Of a stretch of DNA of 57,039 nucleotides, positions 1 to 57,039 are shown piece after piece; the first letter of the stretch is position 1; each line of letters begins with the position of its first letter. A program made the translations under genes and the position numbers. The notes under the pieces are model-generated. The model did no database searches. It was not told the origin of the DNA and saw only the letters and a program-made list of their open reading frames with translations. The DNA is from a virus, in IMG/VR virus record IMGVR_UViG_3300007960_000027, positions 1 to 57,039 of that record; one strand, written 5' to 3'.

Positions 1-129
1 CGCGGCGTCACCAGTTTCCACAGCAGCACAGGGCACGAGGTCGGACAGCGCGCAGCGCGTGGCAGATGTTATACGCCACGTATAACACGTTCGGCCGCGG
101 CATCACCAGTTCCCACAGCAGCACAGGGC
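1..129. repeat. Pair of 34-bp direct repeats (1-34 and 96-129)
   Basis: Positions 1-34 and 96-129 match at 32 of 34 bases (differences at 7/102 and 17/112). They are 95 bp apart start to start, and the first copy of the 19-bp palindrome lies between them. The first unit starts at base 1 of the window, so the repeat may continue to the left. Confidence 0.8.
68..86. promoter_or_regulatory. 19-bp palindrome, copy 1 (centre CCA)
   Basis: Reads GTTATACG-CCA-CGTATAAC, with perfect 8-bp arms. It lies between the two 34-bp direct repeats and far from any gene start. Confidence 0.75.
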
Positions 130-339
130 GCTCTACAAGCTAGGCGCGAAGCCGGGTGAAAAATCTACAACTTGTGGGGGGTGCAAAGATTACGCTCAGA
201 GCGTTGCGTCCAACACTACGTGTTGTAGCGAAAGCTACGTGTAGCGTAACCCGAATTGAAATTTTGTCAACCCCCTCCCTCACGAGTTGTAACAATTCTA
301 CCCAGAGATTGTTCCACAAATAATCCACAACGTGGATGC

Positions 340-358
340 GTTATACGGCCCGTATAAC
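340..358. promoter_or_regulatory. 19-bp palindrome, copy 2 (centre GCC)
   Basis: Reads GTTATACG-GCC-CGTATAAC. It sits inside the iteron-rich region between TGTTCCA copies at 310 and 374. Confidence 0.75.
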
Positions 359-618
359 ATTGATTTTACGTAATGTTCCAGTCTACAACCATAGATCATT
401 TGTTCCAATTGTTCCAGTAGCCTAAAAAGAGTGGAACAATATAACCCGTTGATATTAAAGGGAAAAACGGGTATTGTTCCAATGTTCCACAAATTCGAGA
501 AATTGGTAAAAGGTTTGCCGGTTTTCGACTGACGGAATGCACCGCACCTTCGCCGACCCCCCAAAAAGCGTTTCCCCCCTAATAAAGAAAATTTAGGGAA
601 CAATTGGAACATTGGAAC

Positions 619-672
619 ATTATACCTCTACTACTACTACTAACTATAAATTTATATATATATATCAGACAC
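619..672. other. AT-rich tract, possible DNA unwinding element
   Basis: A run of CTA triplets followed by a long TA-alternating stretch, flanked by the heptamer pairs at 605/613 and 724/733. It stands out from the GC-rich surroundings. A role in strand opening is inferred only from composition and position. Confidence 0.4.
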
Positions 673-840
673 TTACACTTCCACCCCTGCGGGCTTGTAT
701 TGTTCCTATTCAAGAATTGGAATTGGAACAATTGGAACATTACGTAATATCAATGACTTAGCATTTTCGGTCCCGATCTCCCATGCAGACCGTGCCTCCA
801 GCTGCGCCCACACGTCCCTCACTGCCTACCCATGCCAGTC

Positions 841-859
841 GTTATACGCCCCGTATAAC
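841..859. promoter_or_regulatory. 19-bp palindrome, copy 3 (centre CCC)
   Basis: Reads GTTATACG-CCC-CGTATAAC, perfect arms, in the non-coding leader. Confidence 0.75.
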
Positions 860-909
860 AGCTACCAATACTTACCAGAACTTCACATGAGATTCTCAAC
901 TGAGACATA

Positions 910-938
910 TTGACTCAAACCGTGTTATAACGTACTAT
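910..938 (+). promoter_or_regulatory. Weak sigma70-like promoter candidate
   Basis: TTGACT at 910-915, a 17-bp spacer, then TACTAT at 933-938 (four of six consensus bases). An imperfect palindrome, ACTATAC-TAC-GTATAGT-like, covers 934-950. It is upstream of the whole + strand gene block, which makes an early promoter plausible, but the -10 match is weak. Confidence 0.25.
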
Positions 939-1031
939 ACTACGTATAGTTTGTTTGTTCCCGGGTCTTGTTGACCCACGCTCTTTGACATCGTGATTGG
1001 CTGCGCCTGATGCAGCCCGGCCTAGCTAGGT

Positions 1032-1050
1032 GTTATACGCCCCGTATAAC
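1032..1050. promoter_or_regulatory. 19-bp palindrome, copy 4 (centre CCC)
   Basis: Reads GTTATACG-CCC-CGTATAAC, identical to copies 3, 9 and 12. Confidence 0.75.
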
Positions 1051-1121
1051 GCCGATGATGCAGAACCAACCGGCCATTGCCTGTGACGCGCGGCTACGAA
1101 AACACCGCAGCGTGGGCCGCT

Positions 1122-1140
1122 GTTATACGCCCTGTATAAC
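1122..1140. promoter_or_regulatory. 19-bp palindrome, copy 5 (one arm mismatch)
   Basis: Reads GTTATACG-CCC-TGTATAAC. The single change (C to T) would still allow a G-U pair if the element acts as RNA. It starts 90 bp after copy 4. Confidence 0.75.
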
Positions 1141-1254
1141 AGCGTGCAGAAATCAAGAACCAGCAAGCCACTGTATTGGCATCAAGGGAGACGGGAGTTC
1201 CACCCTACAAAACTCGAAGCCCCACGCAGCTATCACACGCGACGGTACGTTGGT

Positions 1255-1273
1255 CCGACGGTATATCCGTCGG
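1255..1273. other. Stem-loop 1, 7-bp perfect stem
   Basis: CCGACGG (1255-1261), loop TATAT, CCGTCGG (1267-1273). First of three hairpins before the first + strand gene that share ATCCG at the start of the right arm. No T-run follows, so it is not a typical terminator. Confidence 0.6.
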
Positions 1274-1353
1274 GCTATGCCACTTCATACCTAGCCCAGC
1301 CTGCACCCGAGAATGGTGCGGAAGCTGCCGCCGGTTGGTTCGACAAAACACAT

Positions 1354-1373
1354 ACGTCAGCATCCGCTGACGT
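1354..1373. other. Stem-loop 2, 8-bp perfect stem
   Basis: ACGTCAGC (1354-1361), loop ATCC, GCTGACGT (1366-1373). Second hairpin of the trio; the loop again gives ATCCG. Confidence 0.6.
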
Positions 1374-1389
1374 GGGCGACAACAGCTAG

Positions 1390-1411
1390 GACACGCGGGC
1401 ATCCGCGTGTC
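1390..1411. other. Stem-loop 3, 9-bp perfect stem
   Basis: GACACGCGG (1390-1398), loop GCAT, CCGCGTGTC (1403-1411). Third hairpin of the trio, 16 bp after stem-loop 2. Confidence 0.6.
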
Positions 1412-1423
1412 TCATGGTGCAGT

Positions 1424-1460
1424 CGCGCCACCGCATGGCCCGAGGGCCATCGCGCCACCG
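1424..1460. other. Stem-loop 4 flanked by a 10-bp direct repeat
   Basis: ATGGCC (1435-1440), loop CGAG, GGCCAT (1445-1450). CGCGCCACCG occurs directly at 1424-1433 and 1451-1460 on either side. It ends at the AAAAAAGGAG Shine-Dalgarno tract of the first gene, so the fold could affect translation start. Confidence 0.5.
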
Positions 1461-1482
1461 AAAAAAGGAGATACAGACACAG

Positions 1483-1641
1483 ATGCACCAGCGATACAGA
1501 TCAACCACGGTGGAGGAGTTCAAAAGCCTCCTTCAGGCAGGGGCAATTCGCCCCGCGTCTCTGGAAGATGTCCACGGGACGCACCACAGCCGGGGGCTGT
1601 ACCGGCACCCCAACACGGGGCAATGGTACGTGGAAGTGTAA
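1483..1641 (+). CDS. Hypothetical small protein, 52 aa
   Basis: First likely + strand gene. The start at 1483 is preferred over an upstream ATG at 1414 because AAAAAAGGAG ends 12 bases before it. The product begins MHQRYRSTTVEEF and has a short helix-like segment (FKSLLQAGAIR) followed by a His/Gly/Tyr-rich C-terminus ending in GQWYVEV. I do not recognise the family. It stands between the hairpin cluster and palindrome copy 6. Confidence 0.55.
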   Translation: MHQRYRSTTVEEFKSLLQAGAIRPASLEDVHGTHHSRGLYRHPNTGQWYVEV

Positions 1642-1664
1642 CCGAAACCATCGCAACACGCTCC

Positions 1665-1683
1665 GTTATACGGGGCATATAAC
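1665..1683. promoter_or_regulatory. 19-bp palindrome, copy 6 (right arm CATATAAC)
   Basis: Reads GTTATACG-GGG-CATATAAC. It ends 13 bases before the ATG at 1697 and directly abuts the AAGGAG ribosome site. The G-to-A change in the right arm is shared with copy 8. Confidence 0.75.
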
Positions 1684-1696
1684 AAGGAGACTGAAC

Positions 1697-2179
1697 ATGC
1701 TTAGTACAACAACACAGAACCAGATCGACCAAGAATGGAACCGCAAGGCAGAAGCCTTCGTCACGCTGGCTGACCAGCTGCCCAGCTTGCAGTCTATCAA
1801 GGAAGCCTTTGCGTGGGAGGACAAGCACCCTGTCCACCCGACGACCGACGTGCGGAACGACGCGTTCCGCAACGCCATGAATGCAATCGGGCACAAGGCC
1901 CTGCCGTTCATGGATGCCAAGTATACCTACGTCAGCGACTTTGCGTGGGACGCCGCTGCCTGTGCCGACATGGAGAAGGGGGACACGCTGTTCCTCCTTA
2001 TCCACGAGTGCGGCACGCGGTTGTTCACGCCGATAACGCAGGAGCCTGACCACGTTCAGCGCAAGCTGGAGGAGGTCATCGAACACGTCGATGTGTGCAG
2101 CACCCGCAAGGCTGTACTGCGCGTGGTGCGTGAGCACTTTGACACCTTCACGGTGTCGGTCGTTTACAACCGCATCTGA
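1697..2179 (+). CDS. Hypothetical protein, 160 aa, shares a segment with the MoxR-like ATPase
   Basis: The start at 1697 follows AAGGAG with good spacing; a longer in-frame extension upstream runs through non-coding DNA and the palindrome. Residues about 20-35 (AFVTLADQLPSLQSIK) are nearly identical to residues 261-276 of the AAA+ ATPase encoded at 3887-4975, and the DNA under them matches at 49 of 50 bases. The rest is a mixed alpha/beta protein with a Cys/Asp-rich middle (AACADMEKGDTLFLLIHECG). Function unknown. A link to the ATPase, such as binding the same partner, is a guess from the shared segment. Confidence 0.8.
   Translation: MLSTTTQNQIDQEWNRKAEAFVTLADQLPSLQSIKEAFAWEDKHPVHPTTDVRNDAFRNAMNAIGHKALPFMDAKYTYVSDFAWDAAACADMEKGDTLFLLIHECGTRLFTPITQEPDHVQRKLEEVIEHVDVCSTRKAVLRVVREHFDTFTVSVVYNRI
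1754..1803. repeat. 50-bp direct repeat, copy A
   Basis: Matches 4667-4716 at 49 of 50 bases, in the same reading frame in two otherwise unrelated genes. The single difference turns Lys into Thr. This points to recent copying or recombination between the two genes. Confidence 0.85.
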
Positions 2180-2195
2180 TCGAAACCAGCGCCCC

Positions 2196-2214
2196 GTTAT
2201 ACGGGGCGTATAAC
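2196..2214. promoter_or_regulatory. 19-bp palindrome, copy 7 (centre GGG)
   Basis: Reads GTTATACG-GGG-CGTATAAC and lies 19 bases before the ATG at 2234. An upstream GCCCC (2191-2195) can pair with GGGGC around the left arm, giving an alternative hairpin. Confidence 0.75.
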
Positions 2215-2233
2215 ATGAGAAAGGAGACCAGCA

Positions 2234-2473
2234 ATGGCTGGAGAACGTATGACGCGTTACTTTTTGTTCGTGTGCACGCACTACTACCCCCGCGGCGGGA
2301 TGGACGACTGCGAAGGCGTGTTCGACACGCTTGAGGCAGCCAAGGCTGCCGCAGTTGCCGCTGACGAACGCTACGTAGACGTCAGCATTGCCGAAATCGG
2401 CGAGAATGTGGTCGAGCACTGGATGCAGGAAGATGGCTGGGTCAGCAAGCCATTCGTGCGGGAGCAGGAGTAA
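2234..2473 (+). CDS. Hypothetical protein, 79 aa
   Basis: AAAGGAG lies before the ATG at 2234. The internal ATG at 2249 is an alternative start, because the first codons themselves contain GGAG at proper spacing. The protein is acidic with an alanine-rich helix (LEAAKAAAVAADERY) and a likely small alpha/beta fold. Its first codons (MAGERMT) are nearly the same as in the next gene (MAGELMT). No family recognised. Confidence 0.75.
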   Translation: MAGERMTRYFLFVCTHYYPRGGMDDCEGVFDTLEAAKAAAVAADERYVDVSIAEIGENVVEHWMQEDGWVSKPFVREQE

Positions 2474-2477
2474 CACC

Positions 2478-2654
2478 ATGGCTGGAGAACTTATGACCTT
2501 CGCAGCACTCCCACAGGGTGCGAAATTTTTCTTCAACGGCAACTGCTGCATCAAGCGCAGCAGCGCCACGGCCGAACTCGTTGACTACAAGCGTACCTTT
2601 TACTTCGGGAAGAAGGACGTGGTCACTGTCGGCTGGCCGGGAGATGACGAATGA
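2478..2654 (+). CDS. Hypothetical small protein, 58 aa
   Basis: Starts five bases after the previous stop, with GGAGCAGGAG just upstream; the internal ATG at 2493 is an equally possible start. The body resembles a small beta-rich type common in phages: LPQGAKFFFNG, then a basic segment (CCIKRSSATAE), then YFGKKDVVTV. Role unknown. It overlaps the next gene by 4 bases (ATGA), which suggests coupled translation. Confidence 0.7.
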   Translation: MAGELMTFAALPQGAKFFFNGNCCIKRSSATAELVDYKRTFYFGKKDVVTVGWPGDDE

Positions 2655-2857
2655 CACCACACTGTATAACGTGTGGTGACGAGTACCCTCACGCGCGCCG
2701 CGCGTTGGGGTACCAGACCTGCCTCGCCTGTGGCGAAGCGGCCGCGGCAACTGTCCGCGCTGGGTGGTGCGTTGCACCCGTGGCGCACAAACAGGGTGCC
2801 ACACTCGTGACCAACAAGGCCGATCTCAAAGGCCTCAACAAGTACAGCGCCGACTAA
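2651..2857 (+). CDS. Small zinc-ribbon protein, 68 aa
   Basis: Two CxxC pairs are seen: Cys5-x2-Cys8 and Cys24-x2-Cys27, with HARRALGYQTCLACGE between and around them. This is a zinc-ribbon arrangement found in small phage proteins. The C-terminus (WCVAPVAHKQGATLVTNKADLKGLNKY) matches the style of that family. It likely binds zinc; DNA or protein binding is inferred. The first codons form a perfect 8-bp hairpin (2655-2678). Confidence 0.75.
   Translation: MTPHCITCGDEYPHARRALGYQTCLACGEAAAATVRAGWCVAPVAHKQGATLVTNKADLKGLNKYSAD
2655..2678. other. Hairpin over the start of the zinc-ribbon gene
   Basis: CACCACAC (2655-2662), loop TGTATAAC, GTGTGGTG (2671-2678). The loop equals the right arm of palindrome copy 5. 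It covers codons 2-9 of the gene beginning at 2651 and could dampen its translation. Confidence 0.5.
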
Positions 2858-2878
2858 CGGCGCTGCAACCAACGCCCC

Positions 2879-2897
2879 GTTATACGGGGCATATAAC
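2879..2897. promoter_or_regulatory. 19-bp palindrome, copy 8 (right arm CATATAAC)
   Basis: Reads GTTATACG-GGG-CATATAAC, 17 bases before the ATG at 2915, followed by AGGAG. The upstream GCCCC (2874-2878) and the central GGGGC allow an alternative hairpin. Confidence 0.75.
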
Positions 2898-2914
2898 ATC
2901 TCAGGAGAGCTATC

Positions 2915-3814
2915 ATGACTTTTACTTTCGATAACGCACCGGCACCGCAGGGTGCCACTCTTCAGTCCTCGACCATGCTGGTCGAACTGAGTATCTCGGT
3001 CTGGACTGCGCGCAAGCTGGACAAGCGCGCGTCCCGTGAATGTACGGACCGGGCGAATGCCGACAAGGGTATGGCCAACGTCCACAAGAAGCTGCTTGCC
3101 TGTGACGAGCTGACCGCCATCCAGAAGTTCGCGGCAAACGCGCGCACCTCGACGCACTATGCCATGACGCTGCCGTGGTCCGACAGCGGGCTGCGTATGC
3201 TGCCGACGTCGAATTATTTCGACTATCACAAGGCCATGACTGGCCTCCAGACCGAGTTCGATCGGCTGGTGCAGAAGTTCCTCGCCCGGTACGAGTGGCT
3301 CATCAACGAGACGCAGATCAAGCTGGGCGACATGTATAACCCGGCCGAGTACCCGTCGCTTGACAGGATGCAGGCCAAGTTCGGCTTTCGCCTCAACTAC
3401 ATCCCACTGCCGGAGGCAGGGGACTTCCGCGTGGATATTGGTAACCAGCAGGCCGAGGAGTTGCGGGATCAGTACGCCTCGTTTTACGAAGCGCAGCTGA
3501 CCCGGGCGATGGGCAACCTGTGGTCCCGTACATACAAGACGCTGACCCACATGTCCGAGCGGCTGGACTACGCTGACCACGAACAGAAGAAGGTGTTCCA
3601 TGACACGTTGGTGTCCAACGTGCTGGACCTGATCGACATGATGGAGACCATGAACATCACCAACGATCCGAACATGCAGCTGCAAAGCCGCCGCCTCAAG
3701 ATGGCGATGCAGGGTATCTCACCGAACGCGTTGCGTGAGGACGAGGGCCTGCGCCGTGACACCAAGCGTGCGGTGGACGAGGCCCTCAAGGCCCTGCCGT
3801 CGCTCGACTTCTAA
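2915..3814 (+). CDS. DUF3150-like protein, 299 aa
   Basis: Strong AGGAG upstream. The N-terminal pattern (MLVELSISVWTARKLDKRAS), the middle (TLPWSDSGLRMLPTSNYFDY), the segment FGFRLNYIPLPEAGDFRVD and a helical C-terminal half resemble what I know of DUF3150 proteins of phages and plasmids. These usually sit next to a MoxR-like ATPase and a VWA protein, as here. Biochemical role unknown. It is probably cytosolic: there is no signal peptide or membrane segment. Family assignment is from memory of sequence patterns, not a search. Confidence 0.7.
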   Translation: MTFTFDNAPAPQGATLQSSTMLVELSISVWTARKLDKRASRECTDRANADKGMANVHKKLLACDELTAIQKFAANARTSTHYAMTLPWSDSGLRMLPTSNYFDYHKAMTGLQTEFDRLVQKFLARYEWLINETQIKLGDMYNPAEYPSLDRMQAKFGFRLNYIPLPEAGDFRVDIGNQQAEELRDQYASFYEAQLTRAMGNLWSRTYKTLTHMSERLDYADHEQKKVFHDTLVSNVLDLIDMMETMNITNDPNMQLQSRRLKMAMQGISPNALREDEGLRRDTKRAVDEALKALPSLDF

Positions 3815-3837
3815 TACAATACGTCAACCAGCGGGGC

Positions 3838-3856
3838 GTTATACGCCCCGTATAAC
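3838..3856. promoter_or_regulatory. 19-bp palindrome, copy 9 (centre CCC)
   Basis: Reads GTTATACG-CCC-CGTATAAC, 30 bases before the ATPase start. GGGGC at 3833-3837 can pair with the GCCCC that spans the centre, an alternative to the palindrome hairpin. Confidence 0.75.
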
Positions 3857-3886
3857 AAACCAAATCAAACCAAACGGAGAACTACC

Positions 3887-4975
3887 ATGACTAATTCTAT
3901 GTATTACCTCGGCCTCGACCAGACCGCAAATCTCATCAAGGCCATTGGCCACAAGCGCACCGTGCTGGCGCAGGGTCACATGGGTACCGGCAAGTCCTCG
4001 CTGCTCAAGATGCTGGCCGAGATGCTGCCGACGCACACCCCCGTGTACTTCGACTGTACGACCAAGGACTTGGGTGACCTCATGTTGCCACGCATCGCCG
4101 AGGTGGATGCAGAGACACCGTATGTGTCGTATGCTCCGAACGAGGAGTTGGGTATCCACCACAACACCCCCGTGATCGTCATGCTTGACGAGTACGGCAA
4201 GGCTAACCCCGCTGTGAAGCAGGGCCTGACCGCCTTCATGTTGGAACGTCGGCTGGGTAACAACGCGTTGCACCCTGACAGCATCGTGTTCTGTACCACG
4301 AACCTCGGGGCCGAGGGTGTTGGTGACCTGCTTGTTGCACACCAGCGCAACCGCATCATCCCTGTCACGGTGCGGAAACCCAGCAACGTGGACTGGATCG
4401 AATGGGGCATCAACAACGGGATCGACCACAGCCTGTTGGGCTGGTGCCGTGATAACCCGCAGCTGTTCGCTGACTTCACCGAGATCAAAGACCCTGACGA
4501 GAACCCCTACGTCTTCCACCCACGTGCGCAGCGTGCTGCCTTCGTCACTCCTCGTTCGCTCGAATGCGCGTCTGACATCCTCAAGACGCGTGAGTTTCTT
4601 GACGACCAGACGGTGGTGGCCGGCCTGATCGGTGCCATCGGTGATCGTGCGGCGATGGACCTGATGGCCTTCGTCAAGCTGGCTGACCAGCTGCCCAGCT
4701 TGCAGTCTATCAAGGACGACCCGAAGAACGCTACCGTGCCGACCAGCGCCGCAGCTGTGTGTATGGTGGTGTATCGTACCATGGCGGCCCTCGAACGTGA
4801 CTGGCTCGACGCGTGGATGGACTACATGGTGCGGCTGCCCAAGGAGGCGCAGGGTATGTTCGCCAACGGCGTCCGCACCCCGAAGTATTCCAAGCAGTCC
4901 ATGGTGATGACCAACACCAAGTTCACCAACTGGGCGATGCAGAACAGCTATCTCTACGCAGCTGACATCAAGTGA
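3887..4975 (+). CDS. MoxR-like AAA+ ATPase, 362 aa
   Basis: Walker A GHMGTGKS at residues 30-37 and Walker B VIVMLDE ending at residue 102, followed by a sensor-like CTTN at 136-139 (IVFCTTNLG), give a complete AAA+ core in the first 220 residues. Length and order fit MoxR-type ATPases, which work with VWA proteins as chaperone-like remodelling machines. A DUF3150-like gene precedes it and a VWA gene follows 456 bases later. Residues 261-276 share near-identical DNA with the 160-aa protein at 1697-2179. Start chosen by GGAG at 3876-3879. The substrate is unknown. Confidence 0.85.
   Translation: MTNSMYYLGLDQTANLIKAIGHKRTVLAQGHMGTGKSSLLKMLAEMLPTHTPVYFDCTTKDLGDLMLPRIAEVDAETPYVSYAPNEELGIHHNTPVIVMLDEYGKANPAVKQGLTAFMLERRLGNNALHPDSIVFCTTNLGAEGVGDLLVAHQRNRIIPVTVRKPSNVDWIEWGINNGIDHSLLGWCRDNPQLFADFTEIKDPDENPYVFHPRAQRAAFVTPRSLECASDILKTREFLDDQTVVAGLIGAIGDRAAMDLMAFVKLADQLPSLQSIKDDPKNATVPTSAAAVCMVVYRTMAALERDWLDAWMDYMVRLPKEAQGMFANGVRTPKYSKQSMVMTNTKFTNWAMQNSYLYAADIK
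4667..4716. repeat. 50-bp direct repeat, copy B
   Basis: Partner of 1754-1803 (49 of 50 bases), in frame inside the ATPase C-terminal region. Confidence 0.85.
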
Positions 4976-4981
4976 GGACAC

Positions 4982-5137
4982 ATGTCGAACGATGATCTGA
5001 AAACGACCCAGCTGATACTGGACCTCAAGGAGATGCTCCGCGTCTACGTAGACGGGAAGTCTCACAACGAAACTCGTGGCCAAGCTTTGGCCACGATACG
5101 CGAAGCAAATGAATGGCTATATGGAGAGAAGAAATGA
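4982..5137 (+). CDS. Hypothetical small protein, 51 aa
   Basis: ATG six bases after the ATPase stop, with GAGG close before it. The product starts MSNDDLKTTQLILDLKEML and is highly charged and helical, ending EWLYGEKK. The stop overlaps the next start (ATGA), so the two are probably translationally coupled. It fits exactly between its neighbours and keeps their codon style. Function unknown; it may be an accessory subunit of the MoxR/VWA set. Confidence 0.65.
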   Translation: MSNDDLKTTQLILDLKEMLRVYVDGKSHNETRGQALATIREANEWLYGEKK

Positions 5138-5415
5138 CGAAGTACAAGCGCAAAGAGGGCAAGCGAAACACGCGGTGGACCGACGAGGACCTCGACCTGT
5201 TGCGCACACTGGCTGCGCAGGGTGTGTCTAACTGGGACATCAGCAAGCGTCTCGACCGCTCGCCCGGTTCAGTCAGTGCGCAGCTGTACCTGATGCGTAA
5301 GCAGGACGAGGCTGACCGGTTCGTCGATGCCGTGATGGAGGACTATCACGAGGTGGAGGTCACGCCGAAACCGTCGCTGTGGCGGCGCATCATGAACATT
5401 ATACGACGCGTATAA
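5134..5415 (+). CDS. Myb/SANT-like helix-turn-helix protein, 93 aa
   Basis: The start at 5134 is preferred because of GGAGAG upstream and the overlap with the previous stop. Residues about 13-55 (RWTDEDLDLLRTLAAQG.. then NWDISKRLDRSPGSVSAQL) look like a Myb/SANT or GcrA-type DNA-binding helix-turn-helix, with a basic C-terminus. The last codons (Ile-Ile-Arg-Arg-Val-stop) are provided by palindrome copy 10. A DNA-binding protein inside the repeat-controlled region is a natural candidate for the factor that reads the palindrome, but this is inference. Confidence 0.7.
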   Translation: MTKYKRKEGKRNTRWTDEDLDLLRTLAAQGVSNWDISKRLDRSPGSVSAQLYLMRKQDEADRFVDAVMEDYHEVEVTPKPSLWRRIMNIIRRV

Positions 5416-5416
5416 C
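5398..5416. promoter_or_regulatory. 19-bp palindrome, copy 10 (ATTATACG-ACG-CGTATAAC)
   Basis: It differs in the first base and centre. It forms the end of the upstream gene, including its TAA stop (5413-5415), and lies 15 bases before the ATG at 5432, followed by AGGAG. Confidence 0.75.
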
Positions 5417-5431
5417 AGACAGGAGAACAAC

Positions 5432-6646
5432 ATGTTTATGGGAAAACTGACACCCGAGCAACGGGTGCAAAAAGCCGTGATCGACATCATGGCCAAGGAT
5501 CGCTACGCCGCACTGGCTGGCATCCTGATGATCGGCGAGAAGCGGGTGGAGACTGACCCCGCCAAGTGTCCGACAGCATACACCGACGGTAAGAACGTGG
5601 TGTTCGGTGCCGAGTTCATGGATGGCATGACCGACGCAGAGTTGCGGTTCCTCGCTATCCACGAGGAGAAGCACAAGATGTATCGCCACCTGACAACGTG
5701 GGAGTGGATGTGGAAGGAGGACCAGCAGCTTGCCAACCAAGCGTGCGACCACGTCATCAACATTGAGACAGTGGACGAGAACCCCGACGGCTTCGCCACC
5801 ATGACAGGCAAGCTGGCCGGGGGGTGCTGCGACTTCAAGTACCGTGGGTGGGATGCCGCGCAAGTATTCCACGACCTCAAGCGCAAGCGTGACGAGCAGG
5901 GCGGTGGCAGTGGCAGTGGCGACGGTGACTACGACGGCAGCTTCGACCAGCATGGCTGGGAAGAAGCGCAGGACATGACCGCCGAGGAGAAGCGCGAATT
6001 GTCCCGTGCCGTGGACGAGGCCATACGTCAGGGTGTCTTGCTTGCTGGCAAGGCCGGGTCCGGTGGCGACCGCAGCTTCGAGGAACTGTTGACCCCGCAG
6101 GTCAACTGGCGTGACGCGCTGCGTGAGTTTGTACAGAACACATGCGCTGGGGCTGACTACTCAACGTGGCGCAAGCCCAACCGTCGGTACATCGGGATGA
6201 ACATCTACATGCCCTCCGGTGTCAGCGAGACAGTGGGCGAGATGGCCGTGCTGATCGACACGTCAGGTTCTACCTACGCACCGGGTGTGCTGCCCGCCTT
6301 CATGTCCGAGGCCAAGGCCATAGCCGAGACTGTCCGACCGGAGCGGGTGCACATCATTTACTGGGACACGGAGGTGTGTCAGGCTGAGGTGTACGAGCAG
6401 GACGAGTTGGACAAGATGATCTCCAGCACGCAGCCCAAGGGCGGTGGTGGCACCGACATCACCTGCGCCATCGACTACATGGCCGAACATAACATCAAGC
6501 CGCAAGCGTCCATCGTACTGACCGATGGGTATCTGTTCGGCGGCTGGGGGTCGTGGTCCCACCCTGTGCTGTGGTGCGTGATCGACAACAAGAACGCCAA
6601 GCCCGACACGGGCAAGGTCGTGCACATTCGTGCGAGTGACATGTGA
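5432..6646 (+). CDS. VWA-domain protein with N-terminal HExxH region, 404 aa
   Basis: The N-terminal half carries a metallopeptidase-like HEEKH (His77, Glu78, His81). The C-terminal half has a VWA fold with MIDAS motif DTSGS (276-280), a Thr-Asp at 341-342 and TDG at 364-366. A Gly/Ser/Asp-rich linker lies at about 156-170. This layout matches DUF2201-type VWA proteins that pair with MoxR ATPases. It likely binds a divalent metal and a client protein or the ATPase. Whether the HExxH is catalytic cannot be told. AGGAG precedes the start. Confidence 0.82.
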   Translation: MFMGKLTPEQRVQKAVIDIMAKDRYAALAGILMIGEKRVETDPAKCPTAYTDGKNVVFGAEFMDGMTDAELRFLAIHEEKHKMYRHLTTWEWMWKEDQQLANQACDHVINIETVDENPDGFATMTGKLAGGCCDFKYRGWDAAQVFHDLKRKRDEQGGGSGSGDGDYDGSFDQHGWEEAQDMTAEEKRELSRAVDEAIRQGVLLAGKAGSGGDRSFEELLTPQVNWRDALREFVQNTCAGADYSTWRKPNRRYIGMNIYMPSGVSETVGEMAVLIDTSGSTYAPGVLPAFMSEAKAIAETVRPERVHIIYWDTEVCQAEVYEQDELDKMISSTQPKGGGGTDITCAIDYMAEHNIKPQASIVLTDGYLFGGWGSWSHPVLWCVIDNKNAKPDTGKVVHIRASDM

Positions 6647-6661
6647 TACCAACCACGCCCC

Positions 6662-6680
6662 GTTATACGGGGCGTATAAC
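6662..6680. promoter_or_regulatory. 19-bp palindrome, copy 11 (centre GGG)
   Basis: Reads GTTATACG-GGG-CGTATAAC, 15 bases before the ATG at 6696, followed by AAGGAG. GCCCC at 6657-6661 allows the alternative hairpin. Confidence 0.75.
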
Positions 6681-6695
6681 ACAAGGAGATGAGCA

Positions 6696-7727
6696 ATGGC
6701 TCGTTACTACACTTCGATCAACAGCTTCGCCGAGGCCGAAGCGTTCTATAACAAAATCGTCCCTTTGCGTGGCGCGAAGAACAAGGACAAAGACATCCGC
6801 CCGCTTGGCGATCGACGTCGCAAGTGGGAACGCATCGTCAAGGTAAGCAACAACTGCTACGCCCTGACTAGCGGCTGGCATCCGGGCGACCCGGATTACT
6901 GGATGCGTGATAGCAAGGTTGATGGTGAGCCTCCTATCAGCTGGATGGCCAAGTATTCGCCCATCGTGTGGCGTAGGCATAAGGATGGAACCGAGACCGT
7001 CACCCTGCGTAACGGTACAGGACCCGGGTACCATACCAGCGTGTATGAGTTCCTGCGGCGTCACCTACCGCGATACATGAACTTTCTGCAAACCCGTGCC
7101 GGACACCAGCGCATCCACGTGTATGGCACTAGCTACTACTTGGCGAAGGGTCGCACCATACCGAAGCAATACGTTGCTCGCGCGTTGAAGTACGACTCGG
7201 GGCGTGAGTGGTACCAGACCACTGACGACAAGGCGTCTCTTACCTTCAAGGTGTTGGACGGACGCTATGAACTTGTTGGCGAGGCGCTGACGGTACCGAA
7301 GCCGCCCAAGAAGCGCGTAGATAAGGCCCGCAAGGCAGCCCTCAAGCCGCACATCGACGCGTTCCGTGACTGGGCTATAGCTATCCTGCCCATGATGCCC
7401 ACTGACTGGCAGTCCGAGTTCGAGGTGCTGAACCAAGCCCGCACCGTACCTATCGGAGACTTCCGTCTTGGGTACTCTGTTGGCTGGGCCTTCAATGCCA
7501 ACAACTCAGAACTAGCAGAGCAGATCATCCAGCACGACCAGCACGCGCTTCGCGTTTTGTTGGCGCTTCACATGCGTGCGACGGTTCGCTCTGCGCTTGA
7601 GGATAAGCACGGGAGAGACACGAACACCACGCACCTGCACCTGAATGACGGTTTCCAGACCGCCTATAACCGCTGGGCCAACAAGACCCTCGGACTTATC
7701 AATACAGTAAAAGGAGATGCGGAATGA
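6696..7727 (+). CDS. Hypothetical phage protein, 343 aa
   Basis: Good AAGGAG eight bases before the ATG. A soluble, basic alpha/beta protein: N-terminal helix (SFAEAEAFYNKIV), a basic patch (RRRKWERIVKV), an aromatic middle, a Lys/Pro-rich hinge near residue 210 (PKPPKKRVDKARKAALKP) and a helical C-terminus. I do not recognise a family or catalytic motif. It overlaps the next gene by 4 bases and is probably co-translated with it. Confidence 0.75.
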   Translation: MARYYTSINSFAEAEAFYNKIVPLRGAKNKDKDIRPLGDRRRKWERIVKVSNNCYALTSGWHPGDPDYWMRDSKVDGEPPISWMAKYSPIVWRRHKDGTETVTLRNGTGPGYHTSVYEFLRRHLPRYMNFLQTRAGHQRIHVYGTSYYLAKGRTIPKQYVARALKYDSGREWYQTTDDKASLTFKVLDGRYELVGEALTVPKPPKKRVDKARKAALKPHIDAFRDWAIAILPMMPTDWQSEFEVLNQARTVPIGDFRLGYSVGWAFNANNSELAEQIIQHDQHALRVLLALHMRATVRSALEDKHGRDTNTTHLHLNDGFQTAYNRWANKTLGLINTVKGDAE

Positions 7728-8587
7728 CCGCAGAATGGATGGAAGTAGACGACCTCAAGCCCGTGCATGAGGACACGCACCCAAACCTGTGGGCCTTTAT
7801 GCGTGACGTTCAGGCCAAGATACCCGGCGTACAGTTCGGACGTCGCGGCGGTTCGTCGGCGAGCCGTGCCGTGTTTGCGTACCTGCCCGGAGACCACGTG
7901 ACTATAGGCCGTATTGGCTACGGCGATTTTAAACGGGGGGGTAGGGGTATCAACGAATACATCGTGGAGTCCGACTGTATTAAGAATTGCAAGTACAGCA
8001 GCTCCAGTACGCAGCACCACATGGCGATGACTATCCACCGTGACAAAGCGGTGAAGAATGCACAGAAATTTCTGCGTCCAATGTCTACCGCTGTAACTGC
8101 GATGCGTTTATTTGCTGGGGCAAACGCGCTTGCGCAGGATAGAGTATCCAAACTCCGGGACGCAGTTGCAAAGGTCGAGTCGAAGGTGTTTACGACGTCC
8201 TTGTCTAGATACGGTTCAGGTGCCGTACGCATACGACTGCTGGCTGAAATGCAACGTCTTGTAGACGAAGACCACACGTTCATTGATCCATCGTTTCGTG
8301 ATGACCTTGTCGCTATGCTTACTGCACGTGCCGAGTATGAAATGTCTAGCGAAGGCGTGGAGTTTACGTTCGTGGGCGTCAAAGACACACCGCTCGGTCG
8401 ACAGATAGAAGTAGTGGACTTGGATAGATACGGCGCGTGCAACGACGACGTACGTATCTTCACCGAAGCTGATGTGCCTACTGACCTTGCAGGTAAAGTG
8501 GCCGTACTGTCCATGCTTCAGCCTCGCGAATACGTCGATGGTGTAGGTTGTCGTCGTACCAATCGGGCATTCTATGTCATACGGTGA
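7724..8587 (+). CDS. Hypothetical protein, 287 aa
   Basis: Starts in the ATGA overlap with the previous gene; GGAG lies just upstream. The middle is helical and Ala-rich (about 105-150). The last 45 residues (DVPTDLAGKVAVLSML, then VDGVGCRRTNRAFYV) are related to the C-terminus of the next, smaller protein. Codon use is less GC-biased than in the genes before it. Family unknown. Confidence 0.72.
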   Translation: MTAEWMEVDDLKPVHEDTHPNLWAFMRDVQAKIPGVQFGRRGGSSASRAVFAYLPGDHVTIGRIGYGDFKRGGRGINEYIVESDCIKNCKYSSSSTQHHMAMTIHRDKAVKNAQKFLRPMSTAVTAMRLFAGANALAQDRVSKLRDAVAKVESKVFTTSLSRYGSGAVRIRLLAEMQRLVDEDHTFIDPSFRDDLVAMLTARAEYEMSSEGVEFTFVGVKDTPLGRQIEVVDLDRYGACNDDVRIFTEADVPTDLAGKVAVLSMLQPREYVDGVGCRRTNRAFYVIR

Positions 8588-8819
8588 GCTGTCGTACCGT
8601 GTGGAGTATCTGCCTGACAATGAACACGTCAATGTGCTATGTTTTACACCTAAACATCTTGCATTGATACCGGATGGCAAGTATCGTATAGATGATCTTC
8701 CGGACGTGTTGCGAAGCAAGCTGGCGGTTCTGGCCATAATGGAGGCCCCACCTCCGCCTGTTGATGTGGCGGGCGTGGGCCAGCGCGTAGGCGAGCGTGC
8801 GTTCTGGGTGTACATCTAA
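8574..8819 (+). CDS. Hypothetical protein, 81 aa, paralogue of the preceding C-terminus
   Basis: Overlaps the previous gene by 14 bases. The segment DDLPDVLRSKLAVLAIM followed by VDVAGVGQRVGERAFWVYI lines up with the end of the 287-aa protein (same order, similar spacing), so it seems to be a stand-alone copy of that C-terminal domain. Function unknown. Confidence 0.68.
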   Translation: MSYGELSYRVEYLPDNEHVNVLCFTPKHLALIPDGKYRIDDLPDVLRSKLAVLAIMEAPPPPVDVAGVGQRVGERAFWVYI

Positions 8820-8834
8820 GTCTGTACGGGGCGT

Positions 8835-8853
8835 GTTATACGCCCCGTATAAC
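8835..8853. promoter_or_regulatory. 19-bp palindrome, copy 12 (centre CCC)
   Basis: Reads GTTATACG-CCC-CGTATAAC and is the last copy in the window, 25 bases before the nuclease gene. ACGGGGCG (8826-8833) can pair with CGCCCCGT (8841-8848), an 8-bp alternative stem. Confidence 0.75.
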
Positions 8854-8878
8854 ATCACCAGTTACATGGAGACGGCGA

Positions 8879-9208
8879 ATGGGAATGACGCCCGAAGCAA
8901 AGGTTAAGAAGGTTGTCGTACAGCAACTCAAGGACATGGGCGCGTACTATTTTTACCCGGTGACGGGTGGCTATGGCGGCAGCGGGGTGCCTGACATCGT
9001 TGGGTGCTACAACGGTCTGTTCTTTGGCATCGAATGCAAAGCCGGGAACAATAAGCCAACCGCACTGCAACAGAAAAACATCGACTCCATTGTAACCGCA
9101 GGTGGCCTGTCATGGGTCGCCAATGAGAAAAACATGCGCATGACCGAAGAAATCCTGCGCGCAGCAGAAAGGATCGCATCTGAAAATAACGGAACCATGG
9201 GGGACTAA
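8879..9208 (+). CDS. VRR-NUC domain nuclease, 109 aa
   Basis: Single-domain VRR-NUC protein. GYGGSGVPDIVGCYNG holds the catalytic Asp (residue 39), and FGIECKAG gives Glu52 and Lys54 of the PD-(D/E)XK core; QQKNIDSIVTAGG completes the family pattern. Such phage proteins are Holliday-junction or flap nucleases used in recombination and replication. Length is typical. GGAG precedes the start; a second ATG three codons in (8885) is possible. First gene of the replication block after the last palindrome. Confidence 0.88.
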   Translation: MGMTPEAKVKKVVVQQLKDMGAYYFYPVTGGYGGSGVPDIVGCYNGLFFGIECKAGNNKPTALQQKNIDSIVTAGGLSWVANEKNMRMTEEILRAAERIASENNGTMGD

Positions 9209-9230
9209 CCTACGGGAGTTCCTACTCATC

Positions 9231-9290
9231 ATGTTCCAACACGACATCGTGTGGAAACCAAACAAGCCCGGCGATACGCCACCTTTTTAA
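9231..9290 (+). CDS. Possible 19-aa peptide
   Basis: An open frame beginning MFQHDIVWKPN and ending TPPF in the gap before the 226-aa gene. GGGAG lies about 14 bases upstream, a rather long spacing. It may be a leader peptide or mean nothing. Confidence 0.2.
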   Translation: MFQHDIVWKPNKPGDTPPF

Positions 9291-9301
9291 AGGATCAAAT
9301 C

Positions 9302-9982
9302 ATGACCGATACCGCATACGAAGCAATAACAATCACCAACGAGATACACACAGGCGCAGCCTTTGGTATCCTGCACGGCACCGGCCGCAACTGTTACATC
9401 CCTTCTTCGGTTATGCATGCCAGCCGTTGTCGTCCCGGAGACGTGGTGGACGCCGTGCTGGTGGAGAACCCGAGCCCCGACCCGGATATTCGAAACCGTA
9501 CACCCTACATGGTGCGCTTCATCAAGCCGCCTGTGGGTGAGACACCCCCGGCCGCCCCGCAGAGACCAGTGCAGCTTGAACTTCCTCTGGAGCCCGAAAC
9601 GCCATCGCAGCTGGCACGGGAAATCATAGCCAAACTGGGTGGCGAAGCCCCAGCCCCAGCCCCAGCCCCAGCCCCAGCCCCGGTACCTAGCTTGAAAGAG
9701 CGTGCCGCCAAGCATGTCGAAGCGACCATGGCTGCCGGTGGGGTCTGGCGGTTTGCGACTATGTTTGCTGATTTCATGCGGGCAGAAGGCAAGCCCGGCG
9801 CAGATCGTGCGCGTCACATGGACGAATACTGGGCCGTGGCGCATGCTATGCGCCATGTGTTCGACACCGATCGCTGTGCAAAGTGGACTCTCTACAGCAA
9901 GGCGTCGAACCAAAAGGCTTCGAAAGAGTGGTATAGCTGCCACCCTCAGACCATCGACGTAGCGGAGTTTGAAGATGAGTAA
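9302..9982 (+). CDS. Hypothetical protein with OB-like N-terminus and Ala-Pro linker, 226 aa
   Basis: The start at 9302 (MTDTAYEAITIT) is preferred over 9251 because AAAGGAT lies just upstream. Residues 10-70 look like a small beta-barrel (GAAFGILHG, CYIPSSVM, CRPGDVVDAVLV), as in cold-shock or other OB-fold domains. An uninterrupted (Ala-Pro) linker at about 116-128 joins it to a helical C-terminal domain of about 95 residues. A nucleic-acid-binding role is inferred. It overlaps the next gene by 8 bases. Confidence 0.65.
   Translation: MTDTAYEAITITNEIHTGAAFGILHGTGRNCYIPSSVMHASRCRPGDVVDAVLVENPSPDPDIRNRTPYMVRFIKPPVGETPPAAPQRPVQLELPLEPETPSQLAREIIAKLGGEAPAPAPAPAPAPVPSLKERAAKHVEATMAAGGVWRFATMFADFMRAEGKPGADRARHMDEYWAVAHAMRHVFDTDRCAKWTLYSKASNQKASKEWYSCHPQTIDVAEFEDE
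9648..9682. repeat. CCCCAG hexamer repeat (Ala-Pro linker)
   Basis: Tandem CCCAGC units encode alternating Ala and Pro. Such short tandem DNA can change length by slippage. Confidence 0.7.
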
Positions 9983-10466
9983 GTTACCAACCGACGAAGA
10001 ACAGCGTGTGTGGGCGTACCTCCTACAGCATCGGGACGCCCGTGCGTTTGAAGTGGCTGAGGCCGTGGGCGTGAGTGAAGCCCTCGTTGCATCCATGATG
10101 GACCGCATCTCCTCGGACAACTGGCGGGAGGAGGTAACCCCTCCCGCTACCAGTGGCGTCAAGTTCGACACTGACAAGCTGCCGATGCACCTCCTGCCGC
10201 CGGAACTGTTGGCGGGCACCGCAGCGGTGCTGGACTTTGGGGCCCGCAAGTACACTCCGCGCAACTGGGAACTCGGCATGGAGTGGCACCGCCCGTACTC
10301 CGCCTTGATGCGGCACATGTGGGCGTGGTGGGGCGGCGAGGACTTCGACCCCGAGACCGGCCTGCTGCACACGTGGCACGCGGCCTGCTGCATCGCGTTC
10401 CTGATGGCCTACGAGCAACGCAAGATCGGAACCGACGACCGACCGAAAGGAGCTATCAATGACTGA
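9975..10466 (+). CDS. MazZ-like dATP/dGTP diphosphohydrolase (DUF5664) with N-terminal HTH, 163 aa
   Basis: From about residue 60 the protein has VKFDTDKLPMHLLPPELL, DFGARKY, NWELGMEWHRPYSALMRHM and LLHTWHAACCIAFL, the pattern of DUF5664 (MazZ-type all-alpha NTP pyrophosphohydrolase). The enzyme class removes dNTPs; in 2-aminoadenine phages it trims dGTP/dATP to favour the modified base. The first 50 residues form a winged-helix-like unit (VWAYLLQHRDARAFEVAEAV.. then VSEALVASMMDRI), an uncommon extension. No PurZ-like gene was seen in the window. GGAG at 9964-9967 supports the start at 9975. Confidence 0.78.
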   Translation: MSKLPTDEEQRVWAYLLQHRDARAFEVAEAVGVSEALVASMMDRISSDNWREEVTPPATSGVKFDTDKLPMHLLPPELLAGTAAVLDFGARKYTPRNWELGMEWHRPYSALMRHMWAWWGGEDFDPETGLLHTWHAACCIAFLMAYEQRKIGTDDRPKGAIND

Positions 10467-10872
10467 CCGTCGCAGCTCGGGCCACCGAATAAACTATCCG
10501 GAACATGGCATCCCGCTGGACTACGCCAAGACAGACCTTCAGCGTGAGCGGATCGCCATGCTTAATGACTGCAAGGGCGACGTGGGGCTGGCCGCAGCGC
10601 GGCTCGGCATCGACCCGCAGGGGCTTTACGATGTGCTGTCTCGCCTGCGTGACCGTGGCGTTCTGCCCGCAGTCCCGAATGGATGCCCCGCGAACCGCGC
10701 GCTGCAACACCGGAGGTTTTCGTTGGGCAGCTTGCACGCCACCCTTCCCAAGCAGCCCCTCAAAGTGCGCAAGTGGGTTGCCCAAAACGTACCGGAGGGT
10801 GGCACTGTAGTTGACCTGCTGTGGTCTGTCCTGCTGGACGTTGTCGAGGAAGAGGAGGACGCCAGTGGCTGA
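10459..10872 (+). CDS. Fis/HTH-like protein, 137 aa
   Basis: AAAGGAG precedes the ATG, which overlaps the MazZ-like gene by 8 bases. Residues about 35-62 (CKGDVGLAAARLGIDPQGLYDVLSRLRDRG) match a Fis-type helix-turn-helix. A basic central segment follows and the C-terminus is acidic (VVEEEEDASG). Probably a DNA-binding regulator; target unknown. Confidence 0.65.
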   Translation: MTDRRSSGHRINYPEHGIPLDYAKTDLQRERIAMLNDCKGDVGLAAARLGIDPQGLYDVLSRLRDRGVLPAVPNGCPANRALQHRRFSLGSLHATLPKQPLKVRKWVAQNVPEGGTVVDLLWSVLLDVVEEEEDASG

Positions 10873-11044
10873 TACTTTGGAGCGCCGCCAACTTGATGTG
10901 GCGATGAAAGCGCTGCGCCGGGTGGCGCGGTGCGACGACGCAGAGGCGCGCGAGATTGCGTGGTTTGCGATCTCTATCATTGGAGACATGGAGGACGAAC
11001 ATGCCAAAGGCAAAATGGTCAATCGCCGAGATGCGCGAGACTGA
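10865..11044 (+). CDS. Hypothetical small protein, 59 aa, GTG start
   Basis: GTG start at 10865 chosen because AGGAGG lies 6 bases upstream and it overlaps the preceding gene by 8 bases; the only upstream ATG lies inside that gene with no ribosome site. All-helical, charged: ADTLERRQLDVAMKALRRV, then AREIAWFAISIIGDMEDEH. Unknown. Confidence 0.6.
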   Translation: MADTLERRQLDVAMKALRRVARCDDAEAREIAWFAISIIGDMEDEHAKGKMVNRRDARD

Positions 11045-11159
11045 GGTCGCGCATCTGCGCGGAAAATTGAAGATCGCCATGCAGGCGCTGGAGGCGCTGG
11101 CAGAGGCTGGCGACGAGACCGCGCAGCGGGCGCTGGAGAGGATTGAGGGCGATGAGTGA
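11001..11159 (+). CDS. Hypothetical small coiled-coil protein, 52 aa
   Basis: The start at 11001 follows GGAGGA with proper spacing and overlaps the previous gene by 44 bases. Helical throughout (EVAHLRGKLKIAMQALEALA). The C-terminal part resembles the helix of its neighbour at 10865 (both contain a KxAMxAL-type segment), so they may be diverged copies. Confidence 0.6.
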   Translation: MPKAKWSIAEMRETEVAHLRGKLKIAMQALEALAEAGDETAQRALERIEGDE

Positions 11160-11427
11160 CGATCTGGTGAAGCGGCTGCGTGCAACGTGTAGCTGCAACA
11201 TTGATAACACCCCCTGCTTGGCAGAAGAGGAGTGTCGTGTTGCCCAAGAAGCAGCCGACCGCATCGAAGAACTGGAGGCCCAACTGGCGAAGACAGTTGA
11301 TCTTATCGCAGAGCTTGCTGCGGGACCGAGTTGGGGAGAGAGCGTCATGGGCTGGGTAAATTCCATGGTAATAAAGGCCCGCACCACCCTCGCAGAACTG
11401 AAAGGAAAGACCAATGACCAAAGGTGA
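11152..11427 (+). CDS. Small phage protein with coiled coil, 91 aa
   Basis: Starts MSDDLVKRLRATCSC, a beginning I associate with many alphaproteobacterial phage proteins. A four-Cys N-terminal segment (CSCNIDNTPCLAEEEC) could bind a metal; a coiled coil follows (ADRIEELEAQLAKTVDLIAE). Role unknown. It overlaps both neighbours (8 and 14 bases). Confidence 0.68.
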   Translation: MSDDLVKRLRATCSCNIDNTPCLAEEECRVAQEAADRIEELEAQLAKTVDLIAELAAGPSWGESVMGWVNSMVIKARTTLAELKGKTNDQR

Positions 11428-11671
11428 ATACCGTGTGGGGATCACGTTTAACCCCGGCAACAACGACATGGTGGGACAGATCAAGCGTAAGGCTGCTGAT
11501 CTGATCGACCTGATCGAAAGTGTCTCTGTGCCTGATGTCGATACCCTAGAAAGCGCACGGCACAGCAGCGAGGTGACACGCCTCAAGGCACTCGCGCAGA
11601 CCGCCATCGAAGACGGTGCGATGTGGGCGGTGAAAGCTGCCACGAAGCCCGTACCAACAAACAATGACTAA
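11414..11671 (+). CDS. Candidate Acb2/Tad1-type cyclic nucleotide sponge, 85 aa
   Basis: Two helical segments with a characteristic pattern: YRVGITFNPGNNDMVGQIKR, then KAADLIDLIES, and a C-terminal helix TRLKALAQTAIEDGAMWAVK followed by AATKP. The final pattern (small residue, Gln/Thr, acidic, AMWAVKAATKP) is what I know from phage Acb2/Tad1 hairpin-domain proteins (DUF7681). These bind cyclic nucleotide signals of CBASS or Thoeris and block immunity. Length fits. AAAGGA precedes the start. The call is from sequence memory; ligand-binding residues were not checked. Confidence 0.58.
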   Translation: MTKGEYRVGITFNPGNNDMVGQIKRKAADLIDLIESVSVPDVDTLESARHSSEVTRLKALAQTAIEDGAMWAVKAATKPVPTNND

Positions 11672-11689
11672 CCAAGAAGGAGAACGACC

Positions 11690-12070
11690 ATGAACATCAA
11701 CGACCTTACGCTGGGCCAGATCAAGGCCCTTACCGAAATGTTTGGCGGCGCATCGCAGCAGCCTTCCAGCCCGCACGTCGGCAAGAAGTGCATCATCCGC
11801 ACATATGCGTCGGGCGTGCATTACGGTACGCTGGACGCGCAGCACGGTCGGCAGGTGGAACTTTCGCAGGCGCGGCGGCTCTGGCGGTTTGACGCCGCCC
11901 CGCACGGCATCTCGCTGTCAGAGGTTGCCATGCACGGCGGCACGGGCGGTCGGCACCGGTACTGCGAGACGGTGCCTTCGATCACGATCCTCGACGCGCT
12001 GGAGATCATCCCGTGTTCTGACACTGCGATTGCCGCGATTGAGGCAGCGCCTGTATCGCAGCCCTCGTGA
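11690..12070 (+). CDS. DUF6948-like protein, 126 aa
   Basis: AAGGAG lies upstream. MNINDLTLGQIKALTEMFGG, then GKKCIIRTYASGVHYGTL, ARRLWRF, and a C-terminal DALEIIPCSDTAIAAIE follow the order of a family I know as DUF6948 in phages and plasmids. Expected to be a small beta-sheet protein; function unknown. The stop overlaps the next ATG. Confidence 0.68.
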   Translation: MNINDLTLGQIKALTEMFGGASQQPSSPHVGKKCIIRTYASGVHYGTLDAQHGRQVELSQARRLWRFDAAPHGISLSEVAMHGGTGGRHRYCETVPSITILDALEIIPCSDTAIAAIEAAPVSQPS

Positions 12071-12345
12071 TGGCCTACTTTGCAGACCATGAGCGCCCCT
12101 GCCGGATTTCCGGCAGGGACACGGACCTCGGCGACGGCTTCGGCAACGGCTTAGGCTACGGCTGTGGCTCCGGCAACGGCTGTGGCATCGGCCACGGCTA
12201 TGGCTCCGGCAGCGGCTACGGCAGAGGCGACGGCTATGGCTCCGGCAGCGGCTACGGCAACGGCTACGGCGAAGGCGACGGCTACGGCAACGGCTACGGC
12301 GACGGCGACGGCTCCGGCAATGGCAACGGCAAAGGACAGGAGTAG
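12070..12345 (+). CDS. Gly-rich repeat protein A, 91 aa
   Basis: Begins MAYFADHERP, then about 65 residues of alternating Gly with Ser, Tyr, Asp or Asn. No fold is expected in the repeat. It is followed 5 bases later by a sister gene with the same first residues. The DNA is a near-perfect GGC-rich hexamer repeat. Function unknown; Gly/Tyr/Asn alternation is reminiscent of adhesive or condensate-forming low-complexity proteins, a speculation. Confidence 0.6.
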   Translation: MAYFADHERPCRISGRDTDLGDGFGNGLGYGCGSGNGCGIGHGYGSGSGYGRGDGYGSGSGYGNGYGEGDGYGNGYGDGDGSGNGNGKGQE

Positions 12346-12355
12346 ACCAGATGAC
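12322..12355. repeat. 34-bp repeated leader (second copy at 12603-12636)
   Basis: The stretch holding the end of one Gly-rich gene, the AGGAG site and the next ATGAC occurs twice, at 12322-12355 and 12603-12636, with two differences. It marks the duplication unit of the Gly-rich genes. Confidence 0.8.
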
Positions 12356-12620
12356 CTACTTTGCAGACCACGAAGAACCCGGCTCCGGCAACGGATCAGG
12401 CTCCGGCAACGGATCAGGCTCCGGCAAAGGCGAGGGCTACGGCAACGGCTCGGGCAACGGCTCGGGTTCGGGCCACGGCTCCGGCACCGGCTCCGGCATC
12501 GGCAGCAACTCCGGCCACGGGTTTGGCTCTGGCTACGGCGGGAGCAACGGTGACGGCTCCGGCCCCGGCGACGGTTTCGGCATCGGCACCGGCTCCGGCT
12601 ACGGCAACGGCAAAGGATAG
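12351..12620 (+). CDS. Gly-rich repeat protein B, 89 aa
   Basis: Begins MTYFADHEEP and continues with Gly-Ser/Asn/Tyr alternation, ending GYGNGKG. AGGAGTAGACCAG precedes it, a leader repeated before the next gene. Clearly a tandem duplicate of the gene before it: 21 of the first 24 coding bases match. Its final codons match those of copy A except that a CAG became TAG, which shortened the end. Confidence 0.6.
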   Translation: MTYFADHEEPGSGNGSGSGNGSGSGKGEGYGNGSGNGSGSGHGSGTGSGIGSNSGHGFGSGYGGSNGDGSGPGDGFGIGTGSGYGNGKG

Positions 12621-12631
12621 GAGTGGACCAG

Positions 12632-12835
12632 ATGACTAAACTCACAGCAGAACAGGCGGAAATCGTGGCGAAACTCGCTCAGAGCGTCCGCATGCACATG
12701 CACCGGGGCCTGACGATGCGTCAGGTCGAGGAGACCCTGATCATCGCGGAAGGCTGGCCGCTGGCCGCTGTGCGTGCTGCGGTGGAGCAGGTCAGGCGGG
12801 CTGACCCCAGCTATAACAGGTCCAGCGAACGATGA
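12632..12835 (+). CDS. Hypothetical small helical protein, 67 aa
   Basis: AGGAG with 8-base spacing supports the ATG at 12632. MTKLTAEQAEIVAKLAQSVR, then RGLTMRQVEETLIIAEGWPL and an Ala/Arg-rich helix suggest a small helix-turn-helix-like fold. Unknown function. Its 3' end overlaps a possible gene on the other strand. Confidence 0.65.
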   Translation: MTKLTAEQAEIVAKLAQSVRMHMHRGLTMRQVEETLIIAEGWPLAAVRAAVEQVRRADPSYNRSSER

Positions 12836-12974
12836 ATGTCTCAGGCGGCAGCACCAGCGTCTGAGTGTACGCCTGCGTTGCCGCCATGCACTGGTCTCGC
12901 GTCGAAAAAATAGGGGCCGGGGCAGTGTGGCACTGCCCGGACAGGGTGCAGATGAGGATCAGCGGACTGAACAT
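12792..12974 (-). CDS. Possible antisense gene: small Cys-rich, signal-peptide-like protein, 60 aa
   Basis: It fills the only + strand gap between 12835 and 13020. The protein starts MFSPLILICTLSGQCHTAPA, continues IFSTRDQCMAATQAY and ends VRWTCYSWGQPA; four cysteines spaced as in small disulfide proteins I have seen in Rhodobacterales phages. GC-rich third positions fit real coding. Against it: no clear ribosome site and opposite strand to all neighbours. Confidence 0.4.
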   Translation of the reverse strand: MFSPLILICTLSGQCHTAPAPIFSTRDQCMAATQAYTQTLVLPPETFIVRWTCYSWGQPA

Positions 12975-13020
12975 GCGCTGATGCTATCACAAAATATAAT
13001 ACCAACAAAGGAGAACGACG

Positions 13021-14850
13021 ATGAACCTGATTACTATCGACTTTGAGACGTACTACGACAGACAGTACAGTCTGTCGAAGATCACGACAGAGGAGTACAT
13101 CCGCGACCCGCAGTTCCAAGTGATCGGGGTGAGTACCAAGCTGAACGACGAAGAGCCTATCTGGGTTACAGGGACGGCCGGCGAGGTGCTGGCACACCTA
13201 CACACGTTGCCGTGGGATACGTCGATAACGCTTGCACAGAACACCATGTTTGACGGTGCCATCCTCACGTGGCGCTGCGGGATCAGGCCGAAAGTGTTGG
13301 CCGACACGATGCTTATGTCGCGTGCCATCTACGGCGTAGAGGTATCGCACAGCCTCAAGGCTATCTCCGAACGGCTGGGCATCGGGGTCAAAGGCGACGA
13401 GGTAATCAACGCACTGGGCAAACGCCGAAAGGACTTCACACCAGAACAGATGGACCGGTACGGAGAATACTGCCGTACCGATGTCACACTGACGTACATG
13501 GCGTTCAAGAAGTTTGTCGAAGCTGGGTTCCCAAAGAAAGAACTCAAACTGATAGACATCACGCTGCGCATGTTTACTGATCCGGCGTTGGAACTGGACC
13601 GGGCACATCTGGAGCGGCACCTTGCCGAAGTCACGGCACGCAAGGCAACCCTGCTGACCGATGCTGGCATCACCGACAAGAAAGACCTGATGTCAAACCC
13701 GAAGTTCGCAGAGATGCTGCGTTCGCACGGCGTGGAACCCCCGATGAAGATTAGCCCAACCACGGGCAAAGAGACTTACGCCTTCGCCAAGGGTGACGAA
13801 GAGTTTGTCGCCCTGCTGGACCACGACGATGGGGACGTGCAGACCCTCATGGCTGCACGTCTGGGTAACAAATCCACCATCGAAGAAACCCGCACGCAGC
13901 GGTTCATCGACATCGCCAAGCGCGGCCCCCTGCCCGTACCCATCCGGTACTACGCAGCGCACACCGGTCGCTGGGGCGGCTCCGACAAGATCAACCTGCA
14001 GAACCTTCCGAGCCGAGGACCGAACGCGAAGCAGATCAAGAACTCCATTGTGGCCCCGGCAGGGCACATGCTGATAGATGCGGATTCCGCACAGATCGAA
14101 GCTCGGGTGCTGGCATGGCTGGCTGAACAAGAAGACGTGGTGCAGACCTTCGCTGAGAACGGTGACGTGTACAAACGCATGGCCGCCAAGATTTTCAACA
14201 AAGACGAAGCCGACATCGACAAGCAAGAACGGCAGATCGGAAAAGTTGTGATCCTTGGTGCCGGATACGGGGTAGGCCACAACAAGCTACAGACGTTCCT
14301 CAAGCTGCAGGCCGGGGTCGAGGTAGACCTCAAAGAAGCCAAGCGGATCATCGACGTGTACCGCAGTTCCAACCACAAGATCAGCAGTCTGTGGCGCGCA
14401 GCTGATGACATGCTCCGCGAGATGTCCAAGGGCAACAGCAAGCAGTTCGGTCGGCCCGGGGTGTTGACTGTGCATGGAGACCGCAACGCCATACAGCTGC
14501 CGAGTGGGTTGGACATCAAGTACACGGACCTCAAAGCGGAACCGGGTGAAATCGGATATGACTACACATACAAGACTCGCAGAGGGCCGAACAATATATA
14601 CGGCGGGAAGGTCATAGAGAACGTGACGCAGGCGCTGGCACGCTGTATTGTGGGTGAGCAGATGCTAAAGATTGCCAACCGCTACCGTGTCGTGCTAACT
14701 GTTCATGACTCCGTTGTGGCATGTGTACGCAACGAAGAAGTAGATGAGGCGCAGGCATACATCGAACAGTGCATGCGCTGGACACCCGATTGGGCAGAGG
14801 GCTTGCCGGTAAACTGTGAGTCCGACGTCAGTCGCAGATACGGAGAATAA
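13021..14850 (+). CDS. Family A DNA polymerase with 3'-5' exonuclease, 609 aa
   Basis: Replicative polymerase. DnaQ-type exonuclease: TIDFET with Asp7/Glu9, NTMFD with Asp78, YCRTD with Asp154. Polymerase: motif A DADSAQIEAR (Asp355), motif B R404-x3-K408-x7-Tyr416-Gly, motif C VHDS (562-564), where most family members have HDE. GRWGGSDKINLQNLPSRG (317-334) resembles the T7 group. Length is close to other phage PolA proteins. AAAGGAG precedes the ATG; TATAAT at 12995-13000 might be a -10 box but no good -35 is seen. Confidence 0.93.
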   Translation: MNLITIDFETYYDRQYSLSKITTEEYIRDPQFQVIGVSTKLNDEEPIWVTGTAGEVLAHLHTLPWDTSITLAQNTMFDGAILTWRCGIRPKVLADTMLMSRAIYGVEVSHSLKAISERLGIGVKGDEVINALGKRRKDFTPEQMDRYGEYCRTDVTLTYMAFKKFVEAGFPKKELKLIDITLRMFTDPALELDRAHLERHLAEVTARKATLLTDAGITDKKDLMSNPKFAEMLRSHGVEPPMKISPTTGKETYAFAKGDEEFVALLDHDDGDVQTLMAARLGNKSTIEETRTQRFIDIAKRGPLPVPIRYYAAHTGRWGGSDKINLQNLPSRGPNAKQIKNSIVAPAGHMLIDADSAQIEARVLAWLAEQEDVVQTFAENGDVYKRMAAKIFNKDEADIDKQERQIGKVVILGAGYGVGHNKLQTFLKLQAGVEVDLKEAKRIIDVYRSSNHKISSLWRAADDMLREMSKGNSKQFGRPGVLTVHGDRNAIQLPSGLDIKYTDLKAEPGEIGYDYTYKTRRGPNNIYGGKVIENVTQALARCIVGEQMLKIANRYRVVLTVHDSVVACVRNEEVDEAQAYIEQCMRWTPDWAEGLPVNCESDVSRRYGE

Positions 14851-14851
14851 C

Positions 14852-15286
14852 ATGAGATACGAAGACCAAACCCTAGTTGGTGACATTCCGGTACGCATAT
14901 CAGGTGATGTGGGTCCGCAAAAACTCGTGTGCCCTTCATGTGGCGGGCCTAACCTGCATTTCGACGAGGCACACGAGGCTACCGATGGCGCAGTGTGTAT
15001 TCAGTTTAGTTGCGAAGGCTGCGCTATGGGTGAGGGGTATATAGCCGATACCGTAGGGTACCTTAATATATATCACCACAAAGGGACTACGTATATGTCG
15101 TGGTCCGTAAACCGCGTCCTCCTAGACGATGAGGCATGTAGCAGTTTCTATCAACTGCAAGCCCAGCGGCAAGACACCGAAGAAAAGATACGGGCGATAC
15201 GTAACAAGTACGTTGTTTCGTCGCCCCAGTCCGCTACGGCGGCGGGAGGGTCCGTAGCGGCACATACTTCGGAGGTTGGTGTCTGA
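14852..15286 (+). CDS. Zinc-finger-containing hypothetical protein, 144 aa
   Basis: ATG one base after the polymerase stop, with GGAG at 14842-14845. CPSCGG (near residue 28) and CEGC (near residue 55) are spaced as a zinc ribbon. The rest is beta-rich, then a charged helix near residue 110 (DTEEKIRAIRNKY). Possibly a polymerase accessory or regulator; no family recognised. Confidence 0.68.
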   Translation: MRYEDQTLVGDIPVRISGDVGPQKLVCPSCGGPNLHFDEAHEATDGAVCIQFSCEGCAMGEGYIADTVGYLNIYHHKGTTYMSWSVNRVLLDDEACSSFYQLQAQRQDTEEKIRAIRNKYVVSSPQSATAAGGSVAAHTSEVGV

Positions 15287-15957
15287 TGCCAAACGCAGGT
15301 GCATGGTCATTCAGTCGCATGAAGGGGTTCGAGACGTGCCCGAAGCAGTATTACCACGTCAACGTGCTGAAGGAGTTCCCCTTCAAGGAGACGGATGCCA
15401 CGCGCTATGGCACTGAGTTCCACAAGGCGGCAGAGGACTACATCCGGGACGGTACCCCTGTGCCGGAGCGGTTCTCGTTTGCTCGGTCGACGCTGGAGGC
15501 CCTCAAGGCCAAGCCGGGCGAAAAGCACTGCGAACTCAAGATGGGCCTGACCGAGGACCTGCAGCCCTGCGGGTTTTTCGACAAGGATGTGTGGTTCCGC
15601 GGTATCGTGGACCTCGCCATCATCAACGGCGACAAAGCGTTCATTGTGGACTACAAGACGGGCAAGTCTGCAAAGTACGCAGACACCGGGCAGCTGCAAC
15701 TGATGGCTCTGTCTCTGTTTGCACACTTCCCCGAAGTGAAACGGGCCAAGGGCGGGCTCCTGTTTGTCATCGCGGACAAGTTCGTGGGTGCGGATTTCAA
15801 TGCGGCAGACCACAACGTGCTGTGGTCTCCGTGGATCAAGAAGTATGCCCAACTACAGAAAGCCCACGAGACAAACGTGTGGAACCCTGTACCGAGCGGG
15901 CTATGCCGAAACCACTGCCCCGTGGTAGAGTGCCCGCACAACGGACATCACAGGTGA
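15286..15957 (+). CDS. Cas4/RecB-family PD-(D/E)XK nuclease, 223 aa
   Basis: SFSRMKGFETCPKQYYH is the usual N-terminal motif, His46 lies in YGTEFHKAAE, Asp109 in GIVDLA, and DYK (122-124) in FIVDYKTGK; QLQLMAL completes the RecB/Cas4 core. Cys18 with three C-terminal cysteines (CRNHCPVVEC) may hold an iron-sulfur cluster. It is likely a recombination or end-processing exonuclease. It begins within the previous stop (TGATG). Confidence 0.85.
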   Translation: MPNAGAWSFSRMKGFETCPKQYYHVNVLKEFPFKETDATRYGTEFHKAAEDYIRDGTPVPERFSFARSTLEALKAKPGEKHCELKMGLTEDLQPCGFFDKDVWFRGIVDLAIINGDKAFIVDYKTGKSAKYADTGQLQLMALSLFAHFPEVKRAKGGLLFVIADKFVGADFNAADHNVLWSPWIKKYAQLQKAHETNVWNPVPSGLCRNHCPVVECPHNGHHR

Positions 15958-15960
15958 CGC

Positions 15961-16230
15961 ATGCCGTACGTCAACAAACCACGCCCCTACAAGAAAGAGT
16001 GGCAGCAAGAGAAGGCCCGTAACGAGAAGGCCGCCCGCGCCGAACGGGCCAAGGCACGGCGCGCTTTCGACAAGAAGCATGGTAAGAAAGCCCGAGAAGG
16101 GCTGGACCTCAGCCACCGCAAGGACTTGTCCCGTGGTGGCGATAACTCGGACGGCGTGCGTCTGGAACGCCCAAGCGCAAACCGCGCGCGTGGGGGTGCC
16201 TTGAGCAAGCCACCTAAAAAGAGGGGTTGA
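15961..16230 (+). CDS. HNH-like basic protein, 89 aa
   Basis: Very basic N-terminus (KKEWQQEKARNEKAARAERA) followed by DLSHRKDLSRGGDNSDGVRL and PSANRARGG. This is the D-H-N(R) order of degenerate HNH-type phage proteins without zinc cysteines. DNA binding is likely; nuclease activity uncertain. Confidence 0.62.
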   Translation: MPYVNKPRPYKKEWQQEKARNEKAARAERAKARRAFDKKHGKKAREGLDLSHRKDLSRGGDNSDGVRLERPSANRARGGALSKPPKKRG

Positions 16231-16232
16231 GC

Positions 16233-16571
16233 ATGGACTACTCGATATTCGAGATGCTCGGCTTCTCTCCCTTCAACAAAGAGAAGGACCGTCCGGTGCA
16301 GCTGCCGGGGGGTCAACAAGCTACCGAGTATACCGCAACCGACCAGCTCGAAGATGGTTCTTGGATTGTGTATCCGCAGATATGGTTCGACCAAGAAGGA
16401 CAACCCCGTTGGCTGGGGGCAAACGCGCTAGAGATGGCGCTCATGCACGAAGCCAACACAGGGAAGCGCCTGCCACGGTTCGCTACCAGAGAAGAAGCGG
16501 ATGCGTTCTCCCAAGGTCGCTCGGCGGCAGGCGGCGGCAAGCGCGGCGGCATAGCAGATATAAGAAAATAA
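16233..16571 (+). CDS. Hypothetical protein, 112 aa
   Basis: ATG two bases after the previous stop, with GAGGGG upstream. It begins MDYSIFEMLGFSPFNKEKDR, has a beta-rich middle (WIVYPQIWFDQEG) and a Gly/Lys-rich C-terminus. A soluble phage protein with no recognised domain. Confidence 0.7.
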   Translation: MDYSIFEMLGFSPFNKEKDRPVQLPGGQQATEYTATDQLEDGSWIVYPQIWFDQEGQPRWLGANALEMALMHEANTGKRLPRFATREEADAFSQGRSAAGGGKRGGIADIRK

Positions 16572-16586
16572 TCGCCGGAGAACCAC

Positions 16587-18122
16587 ATGAAGATCGTTGA
16601 CAACCGCGCACTGCAGTTGCAGCTGCGCAACCCTACAAGAGTCACTACTGTCATCCCGAAAAGCAAACAGATCGGACCGCACGAGGTGCTGGTGCACTGG
16701 GGCGTTGAAGAAACGCAGGCCCTTCGTGAATTGAACATCAAAGTCCCGTCGCCAATCTTATCGCGCTACGACTGGCCCGGCCAGTACCCGCCGATGTCCC
16801 ACCAGAAAGCTACCGCGGACTTCCTCACCATGCACCGCAAGGCGTTCTGCTTCAACGAACAGGGTACGGGCAAGACGGCCAGCGCGATCTGGGCCGCGGA
16901 CTTTCTCATGAAACAGAAGAAGGTACGACGTGCGCTGGTCGTGTGCCCGATCTCTATCATGGACTCAGCGTGGCGTGCGGACCTGTTCAAGTTCGCCATG
17001 CACCGGACAGTGGACATTGCGCATGGCAGCTCGGACAAACGCAAGAAGATCGTAAACAGCGGCGCGGAGTTCATCATTATCAACTACGATGGCATCGGTA
17101 TCGTTGAAGAGGAAATACGCAACGGCGGGTTCGACCTCATCATCGTGGATGAGGCCTCACACTACAAGAACGCGCAGAGCAAGCGGTGGAAGATCATGAA
17201 GCGGCTCGTGCGCCCCGACACGTGGCTCTGGCTCATGACGGGCACCCCTGCAGCGCAGTCGCCGACCGATGCTTTCGGTCTCGCCAAGCTGGTTAGTCCG
17301 AACAACGTGCCAAAGTTCTACGGTGCGTTCCGTGACATGGTGCAACACAAAGTCACGCAGTTCCGCTGGGAGAACAAACCCACTGCGGTAGAGACGGTGC
17401 ACCGGGTGCTGCAGCCGGCCATCCGGTTCTCCAAGGACGAGTGTCTTGATCTGCCGGACATGCTGTACACAAGTCGCCACGTCCCCATGACGGCGCAGCA
17501 GGAGGTGTACTACAAGAAGCTGAAGAAAGACCTCATAATGGAGGCCGCAGGGGCCGAGGTCACCGCTGTCAACGCGGCTGTGAAGATGAACAAGCTGCTG
17601 CAGATCAGTGCAGGCGCGGTCTACACCGACGACGGCGACACGCTAGAATTCGACATCTCAGAGCGATACAAAGTGCTGCGTGAGGTCATCGACGAGACGA
17701 CCAAGAAGGCACTGGTGTTCGTGCCGTTCAAAAGCACGATCCGCATGTTGTCGGACACCCTGCAGGCCGATGGTATCACCACCGAAACTATCTCGGGTGA
17801 CGTGAGCGCCGGGGCGCGGACCGACATCTTCAAGCGATTTCAGACCGCGCCGGACCCACGGGTGCTGGTCATCCAGCCACAGGCCGCAGCGCACGGCGTC
17901 ACACTGACTGCGGCGAATACCGTTGTGTGGTGGGCACCCACGGCTTCGCTGGAGACGTACGCACAGGCTAACGCCCGCATCCACCGCTCCGGCCAGACCT
18001 CCAAGTGCACGGTAGTACATCTGGAGAGCGCCCCCGTGGAGCGCCGCCTGTACAGCATGCTGGAGCAGCGCATAGACGTCCATGCGCAGATACTCGATTT
18101 GTACAAAGATATGCTTGACTAA
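16587..18122 (+). CDS. SNF2/DEAD-type helicase, 511 aa
   Basis: Superfamily 2 helicase: Walker A EQGTGKT (residues 91-97), DEAS (188-191), TGTPA near 219, and motif VI ARIHRSGQ near 465. Q-motif-like SHQKATADFL precedes motif I. The two RecA-like halves are complete. Such phage enzymes use ATP to move on DNA or remodel forks and recombination intermediates. CCGGAG lies upstream. Confidence 0.92.
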   Translation: MKIVDNRALQLQLRNPTRVTTVIPKSKQIGPHEVLVHWGVEETQALRELNIKVPSPILSRYDWPGQYPPMSHQKATADFLTMHRKAFCFNEQGTGKTASAIWAADFLMKQKKVRRALVVCPISIMDSAWRADLFKFAMHRTVDIAHGSSDKRKKIVNSGAEFIIINYDGIGIVEEEIRNGGFDLIIVDEASHYKNAQSKRWKIMKRLVRPDTWLWLMTGTPAAQSPTDAFGLAKLVSPNNVPKFYGAFRDMVQHKVTQFRWENKPTAVETVHRVLQPAIRFSKDECLDLPDMLYTSRHVPMTAQQEVYYKKLKKDLIMEAAGAEVTAVNAAVKMNKLLQISAGAVYTDDGDTLEFDISERYKVLREVIDETTKKALVFVPFKSTIRMLSDTLQADGITTETISGDVSAGARTDIFKRFQTAPDPRVLVIQPQAAAHGVTLTAANTVVWWAPTASLETYAQANARIHRSGQTSKCTVVHLESAPVERRLYSMLEQRIDVHAQILDLYKDMLD

Positions 18123-18170
18123 GGTATCGTTTGGTACTAATTGTCACGTATAGATAACACGGAGCCCACC

Positions 18171-18575
18171 ATGACTGTTGATACTACCAAACCGTCGGTA
18201 GACGAGCTGACCCGCACGTTTGTCAGAATCCGCGATCGCCTTAAAGAGCGTGCCGCCGAGTTCAAAGCAGAAGAAGCAGACCTCAAATCCCAGCTTGACG
18301 TGATCAAGCGTGCTCTGCTTGATTACTGTTCTGAAAACGGCGTCGAAAGCGCTCGTACGGCGCACGGTACCTTCTACCGGACCACGAAAACCCGTTACTG
18401 GACTGGCGATTGGGGGGCCATGCACAAGTTTGTGCTGGCGCATGGAGTGCCTGACTTCTTGGAGAAGCGCCTCAACCAATCGGTGGTCAAGCAGTTTCTG
18501 GAGGATAACCCTGAACAGGTGCCTCCCGGGTTGAACACCGACGTGGAATACGTCGTAACTGTAAGGAAGACCTGA
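18171..18575 (+). CDS. Gp157-like / helical phage protein, 134 aa
   Basis: The start at 18171 is supported by CGGAG. N-terminal coiled coil (RIRDRLKERAAEFKAEEADL, then KSQLDVIKRALLDYC), then ESARTAHGTFYRTTKTRYW and a compact C-terminus. This resembles small DNA-metabolism-associated phage proteins of the Gp157/Gam-like kind, but the match is loose. It lies with HTH and SSB genes. Confidence 0.6.
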   Translation: MTVDTTKPSVDELTRTFVRIRDRLKERAAEFKAEEADLKSQLDVIKRALLDYCSENGVESARTAHGTFYRTTKTRYWTGDWGAMHKFVLAHGVPDFLEKRLNQSVVKQFLEDNPEQVPPGLNTDVEYVVTVRKT

Positions 18576-18772
18576 TGGCCCCCACGTACGCCACAATCAA
18601 AGAAATCGCGGACTACTTCAAAGTGTCCGTGTCCACCATTCGGAACTGGGTTCGCAGCGGGACCATTCCGGAAGACACCTACATCAAGGCCGGAGAGACC
18701 TACCGCTTCAACCTTGATCGGGTAGAGAAAGCGCTACTGCGCAGCAACGAGTCGAAGGAGAACGACAAATGA
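18575..18772 (+). CDS. MerR/excisionase-like HTH protein, 65 aa
   Basis: IKEIADYFKVSVSTIRNWVR (residues 8-27) is a MerR/AlpA-type helix-turn-helix, followed by a wing (SGTIPEDTYIKAGETYRF) and a recognition tail. Size fits phage excisionase or small regulators. It starts in the TGATG overlap. No integrase is in the window, so a regulatory role is more likely. Confidence 0.8.
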   Translation: MAPTYATIKEIADYFKVSVSTIRNWVRSGTIPEDTYIKAGETYRFNLDRVEKALLRSNESKENDK

Positions 18773-19686
18773 CAATGGACCTTTCTGCGTTCGAGGGGAA
18801 CGCTCTGGTATCGTCCGACGCATTCAAGCGGATGATGGAGGTGAACAAAAGCCTGTCTGGTGGTGAGGGGGGCACCGGACGCCGCATCAGCATCAAGGGC
18901 GGTCGCTTCCGTGAGATCGTCAACGGCGAGCAGGTGAACGTCAACAGCTCCGGATCGCTGAACTTGGTCGTGCTGGGCACGTCCAAAATCGGACGTACCT
19001 ATTTCGAGGGTACATACGATCCCGAGAACCCGACAGGGCCAACGTGCTGGTCTGCGGACAGTGAAACTCCCGCCGCGGAGGTACCGGCCGATAAGCGTAA
19101 GGCCTCCAAGTGCCGTGACTGTCCGATGAACATCAAAGGTTCCGGACAGGGTAATAGCCGGGCGTGTCGGTTCAACCAGCGGCTGGCCGTGGCCCTCGAA
19201 GGTCAGTATGAGAAAGTGTATCAGCTGCAGCTGCCCGCCACGTCGCTGTTCGGCGAGGCCAAGGACAACAAGTACGGCATGCAGGCCTATGCACGGTTCA
19301 TGAGCGCCCGTGGGTTCCCGGTCAGTGCTGTGGTTACCACCGCCTACTTCGATGAAAACAGCGAAACGCCGAAGCTGTTCTTCAAGCCGGCCCGCCCCCT
19401 GAGCGATGAGGAGTTGACGCAAGTCGACACCCTGATGCGTGATCCGGACGTGGAAAAGGCAACCACACTGACCGTGTATCAGCGCGACGAAGGTGAAGAC
19501 AGTGCTGGCTCCAAGCCGTATAACCCGAAGTCGCAAGGGTTTGAGGTTGACGACACGCCTGCACCGAAGGCCGAACAATCGGTCGAAAAGCCGGTCGAAG
19601 AGCCGACCAAGCGCGAGGCCAAGCCCGCCGCGGCAGCAGAACCGCAACAGCTTAGTTCCCTCGTGTCTGCATGGGATGACGAATAA
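18769..19686 (+). CDS. Single-stranded DNA-binding-like protein, 305 aa
   Basis: An OB-like core (about 35-230) with conserved cysteines (CRDCPMN, ACRFNQR), a Pro/Glu/Lys linker (about 245-290) and an acidic tail SAWDDE. This is the layout of large phage SSB-like proteins, whose acidic tail recruits replication proteins. GGAG before the start, 4-base overlap with the HTH gene, and the primase-helicase after it all support a replication role. Confidence 0.72.
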   Translation: MTMDLSAFEGNALVSSDAFKRMMEVNKSLSGGEGGTGRRISIKGGRFREIVNGEQVNVNSSGSLNLVVLGTSKIGRTYFEGTYDPENPTGPTCWSADSETPAAEVPADKRKASKCRDCPMNIKGSGQGNSRACRFNQRLAVALEGQYEKVYQLQLPATSLFGEAKDNKYGMQAYARFMSARGFPVSAVVTTAYFDENSETPKLFFKPARPLSDEELTQVDTLMRDPDVEKATTLTVYQRDEGEDSAGSKPYNPKSQGFEVDDTPAPKAEQSVEKPVEEPTKREAKPAAAAEPQQLSSLVSAWDDE

Positions 19687-19692
19687 TTTAGA

Positions 19693-19714
19693 GGCGGGGC
19701 GTTCGCGCCCCGCC
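19693..19714 (+). other. Perfect 9-bp hairpin with TTCG loop
   Basis: GGCGGGGCG (19693-19701), loop TTCG, CGCCCCGCC (19706-19714). It lies between SSB and primase genes and has no T-run, so it is more likely an mRNA stability or partial attenuation element than a terminator. Confidence 0.6.
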
Positions 19715-19737
19715 CGCACACAAGCGGGGGCAAGCAC

Positions 19738-22557
19738 ATGGACACACGTACGTTTCTGTCCAGCACGTTGGCGACTGATGGGTACTACTGTCTGTGGGTA
19801 TTCAACCGGACCAATGGGCGGAAGATACAGAACTTCTACGCCACAATAGAGCAGCTGGAAGCTGCCGCACTGGACTATGACCTCAAGGGATGGGATGCGT
19901 ATTTCGCCCTTGCTACGTTCAAGACCGACCAGAACCGCACCTCGGACAACGCGCACAAGCTGCGGTGCTTCTTTCTGGACTTGGACTGCGGACCCGAGAA
20001 AGAGTATCCGGACCAAGTGACAGCAGTGCAATCATTGCAGAATTTCTGCATGCGTATGGCACTGCCGAAGCCACTGCTGGTCAACAGCGGGCGCGGCATC
20101 CACGTCTACTGGATCATGGACCGCGACCTGACACGCGATGAGTGGCAGCCCGTGGCGGATCAACTCAAGGCCGCGTGCGTTCAGCACCGATTTCCGATGG
20201 ACGCAGCAGTACCTGCGGACGCGGCACGCATCTTGCGCGTACCGGGAACTCATAACCACAAAGACAGCCCGCCATCACCAGTTACTGCGTTATCCCAAGC
20301 AGGGGCAAAGCGGGTGGCGTTCGAGACGTTTGCGTCCAAGTTTGACGGGGTCGTGGTTGAGAAACCTCGGCGTACGCCGAGGGCTATGGACCCCGTTACG
20401 CAGCAGTTGATGGGCAACAAGACCAACAATTTCAAGAAGCTCATCACCCGGTCTGACCCCTGCGCGCAGATCATGCACGCCGCGCTTAACCAGCGCGCTG
20501 TGGGGGAACCCCTGTGGCGGGCCACACTGTCTATCGCTGTACATTGCGAAGACGCCGACAAGGCCATACACGCCGTGTCCAGAGAGCACCCGGACTACGA
20601 CCCGCGCGCTACCGAGGAGAAGGCCAGCCGAATCAAGGGCCCGTACCTGTGCAGTCGGTTCGAAGAGTATAACCCCGGCGGCTGCGACGGGTGCCCGCAC
20701 AAGGGCAAGATCAAGTCTCCCATTGTTCTCGGCAGCGAACTACGCGCCGCAGAGACGGAAGAGGAGCGCACGGTAGAGGTGCCCGCAGACATTCAGTTCG
20801 ACAGCACCCTGCGCACTACGAAAGTAGTCGTGCCGAAACCACCTGCGCCGTACATACGGGGGGTCAACGGAGGCGTGTACAAACAGACCAAGGACGATGA
20901 CGGTGATCCCGTTGACGTTCTGGTCTACCACCACGATCTGTATGTCACTCGTCGCGTCTACGACAAGAAGTTTGGGGACGGGGTGCTGGTCAGACTGCAC
21001 CTCCCCCAAGACGGCCTCAGAGAGTTCTTAGTATTGCAGAGTGCTGTGAACTCCCCGGAGAAGCTAAAAGAGGCCCTGAGTTCACGAGGCGTGACCGCCA
21101 AGACCAAAAAGCAATGGGACAACATAGGGTATTACATCATGGACTACGTCGATCACCTGCAAGCCAAAGAACCCGCGGACAAAGCACATCGCCAGATGGG
21201 GTGGACCGATAACATGGAGTCGTTTGTGCTCGGAGAGAAGGAATACTTCCCCGGCAGCGTGCGGCATAGCCCGCCGACCGAACCGACCGAAGTTGTCGTC
21301 TCCTACATGAAACCCAAAGGCACGCTGGAGAAGTGGAAAGAACTGATGCAGTTCTACAACCACGCCGGTATGGAGTTGCACCAGCTGATTATCTGCAGCG
21401 CGTTCGGTGCCCCGCTTATGGAATTCACCGCGATCCCCGCAATGTTGCTGCACCTCGACGGGCCGACCGGGTTCGGTAAGTCCACAACGCAGGCCGCGGC
21501 TGCGAGTGTATACGGCAAGCCCGACGGCATCATGATTAAGGCCGACGACACGAACGCCTCGACCTTCAACCGGTTCGAAATGATGAAGAACCTGCCGATC
21601 TATCTGGACGAGTTGACGAACTGCGCGCCCGCCGAGGCCAGCACTATTGCGTACAGCCTGTCCGCAGGGCAGCAGCGCATGCGTATGTCCTCCGGGTCTA
21701 ACCGGGAACGTGAGCGGGGGGAGCCTTGGCACCTGACCGCCGTCAGTTCCGGTAACGCCTCTCTGGTGGCCATCCTTGAGGCTGGCAAAGCCAACCCGGA
21801 TGCGGAACGCGAACGTGTGTTTGAGGTCAACATCAAGGAGTATATCTACCCGTACCCGAAGCCGGTCGCCGACGCGTTCCAGCGAGCCATCAACGGGCAG
21901 TCTTACGGTGTCGCCGGTCCGGTGTATATCGAGTGGCTGGTCAACAACAAAACGACCGCAGAGGATTTTCTGTTGAAGACACAGGAGCGTCTTGACGCTG
22001 CGTGCGGCATGTCGTCCACCAACCGGTTCATTTCGGCGTCGTTCGCGGCGTATCTGGCAGGCGGGATGCTGGCCAAGCAGCTGGGCCTCATCGACTTCGA
22101 CATGCGGAAGGTGTTCGACCTCGTCGTTCGACTGGTGCGGGAGCGGCTGGAGTACAACAAGGAGAGCAAGCGGTCCAGCTTGGAGTTCTTGACACAATAC
22201 ATCACAGAGAACTGGAACAACGTACTGCGCATCGAAAGCACCATGGACCGGCGCGCTAAGGACGCCACCGGGGTGGCAGATGAGTTCGTTGTTCCGGACG
22301 CCACGCCGAAAGCATCCCTGATCGCACGGTGGGAGCCCGACACGAAGCGCCTCTACCTGCTGCCAAAGCCCTTCCAGAAATGGTGCGTGGACCAGCAGCT
22401 GCACATGAAAGGTGTGATGGAGGACATCAAGCGGACAAATCCGGTGGAGTATAAGAAGGTGCGGATCGACAAGGGGACGAAGATGAACATGGCCGCCATC
22501 CACGCGTACGTGATTGAACTGCCAGCTGAGGCGCTGGATGCGGGCACCGGGGATTGA
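19738..22557 (+). CDS. Primase-helicase (AEP-like primase plus SF3/DUF927-like ATPase), 939 aa
   Basis: N-terminal archaeo-eukaryotic primase signs: DLD (81-83) in CFFLDLDCG, SGRGIHVYW (117-125) and DAARILRVPGTHN (161-173). A Cys/His segment near 303-320 (CSRFEEYNPGGCDGCPHKG) may bind zinc. The C-terminal ATPase has GPTGFGKST near 575 and IYLDELTN near 621. It probably lays primers and unwinds DNA at the fork, next to SSB and in the same operon as PolA. GCGGGGG lies upstream of the start. Confidence 0.85.
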   Translation: MDTRTFLSSTLATDGYYCLWVFNRTNGRKIQNFYATIEQLEAAALDYDLKGWDAYFALATFKTDQNRTSDNAHKLRCFFLDLDCGPEKEYPDQVTAVQSLQNFCMRMALPKPLLVNSGRGIHVYWIMDRDLTRDEWQPVADQLKAACVQHRFPMDAAVPADAARILRVPGTHNHKDSPPSPVTALSQAGAKRVAFETFASKFDGVVVEKPRRTPRAMDPVTQQLMGNKTNNFKKLITRSDPCAQIMHAALNQRAVGEPLWRATLSIAVHCEDADKAIHAVSREHPDYDPRATEEKASRIKGPYLCSRFEEYNPGGCDGCPHKGKIKSPIVLGSELRAAETEEERTVEVPADIQFDSTLRTTKVVVPKPPAPYIRGVNGGVYKQTKDDDGDPVDVLVYHHDLYVTRRVYDKKFGDGVLVRLHLPQDGLREFLVLQSAVNSPEKLKEALSSRGVTAKTKKQWDNIGYYIMDYVDHLQAKEPADKAHRQMGWTDNMESFVLGEKEYFPGSVRHSPPTEPTEVVVSYMKPKGTLEKWKELMQFYNHAGMELHQLIICSAFGAPLMEFTAIPAMLLHLDGPTGFGKSTTQAAAASVYGKPDGIMIKADDTNASTFNRFEMMKNLPIYLDELTNCAPAEASTIAYSLSAGQQRMRMSSGSNRERERGEPWHLTAVSSGNASLVAILEAGKANPDAERERVFEVNIKEYIYPYPKPVADAFQRAINGQSYGVAGPVYIEWLVNNKTTAEDFLLKTQERLDAACGMSSTNRFISASFAAYLAGGMLAKQLGLIDFDMRKVFDLVVRLVRERLEYNKESKRSSLEFLTQYITENWNNVLRIESTMDRRAKDATGVADEFVVPDATPKASLIARWEPDTKRLYLLPKPFQKWCVDQQLHMKGVMEDIKRTNPVEYKKVRIDKGTKMNMAAIHAYVIELPAEALDAGTGD

Positions 22558-22759
22558 CGACCTATTTCCTGACGGACTGCCCATCACCGTTGCGTGGGAT
22601 ACGTGGCGCGTTGGGCAGTCCGTATTCGTGCCGTGCATCAACACAAAAAAGGCTGTGGTACAGGCTCGGGCTGTGGCCCGTCGGAAACAGTATACACTGG
22701 AATCGCAGGTTCGGATAGAGAACGGCTATTTAGGGGTTCGCATATGGAGAACCACATGA
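22538..22759 (+). CDS. Hypothetical small protein, 73 aa
   Basis: The start at 22538 lies inside the primase end (20-base overlap). It begins MRAPGIDDLFPDGLPITVAW, with a basic helix (KAVVQARAVARRKQ) and an SRVRIENGYLGVRIWRT-like end. Last gene before the terminator. No family recognised. Confidence 0.65.
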   Translation: MRAPGIDDLFPDGLPITVAWDTWRVGQSVFVPCINTKKAVVQARAVARRKQYTLESQVRIENGYLGVRIWRTT

Positions 22760-22774
22760 TATAGATGGTCGGGT

Positions 22775-22792
22775 AACAACAGTCCTGTTGTT
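22775..22792 (+). other. Small hairpin before the terminator
   Basis: AACAACAG (22775-22782), loop TC, CTGTTGTT (22785-22792), 18 bases before the main terminator stem. Perhaps an accessory RNA fold. Confidence 0.4.
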
Positions 22793-22809
22793 CTCCGCTT
22801 ATCTACTGC

Positions 22810-22843
22810 CCCGCAGGTGCCCCCCGCACCTGCGGGTTTTTTT
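22810..22843 (+). terminator. Rho-independent terminator of the + strand genes
   Basis: CCCGCAGGTGC (22810-22820), loop CCCCC, GCACCTGCGGG (22826-22836), then seven T (22837-22843). The T-run shares its last two bases with the stop codon of the opposite-strand gene. Confidence 0.9.
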
Positions 22844-25800
22844 AATTGAGGCCGAACTGCTCCCAGAACGTGGTCGGGCTGTCGTACTCCGCAGCCATCT
22901 GCCGGATCATGGGCAGGTTCCGGTTGTTGAAGATCATACCGTTGACCGCCCGCTGCGTTGTCTGTTCGAAGGTGCGCGCCGACCGCTTCAACGTGTCCCG
23001 AGTGATCGCCTGCTGCGGATGCCGCTTGTTGTACTCGCGGATTTCGGCCAAGACCTCCCGTATCCCAACTGCATCGTTGTTCCGCCGGGCAAGGTTCAGC
23101 TTCCGCATCAGCTTGGACTTCTTCTCCACAATGGCGGTGTCGATGTTTTTCAGCTGCGTGTTGGCTTCCAGCTGCCGGATGTAGTCCGCGGAGGAGAAAC
23201 CCAAAGCCTGCGCCATAATACTGTATGGTCCGAAGTCATCATAGATCACGTCACCGCGCAGGGTCTCTGCCCCGTTTTGTGCGAACCGGAAGGCACGCAC
23301 CACACTGCCGAGAGATACGGGAAGAGCAGCCTCTATGGCCCGGCGATATTCCCCTTCGGACAGCAACGCCGGAATACGCTCGCTGTACCTGATAAGCAGA
23401 CTCGCAATCGGTCCACCAGCGCCTTCGATGAGGTTCATGACCGCGCCTTGGCTGTCCGCACGAAGCGGTTCACGGTAGAAGGTGTTGGACAGACCGATAC
23501 GGCTCGACACCTCGACGCCGAAGAAATAGTTACCGATGCCCTTGAAGCCCAGTTCGCCAAGCGATGTGCGGACGATGGTGTCAAAGTCCTCTTCGTCGTC
23601 CTCAGTGAACAGCGTGTCGAACAACGATGCAAACGCCCCGTACATTGGCAGGCCGGATGCACCGGCCCAGAGACCAACGCTGCCGACGATACCACCGAAC
23701 TGGAAGCGTGCGACCTTCCGCATCATCAGGGCTTCATTGTACTCGGGCGTACCCTCGCCATACATCTCGGCCAGTTTGGCTTTGCTTGGGAACGACTTGT
23801 TCGCCACTGACAGCAGCAGATTGTACATGGCCAGCGGATACCGCCGGAACAGATAGAACGGCGCACCGATGTTGCCCTGCGCCAGCTTCGGCGCAGCGGC
23901 GGCAGAGATGCTGCCGTTGGTCATCTCGGTCATGTACGCGGCCTTGTTGGCTGCGGCCTGCTTCTCTTCTACGGTCAGATCGGTCGGCCGTCCGCGCTTG
24001 GCTTTCTCGGACTGCAGGCGCTGTACCTCAAGGTCGTAGGCAGCGATCAGCGTGGACTCCCGCACGCTGCGTTCGAGATGGTGGAACAGGAAGCCGGACG
24101 TGCGGTTCATCTTTTCCCACACACCCGTGCCGATGCTGCCTTCGATGTCCAGCGTGTCGTAGTTGATGGAGTTGTGGAGAAGCCCCCGAGCCCGTGCCTC
24201 TTCGCGCAGGTAGTAGTACCGGCTGTTCTCGTCCATGTCGTAGTTGTCGAGCGAATAGTCCACGAGGTTTGTCGTGACCTTCCGGGTTTCCGTCTCGCCG
24301 CGTTCGTTGATGAACTCGACCACGCGTTCCCGTCCGCTGCCGCCGTAGACACGCATGGCGTTGCCCAGTGCCTTAACGGTCTGACGCATCCCGTACTCCC
24401 CGCTGAGGTACGGTGCGATGATGGTCGGAATAGCGAAAAAGTTGAGAGTCGCCGAGGATATGTTGGCACCCAGTGTCAGGCCGAAACCCAGCGACGTGGC
24501 GAGTTTGGATATTCTAGACCGATCACGGTAGATAGCCCCGGCATAGTCCTGCATGGCTTCCAGATAGACCTGTGCCTTGACCTGCTCGTCAAGACCGAGG
24601 CGACCACTGTTGACCCCGTCTTCAAACTCCTGCGTCATCCGATTGACCGCGGCCCGTGCCTTGGAGCCATACTCCATGTCAGCAAGCTGACGCGACAGGC
24701 TGGCACTTTTCTGCAGCAGCAGGTTCGTCGTATCGGTGCGGCTGAGTTTCTGCGAGATAGGCGTCTTGTCACCAAGATAGCCTTTGATGTTCTCACGCCT
24801 GCGATATGAGTTGAGGATAGACCGCTCCGGCGTCATCTCCAAAGCCAGCTTCACGACCTCTGCGTGGGTGGCACTTGCGCGGGCCATCTCTGCGTCGAGT
24901 ACCGCCTTTGCAGCTGCCCGCGACTGATCCATGGTGCCGCCTTGGGACAATACGCGGGCCTGCTCGGCGTTGCTCGCCGCACGTGCTTGCCGCTCCATCA
25001 TGCGACCGATGTCCATGACGAACTTGCTTGGAGGGGTCTGATTGCCACCGAATAGGTCGTTAATCTTTACGTACGCCCGCACATCGGTGATCCCGAGGCC
25101 CGGCTCCTCCTGCTGGAGTCGCTGCAGCTCTTTATATGCAGCGGCCCGGTCGCCCTCGGTGAGGAACGACTGCTTCGCCAGTGTGGGCTGCTTGGTCTCC
25201 GGGTCATTGTAGAAGTACGCCAGCCAGAACCGACCCTGACGCTGCAGCGGCTGGTACGGCACAACGACTTGATCTGCGAGGATTTTCTCGTAGATGTCTT
25301 TGTACAACGTCTCGCTGAGTTTTTTCTGGAACGGCAGCATCTCGTCCAGTCGGGCTTTCAGCACGCGACCGGTCTCTTTGTGCATGTTCTCGAACAGGGC
25401 GACGACCTTGTTGTACGCCTTCTGCCCGTCCGGCCCAAGGGCTACCCACTGCTTACGCAGCTTGCGGTAGGCATCCAGCGTCTCCTGATCGAAATCCCGG
25501 TGCGCTCGGGCCTGCGTACGGCTGGCCGTTTTGCCTGCATCAGTATCCTGCTTGAGCCGCGCGTTGAGGTCCACAAGCGCCGAATCCCGTTCAGCCTTGG
25601 TGGGATAGGACATCAACTCGACCCCATCCATCTCACCCTTGGCGTTCAGCTTCTTGTAGACCAGCGTATAGCCCGTGTAGAAGTTTTCCTTGCGGCGGGG
25701 GTCGATCTGCAATTCGCTGGCGATGAGACGGACATCGTTGAACAGGTCGGTCTTGTCCTTGGGCACCAGCTTCATGATGTCGTCAACGGTCTGCCGCGCA

Positions 25801-28800
25801 CGCTGATTGAGACGGTGGATGGCCCCCGAGTGGCCCGTCAGGGCCTTGTAGAGATCATCGACGTTGCTGCGCCCCAGATACCTACCTGCAGGCTCCAGCA
25901 TGTTGACCAGTCCGACGAAGGCGTCCAACGCGAACCGCTTGAGGCCAGACCGAGACGTGCCACCTGCCGCCAAGAAGTTGTCGATCTTCTGTTGATCCAG
26001 CTTGGTGAAGTCCTTGACGCGGCCGGCAGGGCCGTTGAGGCGTGCCGCGGCCCGCAGCGGGATCAGGGAGTCTTCATACAGGTTGTTGTCGGCACGCACC
26101 TCGGGGGCTGCGTCGAAAATAGTCCGGACAAGGAAGTCCACCTCGTCGAACACGCTGTCTTTGCCTGCGCCTGCCTCCGGACCGACACTCATAGCGGTAT
26201 AGTCGCGTGCCGGTCGCCGTAGAATCCGTGTTCGCACGAAGTTTGCGACGTTGCGCCAGAACTGCGTGAACGCGGAAGCCTTCCGGTCGTTGGGGTACAA
26301 CTGTGCGAGCTTGGCTTGGAACTCTTGGTTCGACATCGCCTCCGCTGCGAACTCCAGCGTGTTCTCCAGCCCATAGTCCTGATCCAGCAACGGCTCGACC
26401 TGCTTGCGAAGGCTTTCGAGGCGTGCCCGCACCGGGTTGGTAGGGTCCATCAGTGCCTTGATTGTCGCTGCGTGGATCATCTCATGCAGCAGCGTGTGCG
26501 CGTTCATACCGGTTGCGGAGTTCAGGAATATGGCATCCTGAGTGTCTTCGGCATACCCGGGGCTGGCGGCAGCCACCTCGGCTTGCTGTGCTTCTGTACG
26601 CAGCAGATAGCCACCCGGATCAATTTCACCGGTCTTTTTGTTGCGGAGAAGGTTACGTACGGTGTCCCCGCTGGCTGTGGTATATACCTTGGTCTTGCCC
26701 ACGTAGGGGATCAGACCTGCGGCCAGCTGTGAGATATACGAGTCCGTGCTTGTATCTGCCAGCAGCTGAAGCGCACCGCGCAGGTCGCCTTTGTTCAAGG
26801 CACGCACGATGTCGGGATGGAACGGAGCCTGCAGGCCATAGACGATGCTGCGGCGCGGTGCACGCAAGAGTGCATCTTTAAACCCTTCGCCGATGGCGTC
26901 GAGTTCTTCGACCGTCAGTGTGTCTGGTGTGGTCCCTTCAAACGCTTCGGTCCCGCGCAAGGCGGCTTCGGCGTCGTAGTAGGATTTCAAGAATGCGGCT
27001 TCGTTCTTATCGCGCTCCCGGCGCGTCATCTGTTCTTGGTCGAGGGCGTTACCCAGTGCGTCTGCACGGGCTTCAGTGAACTCCGCGATCTGCTCGTCCA
27101 TGTAGGCGATGCTGTCGAAAGACAGGTTCTGCTCTACCCACTCACTGGCGGCGGTCGCAGCGTTACGTCCGGTGCCTTGCTCTATTGCGCTGAGAGGCGT
27201 GGTCTTGCTGCCACGACGTATCTTCGGCACATCGGGGTCAGTGATGTCGAATGCAATAGCGGCCAGCGCGTCACCGGGATCGGGATACTTGCTGAAGTAG
27301 GCGTATGCACCTCGGGCGGTCTTGTTCTTCGTCCCCTCAAGCCGCGATTTCGGCGTGTTCAGCAGGTCAAGCAGCGTGCGTTTGTCGCCCGCTGTTGACG
27401 GATCGACCGCCGCCTCTTGCGCCAGCAGACGTGTTTCGCGGTCAGTAAGCCGGTCCTGTTCCCGCTGAAGCGCCCGGGCTTCCGCTTCGGTTTCGGCGTC
27501 CTCTACCGGCTTCAGTCGCGCACGTTCGCGTGCAATAGTGGCGGATGCGCTGTCGGCGTCAGCCTCGCGAACCAGTTCCTCGGATGCGTTGGACCGGAAC
27601 CAACTACGGAGCTGCTGGCGCAGAGACATGTTGTCTGCGCTCTCCATCATATTGATCGCGTCTTGTGTGCCTTCAGCTTCGGCCTGCTGACGCCCTGCCT
27701 CACTGCGAAGATACGACGTCACGTTGTACAACTGCGCGCTGGTCCGGTTCAGCTGCCGCTGCAGCCGATCCTTCACGACGCTAGGCTTGACGCCTTCTTC
27801 CTTGGCACGTGCACTCACCGCACGGCGGGCCAGTGCGGCTTGCAGGTCTTTGATCTCCTGCTCCAGACGCGTCTTGGTGGTCATCTGCCGCGCGATGGGT
27901 TCGCGCTGTACCGCCGCTTGTCCAGCAAGCTGTCTTCCCTGCACCCCGGAGACCCCCGCAGGGATCAGCTGCCCCGTAGGTGTAATGGTCGCACCTTCCG
28001 GACGACGCAATGTCGGCTCCGGAACCACCGGACGCCGCAAGTTGGGTGCCATTTGTTCAGCTTCGAGCGTGGGAGCAGCGGGCGTGGGAGCAGCGGGCGT
28101 GGGAGCAGCGGGCGCGCGGGCTACAGGAGCCGCAGGCGTGGGAGCAGCGGGCGTGGGAGCAGCGGGCGTGGGAGCCGCAGGCGTGGGAGCCGCAGGCGTG
28201 GGAGCCGCAGGCGTGGGAGCCGCAGGCGTGGGAGCCGCAGGTGACGCCCCCTTATAGCCTACAGGTTCGAGTTCATACGCCATAAGGTCTTCGTCGGACT
28301 TTGATTTCGCAAAGTCCGCGGGGTACTCTTGTGTAGTCTTGTCAGTAAACACCACGGCGCTGCCGTCAGGAAGCCGAGTAATCTGCACCGGGATGTCGCC
28401 TTCGTCTTCGGTGGACACGACGTATTTTGTGCTAGTGCGGACAGGCGCGGCTTCGGGCGTGGGAGCAGCGGGCGTGGGAGCAGCGGGCGTGGGAGCAGCG
28501 GGCGTGGGAGCAGCGGGCGTGGGAGCAGCGGGCGTGGGAGCCGCAGGCGCTACTGCTCCGGGCTGTTGTCCTGTTCCTCCTGCAGATTCGCGAGGGTCTG
28601 GGCTAGGAACTCCCAGTGGTGTTCCTGCAGGTGTTGCAGCTCCGGGGGTATCTTCAGGGACACTTGGTCCCCGTCCGCGTTTACCCACGCGTCGTGTAGG
28701 ACTTGGAACGCCTTCTCGACGTCCTCCATCGTCAGGCTGACCATAGACTGCTCCTTCTGACGACGCTTGACTAGGCGTAGTGCTAGATTCCGGTGCAGGG

Positions 28801-30203
28801 GCGACCTCCTTCGGCTGCGACAAGTAGTCCGTGATGGCGGTTTTGGTCTCTTTTTTGACCCCGGGCAGGCGTGCGTATCGCTGCAGTTCCTCCAAGAACC
28901 GATTGTCGGTCTCGACGACATTCTTCAGCCTAGCACGGATCGGTGCACGGGGTGCGACCTTCAACTCGTCTAGAACCACGCTGGCTGGACGCGCCGGACG
29001 CGCCAACGGTGTAGCCGGAACGGACGGGAACCCGGTTTTCTGGCGCGCTGTCGCAAGGTCGGCGGAAGAGGTCAGGTAGTCACTGATCTTGGTGCGGATT
29101 GCCGAAGGAAGAGCCGTATTCGAACGCAGCTTGGCCAGCGCCGCACGGCCTTCGGTGTCGTAGAACGGGCGGCTACCGTAGGTCTTTCGAAGCGGAACGG
29201 TTTTCGGCAGCCCCAAGTCGTCAGCCACGTCGTTAATCGTCTGCGGAAGCCCACGCGGAATACCTGCCAGCCCCGGGGCGGCTTCAGGCGCAGCTTCAGG
29301 CGCAGTTTCAGGCGCAGCTTCAAACGCATTTTGTCGGTCGAGTGCCGCCTCAAGCCCAGATGATCCTCGACTCTTACCGGGTATGGCCAAGTCCAGAAGT
29401 CCTTGCACAAGACCGCCAACGCCAGCGCCGTAACCGAGCGACTCGCCACTATTTGTAAACGTGCCCTGCTCGGGGTCGTATATACCCTGTGCGATCAGAT
29501 TTTGTGCGATTTCCGCGGCGGCCTCCTGCGCCCCTTCCACCCCTGCAGACGCCAAAGCTCGTTGCAGACGCTGTGTAATCGACAGCGTGTTTGTGTCACC
29601 TAGAACCTTGATGAACTTGATCGGTAAGACTTCACTCAAGCCTACAAGCGAACCTAAACGCGTAGCTTGATTGCGTTCGTCCAGTGTTGCACCCGCGGCC
29701 CGCGCCCGCTCAGAAGCCTCGCCCGCACCCATACCTGCTGCCATGGCCGGAGCAAGGAATTGCCCCCCCGGTACCATAGACGCTCCTATCAAAGGTACAA
29801 ACGATCCGAGAGCGGAACCAAATTTGCCTGATACCGTATCCTCAAGTCCAATGTCCGCTTGAGGTTTTAGCGCATACGCGCCGCGCCGAACGACCTCTCG
29901 TGTTGGGTCTTCCATGGACTCTGGCAGCATAGACGCCGCCCCAAGAAGGGCGGTCTCTACCGCACCGACTGCGCCACTGGCGACCCCCTTGGGAAACTCG
30001 CCGAGATAGTTAAGCAGCCCTGTGCCCTCGCCAGTGTCCAGCGGTTCTCCGATGACCTGTTCGTACTCTTTAAGGAAGCTCTGTTCGTTCGCGCGCAGGT
30101 GTGCGTCGATTCGCAGCTGCTCGTCCATAGTCGGAGAATCGCCCGAAATCAGAAACCGGTAACCTTTTCCACTAAGCGGCCCGGGTACGGTAATTTCAGC
30201 CAT
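22842..30203 (-). CDS. Giant internal virion/ejection protein with HExxH metallopeptidase-like motif, 2453 aa
   Basis: By far the largest gene and last of the - strand virion block. The N-terminus has a hydrophobic Gly/Ala-rich region (about 60-180) that could span a membrane. Pro/Ala repeats (APTPA units) lie near residues 553-583 and 655-712, then long charged helices. LLHEMIHAAT near residue 1236 is a zinc-peptidase HExxH. The C-terminal part is helical, and the last residues read TFWEQFGLN. By size and place it resembles the large proteins podoviruses eject ahead of DNA. Peptidase activity, possibly on cell-wall or host proteins, is inferred. Confidence 0.75.
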   Translation of the reverse strand: MAEITVPGPLSGKGYRFLISGDSPTMDEQLRIDAHLRANEQSFLKEYEQVIGEPLDTGEGTGLLNYLGEFPKGVASGAVGAVETALLGAASMLPESMEDPTREVVRRGAYALKPQADIGLEDTVSGKFGSALGSFVPLIGASMVPGGQFLAPAMAAGMGAGEASERARAAGATLDERNQATRLGSLVGLSEVLPIKFIKVLGDTNTLSITQRLQRALASAGVEGAQEAAAEIAQNLIAQGIYDPEQGTFTNSGESLGYGAGVGGLVQGLLDLAIPGKSRGSSGLEAALDRQNAFEAAPETAPEAAPEAAPGLAGIPRGLPQTINDVADDLGLPKTVPLRKTYGSRPFYDTEGRAALAKLRSNTALPSAIRTKISDYLTSSADLATARQKTGFPSVPATPLARPARPASVVLDELKVAPRAPIRARLKNVVETDNRFLEELQRYARLPGVKKETKTAITDYLSQPKEVAPAPESSTTPSQASSEGAVYGQPDDGGRREGVPSPTRRVGKRGRGPSVPEDTPGAATPAGTPLGVPSPDPRESAGGTGQQPGAVAPAAPTPAAPTPAAPTPAAPTPAAPTPAAPTPEAAPVRTSTKYVVSTEDEGDIPVQITRLPDGSAVVFTDKTTQEYPADFAKSKSDEDLMAYELEPVGYKGASPAAPTPAAPTPAAPTPAAPTPAAPTPAAPTPAAPTPAAPVARAPAAPTPAAPTPAAPTLEAEQMAPNLRRPVVPEPTLRRPEGATITPTGQLIPAGVSGVQGRQLAGQAAVQREPIARQMTTKTRLEQEIKDLQAALARRAVSARAKEEGVKPSVVKDRLQRQLNRTSAQLYNVTSYLRSEAGRQQAEAEGTQDAINMMESADNMSLRQQLRSWFRSNASEELVREADADSASATIARERARLKPVEDAETEAEARALQREQDRLTDRETRLLAQEAAVDPSTAGDKRTLLDLLNTPKSRLEGTKNKTARGAYAYFSKYPDPGDALAAIAFDITDPDVPKIRRGSKTTPLSAIEQGTGRNAATAASEWVEQNLSFDSIAYMDEQIAEFTEARADALGNALDQEQMTRRERDKNEAAFLKSYYDAEAALRGTEAFEGTTPDTLTVEELDAIGEGFKDALLRAPRRSIVYGLQAPFHPDIVRALNKGDLRGALQLLADTSTDSYISQLAAGLIPYVGKTKVYTTASGDTVRNLLRNKKTGEIDPGGYLLRTEAQQAEVAAASPGYAEDTQDAIFLNSATGMNAHTLLHEMIHAATIKALMDPTNPVRARLESLRKQVEPLLDQDYGLENTLEFAAEAMSNQEFQAKLAQLYPNDRKASAFTQFWRNVANFVRTRILRRPARDYTAMSVGPEAGAGKDSVFDEVDFLVRTIFDAAPEVRADNNLYEDSLIPLRAAARLNGPAGRVKDFTKLDQQKIDNFLAAGGTSRSGLKRFALDAFVGLVNMLEPAGRYLGRSNVDDLYKALTGHSGAIHRLNQRARQTVDDIMKLVPKDKTDLFNDVRLIASELQIDPRRKENFYTGYTLVYKKLNAKGEMDGVELMSYPTKAERDSALVDLNARLKQDTDAGKTASRTQARAHRDFDQETLDAYRKLRKQWVALGPDGQKAYNKVVALFENMHKETGRVLKARLDEMLPFQKKLSETLYKDIYEKILADQVVVPYQPLQRQGRFWLAYFYNDPETKQPTLAKQSFLTEGDRAAAYKELQRLQQEEPGLGITDVRAYVKINDLFGGNQTPPSKFVMDIGRMMERQARAASNAEQARVLSQGGTMDQSRAAAKAVLDAEMARASATHAEVVKLALEMTPERSILNSYRRRENIKGYLGDKTPISQKLSRTDTTNLLLQKSASLSRQLADMEYGSKARAAVNRMTQEFEDGVNSGRLGLDEQVKAQVYLEAMQDYAGAIYRDRSRISKLATSLGFGLTLGANISSATLNFFAIPTIIAPYLSGEYGMRQTVKALGNAMRVYGGSGRERVVEFINERGETETRKVTTNLVDYSLDNYDMDENSRYYYLREEARARGLLHNSINYDTLDIEGSIGTGVWEKMNRTSGFLFHHLERSVRESTLIAAYDLEVQRLQSEKAKRGRPTDLTVEEKQAAANKAAYMTEMTNGSISAAAAPKLAQGNIGAPFYLFRRYPLAMYNLLLSVANKSFPSKAKLAEMYGEGTPEYNEALMMRKVARFQFGGIVGSVGLWAGASGLPMYGAFASLFDTLFTEDDEEDFDTIVRTSLGELGFKGIGNYFFGVEVSSRIGLSNTFYREPLRADSQGAVMNLIEGAGGPIASLLIRYSERIPALLSEGEYRRAIEAALPVSLGSVVRAFRFAQNGAETLRGDVIYDDFGPYSIMAQALGFSSADYIRQLEANTQLKNIDTAIVEKKSKLMRKLNLARRNNDAVGIREVLAEIREYNKRHPQQAITRDTLKRSARTFEQTTQRAVNGMIFNNRNLPMIRQMAAEYDSPTTFWEQFGLN
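28067..28240. repeat. Tandem 15-bp repeat (Ala-Pro-Thr-Pro-Ala coding)
   Basis: GGGCGTGGGAGC(A/C)GC units repeated across 174 bp in the giant gene. A second block of the same unit lies at 28455-28546. Likely variable in length by slippage. Confidence 0.8.
28455..28546. repeat. Second tandem 15-bp repeat block
   Basis: About six units of the same 15-bp repeat as 28067-28240, giving the first Pro/Ala block of the protein. Confidence 0.8.
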
Positions 30204-30213
30204 GCCTACTCCC

Positions 30214-32576
<2,363 letters not shown>

Positions 32577-32580
<4 letters not shown>

Positions 32581-35156
32581 GCTGTAAGACCCCTATAGAG
32601 ACCGACTGCTCCGAGACCAGCACCAAGCAGCTGTTGCATCGGGTTATACGGTACGGACGTAGTCTGAGTCGTGTTCGGTGTTACCGGAATCCCGCGCATA
32701 ATCGAGTTCATGTAGTTCAGCTGCTCACGCGGATAGTCGCGCTGGGCGAGGAAGTCTTGATACGCGAGGTCCAGCGCCTGCTGCTGGCGACCCTCTATCT
32801 GTTGGCCGATAGTCTCAAGCAGCTGCGCCGACTGAATGTCGCCGGCCCGGGCCATCTCGCCAAGGTTGGCAAGCTGCTGGGCTTGTTCGCTGCTGAAGCC
32901 GAGGGCCGCAAGTTGCTGATCGCGGATGCGGGCGTTCTCATCCGCCTGTGCCGCCTCTACACGGGCGCGTTCGGCGGCGTTGCCTGCTTGAACCCGGGCA
33001 GCCTCGTCGATACTGATACCTTGCACGCGGGCCAGTTCGGCGGCCTGCGCCTGCTGGACCCGGGCGGCTTCTTCGATGCTGATGCCCTGCACGCGGGCCA
33101 GTTCGGCGGCCTGCTGCTGTTGGATGCGTGCAAACTCTTCGGCGTTGGCCGACTGCACCCGGAACCGGTCATCTGCGATCTGTTGCTGCACGCGGGCGGC
33201 TTCTTCGACGCCAATGCCTTGGGCGCGGGCAAACTCCTGCGCCCGTGCTCCTTGAACACGGCTTTGCTCTGCTGCCTGCGCGGCTTGGACTCGGGCAGCC
33301 TCTTCGATGCTAATCCCTTGCGTGCGGGCGAGTTCAGCTGCCCGCTGTTGCTGTACTCGCGCAGCCTCTTCAACACTGATACCTTGAACACGCGCTAGTT
33401 CCGCAGCTTGCTGTTGCTGAATGCGTGCAAACTCTTCGGCGTTGGCCGACTGCACCCGGAACCGGTCGTCTGCGATTTGTTGCTGCACGCGGGCGGCTTC
33501 TTCGACGCTGAGGTTGTTGGCGCGGGCGAACTCTTGCGCCCGTGCTCCTTGAACACGGCTCTGCTCGGCCGCCTGCGCGGCTTGAATCCGGGCGGCCTCT
33601 TCGATGCTGATCCCTTGTGTGCGGGCGAGTTCAGCCGCCTGCTGCTGCTGCACGCGAGCGGCTTCTTCGACACTGATACCTTGAACACGCGCTAGTTCCG
33701 CCGCCTGCTGCTGCTGGATGCGTGCAAACTCGTCCGCTGTTGCCCCCTGAATCCGCGCGTTGTCTTGGGCGATAGCGGCCTGCACCCGACCCGCCTCTTG
33801 GACGCTGAGGTTGTTGGCGCGGGCGAACTCTTGCGAGCGCTGCTGCTGGACCCGGGCGGCTTCGTCGATGCTGATCCCCTGAGTCCGGGCCAGCTCTTGT
33901 GCTTGCGCCTGCTGGAACCGGGCAGCTTCGGCGGCCTGCGCTTCTTGGACTCGGGCGGCTTCGCCCACACTGATTCCTTGCGTACGTGCCAGCTCTTGGA
34001 CCTGCGCCTGTTGCTGCTGGAATTGAGCTGCGCGATCTGCCTCGAAGCGCTGCGCGGCATCGCTGTACCCACGTTCCAGACCTTCGGCTTGGATGCGTGC
34101 CATGCGGTCCAGCATGTCTTCTTCGGCCAACCCCTCTTGGACAGCCGCCCGTGACCCACCGAAGGCTCCAGCCTCCACAGCCCGCGCATCGCGTCCTGCC
34201 CGTGCGGTTTCGTAGTCCTCCCGGGCCTTCTCTTTCTGGAGGTCCACAACATTCTGGATGTAGGGACTCATGTAGTCCTGCACCTCTGCGCCGGAGAACT
34301 GCCGGGCAGGACCGTAGTCGAATGCTGATACACCCTCGTCGCCGCGCTCGAAGCCACCGTACTGTTCAAACCCGGCGTAGGGGTCAGCTGACCCTTCGCG
34401 GAACCCCCGGAACTGCTGCACGTCGCCTTCGGCGAAGTCGGCCGCAGGGCCAAACGTTGACTGTTCGAAGTCGGAATAGGGTGTGACCGAAGTCTCTCGG
34501 AACCCGGCGTACGGGTCCGCCGCCCCGGCTTGAAAACCGCCATATTGCGAAAACTGATCTGCAAAGTCCGTTGGCTCCGCCGCTTGGAACCCGCCAAACG
34601 TGTCGAACTGGGTGCCTTCGAAGTCGGAATAAGGCGTGACCGAGGTCTCTCGGAACCCTGCATAGGGGTCCGCCGCCCCAGCTTGGAACCCGCCATACAG
34701 CGAAAACTGATCTGCAAAGTCCGTTGGCTGTGCCGCTTGGAATCCACCAAACGTGTCGAACTGGGTGCCTTGGAACCCCATGTAGGGCGAGGCTTGGCCT
34801 GCTTGGAAGCCTGCGTACGGACTAGCGCCCGATGCTTGGAACTGCGAAGCTCCGAACTGATACGGTTGGGCCCCTGCAGCGAGCTGCTGCCCCGCCAGCA
34901 TGTTCTGCCCGGTCACACCCATTGCCGTATCTAGGCCGGGGATACCCGCGGACGCCGTCTGCCGCGTCAGGTCATACGCGGCCAGCTGGTCTGGGGTGAT
35001 GTCTGCAATGCGCTGACCGCCATAGGGTTCATAGGGCGTGAGGGACAAACCCTCCGCCCGATCCATCATCCGTTCAAAGTACGGACGCGCGTACTCAGGA
35101 AGGTTGGATGTGGTCGTTCTGCTTTCGACCTGCTGCGTGCCGCCGCCCTTACCCAT
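32577..35156 (-). CDS. Internal virion-like repeat protein, 859 aa
   Basis: First 100 residues are compact. Then repeats of Y/D-P-Y-A-G-F-type units (about 105-290; for example GGFQAGAADPYAGFRE), followed by more than fifteen copies of a heptad-like unit (ELARVQGISVEEAARVQQ) at about 385-735, a very long coiled coil or extended rod. The C-terminus is short. The order fits a rod-like virion or ejection component. Confidence 0.72.
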
Positions 35157-35592
35157 CGGTTAGCTCCATCTTATACGCAATGTAGTGCGGCTCCCAGCCA
35201 TACCGGGCGAGCCACCGCCCCCACGCTTTGCGTCCATATCCTTCAAGGTGAGTGCAGCCGCAATCCTTTGCGAACTGTTGTATTGCCGGCTGTACTATAG
35301 GCAGCCACTCTTTCATGCGGCGGCCACCGATCCAATCAAGGGCGAGCCCTCGGCATTGCGGGTAGTGTATCACTCTCGTAGTGATCGCGGCAACAGGAGT
35401 TGTGCCGTCCGCTACGACCCAAAGTATCAGCACCGCCGCATCCAGATCGCGTTTAAGGTCGGCGGTTGTGAATCGTCCCGCTGCAGTACGCACCGCACCC
35501 GCCAAAAGAGGTTCGACGTCCGGCCATACGATGTCCAGAAAGTCCAGCGGGATGAACCCGAACGTCAGTGGGGTGCTTTGCGTATCTTTCAT
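35149..35592 (-). CDS. GNAT-like phage protein, 147 aa
   Basis: A compact alpha/beta protein: FGFIPLDFLDIVWPDVEPLL, VLILWVVADGTTPVAAITTR, then CGCTHLEGYGRKAWGRWLAR and GWEPHYIAYKMEL. The order and the GYGRKAW segment resemble acetyltransferase-fold proteins placed among phage structural genes. No clear CoA-binding loop was identified. It overlaps both neighbours. Confidence 0.6.
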   Translation of the reverse strand: MKDTQSTPLTFGFIPLDFLDIVWPDVEPLLAGAVRTAAGRFTTADLKRDLDAAVLILWVVADGTTPVAAITTRVIHYPQCRGLALDWIGGRRMKEWLPIVQPAIQQFAKDCGCTHLEGYGRKAWGRWLARYGWEPHYIAYKMELTDG

Positions 35593-37133
35593 GCGGGCAA
35601 CAGTCCTCCAGCCGCCACTTGCTTCGGCTGCTGAGTCATACCGGTCCGCTCTTTTCGTACTCGGGACATCATGTCTTCAAGCTCTGCAGCGCCTGCGTCA
35701 GTAGAGCCGTTTCCGAGGCCGCTGACAACATCTGCGGGGACGATGAACTCGCCGTCGCTCAACAGCACGTCTGTACCTCCATCGTCCATCTGGGCAGGGA
35801 CGAGGTCATCCATACCGTCACCGGGACCTCTGATCTGGCCCTCCATGTCGCCGCCTTGCACTCGACCCTCGGATACGTCTGTAACGAGCTTGCGAAGGGC
35901 GTCTTCGCCGTAGGTCTGCACGAACTGGGCCAGCACGATCGCAGATTGCTCCTCTGGCAGCTCCTCGCGAACCGCCTTGATAGTCAGGGACACGAGTTCG
36001 CGTTCGTTCATGCGCGGAGCCTCCGGCGCTTCCGGCACGCGGGGAAACGCTGCATCGCCTTGGGGCATGTCCGCGATGCCGCCTTCTTGCATTTGAATGA
36101 CTCCACCGCCAGCCTTTCGGTTGACCGTGCGGTTCAGCCTACGGTCGGACTTTTTAGGTTCCGTGGCCCGGGCCTGCAGCAGGGTGGCCAAACCTGCGTC
36201 GGTACCGTCCGCAGGGGGCGTCGGGTTCAGGAACTCCGCATATTCTGCGGGGCTGGGTACGTCACCGAACATTGACCCCGGGAGCTTGCCTTCGGACGCC
36301 ATGCGCCCCAGTGCACGGAAAGTCGCTGACTCCATACCCGTGGTATTGTCCAGCCCGTAGGCAGCGCGGCGGTACCCTGCATCGAAGAAGCCTTCGGGCA
36401 TGCCCGGCATAAGCGTACCCGGCGCAATAGGCGCTCGGGGAGGCTCGTCGACCAGCCCACCTTCAGCGTAGCTAGACCCAATTGGATATGGGTCAAAGTA
36501 CAAGAACTCCTCGTCCGCACCCGGCTGGTAGTCCGCACCGGGACTATACCGTTCGCGCTCATGGGGCGCGGCCTGCGGACGGCGGTACTTCTTTGGCTTC
36601 TCCGGTTCGGGCATAAGAAGGTTGGGGGCTACAAGCCCCGGAGTCAACGCTGCGCCTAGTCCTGCTCGGGTCATAGCCCCCTGCTGCACCCCCTGTTTGA
36701 GCACATCCAGCGGCGGCGATCCTGCGGGCAGTGCCGTGCCCGGGTTCATACCGGAGGGCATATTCTTGAACATGTTGAGCATACCCCCGCCAGCGGAAGG
36801 CGGAGGCGGAGGCGGCGGGGTCAGCATAGTACCGGCGGTCGCACCAGTGGCCACGCCAGTGGCCGCTCCAGTGGCTCCAGCAGCGGCGGGTGCCCCTTGG
36901 GCAGCCTGCATAGCCGTTGTCGACCCCCCACCCATAAGACTGCCAAGAGCTGCGCCCCCAAGGCCGCCTAGAAGGCCTGCCTGCAGGCCCTTGCCCAAGT
37001 CTCCGGTTTCAATTGCGGTTCCAAGCCCGGTGCCAATGGCCCCGGCAACAAGAGGGCTGGCCAAAAGACCAGTGCCAAGCAACCCGGCCCCTGCCGCGCC
37101 CGACCCGAGAAAGCTAAGGATGAGAGGTAGCAT
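35589..37133 (-). CDS. Internal virion-like protein with glycine-zipper N-terminus, 514 aa
   Basis: Residues 1-75 are a Gly/Ala/Leu-rich, membrane-seeking stretch, then a run of eight Pro (about 105-112) and Pro-rich and charged segments. The C-terminal third holds DDGGTDVLLSDGEFIVPADV followed by VSGLGNGSTDAGAAELEDMM, a phage virion module I have seen before. Likely an ejection protein that inserts in the host membrane; inference. GGAGG lies before the start. Confidence 0.68.
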   Translation of the reverse strand: MLPLILSFLGSGAAGAGLLGTGLLASPLVAGAIGTGLGTAIETGDLGKGLQAGLLGGLGGAALGSLMGGGSTTAMQAAQGAPAAAGATGAATGVATGATAGTMLTPPPPPPPSAGGGMLNMFKNMPSGMNPGTALPAGSPPLDVLKQGVQQGAMTRAGLGAALTPGLVAPNLLMPEPEKPKKYRRPQAAPHERERYSPGADYQPGADEEFLYFDPYPIGSSYAEGGLVDEPPRAPIAPGTLMPGMPEGFFDAGYRRAAYGLDNTTGMESATFRALGRMASEGKLPGSMFGDVPSPAEYAEFLNPTPPADGTDAGLATLLQARATEPKKSDRRLNRTVNRKAGGGVIQMQEGGIADMPQGDAAFPRVPEAPEAPRMNERELVSLTIKAVREELPEEQSAIVLAQFVQTYGEDALRKLVTDVSEGRVQGGDMEGQIRGPGDGMDDLVPAQMDDGGTDVLLSDGEFIVPADVVSGLGNGSTDAGAAELEDMMSRVRKERTGMTQQPKQVAAGGLLPA

Positions 37134-37191
37134 GACGCCTCCAAATGTATGTCAGGGCCCACTTTAACACGTAGTGCGCCGTTTGTAACTA

Positions 37192-37398
37192 CTACCCGCA
37201 CAGCCGGGCATTGGTCTCGTTGTGCGTGACCACGTCGACCAGCAGCGCCCGGTCATTGGCCAACAGCCAGTTCACGGTGCGCTGGCTGTCAAACACTATC
37301 GGCGCGGCTATGTCGCAGTAGCTGTCAGCGGCCGTCATTCCGCAGCCACCGAGAAGCGCGGTCAGCAAGACCGCTGTCGTCCAAGATTTCCACATCAT
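37192..37398 (-). CDS. Outer-membrane spanin (Rz1-like lipoprotein), 68 aa
   Basis: Start chosen at 37398 behind AGGAGGTCAAGG. Short N-terminal signal with lipobox LLGGC (Cys18 is the likely lipidated residue), then a small periplasmic domain. It overlaps the inner spanin gene by 74 bases in a different frame, the classic nested Rz/Rz1 plan. Confidence 0.72.
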   Translation of the reverse strand: MMWKSWTTAVLLTALLGGCGMTAADSYCDIAAPIVFDSQRTVNWLLANDRALLVDVVTHNETNARLCG

Positions 37399-37558
37399 CC
37401 TTGACCTCCTTGGCCTTGCCGATCTTGTCCAGCCGGGAGCGGTCAATCTTGCTGCGCTGCCGATCAATCCCGCGCTGCACCCCGGCCATGTAGATGCCAA
37501 CGAGGCCAGCCACGAATGCCAGCGCAAGCAGCCCGTACAGTTGCAGCCGCCCCATCAT
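37325..37558 (-). CDS. Inner-membrane spanin (Rz-like), 77 aa
   Basis: N-terminal transmembrane segment LYGLLALAFVAGLVGIYMAG, then a charged helical region (DRQRSKIDRSRLDKIGKAKE). Its start overlaps the amidase stop. Together with the nested lipoprotein it should join inner and outer membranes at the end of lysis. ATG could also be 37555. Confidence 0.7.
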   Translation of the reverse strand: MMGRLQLYGLLALAFVAGLVGIYMAGVQRGIDRQRSKIDRSRLDKIGKAKEVKDDVEILDDSGLADRASRWLRNDGR

Positions 37559-38202
37559 CTGCGGCCCGCCGCCCACGCCCGCAGGCGTTCTTTCATGATC
37601 CACAGGGCCAGCAGAACGATCAGCACACAGCCGCCAATGGCGATCAACTGCGCGTGGCCCTCAAGTGTAGCAACCGCCCCGATCCCGCCACCGATCCCGC
37701 TGGCGATCTGCGCCACCGATGCCTGCACAGTCGTGCTCTGAGCGGCGCTGGTGCGCTCTGGCGCGGCAGGCTTGCGGGCCAGCCAGCGCGGCACGTCAAA
37801 GCCCGGGCAGGCCTTGGGGGCATAATGGTTGTGGCCGCTGATTTTCTTGACGCCGTAGGTGTCAGACAGGTCCGCCAGCAGTTCGCGCAGCGCCCTGTTT
37901 TGCTCGACCGTGTAGTGATCGCTGAATTTATCGCGTTCGCTTGAGCCGTGACCACCGAACAACGCCACGCCGATAGTCCCGGTGTTGTGGCCCTTGCAGT
38001 GCGCGCCGACTTGCTCAACCGGACGGCCCTTAGCAACGGTGCCGTCTCTATCTATGAGGTAGTGATAGCCAATATTTTTCCAGCCTCGGTCGCGGGTGTG
38101 CCACAATTTCACCTCGGCGACCTTTTCAGCGGTGGTCTTGCCCTGCCACCAATCGGGGCGGGTGGCTGTGCAGTGTACGATGATCTCGTCAACAGGTCTC
38201 AT
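37555..38202 (-). CDS. T7-lysozyme-like N-acetylmuramoyl-L-alanine amidase with C-terminal membrane segment, 215 aa
   Basis: Amidase_2 fold: His10 in IIVHCTATRP, Tyr46 in GYHYLIDRDG, His124 and Cys132 with Lys130 in GHNHYAPKACPGFD. These match the T7 lysozyme zinc ligands and catalytic Tyr/Lys by spacing. It cuts the amide between muramic acid and L-Ala in peptidoglycan. Residues about 184-204 form a transmembrane helix (LIAIGGCVLIVLLALWIM), unusual for this family and suggesting membrane tethering. Confidence 0.88.
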   Translation of the reverse strand: MRPVDEIIVHCTATRPDWWQGKTTAEKVAEVKLWHTRDRGWKNIGYHYLIDRDGTVAKGRPVEQVGAHCKGHNTGTIGVALFGGHGSSERDKFSDHYTVEQNRALRELLADLSDTYGVKKISGHNHYAPKACPGFDVPRWLARKPAAPERTSAAQSTTVQASVAQIASGIGGGIGAVATLEGHAQLIAIGGCVLIVLLALWIMKERLRAWAAGRR

Positions 38203-38495
38203 TTGTTCATCAACGCCATCTCTAGGTGCTTAATGGTTGTCTGGGCAGAGGCCAGCTGTGCCTTTAACTCTGCCATTTCAAGCAACAGTTTCTTGTTCTC
38301 AGCAGTGACTGCGTCCAGCTTCTCGGCAAGGCGGTCTACCTGCTCCCGGAGGGTGTCGTTAAACTCGCCGCGCTCTTGCTTATCGGCAAGACGTGCTTCA
38401 TGCGCCTGCTTGGCCTTCAGTGCGAAAAGCTGCCACATGCCGCCAGCGCCAACGAGGGCAATAATAACCGGCATCAGCATATCAAAGTCGGGCAT
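38199..38495 (-). CDS. Small membrane-anchored coiled-coil protein, 98 aa
   Basis: N-terminal hydrophobic segment (MLMPVIIALVGAGGMWQLFA, residues 6-25) followed by about 65 residues of coiled coil (DRLAEKLDAVTAENKKLLLE). It stands next to the amidase, so a holin/antiholin or lysis-related role is plausible; not certain. Confidence 0.68.
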   Translation of the reverse strand: MPDFDMLMPVIIALVGAGGMWQLFALKAKQAHEARLADKQERGEFNDTLREQVDRLAEKLDAVTAENKKLLLEMAELKAQLASAQTTIKHLEMALMNK

Positions 38496-38943
38496 CGAAT
38501 CGCATCCTTTCGAGCATTTGGCGATGTACCAAGTTGGCCAAGTACAGGCTCCATAACGCCATCATAACACAAGCAGAAACATGTGACACCTCATCCCACA
38601 TGGTCATAGGCGTATGGCTCGGCATGTGCATCTTCATCTGCTCGGCGGTTCTGCTGTAGTAGACAAAGCCCTTCGGCACAGGTTCGTGCATGACGTAGAA
38701 TGACAGCACGCAGCACGACAGAAAGAAGTCAACAAGCAACGCCCGCTTGAGCCACCAGCGTGTCAACCACACGGTCGCAATCAAAACTGCAGCGGAGCTA
38801 CCCATCCATGCCCACAAGATTGAATCTGGCACCATGCCAGAAAACATGCCTGCGTAGGTGAATCCAACCATGGAAATGGCAATGTGTTGGGCTGGACCGT
38901 TCGCGCTTCGTATTGCGCGGTATGTGTCGTTAATTCCCGGCAT
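38482..38943 (-). CDS. Multi-pass membrane protein, possible holin, 153 aa
   Basis: Four hydrophobic stretches: about 20-40, 42-64 (ILWAWMGSSAAVLIATVWLT), 68-86 (LLVDFFLSCCVLSFYVM) and 118-138 (VSACVMMALWSLYLANLV). Larger than most holins and of unknown family. Position upstream of the amidase favours a holin role. It has a 14-base overlap with the next gene. Confidence 0.62.
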   Translation of the reverse strand: MPGINDTYRAIRSANGPAQHIAISMVGFTYAGMFSGMVPDSILWAWMGSSAAVLIATVWLTRWWLKRALLVDFFLSCCVLSFYVMHEPVPKGFVYYSRTAEQMKMHMPSHTPMTMWDEVSHVSACVMMALWSLYLANLVHRQMLERMRFDARL

Positions 38944-38951
38944 GACCTCTC

Positions 38952-39020
38952 CTACGGTACGATCTTCAACGTGCCCGCGTCATTCCAGACGGAACCAGAT
39001 TCAAGGCCAGTGGGTTCATA
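38952..39020 (-). pseudogene. Remnant of a tail-fibre C-terminus (about 23 codons)
   Basis: In the gap between two genes, the frame ending at 38952 reads TGLESGSVWNDAGTLKIVP-stop. The tail fibre at 41874-43553 ends SSAGLITGEVWNDGGTLKIVT-stop. The match (VWND-GTLKIV) is too specific for chance. It has no start of its own, so it looks like the end of a fibre-type gene that was broken or frame-shifted, perhaps the former end of the 97-aa gene upstream. Confidence 0.55.
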
Positions 39021-39309
39021 CTGTTACACTCACCGATCCGACCTGACCAGTCCCGGAAACGCCACGCACATGAGGCTTGTTGGGTAATGCGACCTTCAGG
39101 AACCCGTCCTGCTGAAAAACGGCCCCCGGTTCAAGGTTGTAGTCATCCGTCTGCAGGGCCGTGAACACCGTAAAGGTGTTTCGTCCCTCGCCGGGGTTTT
39201 GCATCTGTTCCAGATACCCGGAAAACGAACGCACAACTTCGGCGAGGTAAGCCTGCTGGTAGTGTGCTGGCGGGACTGGAAAGAACGGGCGGACAAGGTT
39301 GCGGGCCAT
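39016..39309 (-). CDS. Hypothetical virion-associated protein, 97 aa
   Basis: Starts in the ATGA overlap with the 696-aa tail gene. N-terminal helix (HYQQAYLAEVVRSFSGYLEQ), then a beta-rich part; the end (GVSGTGQVGSVSVTV) resembles the VTGV repeats of the 255-aa protein. The stop is followed directly by a tail-fibre C-terminal remnant in another frame, so the present end may come from a frameshift. Confidence 0.65.
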   Translation of the reverse strand: MARNLVRPFFPVPPAHYQQAYLAEVVRSFSGYLEQMQNPGEGRNTFTVFTALQTDDYNLEPGAVFQQDGFLKVALPNKPHVRGVSGTGQVGSVSVTV

Positions 39310-41399
39310 CAGCGCCTCCCGTCCGGCTTCATGTCGTACCGCAAGCTACCCAAGCGCCATGTCATACCTGTGTCCGCCGATTCCACGTAGACACTGAACT
39401 GCCGCCCACGCAGGCGCAGATTGACCTGCTCCGTGTCGGGGGTGACTGCATTGGTGACCGTTCGCAAGAAGCTTCCACCAGAGTAGTTTCGCACCCGGGT
39501 GGTCACATCAATCTCGGGCGTAGCCGCCGTCGAGTTTCGGAAGCTGACGTCAGGAATCATTCTGCTGACAAACGTGAATTGCTCCCCGTCACCCAAGTCC
39601 ATGGGGCTCGACCGTATGTAAGCCGTAATGGCCGCGGCCGGGGAACTGCTGCCGTCATCGAAACCGATCTCGTGGTTATACAAATAGCCGTCCGTGCCTG
39701 CAGCGATGGGGTACGCTTCGATTCCGCGGTCAACCCAGCATGTCCGTGCCATGGTGCCGTAGTACCACGTCTGCTCCGTGTAGTTGTACACCACATACCG
39801 ATCATTTTCAGAGCTGTCGGCCGATGGGTAGAACCACCAGACTTCGCTGTTCTCCGTGTTGAGGGCGGCGGTGATCTTCTCCATCTGGTTGGTGTTCATG
39901 TTATCGAACACGTAGTCTCGAACTGAACACGACACACGCTGGACTGCACCGTTATAGACGTAGAACTCCGTCTGCCCCATCCAATACACCTGATCACCCA
40001 CCGGCACCGCGCAGAGAGGACCAGCGATGGTCGTGTTCTCCGAGATCATCTGGATGCCAAAGGTAAAGGGCGGTCCAAGGTACTGCATCGCGTAAAGTGA
40101 GACATCAGTAAACACGGCGATCTGCTGGCGCGTTTCAATCGCCGTCACAATCTCGGACCCGGAGCCAAGACGCAAGTCCCCGGCGGTGTTGGTCACCGCA
40201 GTTTCCCAATCGGTCAACGACTCTTGATCCGAGAACCGGATGAGCAGCGGGTCTTGCACCCCGGGGTTGGTCTGGCTGTCACACCCGAAGACGATGATGT
40301 GGCGGTCCCTGTCCGAAACCAAGACCTGCTTTGCAACGGTCGGAGTATAGTTGGCCCCCGGCAGAGAACTCAGCGCTACCCCCCGGGTTCCGGTGCCAGT
40401 GGTCTTGTCCCAGTAATAGATACCTTCGTCCCGCACGTTGAACAACAGGTCTTCACCGAAGTTGTCGTGGCTCCAGATGCGCAGTGTCTGGCCCGCCGTG
40501 GCCAGCGAGTAGGAACTGCCCCACGCGCCTCGGGACCACGGGCCCGCGCCCCAGCCCGTGCCGGTGATGGTCGAGTCAAGGCCTGTGTTCAACTGGTACG
40601 CGCCAACAACACTGGCCCCGCCGTTCCCGCTGTCACTCGTCGTTGCAAATACGGGGGTCGGATCAAGTTCCCCACCGATAGTGATTGACGGAATGCTGGC
40701 AACCTCGCGGGCCAGCACATAGTAGGTGTCCACGTCTCGAACATGCGTGACCTGATATTCTTGGTTCAGCACGTCGGCGGTGATCTGGTCGCCCAAGCCT
40801 GTCGCACCCGAAAAGGTTACGAAGTCGTTGTCCAGCGCACCATGGGCGGTGTCGCTGACAGTGATCGTGGCACAGGTTACGCTTGCGGAAGCCGAATGTG
40901 TCGCGGCTACTGTGCCGTAGGTCCCACGAACACAGCCCAGCAGATTGTTCCCAGACACGCTGGCATACGTGATGATCTCGTTGTCGATCTTGATGACCCC
41001 CGTTTCCGGAAAACCGGTCGAACTGGTCAGCGAAATCGTTGTCTGCGAAGCGGTGATGTCCGCAGACAGCGTGTTTGCAGCGGCGGAAAAAGTCACGTCT
41101 CCGGCAACTGTCGTAGCGCGGACGGGGGTGATGTCATAGTATCCACCGCCCTCGTTGATGTAGTATTTCAGGTGCGTGCCGACGCCCAAATAGCGTTCGC
41201 CCGCCAAGGCCACCCAAGGATGCAGCGCGCGGCAGGTGCCCAGAAAGGTGGTGGAGGACAGCTTCAGCCATCCTCCGATCTTTTCCGGAAACCCAAACCG
41301 AAAGCGCACCTTGTCGCAATCATACCACCCGCCCTCGTTGGAGTAGGACGTGACCTCCCGGTTTATCCCGGGGCGAAACTGCAATTTGGTCAGTGGCAT
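39309..41399 (-). CDS. Tail/stabilisation protein (P22 gp10-like), 696 aa
   Basis: Begins MPLTKLQFRPGINREVTSYS, continues GGWYDCDKVRFRFGFPEKIGGW, and is beta-rich throughout (for example VSDRDRHIIVFGCDSQTNPG; VYWMGQTEFYVYNGAVQRV). This is the pattern of phage stabilisation/tail hub proteins (P22 gp10 group), which seal the portal and hold the tail. Size is in the expected range. Confidence 0.72.
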   Translation of the reverse strand: MPLTKLQFRPGINREVTSYSNEGGWYDCDKVRFRFGFPEKIGGWLKLSSTTFLGTCRALHPWVALAGERYLGVGTHLKYYINEGGGYYDITPVRATTVAGDVTFSAAANTLSADITASQTTISLTSSTGFPETGVIKIDNEIITYASVSGNNLLGCVRGTYGTVAATHSASASVTCATITVSDTAHGALDNDFVTFSGATGLGDQITADVLNQEYQVTHVRDVDTYYVLAREVASIPSITIGGELDPTPVFATTSDSGNGGASVVGAYQLNTGLDSTITGTGWGAGPWSRGAWGSSYSLATAGQTLRIWSHDNFGEDLLFNVRDEGIYYWDKTTGTGTRGVALSSLPGANYTPTVAKQVLVSDRDRHIIVFGCDSQTNPGVQDPLLIRFSDQESLTDWETAVTNTAGDLRLGSGSEIVTAIETRQQIAVFTDVSLYAMQYLGPPFTFGIQMISENTTIAGPLCAVPVGDQVYWMGQTEFYVYNGAVQRVSCSVRDYVFDNMNTNQMEKITAALNTENSEVWWFYPSADSSENDRYVVYNYTEQTWYYGTMARTCWVDRGIEAYPIAAGTDGYLYNHEIGFDDGSSSPAAAITAYIRSSPMDLGDGEQFTFVSRMIPDVSFRNSTAATPEIDVTTRVRNYSGGSFLRTVTNAVTPDTEQVNLRLRGRQFSVYVESADTGMTWRLGSLRYDMKPDGRR

Positions 41400-41438
41400 C
41401 TGGATGACCTCGAAGTGGGGTTTACGTTGGCACCTTGC

Positions 41439-41741
41439 TTACCACGGCGTCCCGGTGGCGCTGACAGGGTTCTTCAGCGCGTCGATCTGTTCAGCCAGCC
41501 GTGCTTCTGTCTGCATTTTATCAACCTGACCCCAGACCCAGACGATTACCTCGTTCTCGGTTACCTGATCGTAAGGTGTGAAATCTGGTGCAGATGCGTC
41601 AGGGGCAAAACCGCAGGAGCCATAGGACCGCGCAGTGTAGTCACCATCAACAGCGATGCACTCCCAGTGCGCCACGGTGATGCCGCCAGTTGCCACTTCA
41701 TGTTCGCAAGTGACGATGTTCCAGTTGTATGTGATAGCCAT
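41439..41741 (-). CDS. DUF7936-like tail-associated protein, 100 aa
   Basis: MAITYNWNIVTCEHEVATGG, then HWECIAVDGDYTARSYGSCG and FTPYDQVTENEVIVWVWGQV. This order is typical of DUF7936 proteins next to tail-fibre genes. A role in fibre folding or assembly is inferred from place. It overlaps the 40-aa gene upstream (TAATG). Confidence 0.7.
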   Translation of the reverse strand: MAITYNWNIVTCEHEVATGGITVAHWECIAVDGDYTARSYGSCGFAPDASAPDFTPYDQVTENEVIVWVWGQVDKMQTEARLAEQIDALKNPVSATGTPW

Positions 41742-41863
41742 TATTCAGTGTCCTTTTGGGCTGCGGCCTCAAGTTCAGCGATCTTCGCCTTGGCCTGTTG
41801 CAGTTCGATCATCAGTTGCAGTCGTTCTGCTGCATAATGTGCGATAATGTCATTCGGGTTCAT
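41741..41863 (-). CDS. Small coiled-coil protein, 40 aa
   Basis: Reads MNPNDIIAHYAAERLQLMIE, then a coiled coil (QQAKAKIAELEAAAQKDTE). It fills the gap between fibre and DUF7936-like genes exactly. Reverse-complemented AAGGAAAATAAC lies before the ATG (GGA spacing acceptable). Short phage genes of this type commonly follow tail fibres. Confidence 0.65.
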   Translation of the reverse strand: MNPNDIIAHYAAERLQLMIELQQAKAKIAELEAAAQKDTE

Positions 41864-41873
41864 GTTATTTTCC

Positions 41874-43553
41874 TTATGTTACGATTTTCAGGGTGCCGCC
41901 GTCGTTCCAAACTTCACCTGTGATCAGACCTGCGGAGGATGTAGGCAAGCCAGTTATTCTGAGGGATATAGACCCACCATCAACGGCACGAACGATGAAG
42001 TCATCCGCTTCGAACACTGAAGTGTTGGGAAGCGTTGAGTGGGTCTCCCCGTAAAGCACCAGGTTCGCGCCGGTGGTGGTATTTGTCCCGCCAGTTAAAA
42101 CGATGCCGCCAGAGGTGTTGTTCTTCTTGACCGAAGGAGTGCTGCCCTCAAGGATTTGATTACCAACGACATGCAATACTTCAGTGGGGTTTGTAGTGCC
42201 GATGCCTACGTTGCCATTTGATTTGATTCTCATCCGCTCATTGGCCAAACCTGCGGTCGAGAAACGGAGGCTTTCATCCGAGGTGTCGAAGACAATAGCA
42301 CCGCGAGAAGAACCGACACCCTTCTCACCAAAGTAGATGTTTGCTGTTCCGTTAATGCCCGCACCAAGGGTCATGCCCACGTTGCCGTTGTTTTCTAGGA
42401 ACAACTCATCTGCATCTGCATTTGGGCCAAAGGCTACGTCTCCGCTGGAGACATGAAGCAAGGCATCCACGCTTGTAGTGCCGATACCGACGTTCCCGCC
42501 GGAGACAACAGTCATGGCATTGGCTGTGGCAGCAGTAGACCATGTGTGTGCGTCCGATGAGAACTTGTAAATCTCAGTGGTGTCGCGGTTAAACTTCCAC
42601 ACCCCCTGATCGTTCAAGAGTACGTAGTCAGCGCCAGAGTCTCGGATAAAAGACAGCTTTGGGGTTTGAGTTCCCCCGTCGGACTCAAGCCGGATTCGTT
42701 CACCTGTGGCCGTCTGCACTTCAAGAGGTGCCGCAGGGGTTATGGTCCCGATGCCTACCCGGTTGTTCGCGCTGTCCACATGCAGAGTGTTGGTGTCTAC
42801 GGTCAGATCGCCTGTAATGGTCCCCGAAGACGCGTTCAACGTTGTGAATGTCCCGGCCCCCGCAGAAGCCCCTCCAATGGTAACCCCGTCGATGGTGCCA
42901 CCGTTGATGTCAGTGGTCGTCAGCACGGAAGAACCCAGTGTTACAACACCTGTGGAGTTCGCGATACTGCCTGCAGCCACCCCGTCCTTGGCCTTGAGGT
43001 TCGTGACCTCGACGCTGGTGGTGTCCACGGTCGTAGCGTTGACCGTGCCCGTGTTCAGCGTAGTGTTGCTGATCGTGGTGATGGTCGCGGCATCCAGCGC
43101 CAAGTCCTCCAAGACCGCAGACACCACAGCACCCGTGCCGCCGCCGTCAAACTTGACGATGGCGTCCTTGCCTGCAGCAAGTACGAAATCGTTTGCGGCG
43201 TTGTACGTGCCCTGAAACAGGATCAGGTTGCGCGAACCAGACAGGCTGTTACGCACGTAGATGATCTTCTCCGCGTCGTCGGGCGTCAGCTGTACATACG
43301 CATCCGCACCGAGGTCCGCGCCGTCCGCGAAGATCACCAGCCGGTTCCGGCCATTCGAAGCGGCTCCGTCGCTGATTGGGAGCGTGTTCGGAGAGCCCGA
43401 GGTGCCAGCAGAGGCCAGCGTTACCGTGATCTGACCGTCAAGCGCCGCGTCGATAAGCGAAAGGTTGGTGTTCGTGGTGTCGCCCCACGTGCTGGACTGT
43501 TCACCAGTCCCGATGAGTTCGATACCGTTGTTCGTCGTGTATGTGCTAGGCAT
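41874..43553 (-). CDS. Tail fibre protein, 559 aa
   Basis: N-terminal GIELIGTGEQSSTWGDTTNT is the usual virion-attachment start. Then low-complexity Thr/Val/Gly beta repeats (about 160-260) and several GNVGIGTT-type units (GVGIGTITPAAPLEVQ, GGNVGIGTTSVDALLHVSSG, NGNVGIGTTNPTEVLHVVGN), typical of trimeric fibres that bind the host surface. It ends with VWNDGGTLKIVT, of which a remnant copy lies at 38952-39020. Confidence 0.85.
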   Translation of the reverse strand: MPSTYTTNNGIELIGTGEQSSTWGDTTNTNLSLIDAALDGQITVTLASAGTSGSPNTLPISDGAASNGRNRLVIFADGADLGADAYVQLTPDDAEKIIYVRNSLSGSRNLILFQGTYNAANDFVLAAGKDAIVKFDGGGTGAVVSAVLEDLALDAATITTISNTTLNTGTVNATTVDTTSVEVTNLKAKDGVAAGSIANSTGVVTLGSSVLTTTDINGGTIDGVTIGGASAGAGTFTTLNASSGTITGDLTVDTNTLHVDSANNRVGIGTITPAAPLEVQTATGERIRLESDGGTQTPKLSFIRDSGADYVLLNDQGVWKFNRDTTEIYKFSSDAHTWSTAATANAMTVVSGGNVGIGTTSVDALLHVSSGDVAFGPNADADELFLENNGNVGMTLGAGINGTANIYFGEKGVGSSRGAIVFDTSDESLRFSTAGLANERMRIKSNGNVGIGTTNPTEVLHVVGNQILEGSTPSVKKNNTSGGIVLTGGTNTTTGANLVLYGETHSTLPNTSVFEADDFIVRAVDGGSISLRITGLPTSSAGLITGEVWNDGGTLKIVT

Positions 43554-43564
43554 GGGTTAAATCC

Positions 43565-44332
43565 TTATGCAGCGTTCGGGAGCCAGCCGGGGGCCTGCGT
43601 CGGCGCGGTCTCGCCCCAGCCAGCTGCTTGTTCAGGTTCAGTGAGAGTATACCCCGGAGACTGCGTTGCGGCAATCGCTGCCCACCCCGGGGTTTGTGCA
43701 GGGACAGTTTCGCCGTAGCCCGGTGTCTGATCGGGGACGATGTTGCCCCAGACAAGCGCAAATCCAACCTCGCCGGTAGCCTCCACGCCTGTGACGGAGA
43801 CAACGGCGGGTGCATCAACGAGTACAGCGCCGACGGATGCGGCGGCAGACAACCCAGAAACCGGAGTAACCGCCTGTGCCGAAGCGACCGCAGTGCCTAC
43901 AGCGCCTGTGCCTGCCACGCCAGTGACGGAGACGTCGATGTCTTGAGTGGCAAGTGCAACGCCAACCTCGCCGGTAGCCTCTACACCCGTGACTGGGACG
44001 TTGGCGGCAGCATCGACAGCTACACTGCCGACAACACCGTTTGATGCCACGCCAGTGACACCAACGACAGCTTTCGCGTCAACGGATACAGAACCGGAAG
44101 CGCCTGCACCTGCTACACCCGTGACTGGGACGTTGGCAGCAGCATCGACAGCTACACTGCCAACCTGCCCAACGGTGACAACTCCAGTAACGCCGACAAC
44201 GGCTTTCGCGTCAACGGATACAGAACCTACGGCCCCCGCAGCGCCTGCGTTGGTGACGGAACCGGTGTTCCAGCCGAGTTGACCCCACGTCCCTCGGCCC
44301 CAGCCGGTGAAAGGGACGACGGCGTCGGTCAC
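43565..44332 (-). CDS. Repeat-rich virion protein, 255 aa
   Basis: After an N-terminal TGWGRGTWGQLGWN segment, about nine units of 18-22 residues end in VTGV and start with GAVGSVSVDA-like text, giving a regular beta solenoid-like layout. The last 55 residues repeat P-G-Y/W units (DQTPGYGETVPAQTPGW). Probably a tail spike or decoration protein; exact role unknown. Confidence 0.68.
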   Translation of the reverse strand: MTDAVVPFTGWGRGTWGQLGWNTGSVTNAGAAGAVGSVSVDAKAVVGVTGVVTVGQVGSVAVDAAANVPVTGVAGAGASGSVSVDAKAVVGVTGVASNGVVGSVAVDAAANVPVTGVEATGEVGVALATQDIDVSVTGVAGTGAVGTAVASAQAVTPVSGLSAAASVGAVLVDAPAVVSVTGVEATGEVGFALVWGNIVPDQTPGYGETVPAQTPGWAAIAATQSPGYTLTEPEQAAGWGETAPTQAPGWLPNAA

Positions 44333-44333
44333 G

Positions 44334-44780
44334 TCATGCGACCCTTACGATAGCGTTCGAAGCGTCAGCGGTCGGGAAAACGATGGTGAAGTCGCCTGCC
44401 GTGGACGTTTTGTCCGCGCCGAAGTCCAGTACGGCCACGGTCTCCGTGGTGCCGCTGCCACCACCGGTCGTGGTGTTGTAGATCAACGCGCCCCGCGCCG
44501 TGATCGTCGCGGTCGAGAACACAAGGTCCGCGAAGTCCGCGAAGGCCGTGGTGCCGCTGGTTGTCGGCGTGACATTGGTCAGCGTGCCGCCGCCAGCAGA
44601 GTACCCTGTGCCAGAAATCTCGTTCGTGGCCGTGTAGTCCGTGGTCGCAGCCGTGAACGACGCGTTGTTGTCGTACAGTGCGAGTTTGAACGTGTGGCCC
44701 GTGCTGGCCGTAAAGTCGTGCTTCGCCTGCAGAATCTCCTGCTTGAAGGAGGTGCAGAGAAAATTTCCGGTAAACGCCAT
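44334..44780 (-). CDS. Virion structural protein, 148 aa
   Basis: MAFTGNFLCTSFKQEILQAK, then Thr/Ser/Gly-rich beta strands (TGHTFKLALYDNNASFTAAT). Resembles small tail or head-decoration proteins of podoviruses. It is one base from the next gene. No enzyme motif. Confidence 0.65.
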   Translation of the reverse strand: MAFTGNFLCTSFKQEILQAKHDFTASTGHTFKLALYDNNASFTAATTDYTATNEISGTGYSAGGGTLTNVTPTTSGTTAFADFADLVFSTATITARGALIYNTTTGGGSGTTETVAVLDFGADKTSTAGDFTIVFPTADASNAIVRVA

Positions 44781-44781
44781 T

Positions 44782-45045
44782 TTATAGCCTCCGTATCAAG
44801 TCAGCGAGGGCCGGATGGCCTGCGTCTGTCAGGGCATTGTATACCGTAGTTCGGTCACTCTGAACAGCCTCGCGCAAGTAGTGTATTAGCGCCGCTTCGA
44901 TCTGGCCCTGAAAAGCCTTGGCCTGATCCCGAATGACCGGTGGTGCCGTCTCGGAGATACCGACGATCCTGCGGGCCGCGCGGGCCGCGATCTCTTCCGG
45001 CGTATTTCCCCGGCCGTTCGTGGTATGGACCTCGACCTGAATCAT
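44782..45045 (-). CDS. Small helical phage protein, 87 aa
   Basis: MIQVEVHTTNGRGNTPEEIA, then ARRIVGISETAPPVIRDQAK and EAALIHYLREAVQSDRTTVY. This helical layout occurs next to head-tail adaptor genes in aquatic phages. Function unknown. It has a 4-base overlap with its neighbour. Confidence 0.68.
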   Translation of the reverse strand: MIQVEVHTTNGRGNTPEEIAARAARRIVGISETAPPVIRDQAKAFQGQIEAALIHYLREAVQSDRTTVYNALTDAGHPALADLIRRL

Positions 45046-45689
45046 GTGCGCGGTGTCCTAAGTTGGCCGCCACGGAAGTCGGTGGTCGACTCAAGCCCCT
45101 CGCCGAAATTCTTCATCCGCGTCAGCGCCTCCACGAACCGGTCGTTATACAGGGCAAGCAGATCAGGCTCGCCTTTCATAAACGTGTACGCCTCGACCAG
45201 CGATCCGTAGAGCAGCGCCATTTCGGCATTCTGACTCAACCACGTCGTCCCACTGTCCGCACCGGAAGTCAGGCTGGCAGGACGATACAAGTAGTGCAGG
45301 TCCACCGTGTAAGACGCGTCCGGCACCGGAGCCACAAGGAAGTTATCGACATCGAACTGCGCAAAATACTTGGGTTGAGCCGTATCCGCAGTGTCAGGGT
45401 ATGCCTCCTGCAAAAAGTCCAGCTGCTTGAAATCCAGAAAGACCTTGTCCCCAGAGACGGTCAAACTCAAAGACAGCGGGCTGAGAAAGTCTGCAGGAGC
45501 CGCGAGGTACTGATTGCCACTGGTCAAGGTGCCGCTGACGTTCTTTTGAAACAGGTTCAGCCGGATGTTCTTGAGGAGCCGTTCTTCCGCCAGTCGAATG
45601 AACACAGGCAGGCTGCTGACGAAGGTAGCCTCGTCATACTGGCAGTAGTCCTGAATGGCCTGTTTCAGTTCGCCGTAGGTGAAGCTCAT
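45042..45689 (-). CDS. Head-tail adaptor-like structural protein, 215 aa
   Basis: MSFTYGELKQAIQDYCQYDE, SLPVFIRLAEERLLKNIRLN, then beta segments and a C-terminal helix (LVEAYTFMKGEPDLLALYND). This matches the P22 gp4/phage adaptor style. It pairs with the 223-aa gene at 46284. Confidence 0.72.
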   Translation of the reverse strand: MSFTYGELKQAIQDYCQYDEATFVSSLPVFIRLAEERLLKNIRLNLFQKNVSGTLTSGNQYLAAPADFLSPLSLSLTVSGDKVFLDFKQLDFLQEAYPDTADTAQPKYFAQFDVDNFLVAPVPDASYTVDLHYLYRPASLTSGADSGTTWLSQNAEMALLYGSLVEAYTFMKGEPDLLALYNDRFVEALTRMKNFGEGLESTTDFRGGQLRTPRT

Positions 45690-45692
45690 GGG

Positions 45693-45959
45693 TTACGCCT
45701 TGCTGTACTTGCCGCCCCGGGTGGCCGCACCCATCCCGCGGCACATGCCGCCGGACTTCTTCTTGACGACGCCGCCGGACTTCTTCTTTTTGGCGAAGTC
45801 CTCGTAGTCCTGACCTTCCATCTGCGCCGCGCGGTTACCGCGCGCAACCGCTCCGGCCTCGTCAAAACGCTGCTTCAGATCGGCCGGTCGCGCCTTGGGA
45901 CGCTTGGACTTCATAACACCGGGGCGGGCCTTGGGGCGCTTGGACTTCATCGGGGCCAT
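45693..45959 (-). CDS. Small basic protein with duplicated motif, 88 aa
   Basis: The start at 45959 (MAPMKSKRPKARPG) is preferred; GGAGAG lies upstream. MKSKRPKARP occurs twice in the first 25 residues, then an acidic helix and a Lys-rich, Gly-rich tail (KKKKSGGVVKKKSGGM). DNA binding or a head role is inferred from charge. Confidence 0.65.
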   Translation of the reverse strand: MAPMKSKRPKARPGVMKSKRPKARPADLKQRFDEAGAVARGNRAAQMEGQDYEDFAKKKKSGGVVKKKSGGMCRGMGAATRGGKYSKA

Positions 45960-45960
45960 T

Positions 45961-46284
45961 TTACTCTCCATCCGTGGTGGTGACTGTGACGGTTCCAACA
46001 GAACCTACCATATACTGGGCGGGGTTGCCTACTGGCTTCCACCCCCACAGCGCCCGGCTCTCCTGCAGAGAGGTATCGGGGCGGGGGTCCACAAGAGACT
46101 GTGGGTCGAACACCTTAACGCGACCAAGAAAATTCTGGGGGTGATCGGGATCGACGACATCCTTGCCGACGCGCATACCTGTCTTAACGCCGTCCTTGTA
46201 CTCCCACACAAGTTCAGCAAGCGGGTACCGAAACCCCGTCTTATCGCAATATCCGTAAGCGTACTTTCCAGCGGCTCGGGCCAT
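45961..46284 (-). CDS. Small virion-associated protein, 107 aa
   Basis: Reads MARAAGKYAYGYCDKTGFRY, with a CxxTGF zinc-like start, then LVWEYKDGVKTGMRVGKDVV, DPDHPQNFLGRVKVFDPQSL. A conserved set that I have seen beside adaptor proteins in marine phages. It overlaps by one base with the adaptor gene. Confidence 0.7.
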   Translation of the reverse strand: MARAAGKYAYGYCDKTGFRYPLAELVWEYKDGVKTGMRVGKDVVDPDHPQNFLGRVKVFDPQSLVDPRPDTSLQESRALWGWKPVGNPAQYMVGSVGTVTVTTTDGE

Positions 46285-46955
46285 TAGAACGTCCCCATGT
46301 AAGGAACAAACCGAACCGAAGACCGGTCTTCGTCCTCCCCCGCAGCCAGCTCAAACTGTTGTTCGTATTCGGCTTTCAGCGCAGCGGCCCGGGATATAGC
46401 CTCCGGCTTCTTCATGGCGACGTGATACGCCAGTCCGGAAACCAGAGCTGGAATAAACCGAGGAGGCACCGCGGCCGAGGTCCCCACGCCCGAGGCCAAG
46501 CCGTCGATGCCTTTGAGGCGATAGTACAGCAGGGTGTACGCTGTGGTGGTGTCCGGGACCGGCCACAGCGTAATAGTGACATCACTGGCGTTGCGAGCGA
46601 CGTAAATTTGTGTCGGACGCCCCGCGGTGTTCTTGTTGGTCTGCTGGGCGTAAGTAGAAACGCTGACACGCTCCAGTGATGTATCGACCTGATTGACCCC
46701 GCTACCGGTTCGCAGCTGATGTTCAATCAAATCAATGGTATCGGCCGGCATCGTGTACGACGCCGTACCCGCCGTTAGCACCTGTGTTCCGGAGTCGATA
46801 GTGAACAGGTTCAACCCGCGATTCTGCCACTCCAGCGTCAGAAGGTTGAGGCTCCTCCGGGCGGTCTTCACATCATACCCAGAGCGCATGGATAGACCTG
46901 CCCGTTCGTAGGCCTCTTCAAACAGCTCCGCGATGTCAGGCACAATCACAGCCAT
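46284..46955 (-). CDS. Head-tail adaptor protein (P22 gp4-like), 223 aa
   Basis: ELFEEAYERAGLSMRSGYDV, then TARRSLNLLTLEWQNRGLNL, a beta-rich middle (LWPVPDTTTAYTLLYYRLKG) and a C-terminal helix (RFIPALVSGLAYHVAMKKPE). The same style of protein binds the portal ring and begins the tail in P22-like viruses. Together with 45042-45689 it forms the connector set. Confidence 0.78.
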   Translation of the reverse strand: MAVIVPDIAELFEEAYERAGLSMRSGYDVKTARRSLNLLTLEWQNRGLNLFTIDSGTQVLTAGTASYTMPADTIDLIEHQLRTGSGVNQVDTSLERVSVSTYAQQTNKNTAGRPTQIYVARNASDVTITLWPVPDTTTAYTLLYYRLKGIDGLASGVGTSAAVPPRFIPALVSGLAYHVAMKKPEAISRAAALKAEYEQQFELAAGEDEDRSSVRFVPYMGTF

Positions 46956-47209
46956 CAGGTCTTCTTCCTATGTCGGGCAGTCTTCTTCGCAACGGTCTTA
47001 GGTTGCTTGGAGAACTGCTTTCCCTTCTTTGTGTCCTCGCGTTTCTTGCGAGATGTTGCTGCGTATTCAGACGCAGACAAAGATTTGATCGCCTTTTCGG
47101 GCAGGTACCGTTCGCCTGTAGCCTTGGGGCCTTGCGTGGAGGGCTTACCAGACTTGGTGCGCCACTTCTGATTTGTCCACGCTTTCAGAGACTTCTGTGG
47201 GGCCTTCAC
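46955..47209 (-). CDS. DUF5872-like basic protein, 84 aa, GTG start
   Basis: GTG at 47209 overlaps the previous stop (GTGA); no ATG in frame gives a better start. SLKAWTNQKWRTKSGKPSTQ, then GERYLPEKAIKSLSASEYAA and KKGKQFSKQPKTVAKKTARH. This highly basic pattern fits DUF5872. Function unknown; perhaps DNA-bound in the virion. Confidence 0.7.
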   Translation of the reverse strand: MKAPQKSLKAWTNQKWRTKSGKPSTQGPKATGERYLPEKAIKSLSASEYAATSRKKREDTKKGKQFSKQPKTVAKKTARHRKKT

Positions 47210-47523
47210 GATTTGTACCCCCCGCCCTTGGCCTTGTACTGCTTGGCGAGCATTTGGGCCTTGCGCGCAGACCACTGCCCGGGCTTGCCCCCTTTGCCGC
47301 CTGCCTTGATGCTTTCAAACAAACTCTTGCGCATCCCGGGCTTCGTGTAGTTACCAGACTCGTTGACCCGACTTTCGGTTTTACCTCCAGTCTTCATAGA
47401 CTTCGCGACCTTGTACCCAGACGCGTAAGCGGCACGGCCCTGCCGTTCAGCGGCGGCTTTGGTCTTGTAGACCTTGCCCTTGCTACCCCACTTGTAGCCT
47501 CCGGGTACTTTCGTAACCGGCAT
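47206..47523 (-). CDS. Small basic phage protein, 105 aa
   Basis: MPVTKVPGGYKWGSKGKVYK, a basic helix (TKAAAERQGRAAYASGYKVA) and a Lys/Gly-rich C-terminus (QMLAKQYKAKGGGYKS). Many podoviruses carry this type between head and tail genes. Role unknown. Confidence 0.7.
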   Translation of the reverse strand: MPVTKVPGGYKWGSKGKVYKTKAAAERQGRAAYASGYKVAKSMKTGGKTESRVNESGNYTKPGMRKSLFESIKAGGKGGKPGQWSARKAQMLAKQYKAKGGGYKS

Positions 47524-47828
47524 TACCGCATGGTCCCCTTGGTCTTTCCACGCTGACAGCAGCCGTCCCCACGGACGCGCCCTCCAGCTTTCATCGGTCG
47601 AGCTTTCCGCATAAGCGGGGCAGCGTCTTTGCGAGGGGTCCGGGCCTTAGCCGCGGCGGCGGCCTGCGCGACCGCCTGCTCCATAGCCTGCCTGCCAGCC
47701 TGTGGTACGGCAGCGTAATTACCCTCGGCGTCAGGCATCATGCCGCCAGCCTGCATCTTTTTGGTGCCCTTGCAGTTCATGCGATTTCCTTTCATCTGGC
47801 TGCCCATCTGGGCGCGCGAAATAGCCAT
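47523..47828 (-). CDS. Small Lys/Arg-rich protein, 101 aa
   Basis: Starts MAISRAQMGSQMKGNRMNCK (ATG at 47828). Its first 20-odd bases are almost the same as the start of the major capsid gene (MAISRAQLL). Ala-rich middle, then a basic Gly-rich end with CC. It overlaps the upstream gene in ATGA. Confidence 0.68.
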   Translation of the reverse strand: MAISRAQMGSQMKGNRMNCKGTKKMQAGGMMPDAEGNYAAVPQAGRQAMEQAVAQAAAAAKARTPRKDAAPLMRKARPMKAGGRVRGDGCCQRGKTKGTMR

Positions 47829-48124
47829 CAGCACTTCCAGCGCTTGCGCGCCTGCCTCAGTCGGCTGTTTGGGTCCTTGGCGGCCTTGGGGAACTGCTTC
47901 GTCTGCCCAGCGGAGCGTGCGCAGAACGACTTACGCCGCTTGGCCCGCTTGCCCGTTGGGTTGTCTTCGGTCACCGCGGTTTGCAGCTTGGACCCCGGGT
48001 TTTTCTTGCGGTACGCGGCAACGCCTTTTTTGGTCATGCCTGCGCCCTCGGAGGTCTTCCGGTAGTTTGCGCCTTTGCCCTTTGTGGTACGGGCGATAGG
48101 CTTGTCACGTTTCTTTTCAGCCAT
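47828..48124 (-). CDS. DUF6321-like basic protein, 98 aa
   Basis: The start at 48124 (MAEKKRDKPIARTT) is preferred over a longer frame. KTSEGAGMTKKGVAAYRKKN, then KRAKRRKSFCARSAGQTKQF and DPNSRLRQARKRWKC are the DUF6321 signature as I know it. Strongly basic; role unknown. Eight-base overlap with the next structural gene. Confidence 0.78.
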   Translation of the reverse strand: MAEKKRDKPIARTTKGKGANYRKTSEGAGMTKKGVAAYRKKNPGSKLQTAVTEDNPTGKRAKRRKSFCARSAGQTKQFPKAAKDPNSRLRQARKRWKC

Positions 48125-48851
48125 TGCTAATAAGAACCCCCTCGAATGTAGCGGATACCGCATTGATCTGGTTCTTGTTACAGCGGGCACGAACCTCAAG
48201 GTCGCTTTTCTCCGGAAGCCAAAGCGGGTAGGTGAACGGGAAAAGAAGCTCCCCACCAGTCACATCGACTTTAACAGAGGTCCTAAACACGCCACCGGGT
48301 TGACGAGTCATGAATCGTATCGTCATGTACGCCCCAGCAGTATCGGTTCCGTGAGTGGCCGTACCGCTGGAAAGGTAAAGAGTTTTACCAGCGGGAACAG
48401 TGTATACCGCCATCAGTGTCTGGTTTTCCCCGGCCGTTATCTGAGCATAGGTCGTGCCACCATTGGCGATGGTGATATTACCTGCGGGTGCCGTTGCACC
48501 CGAAACAAAGGCCCGAAAAACCCGCAGGAACGTCTGTGTGGTTGTCGCCGTTCCACTTGCGTTCAGGGTGACTTCTTCGTTCACCTCGACATAATCGGTA
48601 TCAAGCCCGTAGACCCAAACCCTCACACCAGAATCGGTTGCGCCACTTGCCGAGGTAACAGTCATGGCGACAGCGGAACTCGGATAAGCATAAATGCCCC
48701 CACCATCCCATATGGTCTCTTCGACATTGATGATGTTGGGATTGTAACCGTACTTGAACAACGTGTTGTGCAGATAAATCTGCCCACGCGAGACTTGAAG
48801 CTCGAACGGCTCAGATGTGCCAATCCGTGTGATAGAGCTTATCTGGGCCAT
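48117..48851 (-). CDS. Virion structural protein, 244 aa
   Basis: MAQISSITRIGTSEPFELQV, RGQIYLHNTLFKYGYNPNII, then repeated Thr/Ala/Gly beta strands. No enzyme motif. Its content and place among head genes suggest a head fibre or structural protein. Confidence 0.7.
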   Translation of the reverse strand: MAQISSITRIGTSEPFELQVSRGQIYLHNTLFKYGYNPNIINVEETIWDGGGIYAYPSSAVAMTVTSASGATDSGVRVWVYGLDTDYVEVNEEVTLNASGTATTTQTFLRVFRAFVSGATAPAGNITIANGGTTYAQITAGENQTLMAVYTVPAGKTLYLSSGTATHGTDTAGAYMTIRFMTRQPGGVFRTSVKVDVTGGELLFPFTYPLWLPEKSDLEVRARCNKNQINAVSATFEGVLISNG

Positions 48852-48862
48852 CCGAACCTCGT

Positions 48863-49135
48863 TTAGTTGTAAAACACCGTCATCGCAGTGATGTTTGTGA
48901 ACGCAGAGACGTAGATGTCGCTAACGCGCAGTCCATCCGCCGGTATGTTAACCGAATGCGAATCCGACGCCAGAAAATCCAAGTCCAGAACCGTAGCCCC
49001 GCCGTTGCCATCAGTAATGGTCAACCGAGGAGTGCCTGTTGTGGTCAAGACCTGAATCTGCCGAATACGAGCGGGGCCAACGGCTACAGAACCGGTGCCC
49101 GTTACCCGCTTCGACTGTACGTCAGAGCTTGCCAT
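48863..49135 (-). CDS. Small structural protein, 90 aa
   Basis: A beta-rich protein: VTGTGSVAVGPARIRQIQVL, then TLTITDGNGGATVLDLDFLA-like text and IYVSAFTNITAMTVFYN. Probably a head decoration or tail component; no family recognised. Confidence 0.7.
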   Translation of the reverse strand: MASSDVQSKRVTGTGSVAVGPARIRQIQVLTTTGTPRLTITDGNGGATVLDLDFLASDSHSVNIPADGLRVSDIYVSAFTNITAMTVFYN

Positions 49136-49138
49136 AAG

Positions 49139-49234
49139 TCAGTCGCCCTTCTTCGCCGCGGTTTTCTTGGTGCTCTTAGGAGCCGCAGACTTCGCCGCCC
49201 CCTTGTTAAGAACTTTGCTATTTAAAGTGCCCAT
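49139..49234 (-). CDS. Tiny Lys/Ala-rich peptide, 31 aa
   Basis: Reads MGTLNSKVLNKGAAKSAAPK, then STKKTAAKKGD. AAGGTG lies before the ATG. It sits snugly between two structural genes. Its basic, histone-tail-like make-up suggests DNA or capsid-interior binding, but this is only inferred. Confidence 0.6.
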   Translation of the reverse strand: MGTLNSKVLNKGAAKSAAPKSTKKTAAKKGD

Positions 49235-49242
49235 GCTTCACC

Positions 49243-49728
49243 TTACGATACGGTAGCAGAGAACGGGGTGGCTTCGGTGCCGGTGGCGGCACCAACAACA
49301 CGAACCGACCACAGGTTCGCGGCCACGTCCTGAAGCTCGACGGTGGCACCCTTGATGCCGCCAGTTGTCGAACCGTTGAAAGTGATCGTGTCGCTGTCGG
49401 CGGCAGTCTCGAAAATTGAAGCCGAGGCGTCACTGTCGTTCGCCACGATGGCGGCACCGGCCATGATGTCGGTCGCGTCGGCCACCTTGATGGTCGTGCT
49501 GTTCGACGTGATGGTGGTGGCGACAAAGAACTTGTAGCTGTTGCCGGTGCCGGTAGCCGCCGGAAGGGTCACGGCGATGCCTGCAGCGCGGTCCAGAACG
49601 ACGGTGCGGCCTGCGTGCGCGGCCGAGGTTGCCGTCAGCGTGGCGGCAGTTGCGGAAACCAGCGAGTCTGCACCAGAGATAAAACCAGCGGTCGATACAA
49701 CCGGGCCGGAGAAAGTCGAAGTACCCAT
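49243..49728 (-). CDS. Virion structural protein (head fibre/decoration-like), 161 aa
   Basis: FSGPVVSTAGFISGADSLVS, Ala/Thr-rich beta strands (AGRTVVLDRAAGIAVTLPAA), then NSTTIKVADATDIMAGAAIV. Low-complexity beta text typical of decoration proteins. AGGAG lies upstream. First gene after the capsid terminator. Confidence 0.7.
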   Translation of the reverse strand: MGTSTFSGPVVSTAGFISGADSLVSATAATLTATSAAHAGRTVVLDRAAGIAVTLPAATGTGNSYKFFVATTITSNSTTIKVADATDIMAGAAIVANDSDASASIFETAADSDTITFNGSTTGGIKGATVELQDVAANLWSVRVVGAATGTEATPFSATVS

Positions 49729-49753
49729 GTGAATCTCCTGTCGTGGGTCAAGT

Positions 49754-49772
49754 CAGCCGTACCTCACGGCTG
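49754..49772. other. Hairpin upstream of the 161-aa gene
   Basis: CAGCCGT (49754-49760), loop ACCTC, ACGGCTG (49766-49772). In the 185-bp gap between two gene blocks. Could be part of a promoter/operator or 5' leader fold; no clear promoter was found. Confidence 0.4.
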
Positions 49773-49806
49773 TCAGGGATACAGATAACCTACAGGAGTT
49801 TCGTGC

Positions 49807-49835
49807 AAAAAGAAAGGGGCCGCCGAAGCGGCCCC
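49807..49835 (-). terminator. Rho-independent terminator after the capsid gene
   Basis: On the - strand: GGGGCCGC, loop TTCG, GCGGCCCC (49828-49835 down to 49816-49823), then TTTCTTTTT. Strong stem with a TTCG tetraloop. It lies just after the major capsid gene and would cap the high-level capsid message. Confidence 0.88.
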
Positions 49836-49913
49836 AGTTTGGACGATAGTCCTGTCAAACAGGGAGGAGTTTAACAAGCCTAACCTACCAAACTTTCATG
49901 CTCACGTCACGCC

Positions 49914-50822
49914 TTATGCAGCGCCCGGCGAACCATAGATGCCCAGCGGGTCCGAGACGCCGAAGCTATAACGCTCACGGGCCTTGTAGCGGACGTTGCC
50001 GGTGTCGAAGTCGCCGTCCATCGACGTTGCCATCGGCGTACGCACGAAGTGCTTCATACCGTTGGGGATGTCGGTGGTCAGGAACCAAGCATCGTTGTCG
50101 GTCAGGTAGTGGTTCACACGGTACCCTTCCGGAATCGACCCGTTCGACTTCAGAGCGTTCAGATCGTTGTCGGCGGTGCCAACACGAAGCTCGGTCTGCA
50201 GCAAACGAGTTGCAACGAACATCAGCGCCGGAGGAACAATCAGCTTACGCGGACGTGCCGCGATCAGCAGGCCACGCTCGTCAGTGTACGCAGCGATGTC
50301 GATCACTGCCTGTTCGAGCGAGGTTTCGTTCAGGTCCGAAGCTACCGTCGGGCGGTTCGAGTTGTTCGAACCGGTGACCGTCGGGTGGGAGGTCGAGAAC
50401 AGGGTAACGCCGTCGCCCGAGTTGAACGAGGTGAAACCGGTGTTCAGCAGCGAAGCTGCCTTGACCTGCTTGGTGTACGCCATGGCACGTGCAAGCGCCT
50501 TGGTGTAGCGGGCCGAGAGCGAATCGTACAGGTTGTCTTCCATCGCCTCTTCGGTGATGGAGAAACCCATAGCGACGGTCTCGTGGGTGTAACGAGCAGT
50601 GAACGCTTCCTGCGCGTTGTCGTAGGAGATCGCCTCACCTTCAGCCTTGGTCGGTGCAGCACCGAAGCCCGAAAGTTTGACTTCTTCTTCGAACGAACGC
50701 TCGGAGTTTTCAGTCTCGTAAATCTCAGCGTGCTCGCCTTCATAGGAGTCATACTCCATGCCGAAGAGCGCGTTGAGGCCGGGAAGCAGCTCTTTAAGGA
50801 GCTGGGCGCGTGAAATAGCCAT
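49914..50822 (-). CDS. Major capsid protein, 302 aa
   Basis: MAISRAQLLKELLPGLNALF, EHAEIYETENSERSFEEEVK, then ATRYTHETVAMGFSITEEAM-like text and the loop FSTSHPTVTGSNNSNRPTVA. HK97-fold capsid proteins of podoviruses have this order and length. Preceded by scaffold and structural genes and followed by a strong terminator. AAGGAG lies upstream. Confidence 0.85.
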   Translation of the reverse strand: MAISRAQLLKELLPGLNALFGMEYDSYEGEHAEIYETENSERSFEEEVKLSGFGAAPTKAEGEAISYDNAQEAFTARYTHETVAMGFSITEEAMEDNLYDSLSARYTKALARAMAYTKQVKAASLLNTGFTSFNSGDGVTLFSTSHPTVTGSNNSNRPTVASDLNETSLEQAVIDIAAYTDERGLLIAARPRKLIVPPALMFVATRLLQTELRVGTADNDLNALKSNGSIPEGYRVNHYLTDNDAWFLTTDIPNGMKHFVRTPMATSMDGDFDTGNVRYKARERYSFGVSDPLGIYGSPGAA

Positions 50823-50834
50823 CAGTCAGACTCC

Positions 50835-51431
50835 TTATGCTACGCCAAGACCGGCAGTATACGCATGCGACGACGGGTTGAACTTGACCAGTACGTCGGT
50901 GTACGCGTCACCGGCAGTCGATGTGGTGCTTTCCACAAAATCCACGACCTTGAAGGCAATGGTTGCAGTGGTTGCACCGGTTGCAACGTCAAGCGAAATG
51001 CCCGACACGCCGGTCGCCGTGGAACCTGCGGTCTGGTTGACCCCATAGTTCGAGTGGAGGCCAGCCTGCGCGATCGACGCATCCGCTTGGATCATGAACA
51101 ACGTGTCCGGATCGTCCACGACATACGCGACAGCGTCAGAAGCGACAGCGCCCGACGGCCAGTAGTTTTGGGTACGGAGACCCGAGACGGCGTCGGTGTA
51201 GGCGCAGCCCACAAAAACGCCCACTGTACCAGCGGGGAAGGCGTCGGCATTGGTGCCGACATTGGTCACCTTCGTGATGGTGCCGTCGGTGTGCACTTGC
51301 ACAACGTCACCGTTGAAGATGTTGGCTGCATAACCCGATGCAATCTTGATCTGCCGTGTCGAACCAGCGAAGGGGCGACCACCGATAAGATTGACCGGAC
51401 GCAGGCCGTAGGGAGCGGCAGTAGTAGCCAT
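50835..51431 (-). CDS. Head-associated structural protein, 198 aa
   Basis: TAAPYGLRPVNLIGGRPFAG, STRQIKIASGYAANIFNGDV, then beta-rich text. Resembles small head decoration or capsid-binding proteins found beside the major capsid gene in marine phages. Confidence 0.72.
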   Translation of the reverse strand: MATTAAPYGLRPVNLIGGRPFAGSTRQIKIASGYAANIFNGDVVQVHTDGTITKVTNVGTNADAFPAGTVGVFVGCAYTDAVSGLRTQNYWPSGAVASDAVAYVVDDPDTLFMIQADASIAQAGLHSNYGVNQTAGSTATGVSGISLDVATGATTATIAFKVVDFVESTTSTAGDAYTDVLVKFNPSSHAYTAGLGVA

Positions 51432-51460
51432 CTTACTCTCCTTGTTGCGTCAAATGGCAA

Positions 51461-51904
51461 TTACTTGCCAAAACTAGTCCGCGATGATCGCTCCGGTTTA
51501 AGAACGGGCATGCGCGGATCAGACTCGCGAAGGTAGTTACGATCCACAGAATCCATCTGCTGCTTGGCTTTTTGAGCCATTTGATCGTTTCTGTCCTCCA
51601 CGATTTCGGTCGGGATAGAACACAGAAGCAGACCGCCGACTTCGATGTTGCCTTTGAAACGTGAATCCACGTCCGACATCACCATGAGTTCCGGATGGTC
51701 CTCGGCTTTGACTGGCGTGTAGCCCTCACGGAAGCGCATGGACACATTTCGGTTATCTGCCTCACCAAGCGTCGAGGTGCGAATCCAACGGAAGCTCATA
51801 CCGTCCTTGGGTTCGGGGGTGGGCAGGGCCGAGGGTTGTTGCCATGTCCGCTTACGTTCACCCGCGTCACGGGTTTCAGCTGTGCGTGGGGTCCGGTCAG
51901 CCAT
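51461..51904 (-). CDS. Hypothetical head-region protein, 147 aa
   Basis: Begins MADRTPRTAETRDAGERKRT, then MSFRWIRTSTLGEADNRNVS, FREGYTPVKAEDHPELMVMS and a helical C-terminus. Widely seen in the head cluster of aquatic podoviruses as far as I know; function unknown. Eight-base overlap with the scaffold gene. Confidence 0.7.
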   Translation of the reverse strand: MADRTPRTAETRDAGERKRTWQQPSALPTPEPKDGMSFRWIRTSTLGEADNRNVSMRFREGYTPVKAEDHPELMVMSDVDSRFKGNIEVGGLLLCSIPTEIVEDRNDQMAQKAKQQMDSVDRNYLRESDPRMPVLKPERSSRTSFGK

Positions 51905-52823
51905 TTCTCTGGTCCTTCAGTAGTTGCGCCGCATACTGTTCAGGTTTCAACCCAAGGCGCTTGGCGAGAGCAACCTGAGTGGAGGTCAGTTTGACTTTGC
52001 GTGGGTTTTTTGCGCTGCGAACAGCAGGGGCCACCACGTTGGCCGTTTTCCGAGGAGCAACGTCAACCTCTTCCGTTGCACCGCCGAAGCGTTCGGGGAA
52101 GCGCTTGCGCATTCCCTCGTTAATCTTAGCATAATACGTATCGGTGTTTGGATCAACACCGCTGCGTACCAACCGTTCGTGAAGCCCGTAGGCTGCGCCG
52201 GTCATCTCTTCATCCTTGCCAAACCAGTCGTTGTCCAGCAGCCATGCACGCTGCCGGTCATCTAGCTGTGGGGCCTGCGGATGCGCCTGCTGGTACTGCT
52301 GATACGCCCGCTGCAGCTGCTCAGGGCTGTACTGGGGCTGGACAGGTTGGGGTCGCCAGCTTTGCGCTCGGGAGAGACTGTTCTGGGCCTCGACGAGGCG
52401 CTGCTGGGCCTCAACAAGGCCGTCGGCATCCCCCGCCTCGTACGCCAGTTTGTAGTCACGCTTTGCCCGGTCTATTTCGGACTGGTAGCGGGCCTTCGCA
52501 CTCTCAACAACACTGGACTGCCCCTTGGAAAGCCGCTCACTGAGCTGCTGGTTCTCTGCGGCAGCGCGCTGTGCGTACTGGATGGCCTCTTCACGCAGGC
52601 GAATGGCTTCTTGCTTCTGGCGTTCGGCCTCGTGGTACTCGAACTTCAGCTGCTTGATGCGCTTCTGCACAGACTCGCTGTACTTCTCGACTTCATCGTC
52701 GTCAGGGAGGTCTGCTTTGTGGTCCTCCGAGAGACGTGGTTTCTCGTCGGCCGGGACGTCATCCACGACTTCCAGTTCGAAGTCGTCGTCCTCGCGGTCA
52801 ATCTGGTCGGTTTGTTCGTTCAT
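51897..52823 (-). CDS. Capsid assembly scaffolding-like protein, 308 aa
   Basis: Acidic N-terminus (1-50), long coiled coil (about 50-160, RIKQLKFEYHEAERQKQEAI), Gln/Pro-rich hinge (QPVQPQYSPEQLQRAYQQYQ), then a basic C-terminal helix-turn-helix (KVKLTSTQVALAKRLGLKPE). This is the layout of phage scaffolds that bind the capsid by the basic end. Confidence 0.78.
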   Translation of the reverse strand: MNEQTDQIDREDDDFELEVVDDVPADEKPRLSEDHKADLPDDDEVEKYSESVQKRIKQLKFEYHEAERQKQEAIRLREEAIQYAQRAAAENQQLSERLSKGQSSVVESAKARYQSEIDRAKRDYKLAYEAGDADGLVEAQQRLVEAQNSLSRAQSWRPQPVQPQYSPEQLQRAYQQYQQAHPQAPQLDDRQRAWLLDNDWFGKDEEMTGAAYGLHERLVRSGVDPNTDTYYAKINEGMRKRFPERFGGATEEVDVAPRKTANVVAPAVRSAKNPRKVKLTSTQVALAKRLGLKPEQYAAQLLKDQRNG

Positions 52824-52826
52824 GGT

Positions 52827-53192
52827 TTATGCCCTCGTGTAGCCGCGAGGGTCGTCAACGACGGCCTCCACGGTGTCGTCGTTGATAAGGCGGAACTCTT
52901 TTCCACCTACCTTGAATCGGGTTCCGGAGTAGGAGCGGAAGATCACGAAATCTCCCTCCTTACACCACGGCCCGTTCGGAAAGCGATCGTGGTCTGCGTA
53001 CGCCTCACTACCGGCTTTCACAACGAAGCCAATGATCGACGCGGTAGACTCCGCAGCTTTCAACTTGTCGGGCATATAAACGCCGCCTTCGGTCTTCTCG
53101 TCGACCTCCAGTATGGCGATCAGAAGCCGATACCCTTTGGGTTCCGGCAGTTTGTGAACGAGTTTCTCGTCCACCGCAGTGGGTGTATACAT
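52827..53192 (-). CDS. GroES-like co-chaperonin, 121 aa
   Basis: KGYRLLIAILEVDEKTEGGV shows the beta core and mobile loop (GG at 36-37), then KLKAAESTASIIGFVVKAGS, KEGDFVIFRSYSGTRFKVGG and a C-terminal EFRLINDDTVEAVVDDP. The order matches GroES from start to end with a short insert. It probably caps host GroEL to fold the capsid protein, as phage T4 gp31 and RB49 CocO do. Placed between scaffold and portal. Confidence 0.83.
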   Translation of the reverse strand: MYTPTAVDEKLVHKLPEPKGYRLLIAILEVDEKTEGGVYMPDKLKAAESTASIIGFVVKAGSEAYADHDRFPNGPWCKEGDFVIFRSYSGTRFKVGGKEFRLINDDTVEAVVDDPRGYTRA

Positions 53193-53233
53193 GCTTCCCT
53201 CTGTTCGCAGTGATTAAGGCTCACCGTTGCCTG

Positions 53234-53267
53234 CCCCGGCCCATCCGGGGTCGCCTCCGTTAGGAGG
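53234..53267. other. Two small hairpins after the 60-aa gene
   Basis: CCCCGG (53234-53239), loop CCCAT, CCGGGG (53245-53250); then CCTCC (53254-53258), loop GTTA, GGAGG (53263-53267). Located between the small gene and the GroES-like gene. No T-run; perhaps an mRNA stability element. Confidence 0.4.
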
Positions 53268-53442
53268 ATACGTGCCGCTCAACCAACTCGCGGAGATCGT
53301 CCTCAACCACGTTGAACGCTTCTAAGCGCCCGACGATCCGCTGGTATCCGTCGTAGTCTTTAACGGACCCAGCGGCGAGGTATTCTTTAAGTTGCTCGCG
53401 GTATTCAGCTACCTTCTTTAGAAGGAGTTGTAGTTCGTCCAA
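53260..53442 (-). CDS. Small helical protein after the portal, 60 aa
   Basis: MDELQLLLKKVAEYREQLKE, then YDGYQRIVGRLEAFNVVEDD and LRELVERH. Fully helical. Overlaps the portal end by 38 bases. Common portal-linked small gene of unknown role. Confidence 0.72.
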   Translation of the reverse strand: MDELQLLLKKVAEYREQLKEYLAAGSVKDYDGYQRIVGRLEAFNVVEDDLRELVERHVSS

Positions 53443-55936
53443 GGTCTGCTCCCTTCGCCATTTCAGACGCGATCTTCACGCCCAATTTCGCGCCTTCTGT
53501 CTTCTCCTTGCGGGCACTGGCGTCTAGCTGCGTGGCCATTCGCGCACTGATGTTTGCCGCATCCCGCTGCATATCGGCGTCGAGTCGTTCTTGCTGCAGG
53601 GCCAGATTTCCGGTCCTGGAGGCCGCGTCCAACTTGAAGCGTTCGACTTCAAGCAGGGCTTCGTGCCGCGCCCGGTCTTCCTTCAACTGGACCTCGCGTG
53701 CTTTCAGCTCCAGCTCCGCCTTCTGAATCTGGGTAAGCGGATCGTTCGCCTGCTGCTGCGCCTGCTGCTGCGCCTGCTGCGCTTGGTTGCCCTTCAGGAG
53801 CTTGTCCGCGGCCTGCGCGGCCATGCGTGACACTTCCCGTTCCACGTCCTCGGGCAGCGGAGCCTCCGGGTCAGGCAGCTCCACACCAAGTCGCAGCTGG
53901 ATGTCCACACGATACTGCATGGCGATATGTTCGGTCATGTGCGCCGACAGGGCGTTCATAATTGCGGACGCGAACGGCGACTGCCCGACCATCTGTTGAA
54001 TCTTCGGGTCTTGCGCCATCGCCATGTGCACTTGGATGTGTGCTTCGTGGTCCTGATAGGCGAACGCTTTGACCGGCTCCTGCTTGAGCATCGCCATGTT
54101 TTCAGTGACCGGATCAGCGGGCTTGATGTCGTCCGGCAGCTTGATGATGTCGTCGGCGTCCTGAATGCCCAGTACCTCCAGCATCTGTCGGTGCAGCTTG
54201 CCCATGTCGTAGAGCTGCGGAGCCTGTTGTGCCAGCTGCAGTGCAGACTGATACTGTACAACCCGCTGGGCCATTGTTGCTGCGTTCGGGTCAGACACCG
54301 GGATCACGTCTACGCGACCGTCAAAGTCCTCGGTGCGGCTGAACGATTCCCCGTCTTCGTCGTCCATGTAGGCGTACTGGTCGGGCATGTAGTCATGGAT
54401 CACCCGCGCCAGCAGCCGAAGTTCGTTCTTCATGGATGCGTGCAGACGCGCCTGCACCCCGGACATGACCTTCAGAGACCGTTCAAGCAGGGCCAGCGTG
54501 GTGCCGACCGGAGCTTCCGGGTTCATGTTCCCGACCTGAATGTCCGCCACGGAACCGATCCGGCGGCCTTCTTCGACCACATTACCCAGTAGTTGGTACA
54601 AGACCCCCGACGGTTCCTTGTACGGAAGGAACGTAATGGAGTCGCGGATGGCCCCACCCGGAATGTCCACATCCCTGAACTCGCCCGGCATGATCGGCGT
54701 GTCGTCGCCACGAATGCGCATACCGCGGGCTTTGAGCCCCCCGGGCAGGTTGGACAGAGTGCCGGCGTCAATCAGCTGACGCATGATAGACGTCGCTGAC
54801 TTGGCCAGCCCGCCGATCAAGTGAATCAACCCCGTGCCGTAGAACCCAAGCCCCGGCAGATACTTGTAGTGCACGAAGTGCATGAGTTTCTTTTTCTTCG
54901 GGTCGCCCTCGTCATAGTTACGACGAATTGACAACACCGTCCGCGACGATTTGTCGATAGTGATAACGTATGGCCGCGCGATGCCGTCAGGATCGTCGAA
55001 CTCCTCCGGCATGTTCATATCCACATGCATTTCGAGCAGCGTGTAACGGTCATCATCATCCAGCGTGGCGGACTCGCCGTCGAGGTCGTTGTACTTCTCT
55101 TGGATGTCCGAAAGGTCCGCGGCGGGGGCGGGCAGCTCTACGTCGCGGTAAAACCCACTGACTTGCAGGCGCAGAATCTCGTTGGCATCCTTTTTCATGA
55201 CGTGCGTGTAGCGCGGGCAGGTTTGTAGGTCCGACGCTCCGTACGACACCACGAAGTCCTCTACGGGTACGAACATGGACACGGGGCGCTCGCGAATCGG
55301 ATCGTAGTAGACCTTCTTGAACGCAGACCCGGCCAGCGGGAGGCGGAACAACATCTGCTCCATCTCGTCCCGGTACTCAGTCATCTCTTCGGTCAGCTGG
55401 TAGTTCAACTCGTTCTGCACGCGCTCGGCCTGCTTGAACTTTTCAGGCGTGAGCCTCCCGAGAATCTTGGACTTCGCAGGCCCAGACGCCGGAAAAATCT
55501 CGCCCATGGCCTGTGCTTGAAACCGCACGACCGCCTCGGTGAGCAGTGGGTGGAACACCCCTGACGCGCCCTGCCACGGCTGACTGCGGTCTTCGACCTT
55601 GAAGCCCAGCAGGTCCAGACCCTGCATGTATGCAGCTGCCCAGTCCTTTCGCGACCGGCGGTCCGCTTCGAACTCCTGCACCAGCTCACTGGCCATGGAG
55701 TCCAGTACATCCTCGTCGATGAAGTCCGCGAGGTTGGCGTTGTGGTCCGGCCCAACGAGGTCGTCTGTAATGCCTCCGGTAAAGTCCAGAATCATACCGC
55801 CGTCGTCAGTCTCAATAGAGATCGCGTCCGGATTGATGATCTCCAGTTCGAGATCATCGTCTTCCAGCTCCATATCCTCGCCGTCAATGACGTCCTGCGG
55901 GATATTGAACGGGGTCTGTGCTTTTTCGATGGCCAT
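53405..55936 (-). CDS. Portal protein, 843 aa
   Basis: Acidic N-terminus (1-60), then the portal core: DWAAAYMQGLDLLGFKVEDR, QPWQGASGVFHPLLTEAVVR, LFRLPLAGSAFKKVYYDPIR and VPVEDFVVSYGASDLQTCPR. A long Gln-rich helix (AQQAQQQAQQQANDPLTQIQ) stands in the C-terminal part. Size and order are right for podovirus portals. It forms the DNA entry ring and docks the terminase, whose gene is not in this window. Confidence 0.88.
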   Translation of the reverse strand: MAIEKAQTPFNIPQDVIDGEDMELEDDDLELEIINPDAISIETDDGGMILDFTGGITDDLVGPDHNANLADFIDEDVLDSMASELVQEFEADRRSRKDWAAAYMQGLDLLGFKVEDRSQPWQGASGVFHPLLTEAVVRFQAQAMGEIFPASGPAKSKILGRLTPEKFKQAERVQNELNYQLTEEMTEYRDEMEQMLFRLPLAGSAFKKVYYDPIRERPVSMFVPVEDFVVSYGASDLQTCPRYTHVMKKDANEILRLQVSGFYRDVELPAPAADLSDIQEKYNDLDGESATLDDDDRYTLLEMHVDMNMPEEFDDPDGIARPYVITIDKSSRTVLSIRRNYDEGDPKKKKLMHFVHYKYLPGLGFYGTGLIHLIGGLAKSATSIMRQLIDAGTLSNLPGGLKARGMRIRGDDTPIMPGEFRDVDIPGGAIRDSITFLPYKEPSGVLYQLLGNVVEEGRRIGSVADIQVGNMNPEAPVGTTLALLERSLKVMSGVQARLHASMKNELRLLARVIHDYMPDQYAYMDDEDGESFSRTEDFDGRVDVIPVSDPNAATMAQRVVQYQSALQLAQQAPQLYDMGKLHRQMLEVLGIQDADDIIKLPDDIKPADPVTENMAMLKQEPVKAFAYQDHEAHIQVHMAMAQDPKIQQMVGQSPFASAIMNALSAHMTEHIAMQYRVDIQLRLGVELPDPEAPLPEDVEREVSRMAAQAADKLLKGNQAQQAQQQAQQQANDPLTQIQKAELELKAREVQLKEDRARHEALLEVERFKLDAASRTGNLALQQERLDADMQRDAANISARMATQLDASARKEKTEGAKLGVKIASEMAKGADLGRTTTPSKEGS

Positions 55937-55945
55937 GATGGCTCC

Positions 55946-56713
55946 TTAATACATCCTGCCTTTGCCACCCATGCCGCCCATCTGCTGGGGCATGGGGCGT
56001 GGCCCAGCGCCGCCTTTGCCACCCCGACCGGTCATCTGCGGGCCGGTATACATGCTTATCTGCGGAGACGGCGTGCCGTAGTTTGAGTACGCCACCGTGG
56101 GTGGGGTGGCTGGGTTCATGTACCCATAGCTTTCGTTGCCCATCTGCTGGGGCATGGGGCGTGGGCCAGCGCCACCTTTGCCGCCGTAGCCACCCATGCC
56201 GCCGTAGCCACCCATGCCGCCCATCTGCTGGGGCATGGGGCGTGGGCCAGCACCACCTTTGCCGCCGTAGCCACCCATGCCGCCGTAGCCGCCCATGCCG
56301 CCCATCTGCTGGGGCATGGGGCGTGGGCCAGCGCCACCTTTGCCACCCATGCCGCCCATCGGCGGGGTCATCTGCTGGGGCATAGGGCGTGGGCCAGCAC
56401 CACCTTTGCCACCCATGCCGCCCATCTGCTGCGCAGGTGATGCCTGCAGCAGCGACTGCAACTGAGCCTGCCTCTGTGGACTCATCGGGTTCTGCAGAGC
56501 GTTACTCAGGCGTTCTTGCTGTGCCTGAAACGGGTCCTGCGGGGACGTAGGGCGTGGGGCCTGCTGGGACGTAGGACGTGGGGCCTGCAGCTGCGTGAAT
56601 AGTGGAGCCTGCTGCGCAGGGCGACTCCCGGCCGGGGTGATATTAAACTTCTCGTTATACCAGCGTGTTGCGGCCGCTTGTTGTTCTGGCGAAGCGTCGG
56701 GGTTAAGCCTCAT
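55946..56713 (-). CDS. Gly/Met/Pro-rich repeat protein, 255 aa
   Basis: N-terminal 30 residues look like a normal small domain (LNPDASPEQQAAATRWYNEK), then Gln/Pro text and about six repeats of GGKGGAGPRPMPQQMGGMGG. The ending is GGMGGKGRMY. Low complexity. Perhaps a capsid-bound or disordered phage protein; no family recognised. Its start overlaps the stop of the next gene (ATGA). Confidence 0.65.
   Translation of the reverse strand: MRLNPDASPEQQAAATRWYNEKFNITPAGSRPAQQAPLFTQLQAPRPTSQQAPRPTSPQDPFQAQQERLSNALQNPMSPQRQAQLQSLLQASPAQQMGGMGGKGGAGPRPMPQQMTPPMGGMGGKGGAGPRPMPQQMGGMGGYGGMGGYGGKGGAGPRPMPQQMGGMGGYGGMGGYGGKGGAGPRPMPQQMGNESYGYMNPATPPTVAYSNYGTPSPQISMYTGPQMTGRGGKGGAGPRPMPQQMGGMGGKGRMY
56001..56425. 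repeat. GC-rich tandem repeats in the Gly/Met/Pro gene
   Basis: Units of about 48-63 bp (ATCTGCTGGGGCATGGGGCG and CACCTTTGCCGCCGTAGCCA are parts of the unit) repeat several times. Prone to slippage or recombination. Confidence 0.75.
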
Positions 56714-57039
56714 CGTGGCATTCCTTTCGTAGAGCGGTAACTGGACCCGAACGGACTGCTAGGTCCTGTTGGTGTGGATATGGGGCGCGGTCCAGCGCCG
56801 CCTTTGCCACCGTAGGAAGACTTGCTGCTCGCGATAGGTGCCGGACGCGGTCCGGCCGTCCCGTAGCGGACTTCACCTCCACCTTTGCCACTGTTCGTAG
56901 CGGGCGCGGGCGGGGGCGCGGGTCGCGGTCCGGCCGTCCCGTAGCGGACTTCACCTCCACCTTTGCCGCCGTAGGGGGAGCCGCCGTAGGGGGAGCCGCC
57001 GTAGGGGGAGCCGCCGTAGGGGGAGCCGCCGTAGGGGGA
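56710..57039 (-). CDS. Gly-rich repeat protein, partial (C-terminal 109 aa)
   Basis: No stop in this frame from 57039 to the TGA at 56710-56712, so the gene continues to the right. The reading begins SPYGGSPYGG (four SPYGG units), then KGGGEVRYGTAGPRP twice and GGKGGAGPRPISTPTGPSSP. The motif GGKGGAGPRP is shared with the next gene, which supports this frame over another open frame at 56703-56960. Function unknown. Confidence 0.6.
   Translation of the reverse strand, partial: SPYGGSPYGGSPYGGSPYGGSPYGGKGGGEVRYGTAGPRPAPPPAPATNSGKGGGEVRYGTAGPRPAPIASSKSSYGGKGGAGPRPISTPTGPSSPFGSSYRSTKGMPR
56986..57039. repeat. 18-bp tandem repeat at the right edge
   Basis: GGGGGAGCCGCCGTA-type units repeat three or more times and run off the window. 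They encode the SPYGG units of the partial gene. Confidence 0.7.

Follow-up and report, generated by a model that had tools for sequence, protein, structure and literature searches.

What does a phage do with an AAA+ ATPase, a metallopeptidase-like VWA protein and a DUF3150 protein encoded side by side? The window considered here is the whole of IMG/VR record IMGVR_UViG_3300007960_000027 (57,039 bases), from an uncultivated podovirus-like (short-tailed) phage. Replication genes (polA, a helicase and DUF927/primase) lie on its plus strand, and the late genes on the minus strand encode the portal, the major head protein, an amidase and a giant polyvalent-type protein of 2,453 aa, so called for its resemblance to a polyvalent protein. 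The module occupies positions 2915-6646, inside the first 9 kb and upstream of the replication genes, and the coordinates that a preliminary description gave for its five open reading frames are all correct. The features are as follows.

2879..2897, plus strand: palindrome GTTATACGGGGCATATAAC, 17 nt before the DUF3150 start, one mismatch to the pattern
2915..3814, plus strand: DUF3150 protein, 299 aa (PF11348, 25.8 bits; AF2 model)
3838..3856, plus strand: palindrome GTTATACGCCCCGTATAAC, 30 nt before the AAA start
3887..4975, plus strand: AAA+ ATPase, putatively of the MoxR/midasin type, 362 aa, homologue of N4 gp24 (phrog_1297; invariant motifs)
4982..5137, plus strand: 51-aa protein, present in the nearest relative only, not core
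5134..5415, plus strand: Myb/HTH-like protein, 93 aa, not core
5398..5416, plus strand: palindrome ATTATACGACGCGTATAAC, overlapping the end of the Myb-like frame, 15 nt before the VWA start, one mismatch
5432..6646, plus strand: DUF2201_N plus DUF2201 VWA (MIDAS) protein, 404 aa, homologue of N4 gp25 (Pfam, phrog_1314)
6662..6680, plus strand: palindrome before the next gene, marking the module end
6696-7727: next gene after the module, preceded by the palindrome at 6662

The operon is real, conserved and mechanistically interpretable. That a MoxR-type ATPase, its VWA partner and a DUF3150 protein are encoded together, as had been read from the DNA letters, is borne out by family matches, conserved motifs and linkage. 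The three genes stand together in nearly all sufficiently long loci fetched by the ATPase or DUF3150. The trio is a feature of a large IMG/VR clade, in which DUF3150 always accompanies the AAA/VWA pair. A survey of phages for this linkage, proposed in the preliminary description, gave a very strong result: the order DUF3150-AAA-VWA was found in 33/33 new independent loci (fetched by the DUF3150 profile alone and counted where 5 kb of downstream sequence was available), and among 11 reference phage records the AAA and VWA genes were either both present or both absent (five with neither). The order AAA-DUF3150-VWA occurs in locus L054 and in cyanophage MinM2. The dN/dS values of 0.08 (AAA), 0.10 (VWA) and 0.19 (DUF3150) indicate purifying selection on all three genes. 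We put at roughly one half the probability that the module encodes an early machine remodelling or processing a host target or a replication/transcription target.

The ATPase matches phrog_1297 (ATPase; E=1.7e-41), and in Pfam it gives weak generic AAA matches alone, with AAA_5 below threshold. Its Walker A (G33/G35/K36), Walker B (D101/E102) and sensor-1 (N139) residues, together with R156 and R223, are invariant in an alignment of 26 sequences that takes in N4 gp24 and cyanophage MinM2. Midasin (Rea1/MDN1) is the best solved relative by profile, at E=1.7e-28 summed over its repeated AAA domains and an i-E of 1.5e-6 for the best single domain; Hsp104/Clp-type AAA domains and NorQ follow, with the MoxR-like structure 2r44 and CobS weaker. 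Because the nearest solved relatives are midasin and then NorQ, MoxR-like proteins and CobS, we place the ATPase, judging by sequence, in the MoxR/midasin-type clade, with the qualification that Clp/Hsp104-type AAA domains score on par with NorQ against the ATPase profile. In each of midasin, NorQ and CobS, the AAA part functions together with a VWA/MIDAS domain or partner. Midasin itself is a single giant eukaryotic chain that acts in ribosome assembly and has no metallopeptidase domain.

The likeness to CobS/CobT, cobaltochelatase subunits that are likewise AAA+ and VWA partners, raises the idea that the phage genes are auxiliary metabolic genes aiding the host CobN in inserting cobalt into the B12 corrin ring. 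Phage AAA/VWA pairs have been so named (PMC8651126, PMC11705849), and the weaker PDB matches to the ATPase include CobS. However, no CobS or CobT family model in Pfam or NCBIfam matches, the ATPase scores higher with midasin and NorQ, the VWA partner bears an extra metallopeptidase-like domain, and none of the window proteins that were scanned was recognised as a cobalamin gene product. With the family tests failed, we reject the cobalamin reading as very improbable.

The VWA protein matches phrog_1314 (E=7.8e-84), and Pfam assigns it DUF2201_N (75.4 bits, cut-off 23.2) and the VWA-like DUF2201 (58.3 bits, cut-off 26.4). The MIDAS site that the preliminary description expected of such a partner is present: D276, S278, S280, T341 and D365 are invariant, together with the N-terminal H77, E78, H81, H86, N102 and D106 (an HExxH motif reading HEEKH), in 44 homologous sequences that take in N4 gp25 and range down to 28% identity. 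The AlphaFold model has a mean pLDDT of 77, about 90 in the N-terminal domain, with a low overall pTM of 0.51, and it matches VWA folds, among them the midasin MIDAS domain and Ro60. No solved metallopeptidase appeared among the best matches of the N-terminal domain. With its HExxH motif intact, the domain may be called metallopeptidase-like, and peptidase activity is putative. The label "HNH endonuclease" attached to PHROG 1314 was rejected, since neither Pfam nor NCBIfam nor the PDB fold matches listed show an HNH family or fold; that label has been copied across many records.

The match of the DUF3150 protein to PF11348 (25.8 bits, covering 4-175 of 257) barely exceeds the curated cut-off of 24.9, and some clade members and MinM2 score below that cut-off, but a clade profile still connects them. 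An alignment of 39 sequences retains 16 invariant columns. The AF2 model (pLDDT 81) is alpha-rich with two very long helices; a PDB fold search with it returned nothing at E<0.3, and the viral proteins that it matches significantly by fold are for the most part DUF3150-like or unnamed. DUF3150 of this type is encoded in at least 589 IMG/VR stretches. Cellular homologues in the genome collection were limited to three MAG contigs, which are probably phage. No paper in the literature searched mentions DUF3150. The AAA/VWA pair is already known from jumbo and N4-like phages; as far as that literature shows, novelty lies in the third component and in the all-or-none survey.

An AAA protein, a VWA protein and a distinct third part also recall the bacterial MoxR-vWA ternary conflict systems (PMC7159879), and the module could be a phage version of these, serving counter-defence or superinfection exclusion with DUF3150 as target chooser. 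The faster evolution of DUF3150 (dN/dS 0.19 vs 0.08-0.10 in its partners) would suit such a role. The third component here is DUF3150, however, where the ternary systems have VMAP, iSTAND, FtsH or a beta-propeller, none of which is present, and PADLOC gives no meaningful match; we therefore do not count the module among those systems. The pair is also core in N4-like phages (PMC4193335), which fits a general rather than an accessory role. We regard this explanation as improbable.

The distribution of the pair bears on whether the machine serves the virion. Both AAA and VWA genes are found in Rhizobium phage TM27A, Pseudomonas phage phi30-3, Klebsiella phages KpS8 and K64-1, Thermus phage phiFa and FV3, and also in N4, Axy11 and MinM2, so that the pair spans Rhizobium, Thermus, rV5-like, N4-like and jumbo phages. 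DUF3150 is more restricted. Family and clade profiles found none in N4 or Axy11, and FV3 likewise lacks it. Ten further reference records, including K64-1 and phi30-3, also gave no match, in a set that held no positive control; MinM2 matched the same profile separately. In the large phages K64-1 and phi30-3, the pair was found with window-derived profiles and, unlike the window, no DUF3150 was found.

In N4 (Schitoviridae), gp24 (AAA+ ATPase) and gp25 (VWA) are homologous to the window proteins at about 23-27% identity, adjacent, in the same order and outside the late block; N4 differs in having no DUF3150. The two genes are among the 14 core genes of N4-like phages, with no known function (PMC4193335), and are likewise listed as core genes without function in PMC7650795. 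N4 essentiality screens were sought in the literature, and none was found. Cyanophage MinM2 / Pag-Yong1 has all three components clustered, as well as a capsid protein (76% to that of the window) and a portal related to the window's. It differs in its AAA-DUF3150-VWA order and about 25% identity, and its module proteins are annotated by family name only. A DNA-level search for relatives among named phages found none. We also rejected a linkage of the module to polA type; KPP25 and Rollin have the same polymerase without the VWA protein.

For group 2.2 jumbo phages, Iyer et al. 2021 (PMC7824862) proposed that the pair acts in virion assembly, drawing a parallel with Acidianus two-tailed virus, whose tails require a MoxR-vWA pair. 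Transferred to the window, the module would be a chaperone that helps to assemble the virion and processes structural proteins by peptidolysis. The jumbo phage pair likewise joins a MoxR AAA+ protein to a vWA protein with an N-terminal metallopeptidase domain, the same architecture as here. In Klebsiella jumbo phage K64-1, the pair adjoins structural genes, as expected of an assembly factor, which speaks against a client in the early phase of infection. In the window and in N4, however, the genes stand outside the late structural block, and the pair occurs in phage groups as different as N4, rV5-like, Thermus and jumbo phages. HTVC023P and DSL-LC04 have the capsid protein (64-66%), the portal and at least four further late proteins in common with the window, and none of the AAA, VWA and DUF3150 genes was found in them. 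The same capsid and portal without the module argue against an obligatory assembly role and weigh against the sole published proposal for this architecture, which we consider rather unlikely for the window phage. Hosts or other genes could substitute for the missing module in HTVC023P and DSL-LC04.

The palindromes inform the timing of expression. Their pattern is GTTATACG-NNN-CGTATAAC, with 12 copies in the window vs 0.08 expected by chance, and copies stand 15-30 nt upstream of the DUF3150, AAA, VWA and next genes. The preliminary description held that each main unit of the module has its own palindrome; this is true, but all 12 copies are spread across the first 9 kb and mark early genes generally rather than the module specifically. 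They form part of a broader set of early regulatory sites and, because they precede early genes in general, bear on when the module is expressed and not on what it does. Gene position, namely the palindromes and the late genes on the other strand, thus points to early expression.

Relatives preserve the arrangement with other stems (GTTAGTG, GTTAGGG, TGTAGTG, TTATGCG and others) at 3-13 copies per locus. Among non-redundant loci, a palindrome of the phage's own kind lies at most 60 nt upstream of the ATPase gene in 14/21 (0.8 expected), of the VWA gene in 6/16 (0.6 expected) and of the DUF3150 gene in 4/20 (0.8 expected), and shuffled loci gave no repeated palindrome of such kind in 120 trials. 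The stem varies between phages while its pairing is kept, with a downstream side that is often rich in A. These features are compatible with a role as promoter or operator for a phage-encoded regulator. The 3-base loop made N4-type RNA polymerase promoters appealing, but PF00940 (virion RNA polymerase, RNAP1/RNAP2) is absent from the window and eight clade members whereas the N4 control matches, and we rejected both this explanation and membership of the window phage in the Schitoviridae (N4-like). No T7/N4-type RNA polymerase was found in the window, and a motif-B search gave chance-like matches only.

Two observations make the virion a less likely client of the machine than a host protein or the replication/transcription apparatus of the phage: the genes sit upstream of the replication genes, in the early region that the palindromes mark, and phages that share this virion manage with no such module. 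The target floated in the preliminary description, a host defence or replication complex, is a conjecture. The chaperone reading as such comes from knowledge of the families and from PMC7159879 and PMC7824862. In the early machine that we favour, the AAA+ protein would form a hexameric ring, and the MIDAS domain, as it does in other AAA-VWA pairs, would bind the ring or the client at an acidic residue. The client protein or complex could then be pulled apart by ATP hydrolysis, with the metallopeptidase-like domain gripping or cleaving it, and DUF3150 may be a clade-specific adaptor or client-choosing subunit. A bolder version, which we offer tentatively as possible but on the unlikely side, is a three-component unfoldase-peptidase in which DUF3150 directs the MIDAS-metallopeptidase and AAA+ proteins against a specific early host complex (e.g., transcription or replication). 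If true, such a DUF3150-directed unfoldase-peptidase would be a host-takeover mechanism of a so far undescribed kind.

Two N4 core genes without a function are homologues of this pair, further copies of which occur in Rhizobium, Thermus, rV5-like and jumbo phages. What we read as a widespread viral machine for protein remodelling is now testable in the E. coli laboratory phage N4.

The two small proteins encoded between the ATPase and VWA genes, which the preliminary description had taken as module members, fall outside the conserved core. Most relatives have neither the 51-aa nor the Myb-like protein, and we rejected both as core members. HTH-like small open reading frames recur at the Myb-like position in some relatives.

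Palindromes accompany the early genes throughout the clade, in the window and in the related viral loci L050, L027, L056, L100, L103, L113, L054, L066 and L064. Their architecture is constant (stem 7-8 bp, loop 2-5 bases) and the stem differs from one phage lineage to another; 3-13 copies occur, the 3' side is frequently A-rich, and a start codon frequently follows after 15-30 nt. The clade palindromes fit a family of promoters or operators for which no reader is known. Another repeat, about ACCAGTTCTTAGAG..GCGT.GAGCC, lies immediately 3' of the palindromes in the early stretches of several relatives.

Repeated elements and the giant late protein
Window 68-8853: palindromes of early genes
L050 5051, 5172, 5287: second repeated element
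L027 6173, 6328: same
L103 6280, 6389: same
L066 5710, 5919: same
L113 1141: same
Window 12064-12654, 28036-28594, 32928-33818, 55959-57039: tandem repeats
Window 22842-30203, minus strand: 2,453-aa protein

The DUF2201 metallopeptidase-VWA protein is labelled 'HNH endonuclease' throughout public phage records, both in PHROG 1314 and in many individual entries (e.g., NC_008720 gp25), which looks like a propagated mislabel.

The C-terminal part of the 2,453-aa protein resembles DarB-type antirestriction/polyvalent proteins, and its LPD39 domain scores slightly below the cut-off. The window also carries several tandem repeats, mostly within coding sequence, with 12/18-, 15-, 66/297- and 81-base periods.
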